Origin: Clostridia bacterium
Lineage (GTDB): Bacteria; Bacillota; Clostridia; Christensenellales; Borkfalkiaceae
Reading direction: 5' to 3'
NCBI GenBank assembly: GCA_017545865.1
Contig: JAFWXO010000024.1
Span: 1-48,565, forward strand
DNA length: 48,565 nucleotides
Shown here: positions 1 through 48,565 of the stretch, one piece after another
Layout: each line of letters starts with the position of its first letter
How positions within the stretch are numbered: the stretch's first letter is position 1
Notes under the pieces: model-generated
Told to the model about the DNA's origin: nothing
What the model saw: the letters and a program-made list of their open reading frames with translations, nothing else
The model's database searches: none
Program-made: the position numbers and the translations under genes

Positions 1-22
1 ACGTAGTGTTTTGGGCTAATTT

Positions 23-99
23 TGGCGCACCCTAAGAGGCTCGAACTCCTAACCTTTGGTTCCGTAGACCAACGCTCTATCCAATTGAGCTAAGGGTGC
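23..99 (-). tRNA. tRNA-Arg (anticodon ACG), CCA encoded
   Basis: On the minus strand the segment folds as a full cloverleaf. The acceptor arms GCACCCT and AGGGTGC pair, the D arm is GCTC/GAGC, the anticodon stem is TTGGT/ACCAA with loop CTACGGA, and the T arm has TTCGAGC in its loop. The anticodon is ACG (read as ICG), so it decodes CGN arginine codons. The 3' CCA is encoded. It is the second unit of a transcript that begins with a truncated tRNA-Arg-like copy and is driven by the promoter at 204-232. Confidence 0.95.
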
Positions 100-103
100 A
101 TAA

Positions 104-117
104 CCCCGAAATCGGGG
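104..117 (-). other. Spacer hairpin between the truncated and the complete tRNA-Arg
   Basis: CCCCG and CGGGG are separated by the 4-nt loop AAAT (ATTT on the transcript strand). It lies between the truncated tRNA-Arg copy and the complete tRNA-Arg. There is no clear U-tract after it in the transcribed direction, so a processing or stalling structure is more likely than a strong terminator. Confidence 0.45.
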
Positions 118-132
118 GAAATATTCAGTTTT

Positions 133-181
<49 letters not shown>

Positions 182-203
182 AAAAATTATTTAATGCTCA
201 AAT

Positions 204-232
204 ATTATATAACAGTAAAAAAGTTTTGTCAA
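204..232 (-). promoter_or_regulatory. Sigma-A promoter for the tRNA-Arg unit
   Basis: Read on the minus strand this is TTGACA, a 17-bp spacer and TATAAT, a perfect consensus. It points into the truncated tRNA-Arg copy and the complete tRNA-Arg. Confidence 0.85.
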
Positions 233-281
233 ACAAATTAAACTTTAATTAAATAATTTTAACGCATTATTTTAAAACCCG

Positions 282-310
282 TTTACAAGCAAGTTCTTTT
301 ATGGTAAAAT
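282..310 (+). promoter_or_regulatory. Sigma-A promoter of the Crp/Fnr gene
   Basis: TTTACA (282-287), a 17-bp spacer and TAAAAT (305-310), about 30 bp upstream of the start codon at 341. The ribosome site AAAGGA precedes the ATG. Confidence 0.75.
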
Positions 311-340
311 ATTGTTGCAAAAACCACAAAGGAACTGGTT

Positions 341-1000
341 ATGAAAAATATTAGATGCCAACTTTTTAAAGGTATTAAAGACGAGGAACTCAAACAACTG
401 TATAACTGCTTGCGCGCCCGCCAAGCCGAGTTTAAAGGCGGAGAAGAACTTTATTCGTTCGGAAGCGGTAAAACCGTTTTAGGCGTGATTACGCAAGGCA
501 AAGTGGTTGTTAAAAAGATTGATAGAAACGGCAACGTTAACATCTTAGACCATATTCAAAAAAACGGCGTTATTTCTAACGCTTTTGCCTTTTCTCAAAC
601 GGACGGAAACTTTGTTTCGGCTTACGCAGTTGAAAATACAAAAGTTGTGTTTTTTGATTATTCAAACGTTTTTAAGCGTTGCCAAAAGGCGTGTGAATAT
701 CACTCTCAATTCGTTGAAAACCTTTTTGATATAGTTATTGAAAAATCTAAAACGTTATCTCAACGCGTTGAGATATTGTCAAACAAAACTATTCGTGAAA
801 AGATTTTATCCTATCTTAGTTTTGCCGTTAAAAACACGGGGAGCACTGAGATAACGCTACCTATGTCCTTAACCAGTTTTGCCGAGTTTTTGAGCGTTGA
901 CCGCTCGGCAATGATGCGTGAACTTAAAAAACTATCGGTTGGCGGAATTATCAAAACGGATAAGCGGATTATAACCGTTTTAAAGCGAGAGTATATTTGA
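341..1000 (+). CDS. Crp/Fnr family transcriptional regulator
   Basis: A cytoplasmic DNA-binding regulator of 219 residues, the normal length for the family. Residues about 10-120 form a cyclic-nucleotide-binding-type beta-barrel (GGEELYSFGSGKTVLGVITQ, then GKVVVKKIDRNG). After a dimer helix, residues about 150-215 form the winged helix-turn-helix, with the recognition part around SFAEFLSVDRSAMMRELKKL. The cysteines are not arranged as in Fnr, so oxygen sensing through an iron-sulfur cluster is not supported, and the ligand is unknown. It has its own promoter (282-310) and an AAAGGA ribosome site. The next gene begins 24 nt after its stop, in the same frame. No target genes can be inferred. 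Confidence 0.88.
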   Translation: MKNIRCQLFKGIKDEELKQLYNCLRARQAEFKGGEELYSFGSGKTVLGVITQGKVVVKKIDRNGNVNILDHIQKNGVISNAFAFSQTDGNFVSAYAVENTKVVFFDYSNVFKRCQKACEYHSQFVENLFDIVIEKSKTLSQRVEILSNKTIREKILSYLSFAVKNTGSTEITLPMSLTSFAEFLSVDRSAMMRELKKLSVGGIIKTDKRIITVLKREYI

Positions 1001-1024
1001 TATGAGTTAGCGCATACTTTTTGT

Positions 1025-2158
1025 ATGCGAGTAAATCTTATAAAAGCCTTGATTTTTATGGCGACTGCATTTACGGCAGTCGCATTTTTTTATCCTAAAA
1101 ATAGCGTTTATGCAAGCGGTTATTCGCTAAGCGTTATAGCGGGCAATAAAGAGTACGTTTTTAGTGGACGAGAAATAAGCGTTTATAACGGGAAATTATA
1201 TCTTAACTGTATTGACGGGGTTATCGACGGGATATTTTACGATACCGCCCTTTTTCCCGTTGACGCGAGCGTTGAGTTTTTGCCGGATAACGATTATCCT
1301 TTCAAGTTTAAAAGTGAAAAACTTGGTAAGGGGATAGATAAAGTTCAACTAAAAAAGGATATTCAAAAAGCGCTTTACCTAAGGGAAAACACGGTAGATG
1401 CAAAATTTGTTGACCTTTTGCCGAGCGTTACCGCTGAAAAGTTAAAAGAGTGCGCGAATAAGCGCGCGGAGTTTTCAACTGATTATTCGCAGTCGAGTTT
1501 AAACCGCAAGCATAACGTTAAACTTTCAACCGAAAAGATAAACGGGGCGGTAATTGAAAACGGTGGCGAGTTTTCGTTTAACGAGATAGTTGGGGAGAGA
1601 AGTGAAAATAACGGCTTTTTAACGGCAACGGTTATTGAAAACGGCGAGTTTTCGCAAGGGGTGGGCGGTGGCGTTTGCCAAGTTTCAACAACGCTTTATA
1701 ACGCCGTTTTGCTATCGGGGCTTACTCCTACCGAACGCCACGCTCACAGTTTAGTTCCAAGTTATATTGAGCCGTCGCTTGATGCGATGGTTTCAGGGAG
1801 CGTTAGCGATTTAAAGTTTAAAAATTTCACGGGCGGTAGGGTTTATATAAAAGGCGTTGCAAACGGGGAAAAGGTAACTTTTACCGTTTATGGAAAGGAG
1901 ATTGACGCTGTTTACGAAAGGGAAAGCGTTGTTTTAGAAGTTATTCCACCAAGCGAGCCTGAAATTATTGTTGACGAAAGTTTGCCGAAAGATTTTTGCG
2001 AGTGGATAAAAGCCGAAAAAAGCGGAATAAAAAGCGTTGCAAATTTAAAAATTACAAAAAATGGAATAACAACGATTTTGAAACTTCATACCGACGTTTA
2101 TAAGAGCGTTCGCGGGCAAAAGCGGGTGGGCGCTAACTTGCTTGACAAAACAGGCTAA
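1025..2158 (+). CDS. VanW family protein, exported
   Basis: A 377-residue VanW-family protein. An N-terminal hydrophobic segment (about residues 5-28) ending in SVYA suggests a signal peptide or membrane anchor. The VanW domain is about residues 160-265 and includes NGGEFSFNEIVGER and GGGVCQVSTTLYNAVLLSG, with the family's conserved Cys and His (ERHAHS). VanW proteins occur in glycopeptide-resistance clusters and in many cell-envelope loci, but their reaction is not established. The annotated ATG sits inside a hairpin (CGCATAC, TTTTT, GTATGCG at 1011-1029) and has no Shine-Dalgarno sequence. The frame is continuous with the upstream regulator apart from its TGA. An alternative start is the ATG at 1058. 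Confidence 0.88.
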   Translation: MRVNLIKALIFMATAFTAVAFFYPKNSVYASGYSLSVIAGNKEYVFSGREISVYNGKLYLNCIDGVIDGIFYDTALFPVDASVEFLPDNDYPFKFKSEKLGKGIDKVQLKKDIQKALYLRENTVDAKFVDLLPSVTAEKLKECANKRAEFSTDYSQSSLNRKHNVKLSTEKINGAVIENGGEFSFNEIVGERSENNGFLTATVIENGEFSQGVGGGVCQVSTTLYNAVLLSGLTPTERHAHSLVPSYIEPSLDAMVSGSVSDLKFKNFTGGRVYIKGVANGEKVTFTVYGKEIDAVYERESVVLEVIPPSEPEIIVDESLPKDFCEWIKAEKSGIKSVANLKITKNGITTILKLHTDVYKSVRGQKRVGANLLDKTG

Positions 2159-2170
2159 GTAGGGTAAAAT
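2142..2170 (+). promoter_or_regulatory. Sigma-A promoter inside the 3' end of the VanW gene
   Basis: TTGACA (2142-2147), 17 bp, TAAAAT (2165-2170). The expected transcription start near 2177 is only a few bases before the ATG at 2180, so the next gene's mRNA should be leaderless or nearly so. Confidence 0.75.
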
Positions 2171-2179
2171 ATAGCCGTT

Positions 2180-2812
2180 ATGAAGAAAGAATTTTTTGCG
2201 GATATTTTATATAATAGACAAAAGCGCCGTAGCGCAATAGTTTTAAACTCCTTGCTAATCGTTGTTATCGTAGGCACGGCATCGATATTTATCGTTAAAA
2301 AAGATATAATCTTTTCGTTGTTCTTTTTAATGTTTGCGTTTGTTCCTATGCTCACGATCCCGTCTGCATTTAAAAATTTCCCCGTTCACGGCAACCCCGT
2401 TTTAACGGTTACCGATAAGGAAGTTTTGATAATGGGTATGGATATCAAACTTAAAGATATTTCTTCCTTTAAAGCAACCATTTGCTTGCAACCTTTAAAA
2501 ACGGAAAAAGAAACGGTTGAAATGCTTGAAGAGATAAAAGATAAGAAACCTCCCGAAGATTTTGACGGGGACTTTGATATTTATTATTTTGACGAAAACG
2601 GAAAGAAAAAAACAGTTTTTAGCCACGTTCAAAACGTTTCAGGCGCAATAGAAGCGCTTATTGAACTTGGCGTTAAAACGTATTCACTTAACTATTCGTG
2701 CAAGAAGAACGTTGTTAAGTCTACATATGATTTTAAAAGCGATTTAGCAAATCGCCGTCAAGCGGAAAACGCTAAAGCATCAAAGAAATCAAAGACCAAA
2801 CAGTTAATTTGA
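2180..2812 (+). CDS. Hypothetical membrane protein with possible PH-like domain
   Basis: A 210-residue protein with two transmembrane helices at about residues 20-38 and 43-60. These are followed by a soluble region beginning PVLTVTDKEVLIMGMDIKLKD, which reads like a small bacterial PH-type beta domain, and a lysine-rich C-terminus (KASKKSKTKQ). I do not recognise a named family. There is no ribosome site before the ATG, and a consensus promoter ends only 9 nt before it, so translation is probably from a leaderless mRNA. A tRNA-Leu gene follows. Confidence 0.75.
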   Translation: MKKEFFADILYNRQKRRSAIVLNSLLIVVIVGTASIFIVKKDIIFSLFFLMFAFVPMLTIPSAFKNFPVHGNPVLTVTDKEVLIMGMDIKLKDISSFKATICLQPLKTEKETVEMLEEIKDKKPPEDFDGDFDIYYFDENGKKKTVFSHVQNVSGAIEALIELGVKTYSLNYSCKKNVVKSTYDFKSDLANRRQAENAKASKKSKTKQLI

Positions 2813-2860
2813 TTGAAAAAATAAAAAAATCAAAAATTTTTAAAAACTATATAAAATCGT

Positions 2861-2889
2861 TTGCTCTTTTAAAAACTTTGTGTTAAAAT
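2861..2889 (+). promoter_or_regulatory. Promoter of tRNA-Leu
   Basis: TTGCTC (2861-2866), 17 bp, TAAAAT (2884-2889). The tRNA begins 11 bp later. Confidence 0.7.
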
Positions 2890-2899
2890 ACAATAGCGC

Positions 2900-2986
2900 G
2901 CGGCTGTGGCGGAACTGGCAGACGCATAAGACTAAGGATCTTATGAAGGCTACTTCGTGCAGGTTCAAGTCCTGTCAGCCGCACCA
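2900..2986 (+). tRNA. tRNA-Leu (anticodon AAG), CCA encoded
   Basis: The acceptor arms GCGGCTG and CAGCCGC pair. The anticodon stem TAAGA/TCTTA carries loop CTAAGGA, so the anticodon is AAG. A long class-II variable arm (GAAGGCTACTTCGTGC) and the T loop TTCAAGT follow, and CCA is encoded. The 87-nt length fits a leucine tRNA. A strong terminator begins five bases downstream. Confidence 0.95.
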
Positions 2987-2990
2987 CAAA

Positions 2991-3019
2991 AAGAACGATT
3001 GAAAAATCGTTCTTTTTTT
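2991..3019 (+). terminator. Terminator of tRNA-Leu
   Basis: AAGAACGATT, loop GAAA, AATCGTTCTT, followed by a run of T. Confidence 0.9.
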
Positions 3020-3038
3020 GTGCTCAGGACTTGAACCC

Positions 3039-3099
3039 ACGGTTCAGCCCCTAGCGTGGCGCGACCCTTTTGTCCTTACGGACATTTCCCCTAATAGGG
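3039..3099. repeat. 61-bp direct repeat, copy 1
   Basis: This 61-bp block recurs at 3179-3239 with a single difference (a at 3078, g at 3218). It contains two small palindromes, GTCC TTAC GGAC and CCCCT AAT AGGGG, and a GC-rich core (CTAGCGTGGCGCGACCC). It is preceded by 3023-3038, which reads as an inverted copy of a tRNA T arm (CAGGACTTGAACC). No ORF is present. Confidence 0.9.
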
Positions 3100-3105
3100 G
3101 AATCC

Positions 3106-3121
3106 CCTGTCAGCCGCACCA
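3106..3121 (+). repeat. Duplicated 3' end of tRNA-Leu
   Basis: CCTGTCAGCCGCACCA here is identical to the last 16 bases of the tRNA-Leu gene (2971-2986), including CCA. It is the pattern left when an element integrates at a tRNA 3' end. No integrase is visible. Confidence 0.85.
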
Positions 3122-3153
3122 AAAAATGCACCCAAATTCGGGTGCATTTTTTT
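3121..3153. terminator. Bidirectional hairpin terminator within the repeat cluster
   Basis: TGCACCC (3127-3133), loop AAATTC, GGGTGCA (3140-3146), flanked by A6 and T7, so it can act in either direction. Confidence 0.8.
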
Positions 3154-3178
3154 GTTATGGCTGACAGTCCTTTCACCT

Positions 3179-3239
3179 ACGGTTCAGCCCCTAGCGTGGC
3201 GCGACCCTTTTGTCCTTGCGGACATTTCCCCTAATAGGG
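3179..3239. repeat. 61-bp direct repeat, copy 2
   Basis: A second copy of the block at 3039-3099, 140 bp further on. It is preceded by GGCTGACAGTCCTTTCACCT (3159-3178), a degenerate inverted version of the tRNA-Leu 3' end. Confidence 0.9.
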
Positions 3240-3256
3240 TGGGCGTGATTATATTA

Positions 3257-3287
3257 AAAAACGGCTTGAATTGTTCAAGCCGTTTTT
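3257..3287. terminator. Terminator of the DMT permease gene, also usable from the plus side
   Basis: ACGGCTTGAA (3261-3270), loop TTG, TTCAAGCCGT (3274-3283), with A and T runs on the two sides. It lies just past the stop codon of the minus-strand gene ending at 3290. Confidence 0.85.
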
Positions 3288-3289
3288 GT

Positions 3290-4207
3290 TTATATATTGA
3301 TAAGTAGTATTGCAGAGAATACAAAAAATAAGCCTATAATCTTATTAAGGGTTAGTTTTTGCTTGTAAACAACAACGTCACAAACGGCGGTTAAAAGCAT
3401 TGCAACGCCTTTAATGAGCGGATAAAAGATTGCCGATGGGAGCATGCCTGCCGAAAGGGTTGAGAAATATTGATAAGCGTAAATCATAACTGCCGCTATG
3501 AATATGTAAATGAACAATTTTTTGCTTGACGAGGAACTTTCAGGGAGAAAACTTTTTTTCTTAAACGCTTTGCCAAAAATTAAAACTGATGAAAAACAAA
3601 CTAAAACCACGGCGAAAGTCATTAAGTTGAAAAATGCCGTGTAATCTTTGCCAACGAGCGTTGGGTATAGTTTTTGAGTTACGCCCGCGCCAACGTAAGA
3701 AAGAATTAAAAGTAAAATATAAACTATCGTCATCACGCTAAACTTATTAGAAGTTTTAGATTTGGTAGCGAGCGATCTTTCCTTTTTAGGTTTAAAAGAT
3801 AGAGAAACAACGGCGATTAGTAAACACAAAAAGCCAAGCCATTGAAGAAGGCTAACGGTTTCCCCTTCGTATAAAAGGGGCGCTATCATCATAGGAATTG
3901 CTGTTGAGCCTATGATAGAAAACGTTTCCAAGTAAATAAGCCCTATGCTTTGAGTGCAAACAACCCATAAAAACATCATAAGCGCGTTAGATAAGCCTGA
4001 AACAAGCCAGATCCACCAACCGTTAAGCTCGGCGTTTGCGCCCGCAATAAAAAAGATTGCAAGGCTAACTAAACCGCACAGTATTGAGCGAAGGGTGTTT
4101 ATCCTAACGCTATTATATTCGCCGGGGCAAACTTTACCGCTATTTTTCATAGCGATTACTTTTGAAATACCCGCAACGTTTGCGATTAACAAAAATAAAT
4201 AAGGCAT
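3290..4207 (-). CDS. DMT/EamA-type small-molecule permease
   Basis: An integral membrane protein of about 305 residues with roughly ten hydrophobic helices in two halves, the pattern of the drug/metabolite transporter superfamily. Residues such as GLIYLETFSIIGSTAIPMM in the first half and GMLPSAIFYPLIKGVAMLLTAV in the second resemble EamA repeats. The substrate is unknown. The start at 4207 (MPYLFLLIANVAG) is chosen over an upstream ATG at 4261 because GGAG lies 6 nt before it, and a consensus promoter (4229-4257) would place the transcription start downstream of the earlier ATG. It is a single-gene unit with a terminator right after its stop. Confidence 0.82.
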   Translation of the reverse strand: MPYLFLLIANVAGISKVIAMKNSGKVCPGEYNSVRINTLRSILCGLVSLAIFFIAGANAELNGWWIWLVSGLSNALMMFLWVVCTQSIGLIYLETFSIIGSTAIPMMIAPLLYEGETVSLLQWLGFLCLLIAVVSLSFKPKKERSLATKSKTSNKFSVMTIVYILLLILSYVGAGVTQKLYPTLVGKDYTAFFNLMTFAVVLVCFSSVLIFGKAFKKKSFLPESSSSSKKLFIYIFIAAVMIYAYQYFSTLSAGMLPSAIFYPLIKGVAMLLTAVCDVVVYKQKLTLNKIIGLFFVFSAILLINI

Positions 4208-4228
4208 AAAAATCTCCGTTTCCATAGT

Positions 4229-4257
4229 ATTATACCGCTGAATAATTTTATAGTCAA
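4229..4257 (-). promoter_or_regulatory. Sigma-A promoter of the DMT permease gene
   Basis: On the minus strand: TTGACT, 17 bp, TATAAT. It decides the start of the downstream gene, because transcription from here begins after the alternative ATG at 4261. Confidence 0.85.
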
Positions 4258-4290
4258 TCAAAAGAACAATTTAAATAAAAAAGTATAACA

Positions 4291-4319
4291 AAAACGCCGT
4301 TTGGGAAAACCAAACGGCG
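4291..4319 (-). terminator. Terminator of the ZIP transporter gene
   Basis: CGCCGTTTGG (4295-4304), loop GAAAA, CCAAACGGCG (4310-4319). The transcribed minus strand ends in a T run. Confidence 0.88.
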
Positions 4320-4332
4320 ATTATTTATATTG

Positions 4333-5085
4333 TTAAATTAAAAAGTCAAACGCAAGCATTACGCAAAAGCCGAAAATTAAAGAATAAGTTGCGGCGTGTT
4401 CGTTGCCGTGCGAGTGGGTTTCGGGAATCATTTCGTCGCTTATAACGTAAAGCATAGTTCCGCTTGCAAATGCGAGAGCGAACGGTAAAATAATAGTTGA
4501 AATAGTAACTGCAAAATAGCCTACTAAAGTTCCTAAAACTTCAACTAAACCCGTTGATAAGGCGATTATAAACGTTTTGCCTTTGCTCATACCAGCCGAG
4601 AGCATAGGCGCGATAATAACCATACCTTCGGGTATGTTTTGGATTGCTATGCCTATTGCAACGCTAAGCGCTTGCGAAACGTTATCCGAGCCGAAACTTA
4701 CGCCCGCTGCAATGCCTTCAGGGAAATTGTGAATTGCAATCGCTATAACGAAAAGTAAAACTTTGTTAAGCGTTTTGTTCTTTGGCGAGTGGGGTTCTTC
4801 AATCCCAGTAAACTTATGAAGGTGTGGCACGAGTTTATCGATAAGGTGCAAACACACCGCGCCAACCGCAATGCCTATAACCGTTATTATAATTGCATAT
4901 TTTCCACCAAGTTCAAGCGATGGGATAATAAGACCTATAAGCGCTGCCGCCATCATAACGCCCGATGCAAACGCCAAGACGATGTCGTTTAGCCTATGCG
5001 ACGGATTTTTTATGATAAAACCGAGTAGCGCGCCCACCACCGTTGCACCGCCTACGCCTAAGGCGGTTAATAAAACCATTGTCAT
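4333..5085 (-). CDS. ZIP family metal (zinc/divalent cation) transporter
   Basis: An inner-membrane divalent-metal importer of about 250 residues with eight predicted helices. The two metal-site helices carry the ZIP signatures HNFPEGIAAGVSFG (TM4) and QNIPEGMVI (TM5), whose His, Asn, Gln and Glu residues line the binuclear metal site. A His-containing loop (LHLIDKLVPHLHKF) lies between TM3 and TM4. An ATG at 5094 is also possible, but AAGGA would then touch the start codon. For the ATG at 5085 (MTMVLLTALGVGG) the spacing is 8 nt. It is downstream of the rpe gene on the same strand and may be cotranscribed. It could be named zupT-like, with the substrate untested. Confidence 0.88.
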   Translation of the reverse strand: MTMVLLTALGVGGATVVGALLGFIIKNPSHRLNDIVLAFASGVMMAAALIGLIIPSLELGGKYAIIITVIGIAVGAVCLHLIDKLVPHLHKFTGIEEPHSPKNKTLNKVLLFVIAIAIHNFPEGIAAGVSFGSDNVSQALSVAIGIAIQNIPEGMVIIAPMLSAGMSKGKTFIIALSTGLVEVLGTLVGYFAVTISTIILPFALAFASGTMLYVISDEMIPETHSHGNEHAATYSLIFGFCVMLAFDFLI

Positions 5086-5144
5086 TTCGTTCATCCTTAT
5101 ATAGTATTTTTCCGCCGATTAAAAAGTGAAAACGGCGAGCAAAA

Positions 5145-5804
5145 TTACTGTTCAATCGTTTGTATAAATGCCTTTTTGTCTTCCGCTTTTAAACAAGCCG
5201 AGCCCGCAACGAAAACGTTTGCGCCGTTTTCTTTGCAGAAACCAAAAGTGTTAACGTCAATACCGCCGTCAACTTGAATATGGCAAGCGGGGTTAACTTC
5301 AGAAAGTTTTTTTGAAAGTTCGTTAAGTTTTGGCATCATATCTTTCATAAAACTTTGTCCGCCAAAGCCGGGCTCAACCGTCATAACGAGAACAAGGTCA
5401 AGTATAGGAAGATATTTTTCAATCGCTGAAACGGGAGTTTTAGGTTTGATTGATAAACCGCATTTAACGCCGTTTGCCTTAATTTTTTCAAGCGCTTTTA
5501 AAGTGTTTTCTTCGGTATCTGCTTCAACGTGGATAGTAAGATAATCAGCGCCCGCTTTTGAGTATTCGTCAATATAACGGATGGGGCGGTCAATCATAAG
5601 ATGCACGTCTAAAACCCTATCGGTAAACTTTCTAAGCGCGGAAACGGTTGAATAACCGAAAGAGAAGTTGGGAACGAAAGTCCCGTCCATACAGTCAACG
5701 TGAAACCATTTTGCGCCAGCACGTTCAAGCATCTTAACGTCCCTACCAAAATTAAGTGGGTCGGTAGCAAGTAGCGACGGGGCTACGATGTATTCTTTAC
5801 TCAT
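5145..5804 (-). CDS. rpe: Ribulose-phosphate 3-epimerase
   Basis: This cytoplasmic TIM-barrel enzyme of 219 residues interconverts D-ribulose 5-phosphate and D-xylulose 5-phosphate in the pentose phosphate pathway. Visible signatures are the N-terminal APSLLATD, the metal-site HVDCMDGTFVPNFSFG, DVHLMI, the phosphate-binding VEPGFGGQSFM and QVDGGI. The length matches the family. It is the third gene of an operon after the SIS and transaldolase-like genes, with AGGAG before the ATG. A related possibility is allulose-6-phosphate 3-epimerase, which belongs to the same family. The neighbouring sugar-phosphate isomerase makes a specialised role plausible. Confidence 0.93.
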   Translation of the reverse strand: MSKEYIVAPSLLATDPLNFGRDVKMLERAGAKWFHVDCMDGTFVPNFSFGYSTVSALRKFTDRVLDVHLMIDRPIRYIDEYSKAGADYLTIHVEADTEENTLKALEKIKANGVKCGLSIKPKTPVSAIEKYLPILDLVLVMTVEPGFGGQSFMKDMMPKLNELSKKLSEVNPACHIQVDGGIDVNTFGFCKENGANVFVAGSACLKAEDKKAFIQTIEQ

Positions 5805-5813
5805 AATAACTCC

Positions 5814-6491
5814 TTAAATATCAAGCATAGTTTTGCCTTTACCGCAAAGTTTTTCAAAATCGTCGATAAAGTCTTGCTCGGCTTCTTTAACACTTGCGTT
5901 TCTTATAAGGTTTTCAATAACGTCAGGCGCAATAGTAACCGCGCCGATACCAAACGCGCAAAGTTCTTGAACTTGGTTGGAGTTTTTGAAACTTGCCGCA
6001 AGGATTTGAGTGTTAAAGTTGCAGTTTTCAATAATGTTTTGGATAAGTTTAACCGATTCAACGCCGTTTGCGCCAAGGTTATCAATTCTATTAACGTAGG
6101 GCGCAACGTAGTCCGCGCCTGCCTTTGCCGCGAGGTACGCTTGCATGGGCGTGTAGATAGCAGTTGCCGTGATTTTGAAGCCTTGAGCGTGAAGTTTTTT
6201 CATCGCCTTTAAACCTTCTGGGATAGTGGGAATTTTAACGAAAGTTTCCCTACCTAAAATTTCGGTCATCTTATACGCTTCTTTAATCATAGTTTCGGCG
6301 TTTAAAGAAATTACTTGAGCGTGAAGTTCTTGTTTATCGCCGATAAATTCTCTAATCTCAGATAAAACTTCGTAAGGATTCTTACCGCTTTTTGCTAAGA
6401 TAGACGGGTTTGTGGTAACCCCGTCAATCGCATAAAATTCATAGATTTTTTTAATCTTTTCAATATTAGCGTCATCAATTAAAAATTTCAT
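5814..6491 (-). CDS. Transaldolase / fructose-6-phosphate aldolase-like protein
   Basis: A 225-residue short transaldolase of the FSA/TalC type, a cytoplasmic TIM barrel forming a Schiff base with dihydroxyacetone-type donors. The N-terminal DGVTTNPSILAKSG, the FVKIP segment with the likely catalytic Lys86, AGADYVAPYVNRIDNLG and LAASFKN are family hallmarks. The length and motifs fit FSA-type enzymes rather than long transaldolases. Sequence alone does not separate true transaldolase from fructose-6-phosphate aldolase. It lies 8 nt after the SIS gene and 9 nt before rpe, with an AGGTG ribosome site. Confidence 0.9.
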   Translation of the reverse strand: MKFLIDDANIEKIKKIYEFYAIDGVTTNPSILAKSGKNPYEVLSEIREFIGDKQELHAQVISLNAETMIKEAYKMTEILGRETFVKIPTIPEGLKAMKKLHAQGFKITATAIYTPMQAYLAAKAGADYVAPYVNRIDNLGANGVESVKLIQNIIENCNFNTQILAASFKNSNQVQELCAFGIGAVTIAPDVIENLIRNASVKEAEQDFIDDFEKLCGKGKTMLDI

Positions 6492-6499
6492 AAATCACC

Positions 6500-7105
6500 T
6501 TATAGAGCCTTTTTATTCAATCTTTCGCCTACCGCTCCACCTGGATGAATAAGCGCGAATTGTTCTGCAACGTAACCCGTTTCTTCAATGATTGCAGCTT
6601 GAAGGGCGTGGAATAAAACGATTAACGCAGTAGTTGAAGTAGTGCCTTGCATATTCCATTTATCAGTTTCGCGGTTAACGTATTGCTTAATAACAACGTC
6701 CGCTCCGAGAGCCAAGGGAGATTCAAGGTTTTCAGTAATAGTTATAACCTTAACGCCTTTTGCCTTACAAATATCAAGGATAGGAAGAAGTTCTTTAGTT
6801 TTGCCACCGCGAGAAGCAAAAACCATAACGTCGTCTTTTTGAAGGTAACCGGTTGCGCCGTGAACGGCTTCCGCGGGGGAGATAAATCTTGCGGGGCGTT
6901 CTACGCAACACATAAGGTGGCAAAAGTGTTGGCAAGCAATACCCGAGTGGCCTGAGCCTGCCGCGCCTATTCTAACGGCGTTTGACAAAAGTTCAACGGC
7001 TTTTGCAAACTCGTCGTCATTAACGTAATTTTTCATTTCTTTGATACATTCGCTTTCAATATCGAACGCACCGTAGATAGCGTTTTTTGCATTTTCACTA
7101 AGCAT
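6500..7105 (-). CDS. SIS-domain sugar-phosphate isomerase
   Basis: A 201-residue protein made of one SIS domain. The sugar-phosphate loop is IGAAGSGHSG and the second phosphate contact is FASRGGKTKEL. TTSTTALIVLFHALQAAI and HPGGAVGERL at the C-terminus resemble KdsD/GutQ arabinose-5-phosphate isomerases, but the CBS domains of those enzymes are absent. 6-phospho-3-hexuloisomerase is the other candidate by size. It is first in an operon with a transaldolase-like aldolase and rpe, which points to sugar-phosphate rearrangement. AAGGAG precedes the ATG. Confidence 0.82.
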   Translation of the reverse strand: MLSENAKNAIYGAFDIESECIKEMKNYVNDDEFAKAVELLSNAVRIGAAGSGHSGIACQHFCHLMCCVERPARFISPAEAVHGATGYLQKDDVMVFASRGGKTKELLPILDICKAKGVKVITITENLESPLALGADVVIKQYVNRETDKWNMQGTTSTTALIVLFHALQAAIIEETGYVAEQFALIHPGGAVGERLNKKAL

Positions 7106-7132
7106 ATTTAAAACTCCTTTATAAAGTTTGTT

Positions 7133-7150
7133 ATTCTATATGAATAGAAT
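7133..7150. promoter_or_regulatory. Palindrome in front of the SIS-aldolase-rpe operon, possible operator
   Basis: ATTCTAT (7133-7139), ATGA, ATAGAAT (7144-7150), about 28 bp upstream of the operon's start codon, where a promoter would be expected. The minus-strand -10/-35 match is poor (TAGAAT or TATTCT with a weak -35), which fits a regulated promoter. No regulator is encoded next to it. Confidence 0.4.
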
Positions 7151-7227
7151 ATCACACAAAAACGATTTTCGCAACTAAACGGGCTAATAAACAAAAGTTT
7201 ATTTTTATAAAAAAGAGTATAAAAGCC

Positions 7228-7256
7228 TTGACTTAAATGATAAAAGATTATAAAAT
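7228..7256 (+). promoter_or_regulatory. Promoter of the YjbQ-family gene
   Basis: TTGACT (7228-7233), 17 bp, TAAAAT (7251-7256). AAGGAG precedes the ATG at 7290. Confidence 0.75.
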
Positions 7257-7289
7257 AAAAACATAAAATATTTTTTAAGGAGAAATATA

Positions 7290-7910
7290 ATGGAATATAA
7301 AATTTATCAAAAAGAATTAGAATTGCAATCTCGTGGCTGGATTCCCACTTTCCACGATATCAGAAAAGAAATTCTCGAAATGGTAGCTGATTCTGGCATT
7401 AAGAACGGTACTGTTGCAATCGTATCTCACCACACCACTTGCTCGGTTATGGTTCAAGAATGTTCGCACGATATCGATACTTTCGACCTTGAATACCTTC
7501 AACACGACCTTCTCGATATTATGAGAAAAATGATTCCTGACTTTGCTGAAGAACATCAATATCGTCACCCCGGTCCTATCCACGCTCAATACGGTAGATA
7601 CGTTAACGAACCCGGTGACTATTCTTCTATGAATACTGACGGTCACCTTCGTTCAGTTTTCTTCGGCAGAAGCGAAACTTTAACTATTAAAGACGGTAAG
7701 CTTGACCTTGGCTTATTCGCTCATATTTACTTTATCGACTGGGACCACGTTATTGCACGTCGCCGTCAAGTAAACATCACTATTATGGGTACTACTGAAG
7801 ACGTTGGCGATAGAAAGTGGAACGGTGGCGAAGTAATCAACACTCGTCGTAGATACACTGAAGAAGAAAAGGAATATGATATTCACTTTGATCTTCAACA
7901 AATGCGCTAA
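7290..7910 (+). CDS. YjbQ/UPF0047 family protein, extended form
   Basis: A cytoplasmic protein of 206 residues from the YjbQ (UPF0047) family, some members of which have secondary thiamine-phosphate synthase activity. The family's metal-site and core motifs are visible: VSHHTTCSVMVQE, the acidic DLLDIM segment, the His in GHLRSVFFG, and the closing RRRQVNITIMG. Typical members are about 130-140 residues. This one carries an insertion of about 20 residues after YRHPG (around QYGRYVNEPGDYSSMN) and a charged C-terminal tail of about 40 residues after the usual end. The native function is uncertain. It is monocistronic with its own promoter. Its codon use favours C-ending codons, suggesting good expression. 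Confidence 0.85.
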   Translation: MEYKIYQKELELQSRGWIPTFHDIRKEILEMVADSGIKNGTVAIVSHHTTCSVMVQECSHDIDTFDLEYLQHDLLDIMRKMIPDFAEEHQYRHPGPIHAQYGRYVNEPGDYSSMNTDGHLRSVFFGRSETLTIKDGKLDLGLFAHIYFIDWDHVIARRRQVNITIMGTTEDVGDRKWNGGEVINTRRRYTEEEKEYDIHFDLQQMR

Positions 7911-7953
7911 TTTTTAATCCGTTATTTGCGGCGCAATACTGCGTTTCTGCTTT

Positions 7954-7999
7954 GACTTTGAACTTCGATGACCAACAAGGTCTATCTCATCTCAAAGTC
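7954..7999 (+). other. Long-range inverted repeat enclosing a small hairpin
   Basis: GACTTTGA (7954-7961) is the reverse complement of TCAAAGTC (7992-7999). Between them GACC AACAA GGTC (7970-7982) forms an inner hairpin. In RNA this would be a two-stem arm. Confidence 0.45.
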
Positions 8000-8007
8000 T
8001 TCGCGAG

Positions 8008-8140
8008 CCTTGTCTTGCTTGCAACTAACGTCTTAAAATGGTTTTTATAGGCGTGCGACCTTGTCTTGCTTGCAACTAACGTCTTAAAATGGTTTTTATA
8101 GGCGTGCGAGCCTTGTCTTGCTTGCTTCTAACGTCTTAAA
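8008..8140. repeat. Tandem 51-bp repeats, about 2.6 copies
   Basis: Units at 8008-8058 and 8059-8109 are identical in sequence, starting CCTTGTCTTGCTTGCAACTA. A third, partial unit at 8111-8140 has CTTC in place of CAAC. The third unit is preceded by an extra G. There are no unique spacers, so this is not a CRISPR array. Confidence 0.92.
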
Positions 8141-8175
8141 AAGTTACTTTGTAAAAGCAAATATAAATTTAAAAA

Positions 8176-8254
8176 GCACGGTTACCGCTCTTTCCGGTAG
8201 TAGGTGCAATCTTTGAAGAGACGGGCGTGGTGTGATACCACGCCTTTGTTCGTC
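8176..8254 (+). ncRNA. Candidate structured RNA upstream of the lipoprotein gene
   Basis: GCAC (8176-8179) pairs with GTGC (8204-8207), enclosing TACCG (8183-8187) paired with CGGTA (8195-8199). The loop contains CTCTT (8188-8192), which is complementary to AAGAG (8216-8220), so a pseudoknot is possible. A second arm has GGCGTGG (8224-8230) and CCACGCC (8238-8244) with an outer GACG/CGTC pair, followed by a weak T-rich tail. The pairings are read directly. Function is inference, and no known riboswitch class was recognised. Confidence 0.35.
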
Positions 8255-8390
8255 CTATTTAGTTTTCTTCTCTTAAATTCTTAAACGTGCATCGCAGATA
8301 GGTAAAAATTCTATTATGTGAACGTAGTGTTCTTCGGAGATTTTTTTAAAACCTTATCAAAATTCGTAGTTTATAAAAAGGAGAAAGACT

Positions 8391-10856
8391 ATGAAAGGTA
8401 AATTTTTAACCTTTATATCAACAATTTTTGCAGTATGCATTTGCGCGTTCACGCTTACAGCCTGTAACAATAACGAGCCCACGCATACACATGTTTACGA
8501 CAAACAAGTTGTAAGCGATGCTTTTAAGGCAAGCGATGCAACTTGCGAAGATAAGGCAGAATATTACTATTCTTGCTCTTGTGGAGAAAAAGGCACTACA
8601 ACTTTTGAACACGGAGAAATATTAGGGCATGCCTATGGTGAAGTTTCATACGTTTGGTCACAAAACGATACCGTGTGCGTTGCAACGAAGGTGTGCGCAA
8701 ATGACCAAACCCACGTTCAAACCGAAAGCGCAGTCGTAACGCTTAACACAAAAAATCAACCGACTTATTTAATAGACGGCTCTGGTACTATGCAAGCAAG
8801 TTTTGCTAACCCTGATTTTGAAACGCAAACGAAAGACGTTGTTTTGCCAAAGAAAAACGCGATTACTTCTTTTGAAGGGGCGCAAATAAATGGCAACGAA
8901 ATAATATACGTTGTTTCGGATGAAACAACGTCAGTAAATTTCACAGATATAATTTCTGTTCCAGAAGATTGTTCTTTTGCCGTTTTAGACCCGTATAACG
9001 ACCCTATCGAAAATAACGACACTTCAACCCTTTGGGAATTATATCAAGGTAACAATGGTGGATACACCTTAAAAATTAACACTGACGGTGGCGAACAATT
9101 AACTTACGCGCTAACTATTCATAGAATTTGCGAAATTACGGTTTACTACTACGATCGTAGTCTTGGTGAAACCCTTTTTAGCGAAACTATTACGTCAGCG
9201 CAAGAATACGTTCCAAACGCAGAAAACGTCAACGCTCTTCCCGGATATACTTTTAATCGCTTTGTAGATTTCGATTACAACGATTATCAAGTAGTTACGC
9301 TTTACGACAGTTGTAATATATACGTTGATAGAACGGCAAAAACTTATACCGTAACTTTTGATGAAAACGCTGGCGATATGGCTGGCGAAACCGCCGAAGT
9401 TACTTATAATTCAGTTCCGTCGTTTGGTAGACCTGAACGCCCCGGTTGCACCTTCGTTGGTTGGCAAGTAAACGACGTTCAAATAACCGACCGTTATGGA
9501 AACGGATATTATAGCGCAAAATGGAATATCGCTAACGACCAAACGGTTGTTGCGTTGTGGGATTATAATCTTTACACAATCAATTATCACTTAAACGGTG
9601 GCAAAAACAATGCTGAAAACATAACCGAATATTTCGCTTATGATGAAGAGCCTTTTGATTTATTAGCCCCTACAAGAGACGATACTTTTGTTGTAAGCAG
9701 TTATAAAACCGCAGTGTTTAAAGCGGAAGACGGCTCTCCTGAAAAACTTGCCGGTGTAGATTATTATACAAACAGTAAAATCCGTGTTAATAGAACTACA
9801 ACCAAGTTTGCTTTTGACGGTTGGTTCACGGAAGAAACCTTAGAAAACAGAATTACTTCACTTGAGTTTACCTATGGCACGATAGAGTTATATGCAAAAT
9901 GGATTGAACAATTACCGGAAGAAGAAGTTTCAGACGTGGACTGGTTAGTCGTAGATGAAGACGGCACTTATAACCCAAACGGCTCTTATTTACTTATGGG
10001 TACGTATCCACAAACGGTAAAGAGCGCAGACGTTACTATTGATACCACTCTTAACGGCTCTAACGGTTGGAACGTTGGTAGTGATGGCAATTTATATAAA
10101 GGAATAAGCGCAAATCCATACTCATCAGAATTTTCATCTCCAACGTATCATTTTAGTGATAACACGAAAATTGTTAAAAACCAAACCTATTACTTTAAAC
10201 TTGAACCGATGCGTTGGCGTATAATTAACAACCCCAAAACTGGCGGTTGGGCAATGCTTATGGCTGATAAAGCAATAGATACAAATATATATGATTTGCA
10301 AGGCGAACCCGGTTATGAAAATAGTTATTTAAGAGAGTTCTTCTTAACAAACTTCTATGGAATGCATTTCTCAACTAGCGTCAAAGACCTTATGGTGACT
10401 AAGCCAATTTATAACGACCTTGGTAGCACGAAAGAATACGGCATATATTATCCGTATGGTTTTGAAAAAGTTTGGGATAACAACCCATACGTTGGCAAGG
10501 CGTTAAACGATAAAATTTATGCTTATAGCGCAAGTGAATTAACTAATGATAATTTAGGTTTTTCTATTAAATTTACAACCAAAGACGCTAAGAGAAGAGT
10601 TAAACCAACCGATTATGCTTTAGCAAGGGGCGCTGCCGCAAGAAGTTCTGGCGAGTATAAAGGATACGTTTCTTGGTGGACGCGTTCTCCATACCCAGTC
10701 ACAAACGATTCATCATATCCTTCAGTTATGGTTGTTGACGCCGATGGTTCTTTGGCAGATGAAAGCACTTATTCATATTCTTTCGGCTTAACGAAACCAA
10801 CTTCTAGCGGATATGGTATTGTTCCATCAATAAGGCTTGATATACCAAACTTTTAA
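8391..10856 (+). CDS. Large lipoprotein with Cys-rich module, Listeria-Bacteroides repeats and DUF6273-type domain
   Basis: An 821-residue surface lipoprotein. The signal peptide ends in the lipobox LTAC with lipidated Cys25. Residues about 32-80 form a cysteine-rich module (HVYDKQVV to YYYSCSCGEKG) also found in both giant proteins of this window. Residues about 315-375 and 393-505 are two Listeria-Bacteroides (InlB B-type) repeats, with TVTFDENAG and GWQVNDVQI in the first and YTINYHLNGG and FDGWFTEE in the second. Residues about 520-821 form a DUF6273-like domain: LLMGTYPQTV, EPMRWRIINN, SYLREFF, WWTRSPYP, PSIRLDI. The function is probably adhesion or ligand binding at the cell surface. 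It is a single gene with AAAAGGAG before the ATG and a terminator after it. Confidence 0.88.
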   Translation: MKGKFLTFISTIFAVCICAFTLTACNNNEPTHTHVYDKQVVSDAFKASDATCEDKAEYYYSCSCGEKGTTTFEHGEILGHAYGEVSYVWSQNDTVCVATKVCANDQTHVQTESAVVTLNTKNQPTYLIDGSGTMQASFANPDFETQTKDVVLPKKNAITSFEGAQINGNEIIYVVSDETTSVNFTDIISVPEDCSFAVLDPYNDPIENNDTSTLWELYQGNNGGYTLKINTDGGEQLTYALTIHRICEITVYYYDRSLGETLFSETITSAQEYVPNAENVNALPGYTFNRFVDFDYNDYQVVTLYDSCNIYVDRTAKTYTVTFDENAGDMAGETAEVTYNSVPSFGRPERPGCTFVGWQVNDVQITDRYGNGYYSAKWNIANDQTVVALWDYNLYTINYHLNGGKNNAENITEYFAYDEEPFDLLAPTRDDTFVVSSYKTAVFKAEDGSPEKLAGVDYYTNSKIRVNRTTTKFAFDGWFTEETLENRITSLEFTYGTIELYAKWIEQLPEEEVSDVDWLVVDEDGTYNPNGSYLLMGTYPQTVKSADVTIDTTLNGSNGWNVGSDGNLYKGISANPYSSEFSSPTYHFSDNTKIVKNQTYYFKLEPMRWRIINNPKTGGWAMLMADKAIDTNIYDLQGEPGYENSYLREFFLTNFYGMHFSTSVKDLMVTKPIYNDLGSTKEYGIYYPYGFEKVWDNNPYVGKALNDKIYAYSASELTNDNLGFSIKFTTKDAKRRVKPTDYALARGAAARSSGEYKGYVSWWTRSPYPVTNDSSYPSVMVVDADGSLADESTYSYSFGLTKPTSSGYGIVPSIRLDIPNF

Positions 10857-10900
10857 TTACAACGCCTTATAAAAGTTTTGTAAAAATTTAATACAAAGAA

Positions 10901-10936
10901 AATGAGTTCGGCATTTAACCGAACTCATTTTTTATT
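10901..10936. terminator. Bidirectional terminator between the lipoprotein gene and the arginine operon
   Basis: AATGAGTTCGG (10901-10911), a 7-nt loop, CCGAACTCATT (10919-10929), followed by a T-rich stretch and preceded by A-rich sequence. It serves the lipoprotein gene (plus) and argF (minus). Confidence 0.88.
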
Positions 10937-10941
10937 TTTAA

Positions 10942-11937
10942 TTATTCAATATTAACGAGCGTTGCGTACATTACCGCTTTTATAGTGTGCATGCGGTTTT
11001 CCGCTTCGTCAAATACGATTGATTGACTGCTTTCAAACACTTCGTCCGTAACTTCAATTTCTTTAAGACCGTACTTCTCGTAAATCTCTTTACCGATAGT
11101 GGTGTTAAGATCGTGGAAAGACGGTAAGCAGTGCATAAACTTGCATTGTGAACCTGCATTATCCATAATCGCTTTAGTAACTTGGTAAGGCATCAATTCT
11201 TTTATGCGCTTTTCCCAAACTTCACTCGGCTCGCCCATTGATACCCAAACGTCAGTATAAATAACGTCAGCGTTTTTAGTCGCTTTTATCGGGTCTTCTT
11301 CAAAGTTTAAAGTAGCGCCCGTTTCCTTTGCGATTTCACGGCACTTAGAAATGAGTTCTTCGTTAGGATAATATTCTTTAGGCGCGCAAGCGGTAAAGTT
11401 AAGCCCCATTTTAGCGCAACCTATCATTAAGGAATTTCCCATATTGTAGCGCGCGTCACCCATGTAAACGAAGTTGATGCCTTTTAAACGACCAAAATGC
11501 TCTTTAATCGTCATAAAATCGGCTAAGATTTGAGTGGGGTGATATTCGTTAGTCAAGCCGTTCCAAACGGGAACGCCAGCATATTTAGCAAGCGTTTCAA
11601 CGATTTCTTGACCAAAGCCACGGTATTCAATACCGTCAAACATACGGCCGAGAACTCTTGCGGTATCGGCAATACTTTCCTTTTTGCCGATTTGTGAACT
11701 GGACGGATCAAGGTAAACTGGGTGAATACCAAGGTCAGCCGCGGCAACTTCAAACGCGCAACGGGTACGAGTGCTAGTCTTTTCAAAGATGAGCGCAACG
11801 TTTTTTCCTCTTAAATCTTTTTGGTCAACACCTGCTTTTTTATCCTTTTTAAGCTGAGATGCAAGGTCGATTAAATAACCGATTTCTTCGGGAGTGTAGT
11901 CTAAAAGTGTTAAAAAATTTCTACCTTTTAAATTCAT
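10942..11937 (-). CDS. argF: Ornithine carbamoyltransferase
   Basis: This cytoplasmic enzyme joins carbamoyl phosphate and ornithine to give citrulline, the sixth step of arginine synthesis. It has 331 residues, the usual length. The carbamoyl-phosphate loop [11 protein letters not shown], the HPTQ segment ([14 protein letters not shown]) and the ornithine-site HCLPSFHD are all present, so it should be active. It is the last gene of the seven-gene arg operon, with its start 3 nt after the argD stop. A strong bidirectional terminator follows. A catabolic role (arcB) is unlikely because no arcA or arcC is present and all neighbours are biosynthetic. Confidence 0.96.
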
Positions 11938-11939
11938 AA

Positions 11940-13103
11940 TTATACCTTTAACGCGTTTTTGATAACGCTAATTGCCTTTTTTAAATCGCTCGTTTCAATA
12001 TTGAGCGGTGGAAGTAATCTAAGTTTATCCTTAGCGGTCAAAACTAGAACTCCGTTTTCTAAGCAGTAATTAAGCACTTCTTTAACGGGTTTAGTGGTTT
12101 TAACGCCGAGCATAAGCCCAAGCCCCGAAACACCTTCAACGCCACTTGCATTTTCAAGTTCGTTTTTGATATATTCACCCTTTTCTTTAACGGAATTTAA
12201 AAATTCGGGAGTGAGCCTTTCAATAATGCTAATCGCACCTGCAGATGCAACTGGGTTTCCGCCGAACGTTGAACCGTGAGAGCCAAAGCCCAAAACGTTT
12301 TCAACCTTTTCGCCAAGCATACAAGCGCCGATGGGAAGCCCACCGCCTAAGCCTTTTGCCGTGGTTACGATATCGGGCTTAATATCAAAGCCCATATACG
12401 CGTAAAGTTCGCCAGTTCTACCGTTGCCCGTTTGAACTTCATCAACGATAAGCAAAATATCGTTATCTTGGCAGTAATCGTAAACGGCTTTAACGTAAGA
12501 ACGATCAAGCGCGTTAACACCGCCTTCGCCTTGAACGATTTCAATCATAATAGCGCAAACGGGGTTTTCGTTGCAAAGCGATAAAATCTCGCTAAAATCG
12601 TTTGCCGTGGCGTGAACGAAACCGCTAACTAAGGGGTTGAAAAGTTCGTGGAACTTATCTTGACCAGTTGCCGATAAGGTTGCAAGCGTTCTTCCGTGGA
12701 AGGAGTTTTTTAAAGTTACGATAACACCTTGTTTACCAGTCTTATCTTCATAATACTTTCTTGCAACTTTGATAGCGCACTCGTTGGCTTCCGCGCCCGA
12801 GTTTGCAAAGAAGGTTTTTTTAAGCCCTGTCTTTTCAGATAAGAGTTTTGCTAAGGTTACGCAAGGCTCGGTGTAATAAAGATTAGAAACGTGAGAAAGT
12901 TTGTTTAACTGGCTTATAACCGCGTTTTTCCATATTTCATCACACGCGCCGAAAGCAGTAACGCCGATGCCCGTGCCCATATCAATATATTCTTTTCCGC
13001 TTGCGGAATAGTACTTTGCGCCCGCGCCTTTAACAAGGTCAACGGGAAATCTAGCGTAAGTTCCCGCAACGAAAGTTTTATCAAGTTCAAATATGTTATT
13101 CAT
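11940..13103 (-). CDS. argD: Acetylornithine aminotransferase
   Basis: A class-III PLP-dependent aminotransferase of 387 residues that converts N-acetylglutamate semialdehyde to N-acetylornithine with glutamate as amino donor. Visible features are [20 protein letters not shown], the SFHGRT segment, [15 protein letters not shown], and [13 protein letters not shown] with the PLP lysine. The gene overlaps the argB end by 8 nt, which suggests translational coupling. Its length and motifs are normal, and operon context excludes most other class-III aminotransferases. Confidence 0.95.
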
Positions 13104-13968
13104 TTTCGTTACCCATAACCATCGTGCCTGCGCCTTCGTCGGTTAAAATTTCCATAAGGATAGAGTGGGGAACTCTACCGTCCATTATGATAACGTTTTT
13201 AACGCCGTGGGAGAGCGCGTCTATACAGCAATCAACCTTAGGTATCATACCGCCTGAAATAACGCCTTCTTTTTTAAGCGCTTCCGCTTCTTCAATCGTA
13301 ACGTGGGGGATAAGGGTGGAAGGATCATCTTTATCTTTTAAGATGCCTGCAATATCAGTCATCATGATAAGCCTTTCAGCGCCGAGCGCGCCCGCAATAC
13401 GAGCGGCAGCGGTATCGCCGTTAATGTTGTAAACGTTGCCGTCTTCTCCGCCTGCAACGGTGGAAATAACGGGGATATAACCCTTGCCCAAAAGGTCTTC
13501 AATAGGCGCGATATTGATATCGGTAATCTTACCAACAAAGCCGAGTTTTTCGTCTTTCATAACGGCTTTGATAAGCCCACCGTCAATACCCGAAACGCCC
13601 ATAGCGTTACCGCCTTTTGACTCTAAGTGAGCAACGAGCGACTTGTTAACTTTGCCCGCAAGCACCATTTGAACGATGTCAACCGTTTCTTTGTCGGTAA
13701 CCCTAAGTCCGTCAACAAACTCTGGCTTTTTGCCAAGTTTATCCATCAATTCGCTAATTTCAGGGCCACCGCCGTGAACTAAAACGACTTTAACGCCTAT
13801 AAGCCATAAAAGAACGATATCTTCCATAACTTGTTCTTTAAGGTGTTCGTTAATCATAGCGTTTCCGCCGTACTTAACAACAACCGTTTTGCCGTTGTAA
13901 CGCTTAATATAGGGGAGCGCTTGGGTTAAAACTTCAGCGCGTTGAGCGTTTGAAAAATGTTTATCCAT
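13096..13968 (-). CDS. argB: Acetylglutamate kinase
   Basis: An amino-acid kinase family enzyme of 290 residues that phosphorylates N-acetylglutamate. The phosphate-binding VVKYGGNAM and VVLVHGGGPEI, the substrate region VDGLRVTDKETVDIVQMVLAGKVNK and the nucleotide region LIMMTDIAGIL are intact. The N-terminal helix (SNAQRAEVLTQALPYIKRYNG) resembles that of arginine-inhibited hexameric enzymes, so feedback inhibition by arginine is plausible. The start lies just after argJ and the 3' end overlaps argD. Confidence 0.96.
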   Translation of the reverse strand: MDKHFSNAQRAEVLTQALPYIKRYNGKTVVVKYGGNAMINEHLKEQVMEDIVLLWLIGVKVVLVHGGGPEISELMDKLGKKPEFVDGLRVTDKETVDIVQMVLAGKVNKSLVAHLESKGGNAMGVSGIDGGLIKAVMKDEKLGFVGKITDINIAPIEDLLGKGYIPVISTVAGGEDGNVYNINGDTAAARIAGALGAERLIMMTDIAGILKDKDDPSTLIPHVTIEEAEALKKEGVISGGMIPKVDCCIDALSHGVKNVIIMDGRVPHSILMEILTDEGAGTMVMGNENE

Positions 13969-13969
13969 A

Positions 13970-15184
13970 TTAGGTTCTGTAATCTCCGTTAATTTTTACG
14001 TAATCGTAAGTTAAATCGCAACCCCAAGCGGTTGAGCCGAACTCACCGTCGTTAAGGTTAACGATAATATCAATTTCTTTTTCAAGGAGTATTTCTTTAG
14101 CCTTTTCTTCGCTAAAATCAACCCCTGCGCCGTTTTTGCAAACTTGAATTTCGCCTTTGATTGACTTAAAGTAAACGTCAATCTTATTAACGTCAACGTT
14201 TGCTCCGCTATAACCGATAGAGCATAAAACTCTGCCCCAGTTAGCGTCCGCGCCGAACATAGCGGCTTTTGTAAGGCTTGAGCATATTACGCTTTTAGCA
14301 ACCGTTTTTGCAATATCTTTAGTCTTAGCGCCTGATACCACGCACTCTAAAAGTTTGGTTGCGCCTTCACCGTCACTTGCGATCATACGGCAAAGGTTAA
14401 CCGTTACCGTGTTTAAAGCCTTCATAAACGTTTTGAAATCTTCGCCGTCACTTGCGATTTCTTCGTTGCCCGCCATACCGTTTGCAAGAACGGTTACCAT
14501 ATCGTTGGTAGAAGTGTCTCCATCGATGCTAACCATATTGAAAGTTTCTTTAATGTCGGTTGAAAGGGCTTTTTGAAGCATTTCGGCGTTAATTTTACAG
14601 TCGGTTGTGATGAACACGAGCATAGTTGCCATATTCGGATGAATCATACCGCTACCTTTTGCAATACCACCCATCTTGCAAGTTTTACCGCCAACGGTAA
14701 ACTCAACTGCAACTTCCTTTTTAACGGTATCGGTTGTCATAATCGCTTCGGCTGCGTTTTCGCCACCGTCAACGGAAAGGGTTGAAACAAGTTCGGGAAT
14801 TCCGTTTTTGATGGGAGTAATATCGAGCGGTTGACCGATAACGCCGGTTGATGCAACAACCACGTCAGTAGCGCTAATATTTAAGTTTTTTGCTAAAAGT
14901 TCGCAAGTAAGGGTTGCAATCTCAATGCCGTTAGCGTTGCAAGTGTTAGCGTTACCGCTATTGCAAATAACCGCTTGAGCAAAGCCGTTAGAAATATTTG
15001 ATTTAGTAACCGTTAAAGGCGCGCCTTTAACGAGATTTGTCGTATACGTTGCTGCGGCGGTGCAGGGAACTTCGCTATAAATAAGCGCTAAATCACGCTT
15101 GGTGCGGTTTTTTCTAATTCCACAATGAACGCCACTTGCTTTAAAACCTTTTGCAGCGGTAACTCCGCCTTTTATAAGTTGCAT
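13970..15184 (-). CDS. argJ: Glutamate N-acetyltransferase / bifunctional ornithine acetyltransferase
   Basis: A 404-residue ArgJ that transfers the acetyl group of acetylornithine to glutamate, recycling it in the cyclic arginine pathway. Bifunctional members also use acetyl-CoA. The self-cleavage and nucleophile motif is KGSGMIHPNMATMLVFITTD, where the protein is cut between Ala and Thr to free the catalytic threonine. No argA is visible in the operon, so a bifunctional role supplying the first step is likely (inference). The ribosome site AGGAGAA lies in the last codons of argC. Confidence 0.96.
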   Translation of the reverse strand: MQLIKGGVTAAKGFKASGVHCGIRKNRTKRDLALIYSEVPCTAAATYTTNLVKGAPLTVTKSNISNGFAQAVICNSGNANTCNANGIEIATLTCELLAKNLNISATDVVVASTGVIGQPLDITPIKNGIPELVSTLSVDGGENAAEAIMTTDTVKKEVAVEFTVGGKTCKMGGIAKGSGMIHPNMATMLVFITTDCKINAEMLQKALSTDIKETFNMVSIDGDTSTNDMVTVLANGMAGNEEIASDGEDFKTFMKALNTVTVNLCRMIASDGEGATKLLECVVSGAKTKDIAKTVAKSVICSSLTKAAMFGADANWGRVLCSIGYSGANVDVNKIDVYFKSIKGEIQVCKNGAGVDFSEEKAKEILLEKEIDIIVNLNDGEFGSTAWGCDLTYDYVKINGDYRT

Positions 15185-15185
15185 A

Positions 15186-16112
15186 TTATTCTCCTAAGTT
15201 AAGGCTCAAGGTTTCGTCAAGTCCTAGAGCAATATTCATATTTTGAACGGCAGCGCCAGAAGCGCCTTTGCCAAGATTATCAAAACGAGAAACGAGAGTA
15301 ATTCTTTCTTCGTTTCCAAAAACGGAAATAACCATATCGTCACGCCCGGAAAAATCGTTTGACGGGATAAAACCACCGTTGTCAAAATCATCAAATCTAA
15401 CGACTTTGCCGTTGTAGGTTGATTTGTAAATTTCCTTTAAATCTGAAATAGCGCAAGTTAAATCGCTTGCAAAAAGCGGAACGGTTACTTGCATACCGCA
15501 CGCGTAATCACACACGATTGGCATAAACACGGGCGCACTCAAAAGCCCTGCGTATTTTACCATTTCGGGAAGGTGTTTGTGCTTTTGCGCTAAACCGTAT
15601 AAACGGGGCGAATCAAAGGTTATAGGGCGGTTATCATCTTCGTATTCCGCTATCATCTTCTTACCGCCACCCGTGTAACCCGTGAGAGAGTAAGCCGAAA
15701 GTTTATTAGAATTTTTCAAAACGCCCGCAGTTACTAATGGGTTTATAAGAGATATAAAACCACTCGCGTGGCAACCGGGGTTGGCTATCTTTTTTGCCGT
15801 TTTGAGTTTCTCTCTAAGGTTGTTAATTTCAGGGAAACCGTAAGTAAAATTCTCGTTAACTCTATGCGCGGTCGACGTGTCAATTATAATAGTGTTTTCG
15901 TTCTCAACGAGAGATACAGATTCTCTTGCAGCATCGTCTGGCAAGCACAAAAAGGTAACGTCGCTATCGTTTATTGCTTTTTTACGAGCGTTAACGTCTT
16001 TTCTAACAGCGTCTTCTAAAATTATAAGTTCTATATCTTTTCGAGCGGAGAGCCTGTCGTAAATTTTAAGCCCAGTAGTTCCCGCGCTACCATCAATAAA
16101 AACTTTAAACAT
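15186..16112 (-). CDS. argC: N-acetyl-gamma-glutamyl-phosphate reductase, short (type 2) form
   Basis: This enzyme reduces acetylglutamyl phosphate to the semialdehyde with NADPH. At 308 residues it fits the shorter type-2 ArgC family rather than the roughly 345-residue type 1. It has the N-terminal FIDGSAGTTGLKIYDRL nucleotide-binding loop, the catalytic cysteine in NPGCHASG, and LTGYTGGGKKMI. Its start codon lies inside the last codons of argH (8-nt overlap), indicating coupling. It is third in the operon. Confidence 0.94.
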   Translation of the reverse strand: MFKVFIDGSAGTTGLKIYDRLSARKDIELIILEDAVRKDVNARKKAINDSDVTFLCLPDDAARESVSLVENENTIIIDTSTAHRVNENFTYGFPEINNLREKLKTAKKIANPGCHASGFISLINPLVTAGVLKNSNKLSAYSLTGYTGGGKKMIAEYEDDNRPITFDSPRLYGLAQKHKHLPEMVKYAGLLSAPVFMPIVCDYACGMQVTVPLFASDLTCAISDLKEIYKSTYNGKVVRFDDFDNGGFIPSNDFSGRDDMVISVFGNEERITLVSRFDNLGKGASGAAVQNMNIALGLDETLSLNLGE

Positions 16113-17484
16113 TTTGTAAATATTCCTTTACGAATTTGATTTGGCCATTCACCGAACTTACGCTCGTTCCACCGTAAGACACGCGCTTTTCAACGCAGGT
16201 TAAAAGGTCGATTTCTTGATATAAGTCGTTTTCAAAAAGTTCGCTATACTCTTTATATTTATCAAGCGGTAACTTTTCAAGCACGGTGTTGTTTTTTATG
16301 CAGTCGGAAACGATAGAGCCTGAAATTTTGTAAGCAGTTCTAAACGGCAAGCCCTTTTTAACGAGATAGTCTGCAAGGTCAGTTGCGTTAATAAAGCCTT
16401 TTTGCGCCGCCAAAAGCATGTTTTCAGGAATAGCCTTCATAGTTTTGAGCATGGGCGCTAAAATAGATAAGCAAGCTTTTACCGTTTCGCTTGCGTCAAA
16501 CAAGCCTTCTTTATCTTCTTGCATATCCTTGTTGTAGGCAAGCGGTAAACCCTTTAAGGTTGTGAGTATGCCCATAAGGTCGCCGTAAACTCTGCCCGTC
16601 TTGCCACGGATAAGTTCCGCCATATCGGGGTTTTTCTTTTGGGGCATTATTGACGAGCCTGTAGTGTAGTCCGTTGAAAGTTCAATGAACTTAAATTCCC
16701 AGCTCGACCAAAGGATAATTTCTTCAGAAAGCCTTGAAAGGTGCATCATAAGGGTTGAACAGCAAGAGATGAACTCAACGGTAAAATCTCTATCCGAAAC
16801 CCCGTCTAAACTATTTTTGCAAACCCCGTCAAAACCCAAAAGGCTTGCTTCGTAAAATCTATCGGTATTATAGGTCGTGCCAGCCAAAGCGCAACTGCCG
16901 ATAGGGGAAACGTTAGTTCTTTTATAGCAGTCGTTAAACCTATCGATATCGCGAATAAGCATCATAGCGTACGCTAATAAGTGATGACCAAAAGTTATGG
17001 GTTGAGCGCGTTGAAGGTGAGTGTATCCCGGCATTATAGTAGAGGCGTTTTCTTCCGCTTGCTCGGTAAGAGAAGATAAAACGCTTTTAATTAAAGAAAC
17101 GATTTTAGAAATCTCGTTTTTAACGTACATCCTAAAATCAAGGGCAACTTGGTCGTTACGGCTACGCGCGGTGTGGAGTTTTTTACCCGTTTCGCCAACC
17201 CTTTCGGTAAGCACTTGTTCAACGAACATGTGAATATCTTCGGCGCTTTGATCGATTGAAAGTTTTCCGCTTTTTAAATCTTCTAAAATAGAGCAAAGCC
17301 TGTCTATAAGGCAGTCTTTTTCGCTTTCGGATATAATATTTTGTTTTGCGAGCATACTTGCGTGAGCGATACTGCCTTCAATATCTTCTTTGAACATTTT
17401 CGAGTCGAAAGAGATAGAAGAATTGAAATCGTCTGCAAGCTTATCGGTAACGCCGTTCGTTACACCAGTCCACATTTTTGCCAT
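16105..17484 (-). CDS. argH: Argininosuccinate lyase
   Basis: A 459-residue enzyme of the fumarase/aspartase superfamily that splits argininosuccinate into arginine and fumarate, acting as a homotetramer. The signature GSSIMPQKKNPD is present, along with LHTARSRNDQVALDFRMY and MPGYTHLQRAQPITFGHH, so all three conserved regions are intact. It follows argG after a 67-nt gap that contains an intercistronic hairpin, and it overlaps argC by 8 nt. Confidence 0.97.
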   Translation of the reverse strand: MAKMWTGVTNGVTDKLADDFNSSISFDSKMFKEDIEGSIAHASMLAKQNIISESEKDCLIDRLCSILEDLKSGKLSIDQSAEDIHMFVEQVLTERVGETGKKLHTARSRNDQVALDFRMYVKNEISKIVSLIKSVLSSLTEQAEENASTIMPGYTHLQRAQPITFGHHLLAYAMMLIRDIDRFNDCYKRTNVSPIGSCALAGTTYNTDRFYEASLLGFDGVCKNSLDGVSDRDFTVEFISCCSTLMMHLSRLSEEIILWSSWEFKFIELSTDYTTGSSIMPQKKNPDMAELIRGKTGRVYGDLMGILTTLKGLPLAYNKDMQEDKEGLFDASETVKACLSILAPMLKTMKAIPENMLLAAQKGFINATDLADYLVKKGLPFRTAYKISGSIVSDCIKNNTVLEKLPLDKYKEYSELFENDLYQEIDLLTCVEKRVSYGGTSVSSVNGQIKFVKEYLQNV

Positions 17485-17506
17485 AAAATCACCTAATTAA
17501 AATCAT

Positions 17507-17536
17507 TTATCCTTTCCCTAAAAAGAGAAAGGATAA
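17507..17536 (-). other. Intercistronic hairpin between argG and argH
   Basis: TTATCCTTTC (17507-17516) pairs with GAAAGGATAA (17527-17536) around a 10-nt loop. There is no T run on the transcribed side, so it is more likely an mRNA stability or processing element than a terminator. Confidence 0.6.
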
Positions 17537-17551
17537 GTTGGGGTTTTTAAA

Positions 17552-18790
17552 TTATTTCTTTTGGTTAAGTTTGCCTTGTTCAACGAGCGCTTGCACTTGA
17601 ACGGGAAGACCGAATAAAGTGATAAAGCCTTCAGCATCCTTTTGGTTGTAATCGCTTTCGCCAAACGTTGCGATTTCTTCACTGTAAAGGGAGTTATCAC
17701 TCCAAGCGCCAGCGTTAATCATATTGCCTTTGTAAAGTTTAAGTCTAACTTTACCGGTAACTTTTTCTTGAGTTTTGTCAACGAAAGCGGAAAGCGCTTC
17801 ACGAAGTGGTGTGAACCATTGACCGTTATAAACGAGTTCGCCAAAAGTGATAGCGAGTTTTTGTTTTTCGTGCATGGTGTACTTATCAAGGCATAAAGTT
17901 TCAAGTACTGAGTGAGCCTTGTATAAGATTGCGCCACCCGGAGTTTCATAAACGCCACGGCACTTCATACCAACAAGTCTGTTTTCAACGATGTCTAAAA
18001 TACCGATACCGTTTTTACCACCGAGTTCGTTGAGTTTTAAGATAATGTTCTTAGCGCTCATCTTTTCGTCGTTGATTGCAACGGGGATACCCTTTTCAAA
18101 ATCAAGAGTAACGTAAGTGGGAACGTCAGGCGCGTTGATGGGAGAAACCCCCATTTCTAAGAAACCTTTCTTTTCGTAAGTGGGTTCGTTGCCCGTATCT
18201 TCAAGGTCTAAACCTTCGTGAGATAAGTGCCATAAGTTCTTGTCCTTAGAATAGTTGGTTTCTCTATTGATTTTAAGGGGAACGTTGTGCGCTTCAGCGT
18301 AATCAATTTCTTCTTCACGAGATTTGATAGTCCACTCTCTCCAAGGAGCAATAATAGGCATATCGGGAGCGAAAGCCTTGATAGCAAGTTCAAAACGAAC
18401 TTGGTCGTTACCTTTACCCGTGCAACCGTGAGCGATAGCGTCTGCTCCTTCTTTTAAAGCAACTTCAACAAGCGCTTTTGCAATGCAGGGGCGAGCGTGG
18501 CTCGTGCCGAGTAAATATTCTTCATACATTGCGCCCGCTTTCATAGTGGGAATAATGTAATTATCAACGTAATCATCGGTAAGGTCTAAGCAGTAAAGTT
18601 TAGAAGCGCCGGTCTTTAAAGCCTTTTCTTCTAAGCCATCAAGTTCGTCCGCTTGACCAACGTTACCAGCAACGGCGATAACTTCGCAGTTGTTGTAATT
18701 TTCTTTAAGCCAGGGGATAATGATTGAAGTGTCAAGACCGCCCGAGTATGCAAGAACTACTTTTTTGATTTTTGCTTTATCAATTGCCAT
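17552..18790 (-). CDS. argG: Argininosuccinate synthase
   Basis: This enzyme condenses citrulline and aspartate with ATP to give argininosuccinate. It has 412 residues from the ATG at 18790 ([18 protein letters not shown]). This start is preferred over 18823 because AAGGAG lies just before it. The PP-loop AYSGGLDTS, the [14 protein letters not shown] segment and the [18 protein letters not shown] region are intact. It is the promoter-proximal gene of the operon argG-H-C-J-B-D-F. The leader promoter at 18844-18872 is consensus, and repeated TTATGCAA elements lie further upstream. Confidence 0.97.
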
Positions 18791-18843
18791 AATATTCTCC
18801 TTGTTCGCACTTTCGCGAAACATTATTTATTAACGATAGCACT

Positions 18844-18872
18844 ATTATATCCGCATAAAATAATAAAGTCAA
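18844..18872 (-). promoter_or_regulatory. Promoter of the arginine operon
   Basis: On the minus strand: TTGACT, 17 bp, TATAAT. GCATAAAA and AATATGCATTATT lie across and just upstream of it and could be ArgR-type half-sites. The TGCAT/ATGCA core resembles but does not equal the TGAATNNNNATTCA consensus. Confidence 0.8.
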
Positions 18873-18921
18873 CTAAAATAATGCATATTTTTTAACTTTT
18901 TAAAAATATTTTTGACTATAT

Positions 18922-18983
18922 TTGCATAAATATTTAATAATTATGCATTATGCAAGATTTTATGCAAATTTTTATGCAAAACT
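18922..18983. promoter_or_regulatory. Cluster of TTATGCAA/TTGCATAA elements with a 12-bp direct-repeat array
   Basis: TTGCATAAA at 18922 and TTATGCA at 18941 are followed by three tandem 12-bp units, each beginning TTATGCAA, at 18948-18959, 18960-18971 and 18972-18983. They lie about 75-110 bp upstream of the arg promoter -35. They are probably a regulator-binding array. ArgR is the obvious candidate, but this is inference and no regulator gene is in the window. Confidence 0.55.
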
Positions 18984-19044
18984 TAAAAATCGGCATAGTT
19001 TTTATAAATATTTAAGAATATATACACATACGCGCGATTACAAT

Positions 19045-19079
19045 AAAAAAGCGCTTGACAATTTGCTCAACGCTTTTTT
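19045..19079. terminator. Terminator downstream of the beta-mannosidase gene
   Basis: AAAAAAGCG, a one-base bulge and TTGA pair with TCAA and CGCTTTTTT across a short loop. It lies just past the stop codon of the minus-strand gene ending at 19091. Confidence 0.75.
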
Positions 19080-19090
19080 AATTTTGAGAT

Positions 19091-21502
19091 TTAGCGGATG
19101 TTGTAAACGCTTCTTAGAGATAAGGTTTTGGGATTGCCTTTAAGAATTTTAACGCGCTTTTCTCCAAAATTTATATCAAAATAGTTATCGGAAAGGATCA
19201 TATCGCAATCGGGTGAATCAATTTCAACGCTTTTAGCAAACGCTTTAGAGCGGATGATGATTTCATCTCCAACGATTTCGGCGGATAACTTGGGATCTTT
19301 AAACTTGAAGTGTTTAGGCGCAGTAAAGAGTACGCTACCTTCAGAAATGACTTTATCTTCAACGATAAGTTCAAACGAGTAATAGTTTTCTAAAACGTTA
19401 GTCTTGTTAAAGTTAGTTTCATCAAGAGTTAAAACGCTAAACGGCGAAACGGAAACGTTCCAACTAAAAGACTGAAGAATTTCTCCGTCCGCATTTCTAA
19501 GATAAGCGTTGACAACGCCTTTAACTTCATTTCGCGTGTCGTTAGTTATGGATAGTTTTGCCTTAGTTTCATAATCGTAAAAATAGGGCTCCATAATAAC
19601 GAACGGTCGAGTGGCTGTTTCGCCGATTTCTTCACAAGATAACAAAACGGGGGAATAAAAGCGTTTTGCGTAGTAGTGGAGCGCTTTAAGCCTTCCGTAA
19701 TAATCAACGCTTGACCACGATGCCGTTGGCCAAATATCGTTTAATTGCCAGTAGAGTGTGCCCATGCATCTTCCACGCTCACGGCGAAGGTGTTCAACAC
19801 CGTAGCGTATGGCTTCGGCTTGAAGTAATTGCGATGCGTAAATAAGCGTGCCAAAATTATTTGGATAAAGGAAATTTTGGGATAAATAATTGATAATTTT
19901 GCTGTTTGCGTCGTTATTGCGTTGATGAAGTTCCATAACGCGAGAGAAAATATTTCTATCTTCAGGCAAAGTTACGGCGTTAAGAGTTTTTTCGCTTGGG
20001 AAAGATTGGAAGCCAAATTCCGAAAGGTAGCGGAAGTGGTGATTGCGATATTCGGTAAAGGGTTTGCCACCGTGCCAAACCGTCCAGTAATGAGAGTCGC
20101 CGTAGTTTTCGTCGTTTGGAGTAACGAAACTATCCATAGTTAATGGTGAAGTGTGAATATATGGAATTTCACCGCATTCTTCTTTTTCAATCTCAGCAAT
20201 TATTTTCGTAAATAATTCTACAAGTATCGGCACGGAACTATCAAAAGGTTCAGTTCCTTTTTTCTGGAAATTGGCAGATTCAACTTCGTTGTTTCCGCAA
20301 ACAAGCGCTATTGACGGGTGATGGCGCAAACGGCGAAGATTTTGGCGAACTTCTTTTTTTATGCTTTCAATCATCTTTTCGTCTGGGTGGTATAAGGTGC
20401 AAGCAAAAGCAAGATCGAAAAATACCACGATACCAAGTTCGTCACATAAATCAAAGAAATAATCTTCTGGGTAATGACCGCCACCCCAAACGCGAATAGC
20501 GTTAAAGTTAGCGCCAACACAAAGATTTAAAAGTTCGCGGGTGCGCTCTTTGGAGCAACGAGATAAAATATTATCTTCAGGGATATAGTCCGCGCCCATC
20601 GCAAAGAATTTAAGCCCGTTGCACTCGTGGGTGAAACTTTCGCCCCATTTATCTCTTTCACGAATAAGTTTTAGGGTGCGAAGCCCTATTTTAAGTTGCT
20701 TTACGTCGCAAACTTTTCCGTTTTCAATAACTTCTGCGCTAACGGTATAAAGCGGTTGCTTGCCAAGCCCGCGTGGCCACCAAAGTTCAGGGGAAGGAAC
20801 TTCCCACTCGGCGTTCGCTTTTATATTATACTTGGTTTTGCCATCAGGACAAGTTACGGTAACACGGCAATCGGCAACCCCGTCAATTTCAACGAGTGGT
20901 TTGATAAACACCCTACCGTTATCGTGTTTTTGTTCAATTTTAAAGTTTGTTATGCTTGCGGAATTCTTAGTAATTAGATAAACGGGTCGCCAAATTCCCA
21001 TATCGGGTAAGTAGGGGCCCCAGTCCCAACCGAGCATACAATGAGATTTTCTAATATGCGCAAAACCTGCAAGTGAGAAGAAAGAATTGTAAAGGGCTGC
21101 TTGTTTGTGCTTTTCCTTTATATAAGTGTGAATTTCACGGCAGGTAACTTTTAAAACGTTTTCGCCTTTAACTAAATAGTTTGTAACGTCAAACTCGTAA
21201 GTTACGTGCATATTGTCCGTATGCGCAATAAAAACTCCGTTGAGTTCAATATCGCAAAAAGTATCGAGCCCTTCGAAGCGTAAAATTTGACAGTTGCCGT
21301 CAGGTGTGAAATCAAAACGCTTTTCAAACGTGTAGTCGTGGCGGGTAAGTTCAAGCGCAAAAGATTCGTTATCGCGATAATAAGGGTCTTCAATAAGCCC
21401 TGCGTTTAACAAAAACGAATAAAGCGAGCCGGGGATAACGCCTTCGCAATCGTAGCCGTTACCCGTCATTTTCCATTTTCCGCAAAGTGAAGTGGTTTTC
21501 AT
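19091..21502 (-). CDS. Beta-mannosidase, glycoside hydrolase family 2
   Basis: An 803-residue GH2 enzyme that removes terminal beta-mannose units from oligosaccharides. Domains in order: N-terminal sugar-binding beta domain (SLCGKWKM, VIPGSLYSFLLNAGL), an immunoglobulin-like domain, and the catalytic barrel. CMLGWDWGPYLPDMGIWRPVYL is typical of beta-mannosidases rather than galactosidases. The acid/base is Glu406 in CGNNEVE and the nucleophile is Glu495 in YLSEFGFQS. There is no signal peptide, so it should act on imported oligosaccharides in the cytoplasm. The ATG at 21502 is chosen over a TTG at 21508, because AGGAG abuts the TTG. It is divergent from the oxidoreductase gene. Confidence 0.92.
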   Translation of the reverse strand: MKTTSLCGKWKMTGNGYDCEGVIPGSLYSFLLNAGLIEDPYYRDNESFALELTRHDYTFEKRFDFTPDGNCQILRFEGLDTFCDIELNGVFIAHTDNMHVTYEFDVTNYLVKGENVLKVTCREIHTYIKEKHKQAALYNSFFSLAGFAHIRKSHCMLGWDWGPYLPDMGIWRPVYLITKNSASITNFKIEQKHDNGRVFIKPLVEIDGVADCRVTVTCPDGKTKYNIKANAEWEVPSPELWWPRGLGKQPLYTVSAEVIENGKVCDVKQLKIGLRTLKLIRERDKWGESFTHECNGLKFFAMGADYIPEDNILSRCSKERTRELLNLCVGANFNAIRVWGGGHYPEDYFFDLCDELGIVVFFDLAFACTLYHPDEKMIESIKKEVRQNLRRLRHHPSIALVCGNNEVESANFQKKGTEPFDSSVPILVELFTKIIAEIEKEECGEIPYIHTSPLTMDSFVTPNDENYGDSHYWTVWHGGKPFTEYRNHHFRYLSEFGFQSFPSEKTLNAVTLPEDRNIFSRVMELHQRNNDANSKIINYLSQNFLYPNNFGTLIYASQLLQAEAIRYGVEHLRRERGRCMGTLYWQLNDIWPTASWSSVDYYGRLKALHYYAKRFYSPVLLSCEEIGETATRPFVIMEPYFYDYETKAKLSITNDTRNEVKGVVNAYLRNADGEILQSFSWNVSVSPFSVLTLDETNFNKTNVLENYYSFELIVEDKVISEGSVLFTAPKHFKFKDPKLSAEIVGDEIIIRSKAFAKSVEIDSPDCDMILSDNYFDINFGEKRVKILKGNPKTLSLRSVYNIR

Positions 21503-21534
21503 GTTCAACTCCTAATAGTTATTTAACAATTAAA

Positions 21535-21563
21535 ATTATAGCATCTATTTCCGTCGTTTTCAA
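21535..21563 (-). promoter_or_regulatory. Promoter of the beta-mannosidase gene
   Basis: On the minus strand: TTGAAA, 17 bp, TATAAT. Confidence 0.7.
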
Positions 21564-21607
21564 TAGTCAAAGGGTTAAAAAGAATAAATAAATAATAACT
21601 TTTTATA

Positions 21608-21636
21608 TTGACTATTTAACGTTATTGTTATACAAT
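21608..21636 (+). promoter_or_regulatory. Promoter of the oxidoreductase gene
   Basis: TTGACT (21608-21613), 17 bp, TACAAT (21631-21636). It shows that an ATG at 21625 would be upstream of the transcript, so the gene starts at 21673. Confidence 0.82.
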
Positions 21637-21638
21637 AG

Positions 21639-21658
21639 TTTTAGTTTAAAAACTAAAA
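21639..21658. promoter_or_regulatory. 20-bp palindrome at the transcription start, probable operator
   Basis: TTTTAGTTT (21639-21647), AA, AAACTAAAA (21650-21658). It overlaps the expected +1 of the oxidoreductase transcript, where a repressor would block it. Confidence 0.55.
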
Positions 21659-21672
21659 ATCAGGAGAAAATT

Positions 21673-22932
21673 ATGAAGACTATTAAGTACGCAATTATCG
21701 GTCTTGGCAACCGTGGAAAACAACTTAGAAACACCTTAATGACTATTAAAGATATTGAGTGTGTTGCTGTGTGTGACAAGCGCTTAGATTTTGCAGAAGA
21801 TTCCGCTAACGTGTACGTTGAAAAGGGCTATAAAAAACCTGCTATTTACACCGATTATAAAAAATGTATTGACGAGTCTGGCGCACAAGCCATTGTGGTT
21901 GCAACCGCTTGGGAAGCGCACTCCAAAGTAACTTTGTACGCTATTGAAAAGAAAATTCCCGTTGCGTGTGAAGTTGGCGGAGCGTATAGTTTAAATCAAC
22001 TTTGGGAACTCGTTAACGCTTATGAAAAATACGAAACTCCCGTTATGCTTTTAGAAAACTGCTGTTACGGTAGGCTTGAACTTATGGCGCTCAATATGAA
22101 ACGCCTTGGAGTGTTTGGGGAAATAGTTCAATGCGAAGGCGCTTATTGTCACGACCTTCGTTACGAAATTGCTATTCACGGCACAGTTCCCGGCTTAACA
22201 CATTACCGTTTAGAAGAATATAAGCACAGAAACACAGAAAACTACCCAACCCACGAAATCGGCCCTATAGCCAAACTTTTAGATATAAATTGCGGTAACA
22301 AGTTTACCTATCTTCACTCTTTCTCAACCAAATCCGTGGGCATGCAAAGTTATATAAAAGAGAAGGGATATAAAGAGTTAACAAGCAAGTATTATACCAC
22401 TGAAGAAAGAGATAGTGGCGCTCAGTCGCTTGAAGGCGTTAAGTTCTTGCAAGGCGATATCGTAACAACCGTTATAGGTTGCCAAAACGGTGAAAACGTT
22501 GTTATTCACCTTGATACGTGCCTTCCGAGAAACTATTCAAGAAGATTTGCCGTTCACGGAACTAAGGCGTTCTTAAACGAAGAAAACAACTCTTTATTCT
22601 TAGATAACACTTACACTCCCGTTGAAGAAGTTCAATGGTACAAAAACTTTGGAAACGTTGAAAAATACCAAAAGGAATACGACCATAGAATTTGGGCGGA
22701 CTATAACCCCGATGCAAACGACGGGCACGGCGGTATGGACTACTTGGTTGTGAACGCTTTCTTTGATGCTCTTAAAGAAAACAAGCCTATGCCTATCGAT
22801 ATTTACGATATGGTTACTTGGATGGCTATCGCTCCCCTTGCTGAAGAATCTATCGCAACCAACAACACGGTATATTTCCCTGATTTTACTAACGGTAAAT
22901 GGATGCGCCGTAAAAACGAATTTGAACTTTAA
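21673..22932 (+). CDS. Gfo/Idh/MocA family oxidoreductase, GH109-like
   Basis: A cytoplasmic NAD(P)-dependent protein of 419 residues. The N-terminal Rossmann fold has YAIIGLGNRGKQLRNT. The C-terminal substrate domain carries ENCCYGR, CHDLR and NYPTHEIGPIAKLLD. The last motif is characteristic of the GH109 glycosidase branch (alpha-N-acetylgalactosaminidase), which uses a bound NAD for a redox-assisted hydrolysis. A glycosidase role is therefore as likely as a sugar dehydrogenase role. The start at 21673 has CAGGAG in front and lies after the promoter. It is divergent from a beta-mannosidase, suggesting shared glycan utilisation. A strong terminator follows. Confidence 0.85.
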   Translation: MKTIKYAIIGLGNRGKQLRNTLMTIKDIECVAVCDKRLDFAEDSANVYVEKGYKKPAIYTDYKKCIDESGAQAIVVATAWEAHSKVTLYAIEKKIPVACEVGGAYSLNQLWELVNAYEKYETPVMLLENCCYGRLELMALNMKRLGVFGEIVQCEGAYCHDLRYEIAIHGTVPGLTHYRLEEYKHRNTENYPTHEIGPIAKLLDINCGNKFTYLHSFSTKSVGMQSYIKEKGYKELTSKYYTTEERDSGAQSLEGVKFLQGDIVTTVIGCQNGENVVIHLDTCLPRNYSRRFAVHGTKAFLNEENNSLFLDNTYTPVEEVQWYKNFGNVEKYQKEYDHRIWADYNPDANDGHGGMDYLVVNAFFDALKENKPMPIDIYDMVTWMAIAPLAEESIATNNTVYFPDFTNGKWMRRKNEFEL

Positions 22933-22933
22933 C

Positions 22934-22965
22934 AAAAAAGCGTTGGCAAATTGCCAACGCTTTTT
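22934..22965 (+). terminator. Terminator of the oxidoreductase gene
   Basis: GCGTTGGC, loop AAATT, GCCAACGC (22940-22960), with A-rich and T-rich flanks. The same 21-bp hairpin occurs at 24171-24191. Confidence 0.9.
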
Positions 22966-22983
22966 CCGTAAATTTAAAGGAGA

Positions 22984-23011
22984 TTGACAGTTTTTACTTT
23001 TGTGGTATAAT
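22984..23011 (+). promoter_or_regulatory. Promoter of the BspA-like lipoprotein gene
   Basis: TTGACA (22984-22989), 16 bp, TATAAT (23006-23011). Confidence 0.85.
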
Positions 23012-23039
23012 TTTATTATTAACTGATATGAGGTTAGGT

Positions 23040-24161
23040 ATGAAAAAAGTATTATCGGCATTATTAACGTTAGTGGCAAGTTGTTGTTTTCATCTTACGG
23101 GTTGCAACACTCCGCCTGAAGAACAAGAAACTGCTGTATATTCCGACGTTTACACCTATAACGAAACGCACCATTGGCGCAAGCAAATAGGTGGTAGTGG
23201 TGTAACCGAATATGAAGAACACGTTAACGGTAGTGGCAAGTGTGAGTGCGGTTTGTATTTTGAGTGTAATGACTTAGTTTACGAACTTAGAACGGTTTAC
23301 GGCAAATATGGTTATTGCGTAAAAGCCTATAGCGGAGATGACGTTAACGCTTACGAGCATATTGAAATCCCCGCGTTCCATCAAGAAGAAGGCGATGAAG
23401 AGCCTATTCCCGTAATAGCAATCGCGGGTGACGTTTTTTCAACGATAGAACATAAGACCTATAAGGCGATTAAGTCGGTTAAACTTAACGAAGGGCTTTT
23501 ATTTTTGGGCAACGGTGCTTTTGAAGGAACGAGCATTGAAGAAGTTGTGATACCTAATTCCGTTATCGGCGGAAGTTTGACTTATGATTTTAGCAGATGG
23601 CCAACTCACGGTGGGCTTTATAACGTGTTTGCATCGTGTTCTAATCTTAAAAGCGTTGACACGGGCAATGGCTTGCAAATTATCGGAATGTATACTTTCG
23701 CTTATTGCAATTCGCTTACAACCGTTAAGTACGGCAGTAACTTAAAAGAAATTAGGCAAAGGGCGTTTTACGAGGCTTACGGCTATGAAAACGTGGTTTT
23801 ACCGTCAACGGTGATAAGCCTTCCTGAAGGTTCTATCTTTGATAAGGGCGAAAGTTTTGATGAAAACAATAATAACAACGATTTAGAAATGTGGCTTTCT
23901 GAAGTTAGAACGTTCCCTTACGCTGAAAATATATTCCTTTCAATCACTAAAGAAACGTATCGCTCAATGGTAGTGCCGATTGCGGAAAGGGATAGAGTGT
24001 CTGGTATGCCACTTGATAAAGACGGCAACGAATTAGACCCTAACGTTTACGAAACGTTAACGGACTTTGGCTTTGTTGAAGGTTGGGCTGGTTTTGCTAA
24101 TGTTTATTATTTAGGCGAGTGGCATTATGATGATAATAGTAGTCCCGTGCCGAATAAATAA
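23040..24161 (+). CDS. Surface lipoprotein with BspA-like leucine-rich repeats
   Basis: A 373-residue lipoprotein. The signal peptide ends in the lipobox LTGC, with lipidated Cys22. A short Cys-containing segment (GSGKCECGLYFEC) precedes LRR_5/BspA-type repeats at about residues 130-260, for example SVKLNEGLLFLGNGAFEGTSIEEVVIPNSVIGG. The C-terminal part (NIFLSITKETYRSMVVPIAERD to YYLGEWHYD) matches a segment inside the giant protein at 32972. The start at 23040 has GAGG 6 nt upstream; the earlier ATG at 23028 would include that site. The role is probably binding at the cell surface. It sits between two identical terminator hairpins. Confidence 0.87.
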   Translation: MKKVLSALLTLVASCCFHLTGCNTPPEEQETAVYSDVYTYNETHHWRKQIGGSGVTEYEEHVNGSGKCECGLYFECNDLVYELRTVYGKYGYCVKAYSGDDVNAYEHIEIPAFHQEEGDEEPIPVIAIAGDVFSTIEHKTYKAIKSVKLNEGLLFLGNGAFEGTSIEEVVIPNSVIGGSLTYDFSRWPTHGGLYNVFASCSNLKSVDTGNGLQIIGMYTFAYCNSLTTVKYGSNLKEIRQRAFYEAYGYENVVLPSTVISLPEGSIFDKGESFDENNNNNDLEMWLSEVRTFPYAENIFLSITKETYRSMVVPIAERDRVSGMPLDKDGNELDPNVYETLTDFGFVEGWAGFANVYYLGEWHYDDNSSPVPNK

Positions 24162-24170
24162 TTAAAAATA

Positions 24171-24194
24171 GCGTTGGCAAATTGCCAACGCTTT
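24171..24194 (+). terminator. Terminator of the BspA-like lipoprotein gene
   Basis: An identical hairpin to 22940-22960 (GCGTTGGC, AAATT, GCCAACGC), with a short T tail. Confidence 0.8.
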
Positions 24195-24207
24195 AATATT
24201 TTAATAT

Positions 24208-24303
24208 TAAAAAAGAGTGGCGTTCGCCACTCTTTTTGGTTTTTTAAAATTATTTCATTGCTTTTTCGATAGCAACTGCAACTACAACCGTTGCGCCTAC
24301 CAT
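24208..24303 (-). pseudogene. Duplicated 3' end and terminator of the GGGtGRT gene (left flank of the island)
   Basis: These 96 bp match 28387-28482 with four differences, all in the coding part. On the minus strand it reads MVGATVVVAVAIEKAMK and stop, against MVGATVAVAVAIEKAMK in the intact gene, followed by the same terminator (GAGTGGC, GTTC, GCCACTC with T run). The match ends abruptly at 24303/24304. It is the left boundary of the AraC/glycyl-radical segment. Confidence 0.92.
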
Positions 24304-24333
24304 GCGCTTGGAAATTAGTTTTTCTAACAAATA

Positions 24334-25128
24334 TTATAAAGGATTTTTCAATTTTTTATATTTGCTCGGTGACATTCCAACATACTTTGCAAACTGTTTG
24401 CTGAAGTGATATTCGTCGCAAAAACCGAGGTTGTACGCAACCTCCTTGACGGTGATTTCTTCAAAACGGTCAAAATAGGACATAGCTTCCTTGATCTTAA
24501 ATTCCAATATGTACTGATGGATCGTTTTTCCGAAAGCCGCCTTGAATTTCGTTTCAGCTGTTTTTACGGATGCGTTCACCATATGCGCCAATTCGTTGTT
24601 GCTGAAAAAGTGTTCGGGGTAGCTGAGTACGGCCTTTTGAATCCTTTGCGCGACTTCGTTTTCTTTGAAACTCATTTTGTGTGAGGTCAGCTCGCAGAGC
24701 AAAAGCTCAAAGCACAGATTCGCTTTTCTTTGTTCTCCCGACAGCTTTGCGTTGACCACGTCGGCAAAAAGCTTTTTGATATTTTTGTTATTGGCGGCGT
24801 TGATATGCGTATCAATACAAGAAAGAGAGGAGTCGTTCTTTTCAAAAAGATCTCCCTCTTCGCAAGATACGTGAAAATACATGGTCTTGGTTTCCGGACG
24901 GCAGGGGGTGACACCGTAATGTGTGTTTCCCGCAAAAAGGATTAGCAAAGAATCTTCTTTCAGTTCATAAATTTGTTCGTTCTGCCCCAATGACCATTCC
25001 CCGTGGAGAAGATAAATAAAATCATGCTCCTGCATCCTGCGCTTGGGGTGTACGAACGGAACGGCATAAAAATTGATGTTTGCATCGGTTACCGTATGGA
25101 TGTGTTTTGGGGAAAAGATGTTTTTCAT
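24334..25128 (-). CDS. AraC family transcriptional regulator
   Basis: A 264-residue regulator. Residues about 10-110 are a cupin-type sensor (PFVHPKRRMQEHDFIYLLHGEWSLGQ). Residues about 165-262 form the double helix-turn-helix, with FNNELAHMVNASVKTAETKFKAAFG style first HTH and the signature FCDEYHFSKQFAKYVGMSPSKYKK in the second. GGAGG lies before the ATG and a perfect promoter lies upstream. It is divergent from the activating-enzyme and glycyl-radical genes, so it most likely controls them in response to their substrate (inference). It lies within the inserted segment. Confidence 0.93.
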   Translation of the reverse strand: MKNIFSPKHIHTVTDANINFYAVPFVHPKRRMQEHDFIYLLHGEWSLGQNEQIYELKEDSLLILFAGNTHYGVTPCRPETKTMYFHVSCEEGDLFEKNDSSLSCIDTHINAANNKNIKKLFADVVNAKLSGEQRKANLCFELLLCELTSHKMSFKENEVAQRIQKAVLSYPEHFFSNNELAHMVNASVKTAETKFKAAFGKTIHQYILEFKIKEAMSYFDRFEEITVKEVAYNLGFCDEYHFSKQFAKYVGMSPSKYKKLKNPL

Positions 25129-25152
25129 GGCATTTCCTCCTGTCTTGCTTTT

Positions 25153-25181
25153 ATTATATAACCGTCTCCTTGTTCTGTCAA
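25153..25181 (-). promoter_or_regulatory. Promoter of the AraC regulator gene
   Basis: On the minus strand: TTGACA, 17 bp, TATAAT. By contrast, the divergent activating-enzyme promoter has a TATACT -10 (25245-25250) without a good -35, as expected for a gene needing an activator. Confidence 0.85.
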
Positions 25182-25287
25182 TGATTTTCGTTTTTACACA
25201 TCTTTTTTATCCGATTGCAAATTTTGTTTTTTGAGGATTTGTTTTATACTTGATTCAAGCAATAGATTTTTTTACAGGCGGCAGATT

Positions 25288-25989
25288 ATGAAAATCTTTT
25301 TTAAGGGCTTCAACTATTCACAGGACGGTCCGGGCAACCGATTAGTCTATCATTTGCAGGGATGTAATATGCATTGTCCTTGGTGCTCCAATCCCGAGGG
25401 AATGTCATTAGCGGGCGGAACGGAATACAGTACGGAGCAAATCCTTCAGGAGTGTATCCGCAGTCGCGCAATGTTCTTTTCGGGCGGAGGCGTGACCTTT
25501 ACGGGAGGAGAAGCAACGCTGCAGTGGGAAGATCTGCTTGAGGTATTAAAGCAGCTTCGAGCAGCAAATATCCATACGGCAATAGAAACTAACGGCACAT
25601 CTCCTCATCTGCCCGAAATACAAAAGCACGTGGACTATATGATGATGGACTTTAAGCATTATGACAAAGAGGTGTTTCGGAATTTCACAGGCGCACATAT
25701 CGATCCTCTGCTTCGAAATTACGAATACTTATGCGGCATCGGCAGACAATTGCACATCCGAATCCCGCTCATCAACCATGTCAACGTCGAAGATCCCAAA
25801 GGCTTTGCGGAAATTCTTTCGCGCTTTGATACCTCAAACGTTGTATTTGAGTTTTTGCCTTATCACGAATACGGCAAGAAAAAATGGAAAACGGAATATC
25901 AAATAACGGACGGTTTTGTCAGCGCGGATCAACTGAGAAGATTTCAAAAGGTCTTTGCGGAATATCATTTAAAAACAATCCATACATAA
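25288..25989 (+). CDS. Glycyl radical enzyme activating enzyme (radical SAM)
   Basis: A 233-residue radical-SAM enzyme that installs the glycyl radical on its partner, using a 4Fe-4S cluster and SAM. The cluster cysteines are Cys26, Cys30 and Cys33 in GCNMHCPWC. The FTGGEATLQ segment is the family's SAM-binding GGE motif. The extra cysteine-rich ferredoxin-like insert of many dehydratase activases is absent, so it is a short, PflA-like form. The start at 25288 has AGGCGG in front. It is followed 11 nt later by the glycyl radical enzyme, its evident target. It is part of the inserted segment. Confidence 0.92.
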   Translation: MKIFFKGFNYSQDGPGNRLVYHLQGCNMHCPWCSNPEGMSLAGGTEYSTEQILQECIRSRAMFFSGGGVTFTGGEATLQWEDLLEVLKQLRAANIHTAIETNGTSPHLPEIQKHVDYMMMDFKHYDKEVFRNFTGAHIDPLLRNYEYLCGIGRQLHIRIPLINHVNVEDPKGFAEILSRFDTSNVVFEFLPYHEYGKKKWKTEYQITDGFVSADQLRRFQKVFAEYHLKTIHT

Positions 25990-26000
25990 GGAGAACGGCT

Positions 26001-28331
26001 ATGTTTGAAAAGATTTATAAAAGCGGTGAGATCACCGAAATGGCAAAAGCATTGTATCAGGAAGAACGCAACATCAAGCGGCTTGACGGGTGGTTTCGAA
26101 TCAAGGAGATCGAGGCAAAGGCAGAAGAAAAATATCGCGACTGTGGCAAGGAGGAAAAGAAGGCTTATCTTTTGTGCGAAGTTCTAAGGGGGATGCCTTT
26201 GTCCCTTTCCGAGAATGCCATTTTCGTCGGCACACAGAGAGATGCGTTTGCAAAGAGCTATGCGCTTATCAATCCCTCTTTTAAGGTAGAGGGTTTTTCG
26301 GGCTATTGCGATCCCACGGCAATTTATAACGACATTGAACCCAACGGAGAGTTCTCCGCTGAGAGGATAGACCGCATACGCCGATATACCGAAAACACAC
26401 CAATGGTAGACAAGTTGAACTCCACCTATGACAAGGCGGAGCAGTATACCAAGGAGGTCATCTTCTTTGTGGAGCAGGTAACGGGACACGTAATTCCCGA
26501 TTTTCGCTCGGCTTTAAAATACGGTATCGATTGCCTGATTGATGAAGCGGAGTTAAAGGATGGTGAATTTTACCGTGCGGCACGGATCGCTCTTAAGGGT
26601 GTTAAAATTCTGATCGGACGCTATTTGGATCTGATACGTGAAAAGAAAGCAACCGCCGATGCAAAACAGCTTGAAAAACTGAATATCATGGAAAAAAACC
26701 TCACGCAAATCAACGGCGGACCTGCCACCAATCTTGCCGAGGCGCTTCAGCTTTATATCCTTCTTTGGCAGATCATGTGTATTGAGCAAGCCCCGAACCC
26801 CTATGCGTTCTCCGTCGGAAATGCGGACAGAATTTTTGAGCCGTACAGAAAGAATCTAACACGCGAGGAAGCCGCAGAGCTTTTCAAACATTTCCTCGTT
26901 TTTTATAACGTAGGTGACAGAAGCTGGGCTATCTCTCAGAACGTCATCATCGGCGGCAGAGATCTTAGGGGCAACGATTTAACAAGCACTATGTCATATG
27001 CGATCCTTGATGCTTACTTTGATATGAATCTGCCCCAACCGATCCTCTCGGTCAAGCTCCACAAAAACACGCCTGACACGCTCTACCGCGAGCTGGGACG
27101 ATTCTTCTTCAGCGCGGGAGTTCTGACACCCTCTCTCTTTAACGATGACGCTATGTTTGAGGTGTTGGAGCGAAACGGAGTGGAGCGGTGCGATTTGCCC
27201 GATTACTCGATCGCAGGCTGTCAGGAGCCGCTGATCATGGGCAAGGACAACGGAAATACCACAAACAGCTGGCTCAGCCTTCCCAAGGTGCTGGAAATGG
27301 TGCTTACGGGTGGAGTTTCAAATGTGACCGGAAACAAGTTGATAGACATCGAAAAGGGGGAGCTTTCAAATATTCGTGACGCCTATTACGGGGCCCTCGA
27401 CAAGATTATGGACGCTATGTGCGAGTCGGCAAACGGCGCATCCGTCGCTCTCTCGGAACTTCGTGTTCCCTTTCTCAGCACGTTTATGGGCGGTTTGGAA
27501 TATGGCGCAGATATGCGAGATACACAAACGCAAGGAACAAAATACAACGGAAGCGGCTGTTTGGTTCACGGTCTTTCCGTCCTTGCGGATTCCTTTGTGG
27601 CTATCGACTGTTATGTGAATGACTATCCAAATGACGAAATGCATCTCTTGGATGCGCTCAAGAATAATTTTGAAGGCTACGAAGATCTTCGAAGCTATCT
27701 CCTTTCGTGCCCGAAATTCGGAAACCACGAGGAAGTCGTTGACAAAGAGGCGCGCGAGATCGCTTTGCGTGTTTCAAAAATGCTCCGCACGAAAAAGAAC
27801 TATCTCGGAAACAGCTTCCGCCCCGATTTTTCCAGCCCATCCACGCATTTGCTTTATGGCTACTGGGTAGGTGCGACACCCGACGGCAGAAAGTCACGGG
27901 ATATGCTCGGATACGGTGTCGATCCTCTTTACGGCGCGGCATCGGGCGGTCTTGGCTTCCGTATGCTTTCCGGTATGGAGCTTCCCTTTGAGGAATTCAA
28001 CGGCGGATATGCGTCTCATCTTGGCATTGATCCGAAATATTTCAAGGGCGAGAGCCTTGAGGAAAAAGGCGTGGAATTTAAGAACAATGTGATCACGCCT
28101 CTGTTTTTCAACGAATACAAAACGGGAGTCTCTCCGTTTTATCTCTACGTCAATGTAACCACGCCCGAAACGCTTCGCAAGGTTTTGGCAAACCCGAAAA
28201 AGTACGCGCCGAGTGGTGTTTATATTATGAGAATTCACGGAACGTTTGTCAATTTCCTTGACCTCTCACCCGCAATACAGAACGATATTATCACAAGACT
28301 CGACGCCGCATCCACAACGATAGGGTACTGA
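26001..28331 (+). CDS. Glycyl radical enzyme (PFL-like family), substrate unknown
   Basis: A 776-residue enzyme of the pyruvate formate-lyase-like superfamily, acting anaerobically in the cytoplasm. The active-site cysteine is Cys407 in SIAGCQEPLIMG. The CxE pattern (Cys407, Glu409) is shared with the eliminase or dehydratase branch and differs from the Cys-Cys of true PFL. The radical glycine is Gly747 in MRIHGTFVNFLDLS, 29 residues from the end; the usual motif is RV(A/S)GY, so this one is divergent. The ATG at 26001 follows AAGGAG. It is paired with the activase and an AraC regulator. A dehydratase, C-C or C-S lyase are all possible; no substrate is claimed. Confidence 0.9.
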   Translation: MFEKIYKSGEITEMAKALYQEERNIKRLDGWFRIKEIEAKAEEKYRDCGKEEKKAYLLCEVLRGMPLSLSENAIFVGTQRDAFAKSYALINPSFKVEGFSGYCDPTAIYNDIEPNGEFSAERIDRIRRYTENTPMVDKLNSTYDKAEQYTKEVIFFVEQVTGHVIPDFRSALKYGIDCLIDEAELKDGEFYRAARIALKGVKILIGRYLDLIREKKATADAKQLEKLNIMEKNLTQINGGPATNLAEALQLYILLWQIMCIEQAPNPYAFSVGNADRIFEPYRKNLTREEAAELFKHFLVFYNVGDRSWAISQNVIIGGRDLRGNDLTSTMSYAILDAYFDMNLPQPILSVKLHKNTPDTLYRELGRFFFSAGVLTPSLFNDDAMFEVLERNGVERCDLPDYSIAGCQEPLIMGKDNGNTTNSWLSLPKVLEMVLTGGVSNVTGNKLIDIEKGELSNIRDAYYGALDKIMDAMCESANGASVALSELRVPFLSTFMGGLEYGADMRDTQTQGTKYNGSGCLVHGLSVLADSFVAIDCYVNDYPNDEMHLLDALKNNFEGYEDLRSYLLSCPKFGNHEEVVDKEAREIALRVSKMLRTKKNYLGNSFRPDFSSPSTHLLYGYWVGATPDGRKSRDMLGYGVDPLYGAASGGLGFRMLSGMELPFEEFNGGYASHLGIDPKYFKGESLEEKGVEFKNNVITPLFFNEYKTGVSPFYLYVNVTTPETLRKVLANPKKYAPSGVYIMRIHGTFVNFLDLSPAIQNDIITRLDAASTTIGY

Positions 28332-28342
28332 ACGGAGGAAAT

Positions 28343-28386
28343 ATGAGGAGGGATAACAAAATGATAAACAACCCTACCTTTTATAA
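28343..28386 (+). pseudogene. Start of a further operon gene, cut off at the island boundary
   Basis: GGAGG is followed by an ATG (28343) opening MRRDNKMINNPTFYN. The frame then runs into the duplicated terminator region and stops at 28424. An alternative start is the ATG at 28361. Only the first 14-15 codons before the junction look genuine. It is probably the first codons of a gene that followed the glycyl radical enzyme in the donor, too short to identify. Confidence 0.5.
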
Positions 28387-28482
28387 TAAAAAAGAGTGGC
28401 GTTCGCCACTCTTTTTGGTTTTTTAAAATTATTTCATTGCTTTTTCAATAGCAACTGCAACAGCAACGGTTGCGCCTACCAT
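28387..28482. repeat. Right copy of the 96-bp island-flanking repeat
   Basis: Matches 24208-24303 at 92 of 96 positions. It contains the terminator and the last 18 codons of the GGGtGRT gene (16 of them fully within the conserved stretch). Confidence 0.92.
28391..28416. terminator. Terminator of the GGGtGRT operon
   Basis: GAGTGGC (28394-28400), GTTC, GCCACTC (28405-28411), with A and T runs on either side. It can act in both directions. Confidence 0.85.
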
Positions 28483-29427
28483 CGGGTTGTTACCCATACC
28501 GATAAGTCCCATCATTTCAACGTGAGCGGGAACTGAAGAAGAACCTGCGAATTGAGCGTCACCGTGCATACGACCCATAGTATCGGTCATACCGTATGAT
28601 GCAGGACCTGCAGCCATGTTGTCTGGGTGTAAAGTTCTACCAGTACCGCCACCAGAAGCAACTGAGAAGTAAGACTTGCCGTTTTCAACGCACCACTTCT
28701 TGTAAGTACCAGCAACGGGGTGTTGGAAACGAGTGGGGTTAGTGGAGTTACCGGTGATAGAAACTGAAACGTTTTCAAGTTTCATAATAGCAACGCCTTC
28801 GGGAACGTTATCTGCGCCGTAGCATTTAACTTTTGCGCGAGGACCGTCAGAATAGGGTTTTTCGTAAACTACTTTAACGGTTTCGCTATACGGATCGAAT
28901 TCAGTTTCAACGTAAGTAAAGCCGTTGATTCTGGAAATGATCATAGCCGCGTCTTTTCCAAGACCGTTAAGAATAACTCTTAAGTCTTTAGAACGAACGG
29001 TGTTAGCGTTAAGAGCGATTTTGATTGCGCCTTCAGCAGCAGCGAAAGATTCGTGACCAGCAAGGAAACAGAAACAATCAGTAGCGTCGTCTAAAAGCAT
29101 AGCGCCAAGGTTGCCGTGGCCAAGACCTACTTGGCGGTTATCAGCAACTGAGCCGGGGATACAGAAAGATTGTAAACCGATACCGATAGCTTTTGCGGCT
29201 TCGCTTGCTTTCTTGCAACCTTTTTTGATAGCAATTGCAGCGCCAACGGTGTAAGCCCAAACTGCGTTTTCAAAGCAGATAGGTTGAGTTGATCTTACGA
29301 TATCGTCACAATCAACGCCTTTTGCAAGGCAGATTTCTTTACATTCTTCAATGGAGTTAATGCCGTATTCTTTAAGTACTGCGTTGATTTTATCAACACG
29401 TCTTGAATAACCTTCAAATAATGCCAT
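28429..29427 (-). CDS. GGGtGRT family protein
   Basis: A 332-residue cytoplasmic protein of the GGGtGRT family, named from its motif, which is seen here as SGGGTGRT with GGGTGRT at residues 259-265. The C-terminal part is the most conserved (HPDNMAAGPASYGMTDTMGRMHGD and GMGNNPMVGATVAVAVAIEKAMK). The biochemical role is not established. The family is usually encoded next to a NifU-like scaffold protein, as here, with 14 nt between them, suggesting work in iron-sulfur cluster handling. Its 3' end was duplicated when the neighbouring island arrived. Confidence 0.88.
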   Translation of the reverse strand: MALFEGYSRRVDKINAVLKEYGINSIEECKEICLAKGVDCDDIVRSTQPICFENAVWAYTVGAAIAIKKGCKKASEAAKAIGIGLQSFCIPGSVADNRQVGLGHGNLGAMLLDDATDCFCFLAGHESFAAAEGAIKIALNANTVRSKDLRVILNGLGKDAAMIISRINGFTYVETEFDPYSETVKVVYEKPYSDGPRAKVKCYGADNVPEGVAIMKLENVSVSITGNSTNPTRFQHPVAGTYKKWCVENGKSYFSVASGGGTGRTLHPDNMAAGPASYGMTDTMGRMHGDAQFAGSSSVPAHVEMMGLIGMGNNPMVGATVAVAVAIEKAMK

Positions 29428-29441
29428 AATTTGCTACCTCC

Positions 29442-30134
29442 TTATTCCTTACGCGGGTCAATGTACTTATAAGCGTTAGCAAATCTGCCGTAAGTACCCA
29501 TTGCCTTTTTGTACGCTTCGTTAGGTTCAATGCCTTTCTTAATAAAGTCAGTCATCTTGCCGAGTGAAACGAATTCGTAACCGATAACTTGCATGTCTTC
29601 ATCAAAAGCCATGCGGGTAACGTAACCTTCAGCCATTTCAAGATATCTAGTACCTTTTTGAGCAGTACCGTACATAGTACCAACTTGAGAACGTAAACCT
29701 TTACCTAAGTCTTCTAAGCCTGCGCCAACAACTAAACCGTCGTCAGAATAAGCAGATTGAGTTCTACCGTAAACGATTTGTAAGAAAAGTTCTCTCATAG
29801 CGGTGTTAATAGCGTCACAAACAAGGTCGGTATTAAGCGCTTCTAAAATGGTTTTGCCGGGGAGAATTTCCGATGCCATTGCAGCAGAGTGAGTCATACC
29901 CGAACAACCGATAGTTTCAACGAGCGCTTCTTGAATAACGCCTTCTTTAACGTTGAGTGAAAGTTTGCACGCGCCTTGTTGGGGTGCGCACCAGCCGATG
30001 CCGTGAGTAAAGCCGGAGATATCTTTAATCTCTTTAGCCTGAATCCATTTGCCTTCTTCAGGAATAGGAGCAGGACCGTGTTTAGGGCCTTTAGCAACGC
30101 AAAGCATCTGTTCTACTTCGTGTGAATATTGCAT
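29442..30134 (-). CDS. NifU-like iron-sulfur cluster scaffold protein
   Basis: A 230-residue protein recognised as an NifU/IscU-like scaffold by its conserved cysteines, Cys12 in EQMLCVAKG, those in GWCAPQQGACKLSL and that in ETIGCSGMTHSAAMASE. It is longer than typical IscU (about 130 residues), with a C-terminal extension. It is the first gene of an operon with the GGGtGRT gene; both start with good ribosome sites (GGAGG here). A scaffold role is inferred from the family. The two-gene module is common in anaerobic Firmicutes. Confidence 0.85.
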   Translation of the reverse strand: MQYSHEVEQMLCVAKGPKHGPAPIPEEGKWIQAKEIKDISGFTHGIGWCAPQQGACKLSLNVKEGVIQEALVETIGCSGMTHSAAMASEILPGKTILEALNTDLVCDAINTAMRELFLQIVYGRTQSAYSDDGLVVGAGLEDLGKGLRSQVGTMYGTAQKGTRYLEMAEGYVTRMAFDEDMQVIGYEFVSLGKMTDFIKKGIEPNEAYKKAMGTYGRFANAYKYIDPRKE

Positions 30135-30178
30135 AAATGTTCCTCCAAAAAAGTTTAATTATTTTCAAAACTACGTTA

Positions 30179-30207
30179 AGTATAACAAACCCAGCGAAAT
30201 TTTGCAA
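30179..30207 (-). promoter_or_regulatory. Promoter of the NifU-like/GGGtGRT operon
   Basis: On the minus strand: TTGCAA, 17 bp, TATACT. Confidence 0.7.
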
Positions 30208-30242
30208 ATATTTTTTTATAATAATTTATATATTTATTAAAG

Positions 30243-30271
30243 TTGACAATCTTTTTTCAAAATGTTAAACT
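30243..30271 (+). promoter_or_regulatory. Promoter of tyrS
   Basis: TTGACA (30243-30248), 17 bp, TAAACT (30266-30271). It shows that a TTG at 30243 is part of the -35 and not a start codon. The short leader leaves no room for a T-box. Confidence 0.75.
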
Positions 30272-30305
30272 AATCCGTGAACGAAAGTTATATTTGGAGA
30301 ACAGT

Positions 30306-31520
30306 ATGAAAATTTACGAAGAACTTATCGAGCGCGGTCTTATCGCTCAGGTTACTGACGAAAATGAAATAAAAGAACTTATCAACAACGGCAAAGCAAC
30401 TTTCTACATCGGTTTCGATCCGACGGCTGACAGTTTGCACGTTGGTCACTTTATGGCGCTTTGCTTAATGAAAAGGCTTCAACTTGCAGGCAACCGCCCC
30501 GTAGTTTTAATCGGCGGTGGCACGGCTATGATCGGCGACCCGTCTGGTAGAACGGATATGCGTTCAATGATGACGAAAGAAACTATCGCCCACAACGTTG
30601 AGTGCTTTAAAAAGCAAATGGCAAGGTTTATTAAGTTTGACGGGGATAACGGCGCAATCGTTGTTAACAATGCGGACTGGCTTTTAGACCTTAATTACGT
30701 TGACGTATTGCGCGACGTTGGCGCTTGCTTCTCAGTTAACAATATGCTCAGAGCTGAGTGCTACAAGCAACGTATGGAAAAGGGTCTTTCCTTCCTTGAA
30801 TTTAACTATATGATAATGCAGTCGTATGACTTCTATCACTTGTATAAAACCCTTGGTTGCAATATGCAATTCGGTGGTGACGATCAATGGTCGAACATGC
30901 TTGGCGGTACTGAACTTATCCGCAAGAAACTCGGAAAAGACGCATACGCTATGACGATTACCTTACTTATGAACTCCGAAGGTAAGAAAATGGGTAAGAC
31001 CGCAAAAGGCGCAGTTTGGCTTGATAGAAACAAGACTACTCCTTTTGAATTCTATCAATACTGGAGAAACGTTTCCGATGACGACGTTTTGAAATGTATC
31101 AAAATGCTCACCTTCCTTCCCATTGAACAAATCAAGGCTATGGAATCTTCTTGGCAAGGCGCAGAACTTAATAAGGCAAAAGAGATTTTGGCGTTTGAAC
31201 TTACAAAGCTCGTTCACGGCGAAGAAGACGCTATTGCATCTGAAAAGCAAACCAAAGCGGCTTTCGGTGGCGGTAGCGAAGAAGATATGCCCGTAAAAGA
31301 AGTCGATAAGGCGGTTTTAACGGTTATGGACGTTATGGTGGCAACCGGTCTTACTAAGTCGAAAGGCGAAGCAAGGCGCTTGATTGAGGGCGGTGGCGTT
31401 TCTATCGGCGATAAGAAACTTACCGTTAACGATTTTGACCTTACCGAAGAAATTAAGGCTCAAGGCGAGTTTATTCTCCACAAAGGTAAGAAAGTTCATT
31501 ACAAAATCATCTTAAAATAA
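30306..31520 (+). CDS. tyrS: Tyrosyl-tRNA synthetase
   Basis: A class-I aminoacyl-tRNA synthetase of 404 residues that charges tRNA-Tyr. The HIGH-type motif is DPTADSLHVGHF, the KMSKS-type motif is KKMGKTAKGAVWL, and the Tyr-site QFGGDDQWSNM is present. The last 60 residues are an S4 RNA-binding domain (GLTKSKGEARRLIEGGGVSI). The start at 30306 follows TTGGAGAACAG. It may be cotranscribed with yigZ and recX, which follow on the same strand with short gaps and no terminator between. Confidence 0.97.
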   Translation: MKIYEELIERGLIAQVTDENEIKELINNGKATFYIGFDPTADSLHVGHFMALCLMKRLQLAGNRPVVLIGGGTAMIGDPSGRTDMRSMMTKETIAHNVECFKKQMARFIKFDGDNGAIVVNNADWLLDLNYVDVLRDVGACFSVNNMLRAECYKQRMEKGLSFLEFNYMIMQSYDFYHLYKTLGCNMQFGGDDQWSNMLGGTELIRKKLGKDAYAMTITLLMNSEGKKMGKTAKGAVWLDRNKTTPFEFYQYWRNVSDDDVLKCIKMLTFLPIEQIKAMESSWQGAELNKAKEILAFELTKLVHGEEDAIASEKQTKAAFGGGSEEDMPVKEVDKAVLTVMDVMVATGLTKSKGEARRLIEGGGVSIGDKKLTVNDFDLTEEIKAQGEFILHKGKKVHYKIILK

Positions 31521-31547
31521 TCTTATTGATACAAACAATAGGTAAGC

Positions 31548-32174
31548 ATGAAAGGTTTTTTAACTATTAAAAAAGACGAAGTAAACGAGACCGTGATTGA
31601 AAGGTCTCGTTTTATATGCTCGTTAAAACGAGTTGACGGGGAAGATCAAGCAAAAGAATTCGTTTCTTCTATAAAGGCAACGTATCCCGACGCTAATCAC
31701 AACTGTTACGCCTATATTGCCGACGAAGGCGGTTTTTACGTTAAGTTTTCCGATGACGGCGAACCGCAAGGTACGGCAGGTCTTCCCATACTTGAAACTT
31801 TAAAGGCGATGGGGCTTAAAAGGGTGGCGGCAGTCGTAACGAGATATTTTGGCGGTATTAAACTTGGAACGGGTGGGCTTGCAAGAGCCTATTCCGACGG
31901 GGTTAAACAAGCCGTTTTAAAAGCAGGCGTATCGGAGTGTTTGGTTTCAACCACTATAAAGGTTGACTTATCTTATCAACTTTACCCCAAAATTTTAAAG
32001 ATTTTGGAAAGGGAAAAATCTATTAAAGAAAGTGAAGATTTTACGGGTGAAGGGGTTACCGTAACGTTTACCGTTCCAAGCGAAAGAGTTGAAGACTTAA
32101 CCGTTGAAATCCGCGATTTATCGGCGGGTAAAACTATACCTGAAATTATAAAAACGGGTTATTCGGAGTATTAA
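31548..32174 (+). CDS. YigZ / IMPACT family protein
   Basis: A 208-residue cytoplasmic protein of the YigZ/IMPACT (UPF0029) family. The N-terminal domain (residues about 10-125) includes HNCYAYI, DDGEPQGTAGLPILE and RYFGGIKLGTGGLARAYSDG. The C-terminal DUF1949-type domain begins about residue 135. Family members are thought to bind nucleic acid or regulate translation, and the exact activity is unknown. It sits between tyrS and recX with very short gaps, probably one operon. Confidence 0.92.
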   Translation: MKGFLTIKKDEVNETVIERSRFICSLKRVDGEDQAKEFVSSIKATYPDANHNCYAYIADEGGFYVKFSDDGEPQGTAGLPILETLKAMGLKRVAAVVTRYFGGIKLGTGGLARAYSDGVKQAVLKAGVSECLVSTTIKVDLSYQLYPKILKILEREKSIKESEDFTGEGVTVTFTVPSERVEDLTVEIRDLSAGKTIPEIIKTGYSEY

Positions 32175-32176
32175 AA

Positions 32177-32788
32177 ATGAAAACGATAACCGAACTTAAA
32201 ACTCAAGCAAAAAACAAAAAGAGAGTTAGCGTTTACCTTGACGGAAAGTACTATTGCGGTTTAGATTTGGCAACCGCAGTTAAAAATAGGCTTAAAGTTG
32301 GCGTTCAAATCGACGAGCAAACCCTTATAAATATTCAAATGGAATCTGAACTTCAAGCGTGCTTTGATAGCGCGTTGAACTTAATTTCGGTAAGCTTGAA
32401 AACCGAAAAGGAAGTTGAGAGCCGTTTAGTAAAAAAAGGATACTTGCCTGAGATTGTTTCTCTCGCTATTGAAAAGGTTAAATCGTATGGCTTTTTAAAC
32501 GATGAAGAGTACGCTAAAAAGTACGTTCAGTCGTATTCTAAAACCAAAGGAAAACGCCTTATAGGTTTACAATTAAAGCAAAAAGGCGTTTCAACTGAAG
32601 ACGTTGAAACCGCTATGAGAGAGATTGAAAATCAAGGCGAATCGGCAAAGATACTCGCCGAAAAATATTTAAAAAATAAAGAGATTGATAAGAAAATACT
32701 ACAAAAATGTTATAAGTATTTGCTTTCGAAAGGTTTTGACTATGACGATGCAAAATACGCAATTTCTTCATTTGATATAGAAGATTAG
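32177..32788 (+). CDS. recX: RecX regulatory protein
   Basis: A 203-residue RecX that modulates RecA filament activity. It consists mainly of helical repeats; the segments KTEKEVESRLVKKGYLPEIVSLAIEKVKSYGFLNDEEYAKKYV and the later RLIGLQLKQKGVSTEDVETAM match the three-helix repeat of the family, interrupted here for description. GGAG lies 8 nt before the ATG, and only 2 nt separate it from the yigZ stop. A strong terminator follows at 32806. recA is not in the window. Confidence 0.88.
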   Translation: MKTITELKTQAKNKKRVSVYLDGKYYCGLDLATAVKNRLKVGVQIDEQTLINIQMESELQACFDSALNLISVSLKTEKEVESRLVKKGYLPEIVSLAIEKVKSYGFLNDEEYAKKYVQSYSKTKGKRLIGLQLKQKGVSTEDVETAMREIENQGESAKILAEKYLKNKEIDKKILQKCYKYLLSKGFDYDDAKYAISSFDIED

Positions 32789-32800
32789 AAAACACCGATA

Positions 32801-32837
32801 AAAAGGCGGATTTCACGTTTTGAAATCCGCTTTTTTT
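32801..32837 (+). terminator. Terminator of the tyrS-yigZ-recX unit
   Basis: GCGGATTTCA (32806-32815), CGTTT loop, TGAAATCCGC (32821-32830), T7. Confidence 0.92.
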
Positions 32838-32890
32838 GCGCTTAAAACAATCGGTTTTCACATAAAATTCAAAAAAGTGTGGTAAATCGC

Positions 32891-32919
32891 TTGCTATTAA
32901 ATTGCTATTAATTTATAAT
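32891..32919 (+). promoter_or_regulatory. Promoter of the first giant protein gene
   Basis: TTGCTA (32891-32896), 17 bp, TATAAT (32914-32919). TTGCTATTAA occurs twice in the -35 to -10 interval (32891 and 32902 area), giving a short direct repeat across the promoter. Confidence 0.7.
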
Positions 32920-32971
32920 ATGTTATTATATTATATTGATAAAATTTTTGCATAATTTTGAGAGGTTTATT

Positions 32972-35900
32972 ATGGCAAAATTTAAGTTAAAATTATCAGT
33001 TTTTGCGTTGCTATTTAGCATGCTTGCGCTCTTTTCGGCGTTCTCATTTATAGCGCCGTCAAGCGTTGCAAATGCTGAAACGATGGCGGAGTTTAACTTA
33101 GTTGAAGGCGCAAGTTTGCGCTATCCTAAGGAGTTTGACGAGATTGTAGGCGGTGAAGAAATGCGCTATAAAGGTATTCGCTTTACAACTCGCGTGAACG
33201 GCGTTTGGTTTGAAAAAAATCAAAGTGAAGTTTACGAGTTCGGCACGCTCGTTTTCCCTGCGGACAGGGGCTCGGTTGACGTTTCGCTTTCGGTTAAGGA
33301 AAACAAGAACGGGTTGGATGCGATTAGGTTTATTGCCGACACTCAAGCCGTTAGAGAAAACGGCGGGTACGACGCGTCAATCGTTTACGACTGGCAAACG
33401 GTGAAACAACTTGCAATTTCGGCAAAGATGGTTTCGGCTGACGATCCGCTCATCGATGAAAAAGTTCAAGCGTTGCTTAACAAGCTTTACGTTATGGATT
33501 TAACTGCCGTTTCTTACGTTTTAACGGATAGCGGGGTAACTTATACTTCTTCCTACACGACTAATATGCTTAAAGTTGCCCTTCGCCTTATAAAAGACCC
33601 GTCTTGGAAAGAGGTTGCTTCCGAATATTTAGGTACGGTGAGTGACGTTAAGGCGTATGTTTCCAAAGAAGATAACTTGCTCGTTTTAAACGGCGTTTCC
33701 TACAACGCTTTAGACGTTACTCAAGTTATTTGCGGAAACGAGTTTTTATCTTATACGGTAAATGGTGACGATATTGAGTTTAGCGATGAATTCGTTAACG
33801 CTAATCTCGGCGAGTATTTAGACGTTTGTATTCTTGATAAAAACAACAACGTTTATTACGCTAACGTGTTGTTTGCCGACAAGGCTTTAAAAACCGCTCG
33901 AGACGTTGAGCAAGCGTTTGACTACGGCGACCAAAAAGTTGGCGATAACTTTGGTAGGAAAGACGGGGTTTACGTTTTAGCAAACGATATTGATATGACT
34001 GGCGTTACCATTAACAACAGGATGATAGGCGCAGGTCAAAGCTTTAATTCTTACGTTAGTGACGGCGCGGGCGGTTACGTTTTAGATTCGGTAACTACCA
34101 CCGCTTCAGACGTTGGGTTTGGCGGTGTTTTCGACGGTTTGGGTCATTCTATTTCTAACGTAACCGTTGAGATGGTTAACTTATCGTTAGGTCAACCTAT
34201 CGTTAGTGAAGACGGAACTAAAGCGTATAAAAACGCTCAAGGCAGTGGCTTTTTCGCTAACGTTTTACAAGGCGCTCAAATTAGAAACGTTGCGTTCGTT
34301 AACGTTTACGGCAAGGGCGCTGTAAGTAGCGGTTTAGGTTTGAACGGTCTTATCGGCACTACTTGTTACGGAACTTTAGAAAACGTTTATTTTGATATGA
34401 GCGTTAATAACGTTCACGCTCGTGGACCTTTCGCTCAATATGGCGTAGCAACACACCTTAAAAACGTTGTTGTTAACTATCCAAAAGAAAACTATACCAT
34501 TGAATCTCACCTTGAATCGGCAAAAAAATCCGACGGAACTTATTACGGCACTTACGCTTACGGTTACGGCGCGTTGTCAGGTCACAATAGCCCGATGAGT
34601 AGAAGCGCCAAGTATGAAAACGTTATAGTTGCATCTCCTATGCCCGTCAACCTTTATAAAGGCGCTGGCGGTTACGACGGTATTTCGAGCGTTACTTACG
34701 CTGAAAATGAAACCGAACTTAGAGTTTTATTCAGTTATTCCGAAGGAACTACTATTGCCGACGCTATCCTTGCGGAAAAGAGCATAGCCGAGCAATACAA
34801 AAAAACGTACCAAATTGCAGGTATTCGCCGTTACGACGATTTGGCGGGCGCGGGTAGTGATGCAACTGCTATGCAACCACTTTTAGAAACGGGCTTATTT
34901 AAAATCGTTAACGGTCAACTCGTTTGGCATAATTTAAGAGCGGAAATAACCGTTTCCGACGCCGTTGACTACGATGCCGATAGCGGTAAACTCAACACCA
35001 CCGTCTTTAACGTGAACGACGTTTTGCAAGTTTTCGTTGACGGCGTTGAATTAGCGCGTGACGTTGACTATAAAATAGTTGACGGAGAACTTCAATTTTT
35101 AACGATTCCCGTTAGGACGCATAAAACCACTAACGATCAATCAATGGCTTTCATTATCGCCACGAGTGACGCTATTTACACTTTTGATAACGTTATTTAC
35201 TGGACTATGCTTATATCCGACGGCGCTGAACTTAAATCCGCTCTCGATATAGATTACTCCACCGTTGGCACTAATTACGGTTTTTATAAACTTGTAAACG
35301 ACGTTGATATGACAGGCATATCCTATAATTACACCGCTATGACTACAAAGGTTGTCAACCAAAACTACGAGTTTGGTTTCGCCGGTGTTTTCGACGGTGA
35401 CGGGCACGCTATTAAAAACCCCTATAAATTAACTTACGGTTTGTTCGGCAACTTCTGTACGGGTGGCTCTAACTATCCTTATAACAATTCCGATATCGTT
35501 GTTAAAAACGTTGCTATAACTAACGTAACTTCGATTTCAGGCTCGCCTAACAACGCTACGAACATTACTAAAGGCGTTGTTCTTGGCAGATATTCAAACA
35601 CTAACTTAGCAAAACTCAGAATTGAAAATATTTACGTTACTTTTGCAGACGATAGTCCCGTTAACGGCTTGATAGGTATAGCAACGGGCACGTCGCTTAG
35701 GATGAACAACGTGTTCGTTGATACCGTTGGCAACACCGTTGCGCCCGGTTACAAAATGGCGGGCGTTGAATACGGCGCTACCGTTCAAGGTAAAGCGGTT
35801 GATTTTAACAACAGTTTGTATACCGACGGCGGAACTTTATTCGTTAACAACCGTTTCATCACTCCTAGTAACTCAGGAGTGGATAAAATAAACAACTTTA

Positions 35901-38900
35901 TTTCGCTTGGTAAAACGCCTATCGTATATCAATGGGGCAACGGAGCAAATTACAACAATTATTGGACTTACGATGCGACTAACGGTTGGACGATAAAGAA
36001 TAATTCTATTGCTTTTGCTAACGAATTTTACGTTGGTCTTGCAAGCAATAGGGTAGGTGACGTTCCTATTATGACGGGTATGAAGGCAGGCTTTGCCGAG
36101 ATGGTGGCGGGCAGTAATGCAACGAGCGTTGCAGGTTACGTTTGCACGGGTTGTGGCGAAACCTTCTCTAAAACCGCAGGCGCTTGCGGAAACGCAACTT
36201 GTAACGGAAAATCGCTCACTTACTTTAGCAATCTTTGGACAACGCCCTGGTCTTTCACTTGGACTGTAACTGACACTAAAACTCACGTTAACGCTAAAGA
36301 CGCTTTCGCAGGTATCGTAACCGTGTTCGCAGGCGTTTCTAAGTATGACGGCGTTGAAGAAATGAAGTCCGCTTATCAATCGGATAACACTATTTTCGAT
36401 TCCTTCTTAGGCGATAGCGGAAACGGGCTTTGGGCAGTTAGCGACGGTCAACTCGCTTGGAAAAACTTCATAAGCGAAAAATCAACCGTGAAAGTTAACG
36501 GCTCTGATTTAACTCTTAGCGTTGAACTTGAGTGTGGTGACAATATCTTTATCGAAGCGTTTAACGGCGAAAACAAGATTGAACTTAAATCGGTAACCGC
36601 TTCTAACGATAACGTTGAAGTTTTAAACGACGTTGTTATCGGTAGAAAAATAGGCTCTTCTGAAATTACCGTTAAATACGTTATTTCGGAAGTTGAGTTT
36701 ACCAAAAAGTTTACCGTATACGTCAACCACGCTTACGGCGAGTTGATAGGCGCAATTTTATCAACTTGTACCGAGCCTGGCGCAATTAGCCACTACAAGT
36801 GTTCTTGTTGCGATAAATATTTTGACACAGATTTTAACGAAATTGAAGATATTTCGGTGTTGCCGTCACACGATTACGGCGAGTGGATTTCCGCAGGAAA
36901 CGGCACTCACTATAAAGTTTGTTCGAGAGATAACTCACACGTTATAATTGAAAACTGCTTGGGCGATATCACTTGTACTCAAGGCGCGCATTGTAGCGTT
37001 TGTGGGGCGGACAACGCTCCGCTTGGTCATATCGGCGGAGAAGACACTTGTGAAATAGGCGCAATATGCGAGCGTTGTAACGTTGAATACGGCACTCCGC
37101 TCGGTCATAGTTACACCGTTAAAAACGTAAGCGACGAATACTTATTTACGGGTGCAACTTGTGAAAACAAAGCGGTATACTACTACGCGTGCGCAAACTG
37201 TGAAGGAAAGCACGAAGATTACAAATACGAGCACGGCGAAGCGTTAGGTCATAATTATAGCGTGGAAATAATTTCCGACGAATACTTATTCGCACCTGCA
37301 ACGTGTACGACCAAAGCCGTTTACTACTACGCGTGCGCAAACTGTGAAGGAAAGCACGAAGATTACAAGTTCGAGCACGGTGACGTTTTGGGTCACACGG
37401 GTGGGGAAGATACTTGTGAACTCGGCGCAATATGCTCGCGTTGTAACGTTGAATACGGTACGGCGCTCGGCCACACGGGTGGAAAGGCAAACTGCTCTCA
37501 CTATGCGGTATGTAGCCGTTGTAACGAGCATTACGGAGATTACGGTGACCACGAATACGCTTACGGCTATAACGAGTTAAATCACTGGATTAGATGTTCT
37601 GTTTGTCAAGACGAATCACTTTTCGGCACGCACTCTTACGGCGAGCAAGAACTTATAAAAACGCCCACTTGCGAAGAAGAAGGCGAGATTGCATCCGCTT
37701 GCGTTTGCGGTTATCACACGATAATTTACGTTGATAAACTTAGCCACGAATTCGGCGAATTTATTAGCGGAACTGACGCTACTTGCGTGGCTTCAGGCAC
37801 GATAGGTCACTACGTTTGCGGTACATGTGGTAAGAATTTTGACGAAAACGGCGTGTTGCTTGAAAGCACGGTAGCGCCGATTAAACACAACTTTAAAACT
37901 TTCAATCAACAAATTGCTCCCACTTGCTCGGAAACGGGTAGCAAAGGTTTCTACCATTGTGAAGATTGCGGTAAGTATTTCGACTTTGACTTAAATGAAA
38001 TTTCTTACGACAGCATTTTAATTCCCGCAACGGGCCACCTTGAAAATAGTACGGGTAGATGCGCGTGCGGTGAAGTTTACTTTGACGTTATCGGAGAAGT
38101 TACGATAGATCCGTTAAATTCTTATAGGGCAACGAGCGAATACTTTGAATTTATCTACGCAGGGCATATATACCCCGATCAAAATTCTCACAAATGGGCT
38201 TGGAGAGTAAACCGTTTCTTCGGCGAAAAGGACGATGCTCCCGTTCACGTTAGAATTCCTTCCGTTGTCTATACCGTTGACGGTAAAGAATTAGACGTTA
38301 TTTCAATCGGTAGTTATCTTTTCGACGTGACTGGCGATGTTAGCGGTTACTATTATAGCGAATACGATGCAGAAGGCAATGCAACAAGCGCCAACACTTC
38401 GCCAAAGAACGGCAACGACTCAGCAAAAGCGATACAGTCGGTTATTATTACGAACGGCATTGAATTTATAGGCTCGTCAGCGTTCGGTTCTACTGAAATT
38501 ACTGAACTTATTATCCCCGACAGCGTTCTCGGTGGTTACGGTGTGTTTGAAGGAACGATAAACGGCAGTCTTGCAACGCCGAGTGGCGCGCAGTATAACG
38601 CCGAAAACTACGCGTGGCCGTTAGAAAATATTTGTAGTGGTTGTAACCTTCTTAAAAAAGTCGTTATCGGCAGTGGTGTTGATATAATCGGCGGATATTG
38701 TTTCTACGGGTTGCCAAACCTTGTTGATATAGAGTTCGTTGTTACTGAAAATGCAGACGGAACGAAAGAAGGTGTTAAGGAAATTAGACCGAGAGCGTTT
38801 GGTCAAAACACGAGCGCAACTATCGATCCCACGTCTAACTCACAAGTAGCGGGCAGAATAGTTCTTCCCGAAACGTTAGTTTCCGTTCCCGAAGGCTCGA

Positions 38901-41900
38901 TATTACACGAACAAACGGGCAACAACGTTAGACTTTATAGGCTCTTTAACCCCGACCCCATTTATTTCTTGAACATTACCGAAGAAGAGTATAACGCTCG
39001 CCAAATCCCCGCAATTAAGCGTGATGCTATGGGCTTCCTTATCAAGGGCGAAAACGGTGAGATTTTAGATGCTAACGGCAATGAAATGCAGGTTAGACAC
39101 ACTACTACGACTAACGCTGAAACCGGCGTTGTTTCAAGAAATAAGAATTATTATACTACTTACGGTTACACCGAAGGTTGTTTCGGTCAAGCAAAGATTT
39201 ACTTCAAGGGCGAGTGGGAATACGTTGACGGCGTTCCTATGGCGAACGAAGAATTGATTGTTCCAGAAATTTCTTACGACGTGACTGACGGAACGTTCAA
39301 AGCGTTGAGCAACGGCACGTTGGTAGGGCTCACTGAGCAAGGCAAGGCGTTAACGGAAATAACCGTTCCAAGTAGGGTAAACGGCGTTGCCATAACCAAG
39401 ATCGGCTCTAATGCGTTTAAGGGCGCAAACGCTCTCACAACGCTCACGTTACCGTCAACCGTAACGGAAATTGAAGAGTTTGGCTTAGCGGATCTTAAAG
39501 CGCTTAAATCTTTAACGGTAACTTCCAACTTAGCAAGCGTTGGTAGGTTAGCGCTTAGAAACAGCGTGAACGTTACTAAACTTATCGTTAAATCTCAAAC
39601 TGCAAGCGTTTCCGATATTATCGTTATGGGCACGAGCGAGATTGCAAAAATCTTAAACGGCTTAGGCGATTTCTCGTTGAGCGTTAGTGGAGATAAATAC
39701 GTTGTTACAACGAGCGATGAAGTTTATTTCTTAGATAACCAAAAGTTCGTTTATACGGCGGAAAACAAACTCGTTGCATACCTTGGCGTTGCGAGTGAAA
39801 TCACCGTTTACGACTTTATCGTTGAGATAGGCGATAGAGTGTTTGAAAATAGAAATATCACGAAAATTACTATTCCCAACTCCGTGTTGAGAATAGGCGC
39901 GAACGCGTTTAGAAACACGTTGCTCACGGAAATTAAACTCCCTGAAAATCTTGAATACTTAGGCGAAGGTGCGCTTAGCGGTTCGGCAATTTCTTCGGTT
40001 GTTATTCCAAAAACGCTCACGGCTATTCCAAGGCTTGCGTTTAAAGATTGTTTCAACTTAACTTCAGTTGAACTTGGCGACAATATCGTTGAAATAGGCT
40101 ACGGCGCGTTTATGAACGCCGTTAAACTCGATAGTATTGAACTTCCAAGCGGCGCTCGCAATATCGGTGATTTCGCCTTCTACGGCGCAAGCGCGTTAAG
40201 AAAGGTAAAACTGCCTAAAACGATTGAAAATATCGGGCATTACGCGTTTGCTAATCTCCCGTCGATTTATAAAATCGATTACGATGGTAGCAAGAACGAT
40301 TGGCGCTTAATTTCCATTAAAAACGACTGGAAGAAGGATTCTAACGAGTTTGAAATTAGGTGTGTTGACGGACTTGGCGGATACTTGAACGTTGAACAGT
40401 CCGTTCAACTTGCAATAGGCGAATCGCACGCTATTTGGCATTATATACCAAACGCCGTTGGCGAAATAAAGTGGAGATCTAACAACGAGAACGTTGTTAC
40501 GGTAGATGCAAACGGCAAATTGCTTGCAAAAGACGTTGGCGTTACCGAAGTTGTCGTTTCGTACGGCGATTTGATCGGAATTTGTTACGTTAGCGTTTCG
40601 TACGGCGACTATCTTCCTACCGTTGAGTTTAAAAACGAACTTAACAGTGGCGTTTCGTTTGACGTTGGCTCAACTTACACTTTCAAGCCGTACGTTTCGT
40701 TTAACAGGCTTGCGTTTAACGACGCTAAGTTTAGTTATGAAGTTAGTGACGGCGGTGTTGTTTCCGTTGATGAAAACGGCAAGTTAACCGCAATTAAAAC
40801 AGGCGCTTGTCAAATAACGGTGAAAGCAACTTGGAGAAGTTACAATGCAAGCGAATATTTAACGCTTGAAAAAACGTTTAACTTGAGCGTTGTTGGCAAG
40901 GTTGAGTTTAGGTTAAACGGTAATCTTCCACTTTACACGAGCGTTTACGCGCCCGTTTCGCACAGCCCAAATCAAAACCAAACGGCGTTTAACCCGATGG
41001 TTATAGTTGACGGGGTTGCATTTGTTCCCGAAGTTTTAGTAAACTATCTTGACGGCGCAACCACCGATCATATTCAAGTTGACGTTGCAAACAAAAAACT
41101 TATCGGCTATAAACTTGGCAAAGCGGAAATTATCCTTTCGTATAATGCTTTCGGCTTAACTTTCAAATCAAAATTTATATTTGAAGTGTTGCCAAACGAA
41201 GTTGCGCTTGAAGATGAAATTAAGTTCTCCGCGGAAGACGGTTTTGCGTTTATAAACGGCGAGCAAATGACTTTAGGCGAATATTTAGGCGATCAAATCG
41301 TCAGGGCTGAAAGCCAAGGCGAGCAGTTGTTTATTGACGGTAACGGCGCTGTATTAGGCGTTAACTGGGCAGATTACGCTTTAAGGTCAACAACCATAGT
41401 GGCGTATTCGGAACTTGCAAAATACACGATCCCCGTTTCCGTTGCAAAATGGTATATCAACGAAGAAAGTGATTTCGTTTCGGCGTTAGATCTTGGCTCT
41501 CAAGATTCAAGAGAATTAACCGTTTACGGCTATCACGAACTTATAAACAACGTTGATTTAGTAGGCGTTACCCTTTACAACAACTCAGTTTCAACCGGGA
41601 CTTACGTTTTTGCAGGAACGTTCAACGGCAACGGCTTTGCTATTAAAAATGCAAACTTGAATATGCAACGTTCGAGCAATAAATATATAACCCAAGGCTT
41701 GTTCGGAACGATTGATTATACCGCAACCGTTAAAAACGTTGCCTTTATCAATCTTGAAGGAACGGCTTCTAATGGGGCGGACGTTGGCTTGAACTCACCG
41801 CTAGCATACCTTGTTTACGGCAAGATAGAAAACGTTCACGTTCAAATCGGCAAAAACAACTATAACAACCGTGGCGCGATTGCGAACTACCGCTCGTCTG

Positions 41901-42400
41901 CCGTGATTAGGAACTTTGTTGTTTACGAAGAGCGAGAAGAAGATTACGAGTTTAGTTACGAGCAAGTTATCGTTGGCGCAACTTGTCAATACGCGTGGGG
42001 TTACGGCTCGCTTGGTGGCTCGATAGGTGAATTAAAGTCGGCAAGCGTTGAAAACGTTTTCGTTATCTCTAAAAACCCCCTTCACTTATCAACGAGTGGT
42101 GGCGGCGCGTCATGCTTAGAAAATCAAACGGGAACGTTCACTTACGGCGAAAATGAAACTGAGGTTTGGTTTGAGTTTGCAGTTTGGTCGCAAGGCAATA
42201 ATCCTATATTAAACCCGACCGTTCAAAACACTTTGGGCAACAAAACCGCAGTTGTAGAAAACGTTCGCCGTTACGATAGTTTTGGCGATATGGCTCTTGA
42301 TACGAGCGATAGAAACGTTGAAAAAACGCAAGCCCTTTTAGATACCGGCTTGTGGATAAAGAACGCAAGCGGAGAAATCGTTTGGAACTCCGTTCAGTAA
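32972..42400 (+). CDS. Giant secreted multidomain protein (BspA-like repeats, Cys-rich repeats, Ig-like domains)
   Basis: A 3142-residue exported protein with a signal peptide (about 35 residues, ending SVANA). Modules in order: N-terminal domain (about 40-210) shared with the next giant gene; beta-helix-like modules A (about 307-655) and B (about 656-1166, ending in a four-cysteine motif near 1053-1073); an Ig-like domain (about 1168-1255); cysteine-rich repeats (about 1255-1703); a BspA-like leucine-rich region (about 1705-2466, closing IDYDGSKNDWRLI); Big_2-type Ig-like domains (about 2470-2743); and a second beta-helix-like module to the C-terminus. No LPXTG or membrane anchor is seen, so attachment is unclear. 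GAGAGG precedes the ATG at 32972, chosen over 32936. Role unknown, probably adhesion or matrix binding. Confidence 0.88.
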   Translation: MAKFKLKLSVFALLFSMLALFSAFSFIAPSSVANAETMAEFNLVEGASLRYPKEFDEIVGGEEMRYKGIRFTTRVNGVWFEKNQSEVYEFGTLVFPADRGSVDVSLSVKENKNGLDAIRFIADTQAVRENGGYDASIVYDWQTVKQLAISAKMVSADDPLIDEKVQALLNKLYVMDLTAVSYVLTDSGVTYTSSYTTNMLKVALRLIKDPSWKEVASEYLGTVSDVKAYVSKEDNLLVLNGVSYNALDVTQVICGNEFLSYTVNGDDIEFSDEFVNANLGEYLDVCILDKNNNVYYANVLFADKALKTARDVEQAFDYGDQKVGDNFGRKDGVYVLANDIDMTGVTINNRMIGAGQSFNSYVSDGAGGYVLDSVTTTASDVGFGGVFDGLGHSISNVTVEMVNLSLGQPIVSEDGTKAYKNAQGSGFFANVLQGAQIRNVAFVNVYGKGAVSSGLGLNGLIGTTCYGTLENVYFDMSVNNVHARGPFAQYGVATHLKNVVVNYPKENYTIESHLESAKKSDGTYYGTYAYGYGALSGHNSPMSRSAKYENVIVASPMPVNLYKGAGGYDGISSVTYAENETELRVLFSYSEGTTIADAILAEKSIAEQYKKTYQIAGIRRYDDLAGAGSDATAMQPLLETGLFKIVNGQLVWHNLRAEITVSDAVDYDADSGKLNTTVFNVNDVLQVFVDGVELARDVDYKIVDGELQFLTIPVRTHKTTNDQSMAFIIATSDAIYTFDNVIYWTMLISDGAELKSALDIDYSTVGTNYGFYKLVNDVDMTGISYNYTAMTTKVVNQNYEFGFAGVFDGDGHAIKNPYKLTYGLFGNFCTGGSNYPYNNSDIVVKNVAITNVTSISGSPNNATNITKGVVLGRYSNTNLAKLRIENIYVTFADDSPVNGLIGIATGTSLRMNNVFVDTVGNTVAPGYKMAGVEYGATVQGKAVDFNNSLYTDGGTLFVNNRFITPSNSGVDKINNFISLGKTPIVYQWGNGANYNNYWTYDATNGWTIKNNSIAFANEFYVGLASNRVGDVPIMTGMKAGFAEMVAGSNATSVAGYVCTGCGETFSKTAGACGNATCNGKSLTYFSNLWTTPWSFTWTVTDTKTHVNAKDAFAGIVTVFAGVSKYDGVEEMKSAYQSDNTIFDSFLGDSGNGLWAVSDGQLAWKNFISEKSTVKVNGSDLTLSVELECGDNIFIEAFNGENKIELKSVTASNDNVEVLNDVVIGRKIGSSEITVKYVISEVEFTKKFTVYVNHAYGELIGAILSTCTEPGAISHYKCSCCDKYFDTDFNEIEDISVLPSHDYGEWISAGNGTHYKVCSRDNSHVIIENCLGDITCTQGAHCSVCGADNAPLGHIGGEDTCEIGAICERCNVEYGTPLGHSYTVKNVSDEYLFTGATCENKAVYYYACANCEGKHEDYKYEHGEALGHNYSVEIISDEYLFAPATCTTKAVYYYACANCEGKHEDYKFEHGDVLGHTGGEDTCELGAICSRCNVEYGTALGHTGGKANCSHYAVCSRCNEHYGDYGDHEYAYGYNELNHWIRCSVCQDESLFGTHSYGEQELIKTPTCEEEGEIASACVCGYHTIIYVDKLSHEFGEFISGTDATCVASGTIGHYVCGTCGKNFDENGVLLESTVAPIKHNFKTFNQQIAPTCSETGSKGFYHCEDCGKYFDFDLNEISYDSILIPATGHLENSTGRCACGEVYFDVIGEVTIDPLNSYRATSEYFEFIYAGHIYPDQNSHKWAWRVNRFFGEKDDAPVHVRIPSVVYTVDGKELDVISIGSYLFDVTGDVSGYYYSEYDAEGNATSANTSPKNGNDSAKAIQSVIITNGIEFIGSSAFGSTEITELIIPDSVLGGYGVFEGTINGSLATPSGAQYNAENYAWPLENICSGCNLLKKVVIGSGVDIIGGYCFYGLPNLVDIEFVVTENADGTKEGVKEIRPRAFGQNTSATIDPTSNSQVAGRIVLPETLVSVPEGSILHEQTGNNVRLYRLFNPDPIYFLNITEEEYNARQIPAIKRDAMGFLIKGENGEILDANGNEMQVRHTTTTNAETGVVSRNKNYYTTYGYTEGCFGQAKIYFKGEWEYVDGVPMANEELIVPEISYDVTDGTFKALSNGTLVGLTEQGKALTEITVPSRVNGVAITKIGSNAFKGANALTTLTLPSTVTEIEEFGLADLKALKSLTVTSNLASVGRLALRNSVNVTKLIVKSQTASVSDIIVMGTSEIAKILNGLGDFSLSVSGDKYVVTTSDEVYFLDNQKFVYTAENKLVAYLGVASEITVYDFIVEIGDRVFENRNITKITIPNSVLRIGANAFRNTLLTEIKLPENLEYLGEGALSGSAISSVVIPKTLTAIPRLAFKDCFNLTSVELGDNIVEIGYGAFMNAVKLDSIELPSGARNIGDFAFYGASALRKVKLPKTIENIGHYAFANLPSIYKIDYDGSKNDWRLISIKNDWKKDSNEFEIRCVDGLGGYLNVEQSVQLAIGESHAIWHYIPNAVGEIKWRSNNENVVTVDANGKLLAKDVGVTEVVVSYGDLIGICYVSVSYGDYLPTVEFKNELNSGVSFDVGSTYTFKPYVSFNRLAFNDAKFSYEVSDGGVVSVDENGKLTAIKTGACQITVKATWRSYNASEYLTLEKTFNLSVVGKVEFRLNGNLPLYTSVYAPVSHSPNQNQTAFNPMVIVDGVAFVPEVLVNYLDGATTDHIQVDVANKKLIGYKLGKAEIILSYNAFGLTFKSKFIFEVLPNEVALEDEIKFSAEDGFAFINGEQMTLGEYLGDQIVRAESQGEQLFIDGNGAVLGVNWADYALRSTTIVAYSELAKYTIPVSVAKWYINEESDFVSALDLGSQDSRELTVYGYHELINNVDLVGVTLYNNSVSTGTYVFAGTFNGNGFAIKNANLNMQRSSNKYITQGLFGTIDYTATVKNVAFINLEGTASNGADVGLNSPLAYLVYGKIENVHVQIGKNNYNNRGAIANYRSSAVIRNFVVYEEREEDYEFSYEQVIVGATCQYAWGYGSLGGSIGELKSASVENVFVISKNPLHLSTSGGGASCLENQTGTFTYGENETEVWFEFAVWSQGNNPILNPTVQNTLGNKTAVVENVRRYDSFGDMALDTSDRNVEKTQALLDTGLWIKNASGEIVWNSVQ
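37178..37368 (+). repeat. Internal 144-bp-period coding repeat in the Cys-rich region
   Basis: A 47-nt stretch starting TACTACTACGCGTGCGCAAA at 37178 recurs exactly at 37322, 144 bp (48 codons) later. It marks recent duplication of one Cys-rich unit (YYYACANCEGKHEDYK). Confidence 0.9.
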
Positions 42401-42414
42401 GTTAATTTAATAAA

Positions 42415-42450
42415 AAGCCCGTTGGCAAGTTTGCCAGCGGGTTTTGTTTT
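42415..42450 (+). terminator. Terminator of the first giant protein gene
   Basis: CCCGTTGGCA (42418-42427), AGTT loop, TGCCAGCGGG (42432-42441), then a T-rich run. It is similar to the hairpins at 22940 and 24171. Confidence 0.85.
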
Positions 42451-42567
42451 TTCGTAAATTTTTTTTAATTTTAGCGTCAACCGTAAAATCGCCGATAAAA
42501 CAATGGGTTTTGCAACAAAAACGGGCAACCGTTATTGCAAAATCGTTAAAAACAGGAAATTTTGGTA

Positions 42568-42596
42568 TTGACAAGCGCGAATTTATAATATAAAAT
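42568..42596 (+). promoter_or_regulatory. Promoter of the 43-aa peptide / second giant gene
   Basis: TTGACA (42568-42573), 17 bp, TAAAAT (42591-42596). A TATAAT at 42584 is nearer but badly spaced. Confidence 0.7.
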
Positions 42597-42665
42597 AATA
42601 ACGCATACGTGTATTTATGCGCGTTGCACGTTAAAAACTCAAATTGTATCACGGCATAAAATTTT

Positions 42666-42701
42666 GACACCGCGGTGTCGTTTTGTTTCCGAAAACAAAA
42701 C
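42666..42701 (+). promoter_or_regulatory. Two tandem hairpins in the leader
   Basis: GACAC CGCG GTGTC is a perfect 14-bp palindrome. It is directly followed by GTTTTGTTT, CCGA, AAACAAAAC. The T-rich strand after the first hairpin resembles an intrinsic terminator that the second pairing could cover, so attenuation is possible. Confidence 0.45.
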
Positions 42702-42788
42702 ACGCATCGTTTATTTGAAACTCCTATGCTATTAAACTTAAAGGGTGTTAAAAACTAAGCCAAACACGTTAAAATTTTGGAGGTTTGT

Positions 42789-42920
42789 ATGAAGAAATTT
42801 TATCTTGCACCGTCAATCGTCGTTGTAAAATACGATATGGTTGACATAGTAACCACTTCCACAACGGAAGATTACGCTCACGTTAAAGAGTCTTGGCTCG
42901 ATAGCAGTTGGCTTAACTAA
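42789..42920 (+). CDS. 43-aa peptide of unknown function upstream of the second giant gene
   Basis: ATG at 42789 with TTGGAGG 6 nt before it; stop at 42918. The peptide starts MKKFYLAPSIVVVKYDMVDI and ends ESWLDSSWLN. The middle, TTSTTEDYAHVK, has five Thr/Ser residues in a row of six and no Cys. It has no clear signal peptide. The layout (Lys-rich start, P-x-I-x-V, then an acidic D-x-V/I followed by Thr/Ser) is that of short peptides seen in gut anaerobes and also resembles some peptide precursors. No modifying enzyme is nearby. It is likely cotranscribed with the giant gene 11 nt downstream. Function unknown. Confidence 0.7.
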   Translation: MKKFYLAPSIVVVKYDMVDIVTTSTTEDYAHVKESWLDSSWLN

Positions 42921-42931
42921 GGGGGTAGAGT

Positions 42932-45900
42932 ATGAAAAAGTTTACTTTTAAATCAATTTCAGTAAAAGTTTTAACTCTCGCTCTTGCGTTATGCTTAGGC
43001 GTTGCGGTTGTTAGTTTCTTTGGCGGTAAAAAAGCCGTTGCTGAAGAAATTGCAGTTGACCCAAGTTTTGCACTCACTCAAGGCGCATCTATTCGTGACG
43101 GGGCTTCCGCAGGCGACAATTATTACGGTCTTCGCTTTGAAACCAAGTTCAATCAAGAGTGGCTTGACGCTAACCCAAGTTCAACCTATTCTTTCGGAAC
43201 GCTTATTTTCCCAAGCACCGAACTTGGCAAATTCTCCGCAGAGGAAAATCCCACCCAAAACAAGGAAAACACCAAAGCGATTAAGTATATCCACACAGCA
43301 AACGAAGAGGTTAACGGGGAAGATACGTATTACGCATCGGTAGTGTATAGCGCAGAATACGTTGAGCAAATTATTCCGACGATATATCCCGCGGTTACTA
43401 ATCCCAACCAAACTCAAATAGAAACCGTTCTTAACAACTTATACGTTTTGGATATGACGGCTATTTCTTACGCTATCTTGGATAACGGCTCTATCGTTTA
43501 CACCGAGCCTTATTCAGACAGTATGATTAAAGTTGCCGCTCGCCTTGTTAGTGACGAAGAATATGCTAATCTTGCAAAAAGATATATCAAGGGCGAAGTT
43601 ACCTTTGGCGACGCTTACGTTTCTAAGGAAGACGGTATCTTAGTTGTTGATAGTTTAGAAGAAGAATTCGTTGCTGGCAGTTACAATCAAGTTATTTTCT
43701 CTAACCAAAACCTTAAAGCGGGCGTTGATTACAACGTCGTTGACGGCGATATTGACTTTGCTGACGAATTCGTTGCTAACCACATTGGCGAATATCACGA
43801 AGTTTATTTCTTCAACACCAACGGCGACCTTTTAGTCGTTGAGGTTTTCTTTGCAGACAAAGCGTTAAATAGCGCTCAAGACGTTTACAATACCTTTAGG
43901 CGTGGCGTTCAACAACTTGGTGAAACTTGGTCGAGAAACGATAATTCTTACGTTTTAACTCAAGACGTTGATATGACTGGCTTTACGGTTAAAAACAATG
44001 CGATTGCGGCAGGAAGTTCAGTTAGTCGTTATAATGATAATGGTGACGGAACTTATACTCTTATAGATACTACCACAACTACCTCTGACTTTGGTTATGG
44101 CGGTGTGTTTGACGGTCGTGGTCACGTAATCTCAAACGTGACTATGGACTTAACTAACGCAGGTTTAGGTGGTCTACATATTATTAAACCAGACGGTACA
44201 ACAGGTTGGATAAACACTCAATCGTTTGGTTTCTTTACAAACCTTTTAAAAGGTGGCGCAGTTAGAAACGTTGCGTTTATCAACCTTAAAGATAACGGAA
44301 CTTTAACAAATGGTTACGGTTTAACTGGTCTTTTAGGCAATTACAGTGACGGCGTTTTAGAAAACGTTTACGTTGATTTTAACGTTAACACTATCGTTAC
44401 TCGTGGTGCTTTCGCTCAATATGGAACACCCGCAACTGTTAAAAACGTTGTTATTAACTTCCCAAGAGCAGAAGGTTATAGCATTGAATCACACCTTGAG
44501 GGTGGCAAAGCAGTGTTCTCGTATGGTAGCGGTTCGTTTGGTGGTCAAAATAGCCCGCTCACGTTAACAGCCAACTACGAAAACGTTTTCATCTCATCTC
44601 CGATGCCTATTAACTTCTACACTAGCAATGCAAGTATTGCTAATTTACAATCGGTTACTTACGGTGAAAACGAAACTAAACTTCACTATGATTTTGGTGG
44701 CTTATTTGCAGGTTTAACCCTTGAAGAAGCTCTCGCGCTTGAAACTGGCGCGCAAAAGAACAAAGTTGTAAAAGGTGTTCGCCGTTACGACAATATGGCT
44801 GAAATGGCTAAAGATAGCGTTGCTAAAGACGCTCTTCTTGCAACGGGTTACTTTAAACTTGTTGAAGGTCAACTCGTATGGCACAACCAAACCTTACAAA
44901 AACAAATGGCAAACGCCGTTGATTTCGATGCGAGTGCAAACGTTTTATACGCTACTGATTTTGAGTTAAAAGACGTTAAAAAGGTTTACGTTGACAATGT
45001 TGAATATTCCTTCACAACTGAAAACGGCGCGCTTGAAATTTTAGGCGTTCCTACAAAGACACATAGAGAAACTACAAATCAACAAATAAAAGTTGTAGTT
45101 GTAACGAGTGAAATTTCTTACATTTACGACACTACTTACTGGACAATGCTTATTGACGCTCCAGAAGAACTTAAATCTGCGCTTTGCCAAAGTTTTGCAA
45201 CTTCCAACTTCGGTTTCTACAAACTTATTGCAAACGTTGACTTAAATACTACTACTTACTCTCATTCTGATATCGCAAGTTACGTAAAGAACCAAAACAA
45301 CGAATATGCGTTTGCTGGTATCTTTGACGGTAACGGCTTTGCAATTAAGAACGTTAAAAATTCAGCGTACGGTATATTCGGTAACTTTACGGTTGGTGCT
45401 TCCAACTATCCTGCTGGAAACACGACTATTAAGAACTTAGCGATTGTAAACTATTATGCGCCGACTACAGGTACTACTGGTAACTATGCAGTTCTCGGTA
45501 AATACTCAACTATGAACGCTAGACAACTCGTGCTTGAAAATCTTTACGTTTCTTACGCAGATAACAGTTACGTTCACGGCTTAATCGGTTATGGTCAAGA
45601 AAGAGTTAAGATGAACAACGTTCTTATTGATACGAACGGCAACACTATTGACCCTGGTAATGCTGCACTTGCAAATAAAGAATACGGTGATGACGTTGCT
45701 GGTAAAGCACACGTTATTAATGCAACTAATAATACTGACGGTGGTACTTTATTTGGTAACTTTAGATTGTGGGGTAAGGTTGCAGAATCTAACGCACTTT
45801 TAACTAACGTAATCTCGTATGGTAAAACCCCCGTTGTATATCAACATAACGCAGGTAGCAACTATTCGTACTTTATGAATTACGATGCTACGGCTGGTAA

Positions 45901-48355
45901 GTGGGTTGTAAAAAGTACTGGTTGGTCATACGATGGCACTTTGATTATACCGTATGAATCGTTTATTGGTTATGCAAACAACGAAAAGGTTGGTTTCTTC
46001 CCCCAAGCAGTTGGAGTTAAAGAATCCTTCCAAAAACTTGGCTTAACTAAGTATGCTGTAACGGCTGGTTACATTTGTACTCAATGTTATGATGACTTCT
46101 CGCTTACTGCAGGTGAAACTTGTGATAATTGTTCCGTATCTTTAGCTTATACTGGTAACATTTGGAGCTCTCCTGCAATATTAGAATGGGAACTCGTTGA
46201 CGTTGCTAATTACGTTAACCCGACCACCACTCAACTTTCTGCAACTCTTGCTGGTAGTGGTACAATTAAGCTTACGGGCGTTTCTAAATATAATGATTCA
46301 ACCGAAATGGTTAACGCGTATACTCAAGATAACAATGCTTTCAAATCGTTTACAGACGTTAAGGTTAACGGCAAACAATTATGGAAGGTTGTAAACGGCG
46401 TTCTCATGTGGCATGATAACACTGTAAACCACGATTGTGAATTATCCGCTCCCACTTGTGAAACCCCCGCAACGTGTACTATTTGTAACACTCCTTCTGG
46501 AGATCCGCTCGGTCACGCTTACTCTGAAACTCTCACTCCTAATGAAGACGGCACTCACTCTCAAGTTTGCTTAAACGATAATAGCCACGTTCAAACTACC
46601 GCTTGCGTTTACGATCAAGAAGTTGTTGAAGATAAGTTCGTTGCAACTCACGCAGGGCTTGGCAAACACGCAACCTATTATTATTCTTGCGCGTGCGGAA
46701 ACAAGGGTGAGGAAACCTTCACGGTTGTTGGCGATATTATAGTTACCGATCCTATTGACTATAACGCTAAAACTCAACGCCTTGAAACGACCTTCTTCGG
46801 CGAAGCAACGATTGATAGCGTTACCGTAAACGGCGTTGAAATGACCGAAGGAAACGACGGACTTGTGCACGATATTGAAAACGGCTACTATAAACTTGCT
46901 GGTATGCCCCTTATCGATAACACTCGTGGTACTCCCACTCAAGATATCACTTTAACTATCAAGAGCGGAGAATTTACTTATATTCTCAATAACGTTACTT
47001 ACTGGACGATTATTATTAAAACTCCGTCAGAAGTTCCTGAAGCGCTTGATTACGACTATGCAACTGAGCAGTATAACTACGGTTTCTATAAACTTGGCAA
47101 CTCAATCAAGGCGTTATCGGATGATCGCATAACTTATCAGTGCCTTAATTATAGTAAGGTTGCTAACAGAGGTTCTGAATACGGTTTCCTTGGTGTGTTT
47201 GACGGTTGCGGTTATACCATTGACTTTAATAACCTTGCAATCTTCAAAAACTCCTCTGGTTACGAACGTGACGGTTTAGGTATGTTTGGTAACTTCGTTC
47301 ACGGTGGTGGCGGTGCTTGTTATCCCCAAGTTGCAATAACCGTTAAGGACGTTGCGCTTATCAACTGGAAACAAAACTTTGCTCCTATTCTTGGCGCATA
47401 CACTAAAGTTGTTCATAACTATGACGGTTTGTATAGTTACTTTGAAAATATCTACGTAACCGTTAACGACACTATCGTTTCATACGGTTTATTCAAAGAT
47501 ATCGGTTCTTACACCAAAGTTAACAACGTTCTCGTTGATATGGAAGGCAACGGCAACACCAACACCGCTTATGCTGATAAAGTTCAATTCGGCGACCTTG
47601 GTGACGGCGTGTTCCCGTATGGTAGTGGTTATGCAAGCGGAACGCTTTGCTTGGGTCTTAGATCAATGGGTGCAACCGCTGCGAATAATATTACTAACTT
47701 CGTATCGCTTGGTAAAACTTCAATTGTAGAAAACGCGGCTGCTAAAGATCATTATTATAGATTCTTCTCAAGTACTGAAACTGACGGTGTTTACACCTTC
47801 AATCTCTTATCGACTGGTTGGAACGGAGCAGGTACTCAATACATTATTGCTAAAACCGAAACGTATTACGGCTATGCCGGTGGTAACCGCACTCGTGGTG
47901 ACCAAGCTATTATGACGGGTATTAAACCTGCGTTCTATGAAATCGCTAAGAATCATCCGTTACCAACATACGTAAATAGTTCAACGACTAACGACAAGCT
48001 TGCTGGTTTCTACTGCGCAACTTGCGGTAACACCTTCTCACTTGAAGCAGGCACTTGCGCAACTTGTTCAACTGCTGAAGCACCTGTTGCTCTTACCGAA
48101 AAGGATAACCTTTGGGCGCTTCCTCACTGCTTCACTTGGAGAGTTCTTGAATTTGGCGAAGGTTCTAATTACCAAAACCCTGCGTCAACTGAAAACCATG
48201 GTGAAATCGTGTTCTACGGCGCTTACAAGTACGATACTACCGCTGAAATGAAGGCTTCTGGCAACACCTTTGATTCCTTCGTTGGCGAACAAGGTAAAGG
48301 CTTATGGTCAGTTGTTGGTGGCAAACTCACTTGGGTTGGCAATCAAGTTGCATAA
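42932..48355 (+). CDS. Giant secreted multidomain protein, paralogue of the 32972 gene
   Basis: An 1807-residue exported protein. The signal peptide is about 37 residues, ending KKAVA. Order of modules: N-terminal domain (about 45-215, GASIRDG to KVAARLV) related to that of the first giant; beta-helix-like module A (about 312-653); module B (about 658-1165) ending in a CTQCYDDF four-Cys motif; one cysteine-rich stretch (about 1167-1265) similar to the lipoprotein at 8391; and a second module B (about 1269-1807) ending in CATCGNTF. The BspA and Ig-like regions of the first giant are missing. No sortase motif is seen. GGGGGTAGAG lies before the ATG and a terminator follows. Probably a surface or matrix protein. 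Confidence 0.88.
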   Translation: MKKFTFKSISVKVLTLALALCLGVAVVSFFGGKKAVAEEIAVDPSFALTQGASIRDGASAGDNYYGLRFETKFNQEWLDANPSSTYSFGTLIFPSTELGKFSAEENPTQNKENTKAIKYIHTANEEVNGEDTYYASVVYSAEYVEQIIPTIYPAVTNPNQTQIETVLNNLYVLDMTAISYAILDNGSIVYTEPYSDSMIKVAARLVSDEEYANLAKRYIKGEVTFGDAYVSKEDGILVVDSLEEEFVAGSYNQVIFSNQNLKAGVDYNVVDGDIDFADEFVANHIGEYHEVYFFNTNGDLLVVEVFFADKALNSAQDVYNTFRRGVQQLGETWSRNDNSYVLTQDVDMTGFTVKNNAIAAGSSVSRYNDNGDGTYTLIDTTTTTSDFGYGGVFDGRGHVISNVTMDLTNAGLGGLHIIKPDGTTGWINTQSFGFFTNLLKGGAVRNVAFINLKDNGTLTNGYGLTGLLGNYSDGVLENVYVDFNVNTIVTRGAFAQYGTPATVKNVVINFPRAEGYSIESHLEGGKAVFSYGSGSFGGQNSPLTLTANYENVFISSPMPINFYTSNASIANLQSVTYGENETKLHYDFGGLFAGLTLEEALALETGAQKNKVVKGVRRYDNMAEMAKDSVAKDALLATGYFKLVEGQLVWHNQTLQKQMANAVDFDASANVLYATDFELKDVKKVYVDNVEYSFTTENGALEILGVPTKTHRETTNQQIKVVVVTSEISYIYDTTYWTMLIDAPEELKSALCQSFATSNFGFYKLIANVDLNTTTYSHSDIASYVKNQNNEYAFAGIFDGNGFAIKNVKNSAYGIFGNFTVGASNYPAGNTTIKNLAIVNYYAPTTGTTGNYAVLGKYSTMNARQLVLENLYVSYADNSYVHGLIGYGQERVKMNNVLIDTNGNTIDPGNAALANKEYGDDVAGKAHVINATNNTDGGTLFGNFRLWGKVAESNALLTNVISYGKTPVVYQHNAGSNYSYFMNYDATAGKWVVKSTGWSYDGTLIIPYESFIGYANNEKVGFFPQAVGVKESFQKLGLTKYAVTAGYICTQCYDDFSLTAGETCDNCSVSLAYTGNIWSSPAILEWELVDVANYVNPTTTQLSATLAGSGTIKLTGVSKYNDSTEMVNAYTQDNNAFKSFTDVKVNGKQLWKVVNGVLMWHDNTVNHDCELSAPTCETPATCTICNTPSGDPLGHAYSETLTPNEDGTHSQVCLNDNSHVQTTACVYDQEVVEDKFVATHAGLGKHATYYYSCACGNKGEETFTVVGDIIVTDPIDYNAKTQRLETTFFGEATIDSVTVNGVEMTEGNDGLVHDIENGYYKLAGMPLIDNTRGTPTQDITLTIKSGEFTYILNNVTYWTIIIKTPSEVPEALDYDYATEQYNYGFYKLGNSIKALSDDRITYQCLNYSKVANRGSEYGFLGVFDGCGYTIDFNNLAIFKNSSGYERDGLGMFGNFVHGGGGACYPQVAITVKDVALINWKQNFAPILGAYTKVVHNYDGLYSYFENIYVTVNDTIVSYGLFKDIGSYTKVNNVLVDMEGNGNTNTAYADKVQFGDLGDGVFPYGSGYASGTLCLGLRSMGATAANNITNFVSLGKTSIVENAAAKDHYYRFFSSTETDGVYTFNLLSTGWNGAGTQYIIAKTETYYGYAGGNRTRGDQAIMTGIKPAFYEIAKNHPLPTYVNSSTTNDKLAGFYCATCGNTFSLEAGTCATCSTAEAPVALTEKDNLWALPHCFTWRVLEFGEGSNYQNPASTENHGEIVFYGAYKYDTTAEMKASGNTFDSFVGEQGKGLWSVVGGKLTWVGNQVA

Positions 48356-48385
48356 ACTGCTTAATAGCAAAACAACAAAATAGAA

Positions 48386-48417
48386 AATAACGGTGGACTT
48401 TCCGCCGTTATTTTTTT
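48386..48417 (+). terminator. Terminator of the second giant protein gene
   Basis: AATAACGGTGGA (48386-48397), loop CTT, TCCGCCGTTATT (48401-48412) with one G-T wobble, and a T7 run. Confidence 0.9.
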
Positions 48418-48565
48418 ATTGATAATTTTATATATATAATATAAGGATAATAGTAGGTCAAAATTCATTGTAAAATGGTTGGTTTTTAGCCTTAAACGTT
48501 TTTTCTCAATGAAAAAAGAGTGAAAATTTAAATATTTCCTGTTAACCCCTTCAAAGTGTTCGTTG

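Follow-up and report, generated by a model that had tools for sequence, protein, structure and literature searches.

An integrase-less glycyl radical enzyme island at the 3' end of a GGGtGRT gene, probably the trimmed remnant of a tyrosine-recombinase integrative element

Introduction

Genomic islands that accumulate in tandem at the 3' end of a single gene, bounded by direct repeats and partly devoid of an integration module, have been described at ssrA of Dehalococcoides, where the accessible part of the source lists 16 islands with such a module and notes 15 without (PMC3146451). Cis-mobilizable elements (CIMEs) likewise lack integrase and transfer genes, are flanked by att-like repeats and occur in tandem with other elements, and SGI1 targets the protein-coding gene thdF at its 3' end and forms tandem arrays there (both according to the portion of PMC5704250 consulted). 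In the case of the dusA-specific islands, an integrase family targets a conserved protein-coding gene, and the island supplies a new gene end while the original one is displaced (PMC4482086, accessible part). The locus described here resembles each of these systems in the features named.

We analyzed a window of 48,565 nt, the whole of contig JAFWXO010000024.1 from the Clostridia bacterium assembly GCA_017545865.1. The original prediction was that this DNA shows the pattern of an insertion into a protein-coding gene at its 3' end, with the gene end restored.

Results

A duplicated GGGtGRT gene end encloses foreign DNA

The features of the locus are collected in Table 1. Alignment of 24208-24303 with 28387-28482 gave a 95.8% match over 96 nt (92% over 111 nt in a second comparison). 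As predicted, there are four substitutions, all inside the final 54 nt of the coding sequence (stop codon counted), and both copies are identical across the 42 nt 3' of the stop. One copy belongs to the intact GGGtGRT gene and the far copy is orphaned; the end of the target gene is thus directly repeated at both borders and the gene is whole. Searching its own genome with a 95-nt repeat query returned no further match of that length, and the three remaining matches are 28-47 nt of terminator-like DNA.

Table 1. Features of the island and its insertion site in the window
Feature	Position	Strand	Evidence or remark
Inserted island, 4.1 kb, without integrase	24304..28386		
3' repeat, orphaned copy	24208..24303	-	begins 54 nt before the stop codon end
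Deletion scar	24299..24306		...AAGCGCAT fused to GGTAGGCGC
AraC-type regulator	24334..25128	-	PF12833, E 1.9e-16
Radical-SAM activase	25288..25989	+	PF04055, E 6e-20; CNMHCPWC motif at residue 26
Glycyl radical enzyme, PFL/glycerol-dehydratase type	26001..28331	+	PF02901, E 1.1e-98
Leftover start of isomerase-like ORF after deletions	28340..28384	+	63-nt match to L098:5956-6018
3' repeat, gene-attached copy	28387..28482	-	last 54 coding nt + terminator
GGGtGRT gene, target; 3' end is the insertion site	28429..29427	-	PF14057, E 2.7e-194

Profile matches bear out the three genes expected between the copies. The glycyl radical enzyme (GRE) carries a GCQEP motif at residue 406 and RIHG at 744, and its closest solved structure is the glycerol dehydratase 1r8w (E 4.6e-56). 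We saw no integrase within the island or anywhere else in the window, again as predicted, and genes for integration or transfer are lacking altogether. A GC content nearer 50% than that of the flanks had also been claimed, which holds for the GRE gene (48%) and less so for the other two (42% and 45%), compared with 35-45% in ten neighboring genes. The GC3 of the island genes is 0.49-0.56 versus 0.34-0.48 in the same neighbors, and their mean log RSCU ranges from -0.16 to -0.26 versus +0.08 to +0.36; eight of the ten neighbors served as the reference set, and the remaining pair have values of +0.08 and +0.14. The codon usage of the island is foreign; native usage, which the prediction had named as speaking against it, was not found.

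A distant relative carries the same island at this site

Another MAG, L098, harbors the same island at the same place with 94.7% nucleotide identity over 4046 nt. Between the window and L098, dS is 1.67 for the GGGtGRT genes, against 0.09-0.31 for the island. In L098, GGGtGRT lies on one side of the island and a 3' fragment of this gene on the other, and a third GGGtGRT fragment separates two cassettes, resulting in the array gene - GH92 cassette - fragment - GRE cassette - fragment. Such a tandem layout was found only here and in an IMG/VR contig described below. The 33 contigs of the fragmented window genome could raise the suspicion of an assembly artefact or a local tandem duplication, but the recurrence of island and layout in a second MAG, together with a repeat shorter than the usual sequencing read, makes this explanation barely credible.

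The far end of the island is intact in L098, with a promoter-like arm followed by a copy of about 94 nt, and 3' of the GRE gene lie a kinase gene and a whole isomerase-like gene. Unlike at the scar in the window, the same AAGCGCAT continues into ~200 nt of arm. Relative to L098, the window lacks the right arm and ~40 nt of the fragment. Judged from this comparison, the orphaned copy probably owes its start point to a deletion that removed the arm and ~40 nt of a longer fragment. The L098 genome, which is labeled Clostridia, contains a single PF00589 match, not a class-A integrase (see below).

The GGGtGRT 3' end is a recurrent insertion point

A displaced 3' copy is present at five of the six GGGtGRT loci of the genus, with five different cargoes, and the three-gene set of the window is absent from all five other loci, so that its being shared by all relatives, a further point that the prediction had held against itself, does not apply. 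Across the family, at least 17 of the 240 GGGtGRT-bearing genomes have such a copy. This total comprises the window, three genomes added via DNA comparison (G004, G005 and G061) and 13 of 29 inspected genomes with two GGGtGRT protein matches, counted as full gene plus 3' fragment (G001, G003, G036, G089, G091, G115, G127, G153, G158, G163, G233, G238 and G281). G196 was left uncertain, as its fragment touches a contig end, and G279 was dropped because it has two full-length genes. Fourteen more were dropped because a contig end divides the gene or the case was unclear for another reason: G021, G032, G062, G066, G072, G096, G109, G185, G187, G193, G200, G207, G215 and G282.

Self-comparison covered 66 loci, with those of G152, G055 and G115 too short to test. 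A control took 53 of these 66, the others being lost to short downstream DNA or to the ORF picker (among them G089, although self-comparison shows its copy). Here, a second 3' copy follows 7 of 53 GGGtGRT loci and none of 399 other ORF 3' ends (Fisher p 2e-7); when the loci of the own genus are left aside, 2 of 47 have such a copy (p 0.011). The control and the own-genome search rule out a chance or scattered repeat, the latter likewise foreseen as a counter-argument. Insertions have taken place repeatedly at the 3' end of GGGtGRT.

Within the genus, an empty site did not turn up. Among 68 loci searched for argG, Gfo/Idh and GH2 genes in this regard, argG occurs in five, never directly 3' of GGGtGRT. 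Some islands at GGGtGRT carry methylation or restriction-like genes; a Ku-like protein from an island of genus g8 gave no match in PADLOC.

The copies within one genome are mostly host-type. The fragment was therefore not simply inherited along with the cargo, which speaks against insertion by a recombinase unless one postulates gene conversion or a final transfer inside the genus. Host-type copies also agree with homologous recombination, in which a circle or linear DNA bearing a GGGtGRT 3' fragment plus cargo would have crossed into the gene without a recombinase, as do the variable copy length (about 23 to 360 nt of the gene) and the well-conserved gene DNA (84-92% within the genus). Such a crossover does not account for the initial acquisition of a fragment.

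Conserved arms and fixed junctions adjoin unrelated cargoes

An arm, CGWTATAATGT-N18-20-GATGTGTY, precedes the junction CGTWGARATGATGGG in G003, G036, G089 and L098. The second L098 fragment has the arm as well, there with the junction CACAGAGATGATGGG, and arm plus junction adjoin other, unrelated cargoes. Among 301 family genomes, the pattern TATAATGTN{18,20}GATGTGTY matches four, all at the GGGtGRT locus, and the reversed pattern, used as a control, gave no matches. One of the four, G096, was not among the genomes used for deriving the pattern; its arm is present and a clear second copy was not found. The pattern also matches at least 80 IMG/VR stretches, of which one contig was read; most of these matches are probably due to chance, the pattern being a weak detector in viral contigs. 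In g8, all nine second copies begin at GGGCAACAACCC; fragment and gene lie on different contigs in eight of the nine genomes and share one only in G127. Copies start elsewhere in G001 (-359), G061 (-29) and G005 (-22). Conserved att arms and a constant crossover point are seen in relatives including L098 and are missing from the window, where we searched for the arm and found none.

The conserved arm and the fixed junctions beside unrelated cargo argue for site-specific recombination, and the original view that plain homologous recombination would explain the locus equally well finds no support. With junctions fixed in several genera, an arm retained next to unrelated cargo and integrases exactly at the site (next section), homologous recombination is an unlikely origin of the island; homologous exchange between the repeats at a later stage is likely.

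Integrases are found at the junction in relatives

In three genomes of two genera, a class-A integrase gene, related to the intact integrases of an IMG/VR contig described below, starts exactly 164 nt past the last GGGtGRT sense codon. The class-A integrases at host loci are truncated in G089 and G029 and cut by the contig end in G196. G279 and G217 encode weak relatives, none of which was seen at the GGGtGRT locus. The IMG/VR contig IMGVR_UViG_3300018878_002442, confirmed through its integrase, carries a GGGtGRT fragment and intact tyrosine integrases of 314 and 312 aa in two consecutive modules, with arm and junction joined to the integrases; in the second module the arm is only partial. This contig may represent a free element with an attP fragment. 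A different integrase of ~440 aa lies just 3' of GGGtGRT in three g8 genomes; beside the complete g8 island of G127, which lies on one contig, an integrase is absent. Class A and class B integrases are not treated as one enzyme here, being only distant kin (best 45% over 33 aa).

Insertion with a long target duplication through some unknown joining mechanism, as is reportedly the case for restriction-modification units in Helicobacter, would yield host-type copies on both sides and fits the methylation or restriction-like genes of some islands. Yet arms and integrases are a property of the element, junctions recur at the same nucleotide, and we do not see a duplicate of the target alone without element ends: arms and integrases occupy the relatives' junctions, and the window has lost its arm. 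We regard this origin as very improbable.

An element-borne integrase is absent from the window island and present in same-site relatives. Because it lacks an integrase, we read the island as a remnant rather than as a full member of the tyrosine-recombinase integrative elements.

Discussion

The recurrence in the genus with different cargo, the same island in L098 and the integrase-bearing elements that share the junction all support insertion at a protein-coding gene's 3' end. We consider it highly probable that the window island is what remains, after trimming and without an integrase, of a tyrosine-recombinase integrative element with GGGtGRT as attB. In our model, the recombinase of the ancestral element would have used the last ~94 nt of the gene (codons VEMMG to stop) as attB. 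The gene would stay whole because the element brings its own copy of the gene end, leaving a second 3' copy at the far side. In the window genome, this element appears derelict: it may have lost its integrase or never have had one, deletion would have removed the right arm together with ~40 nt of the far copy, and the kinase gene and most of the isomerase-like gene would have gone as well. From the comparison with relatives we infer insertion by a recombinase, the order of the deletions, and transport either by an own integrase or through mobilization by another element.

For a family of bacteria with small genomes, the locus points to an integration hotspot at a protein-coding gene. Other gene packages occupy the same spot in relatives, some with the recombinase that most likely inserts them, and such a hotspot explains how catabolic modules (glycyl radical enzyme, GH92) and defense systems (Gabija, methyltransferases) can be swapped at one address. 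The matched attB, arm and intact integrase form a directly testable set. As a tentative and rather less probable extension, a family-wide cassette system could exist, in which integrase-less metabolic or defense cassettes, each ending in a conserved promoter-bearing arm and a GGGtGRT 3' fragment, are gathered at one protein-coding gene. Integrases from prophages or similar elements would transfer them in trans from genus to genus, which would produce arrays like that of L098.

SGI1 differs in carrying its own integrase and in its hosts. Among the papers listed for GGGtGRT or PF14057, no title or abstract opening touches on integration. The mechanism class is already known, and no use of GGGtGRT as a target turned up in the literature searched. 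The ssrA islands, in the part of PMC3146451 at hand, depend on a serine recombinase and a tmRNA gene with a repeat of 20 bp, whereas the GGGtGRT islands use a protein-coding gene, about 94 nt of it and often the terminator as well, and tyrosine recombinases. dusA islands occupy the 5' end of their gene with a 21-bp att, and an integrase is present in all islands examined in the accessible part of PMC4482086. CIMEs, as defined in the consulted portion of PMC5704250, retain both attL and attR, whereas the window island, otherwise similar in gene content, has lost its right arm.

The window island and a sister island in another genome

The window contig (48,565 bp) belongs to an assembly of 1.59 Mb in 33 contigs. 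The original prediction described a 96-bp repeat, consisting of the 3′ end of the GGGtGRT gene and its terminator, on both sides of an island; both copies are present where it placed them, with four substitutions, all in the coding part, and an unchanged terminator. Two of these substitutions cause Ala to Val changes in the orphaned copy, as expected where selection has ceased. The genes in between are indeed an AraC regulator, a radical-SAM activase and a PFL-like glycyl radical enzyme (GRE), and in the codon-usage check these three genes differ from ten neighboring genes.

Coordinates of features in the window and in related loci
Feature	Locus	Coordinates	Strand
GGGtGRT gene (PF14057)	window	28429-29427	-
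Gene-attached repeat copy	window	28387-28482	
Orphaned repeat copy	window	24208-24303	
Island	window	24304-28386	
AraC gene	window	24334-25128	-
Radical-SAM activase gene	window	25288-25989	+
GRE gene	window	26001-28331	+
Terminator hairpins, 30 nt	window	22934-22963; 24165-24194	
Giant surface-like ORFs	window	32936-42400; about 43950-47600	
51-nt tandem repeat	window	8008-8161	
GH92 gene	L098	7465-9429	
Gabija GajA, GajB	L091	10593-13296	
Ku-like and ligase-like genes	L091	6845-8601	
Ku-like and ligase-like genes	L092	7406-9183	
Ku-like and ligase-like genes	L093	632-2409	
Island of ~32 kb	G036:C16 (L082, L083)	18665-51582	

The window holds further repeats. Two near-identical hairpins (97%), one after a Gfo/Idh gene and the other after a leucine-rich-repeat lipoprotein gene, perhaps reflect a small copy-and-insert event next to the island. 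The giant ORFs have repeats of 41-114 nt in common, and the spacing of several of these (~9.95-9.98 kb) suggests a duplicated long gene. In the tandem repeat, two units are identical and the third is 67% alike.

A GRE scan of GTDB yielded nine loci. In one of these, L098 (JAGANE010000079.1, MAG RGIG8595 from water deer cecum), the three island genes are found in unchanged order with 94.7% nucleotide identity over 4046 nt, flanked on one side by a partial GGGtGRT at the end of the contig and on the other by a GGGtGRT 3′ fragment; GGGtGRT was not seen within the examined stretch of the other eight. Between the window and L098, dS is 0.31 for AraC, 0.09 for the activase and 0.24 for GRE, versus 1.67 for GGGtGRT (130 shared codons). 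Judging from this difference in divergence, we conclude that the island was transferred horizontally.

After GRE, L098 additionally carries an FGGY kinase and an isomerase-like gene. Between this cassette and a GH92 gene lies a third GGGtGRT fragment; the GH92 gene forms a cassette of its own between GGGtGRT and another 3′ fragment, indicating that cassettes are able to stack at the GGGtGRT end. On the far side, both islands contain AATTTCCAAGCGCAT; in the window it is followed by the gene copy, entered 54 nt before the stop-codon end, and in L098 by an arm of ~200 nt, after which the copy starts 94 nt before the stop-codon end. On the near side, what comes after the GRE stop in the window is the beginning of the isomerase-like ORF, with the terminator next; the kinase gene is missing. 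Given these differences on both sides, the window repeat length is best read as the outcome of deletions; insertions in L098 could account for the same differences but seem less likely.

Recurrence at GGGtGRT 3′ ends

GGGtGRT was found in six of the nine genus genomes searched (own genome counted), and five of these six loci show a second, partial 3′ copy downstream, at 4.1 kb in the window, 2.5 kb in G001, 1.6 kb in G003, 5.4 kb in G004 and 1.0 kb in G005. The genus comparison revealed no second copy at the sixth locus, G006. All five cargoes are different: besides that of the window, we found a large ORF with an SGNH-like gene, a leucine-rich-kind repeat protein, AraC genes with a hydrolase-like gene and others, and a pyruvyl-transferase-like gene, the names at these four loci being assigned by reading the sequences.

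Family-wide, 240 of 301 genomes contain GGGtGRT, and at least 17 of the 240 carry a displaced 3′ copy (13 with protein fragments judged genuine, four with DNA-only copies), a lower bound since the protein search misses short copies and downstream DNA was examined for just 60 further genomes. As a control, a single procedure was applied to every ORF of ≥200 aa in these loci, seeking a copy of its 3′ end on the same strand and no more than 12 kb away. Such copies occurred at 7 of 53 GGGtGRT ends versus none of 399 other 3′ ends (Fisher p = 2e-7), and at 2 of 47 GGGtGRT ends with the own genus excluded (p = 0.011); G089 is absent from this count although DNA self-comparison shows a copy there.

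Beyond the genus, cargo is sometimes common: Ku-like and ligase-like genes, so named from reading the sequences, adjoin the fragment in three g8 genomes (G153, G163, G281), where they lie upstream of it. Other cargoes are Gabija GajA (E = 7e-175) and GajB (E = 3e-98) in G281, ending ~300 nt before the GGGtGRT 3′ fragment; G115 carries an AbiLi-like ATPase, G233 a type I methyltransferase, and G061 a cytosine methylase along with a helicase-like protein. For G115, G233 and G281, the contig that carries the cargo also holds the fragment but not the GGGtGRT gene; as no single contig closes the island, placement of the cargo inside it is just likely. The island of G036, with transport-like genes and without an integrase, keeps an intact arm and junction.

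Two junction types and their integrases

In class A, the copies of G003 (own genus), G036 and G089 and one L098 fragment start at CGTWGARATGATGGG, and the other L098 fragment at CACAGAGATGATGGG; each is preceded by CGWTATAATGT-N18-20-GATGTGTY. By eye, the start of the decayed G004 copy is compatible with this class. Among 301 family genomes, four contain the pattern TATAATGTN{18,20}GATGTGTY, namely the three used for its derivation and G096, where the arm lies ~1.04 kb after GGGtGRT with no clear second copy following; the reversed pattern gave no match in the same genomes. In class B, all nine copies of genus g8 start at GGGCAACAACCC. In several genes this sequence is located inside an inverted repeat (CATGGG-7 nt-CCCATG). 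Most of the copies, except that of G233, have a common arm of their own type (by eye).

The 154-aa N-terminal part of the G089 integrase (PF13102), used as class A query, matches 5 of 301 genomes. The strong matches (G089, G029, G196) begin exactly 164 nt past the final sense codon of GGGtGRT and lie on its strand; the integrases of G089 and G029 are truncated, and that of G196 is cut by the contig end. The weak matches (G279, G217) are located elsewhere. Among the g3 genes listed, five sharing one C-terminal type end with EEAMKA; the G089 and G196 genes end with EEAMK, directly followed by element DNA (TAAGCC), and the element start in G029 (g5) is identical to theirs.

In an IMG/VR contig (IMGVR_UViG_3300018878_002442), the arm is found together with a fragment of 30 codons, a hairpin containing GACACATC/GATGTGTC and an intact integrase of 314 aa. 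A second module ~7.8 kb away pairs a fragment of 37 codons with an integrase of 312 aa that is 69% identical to the first; of its arm, GATGTGT alone is clearly kept, and an ORF beyond this module weakly matches a PHROG tail protein (E = 1.2e-5). The GGGtGRT body was not seen in the tested parts, and this contig may represent either a free element or an array within a chromosome. The g8 genomes G163, G281 and G091 encode a different tyrosine integrase of ~440 aa (cut by the contig end in G091), whose gene starts 233-279 nt past the stop of GGGtGRT and is oriented towards it; G127, with a complete g8 island on one contig, has no integrase at that position.

Proposed mechanism and relation to known systems

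We propose that a tyrosine recombinase would join attP, comprising the arm, a core of ~94 nt taken over from the host gene and the element start, to the gene end. GGGtGRT would retain an intact end, the displaced end would mark the far border, and expression of the integrase from the promoter-like arm, which faces the junction, would be confined to the circle. Copies within one genome are mostly host-type, even where another lineage supplied the cargo. This poses a real problem for the mechanism, which then requires either that the repeats have undergone gene conversion or that the last transfer took place within the genus.

GGGtGRT as an integration target was not found in the literature searched at title and abstract level. 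The window island has lost its right att arm and is therefore not classed as a CIME; lacking an integrase, it does not count as a complete integrative element either. Islands at this site would work like the ssrA islands of Dehalococcoides (PMC3146451) and like CIMEs in tandem arrays (PMC5704250).
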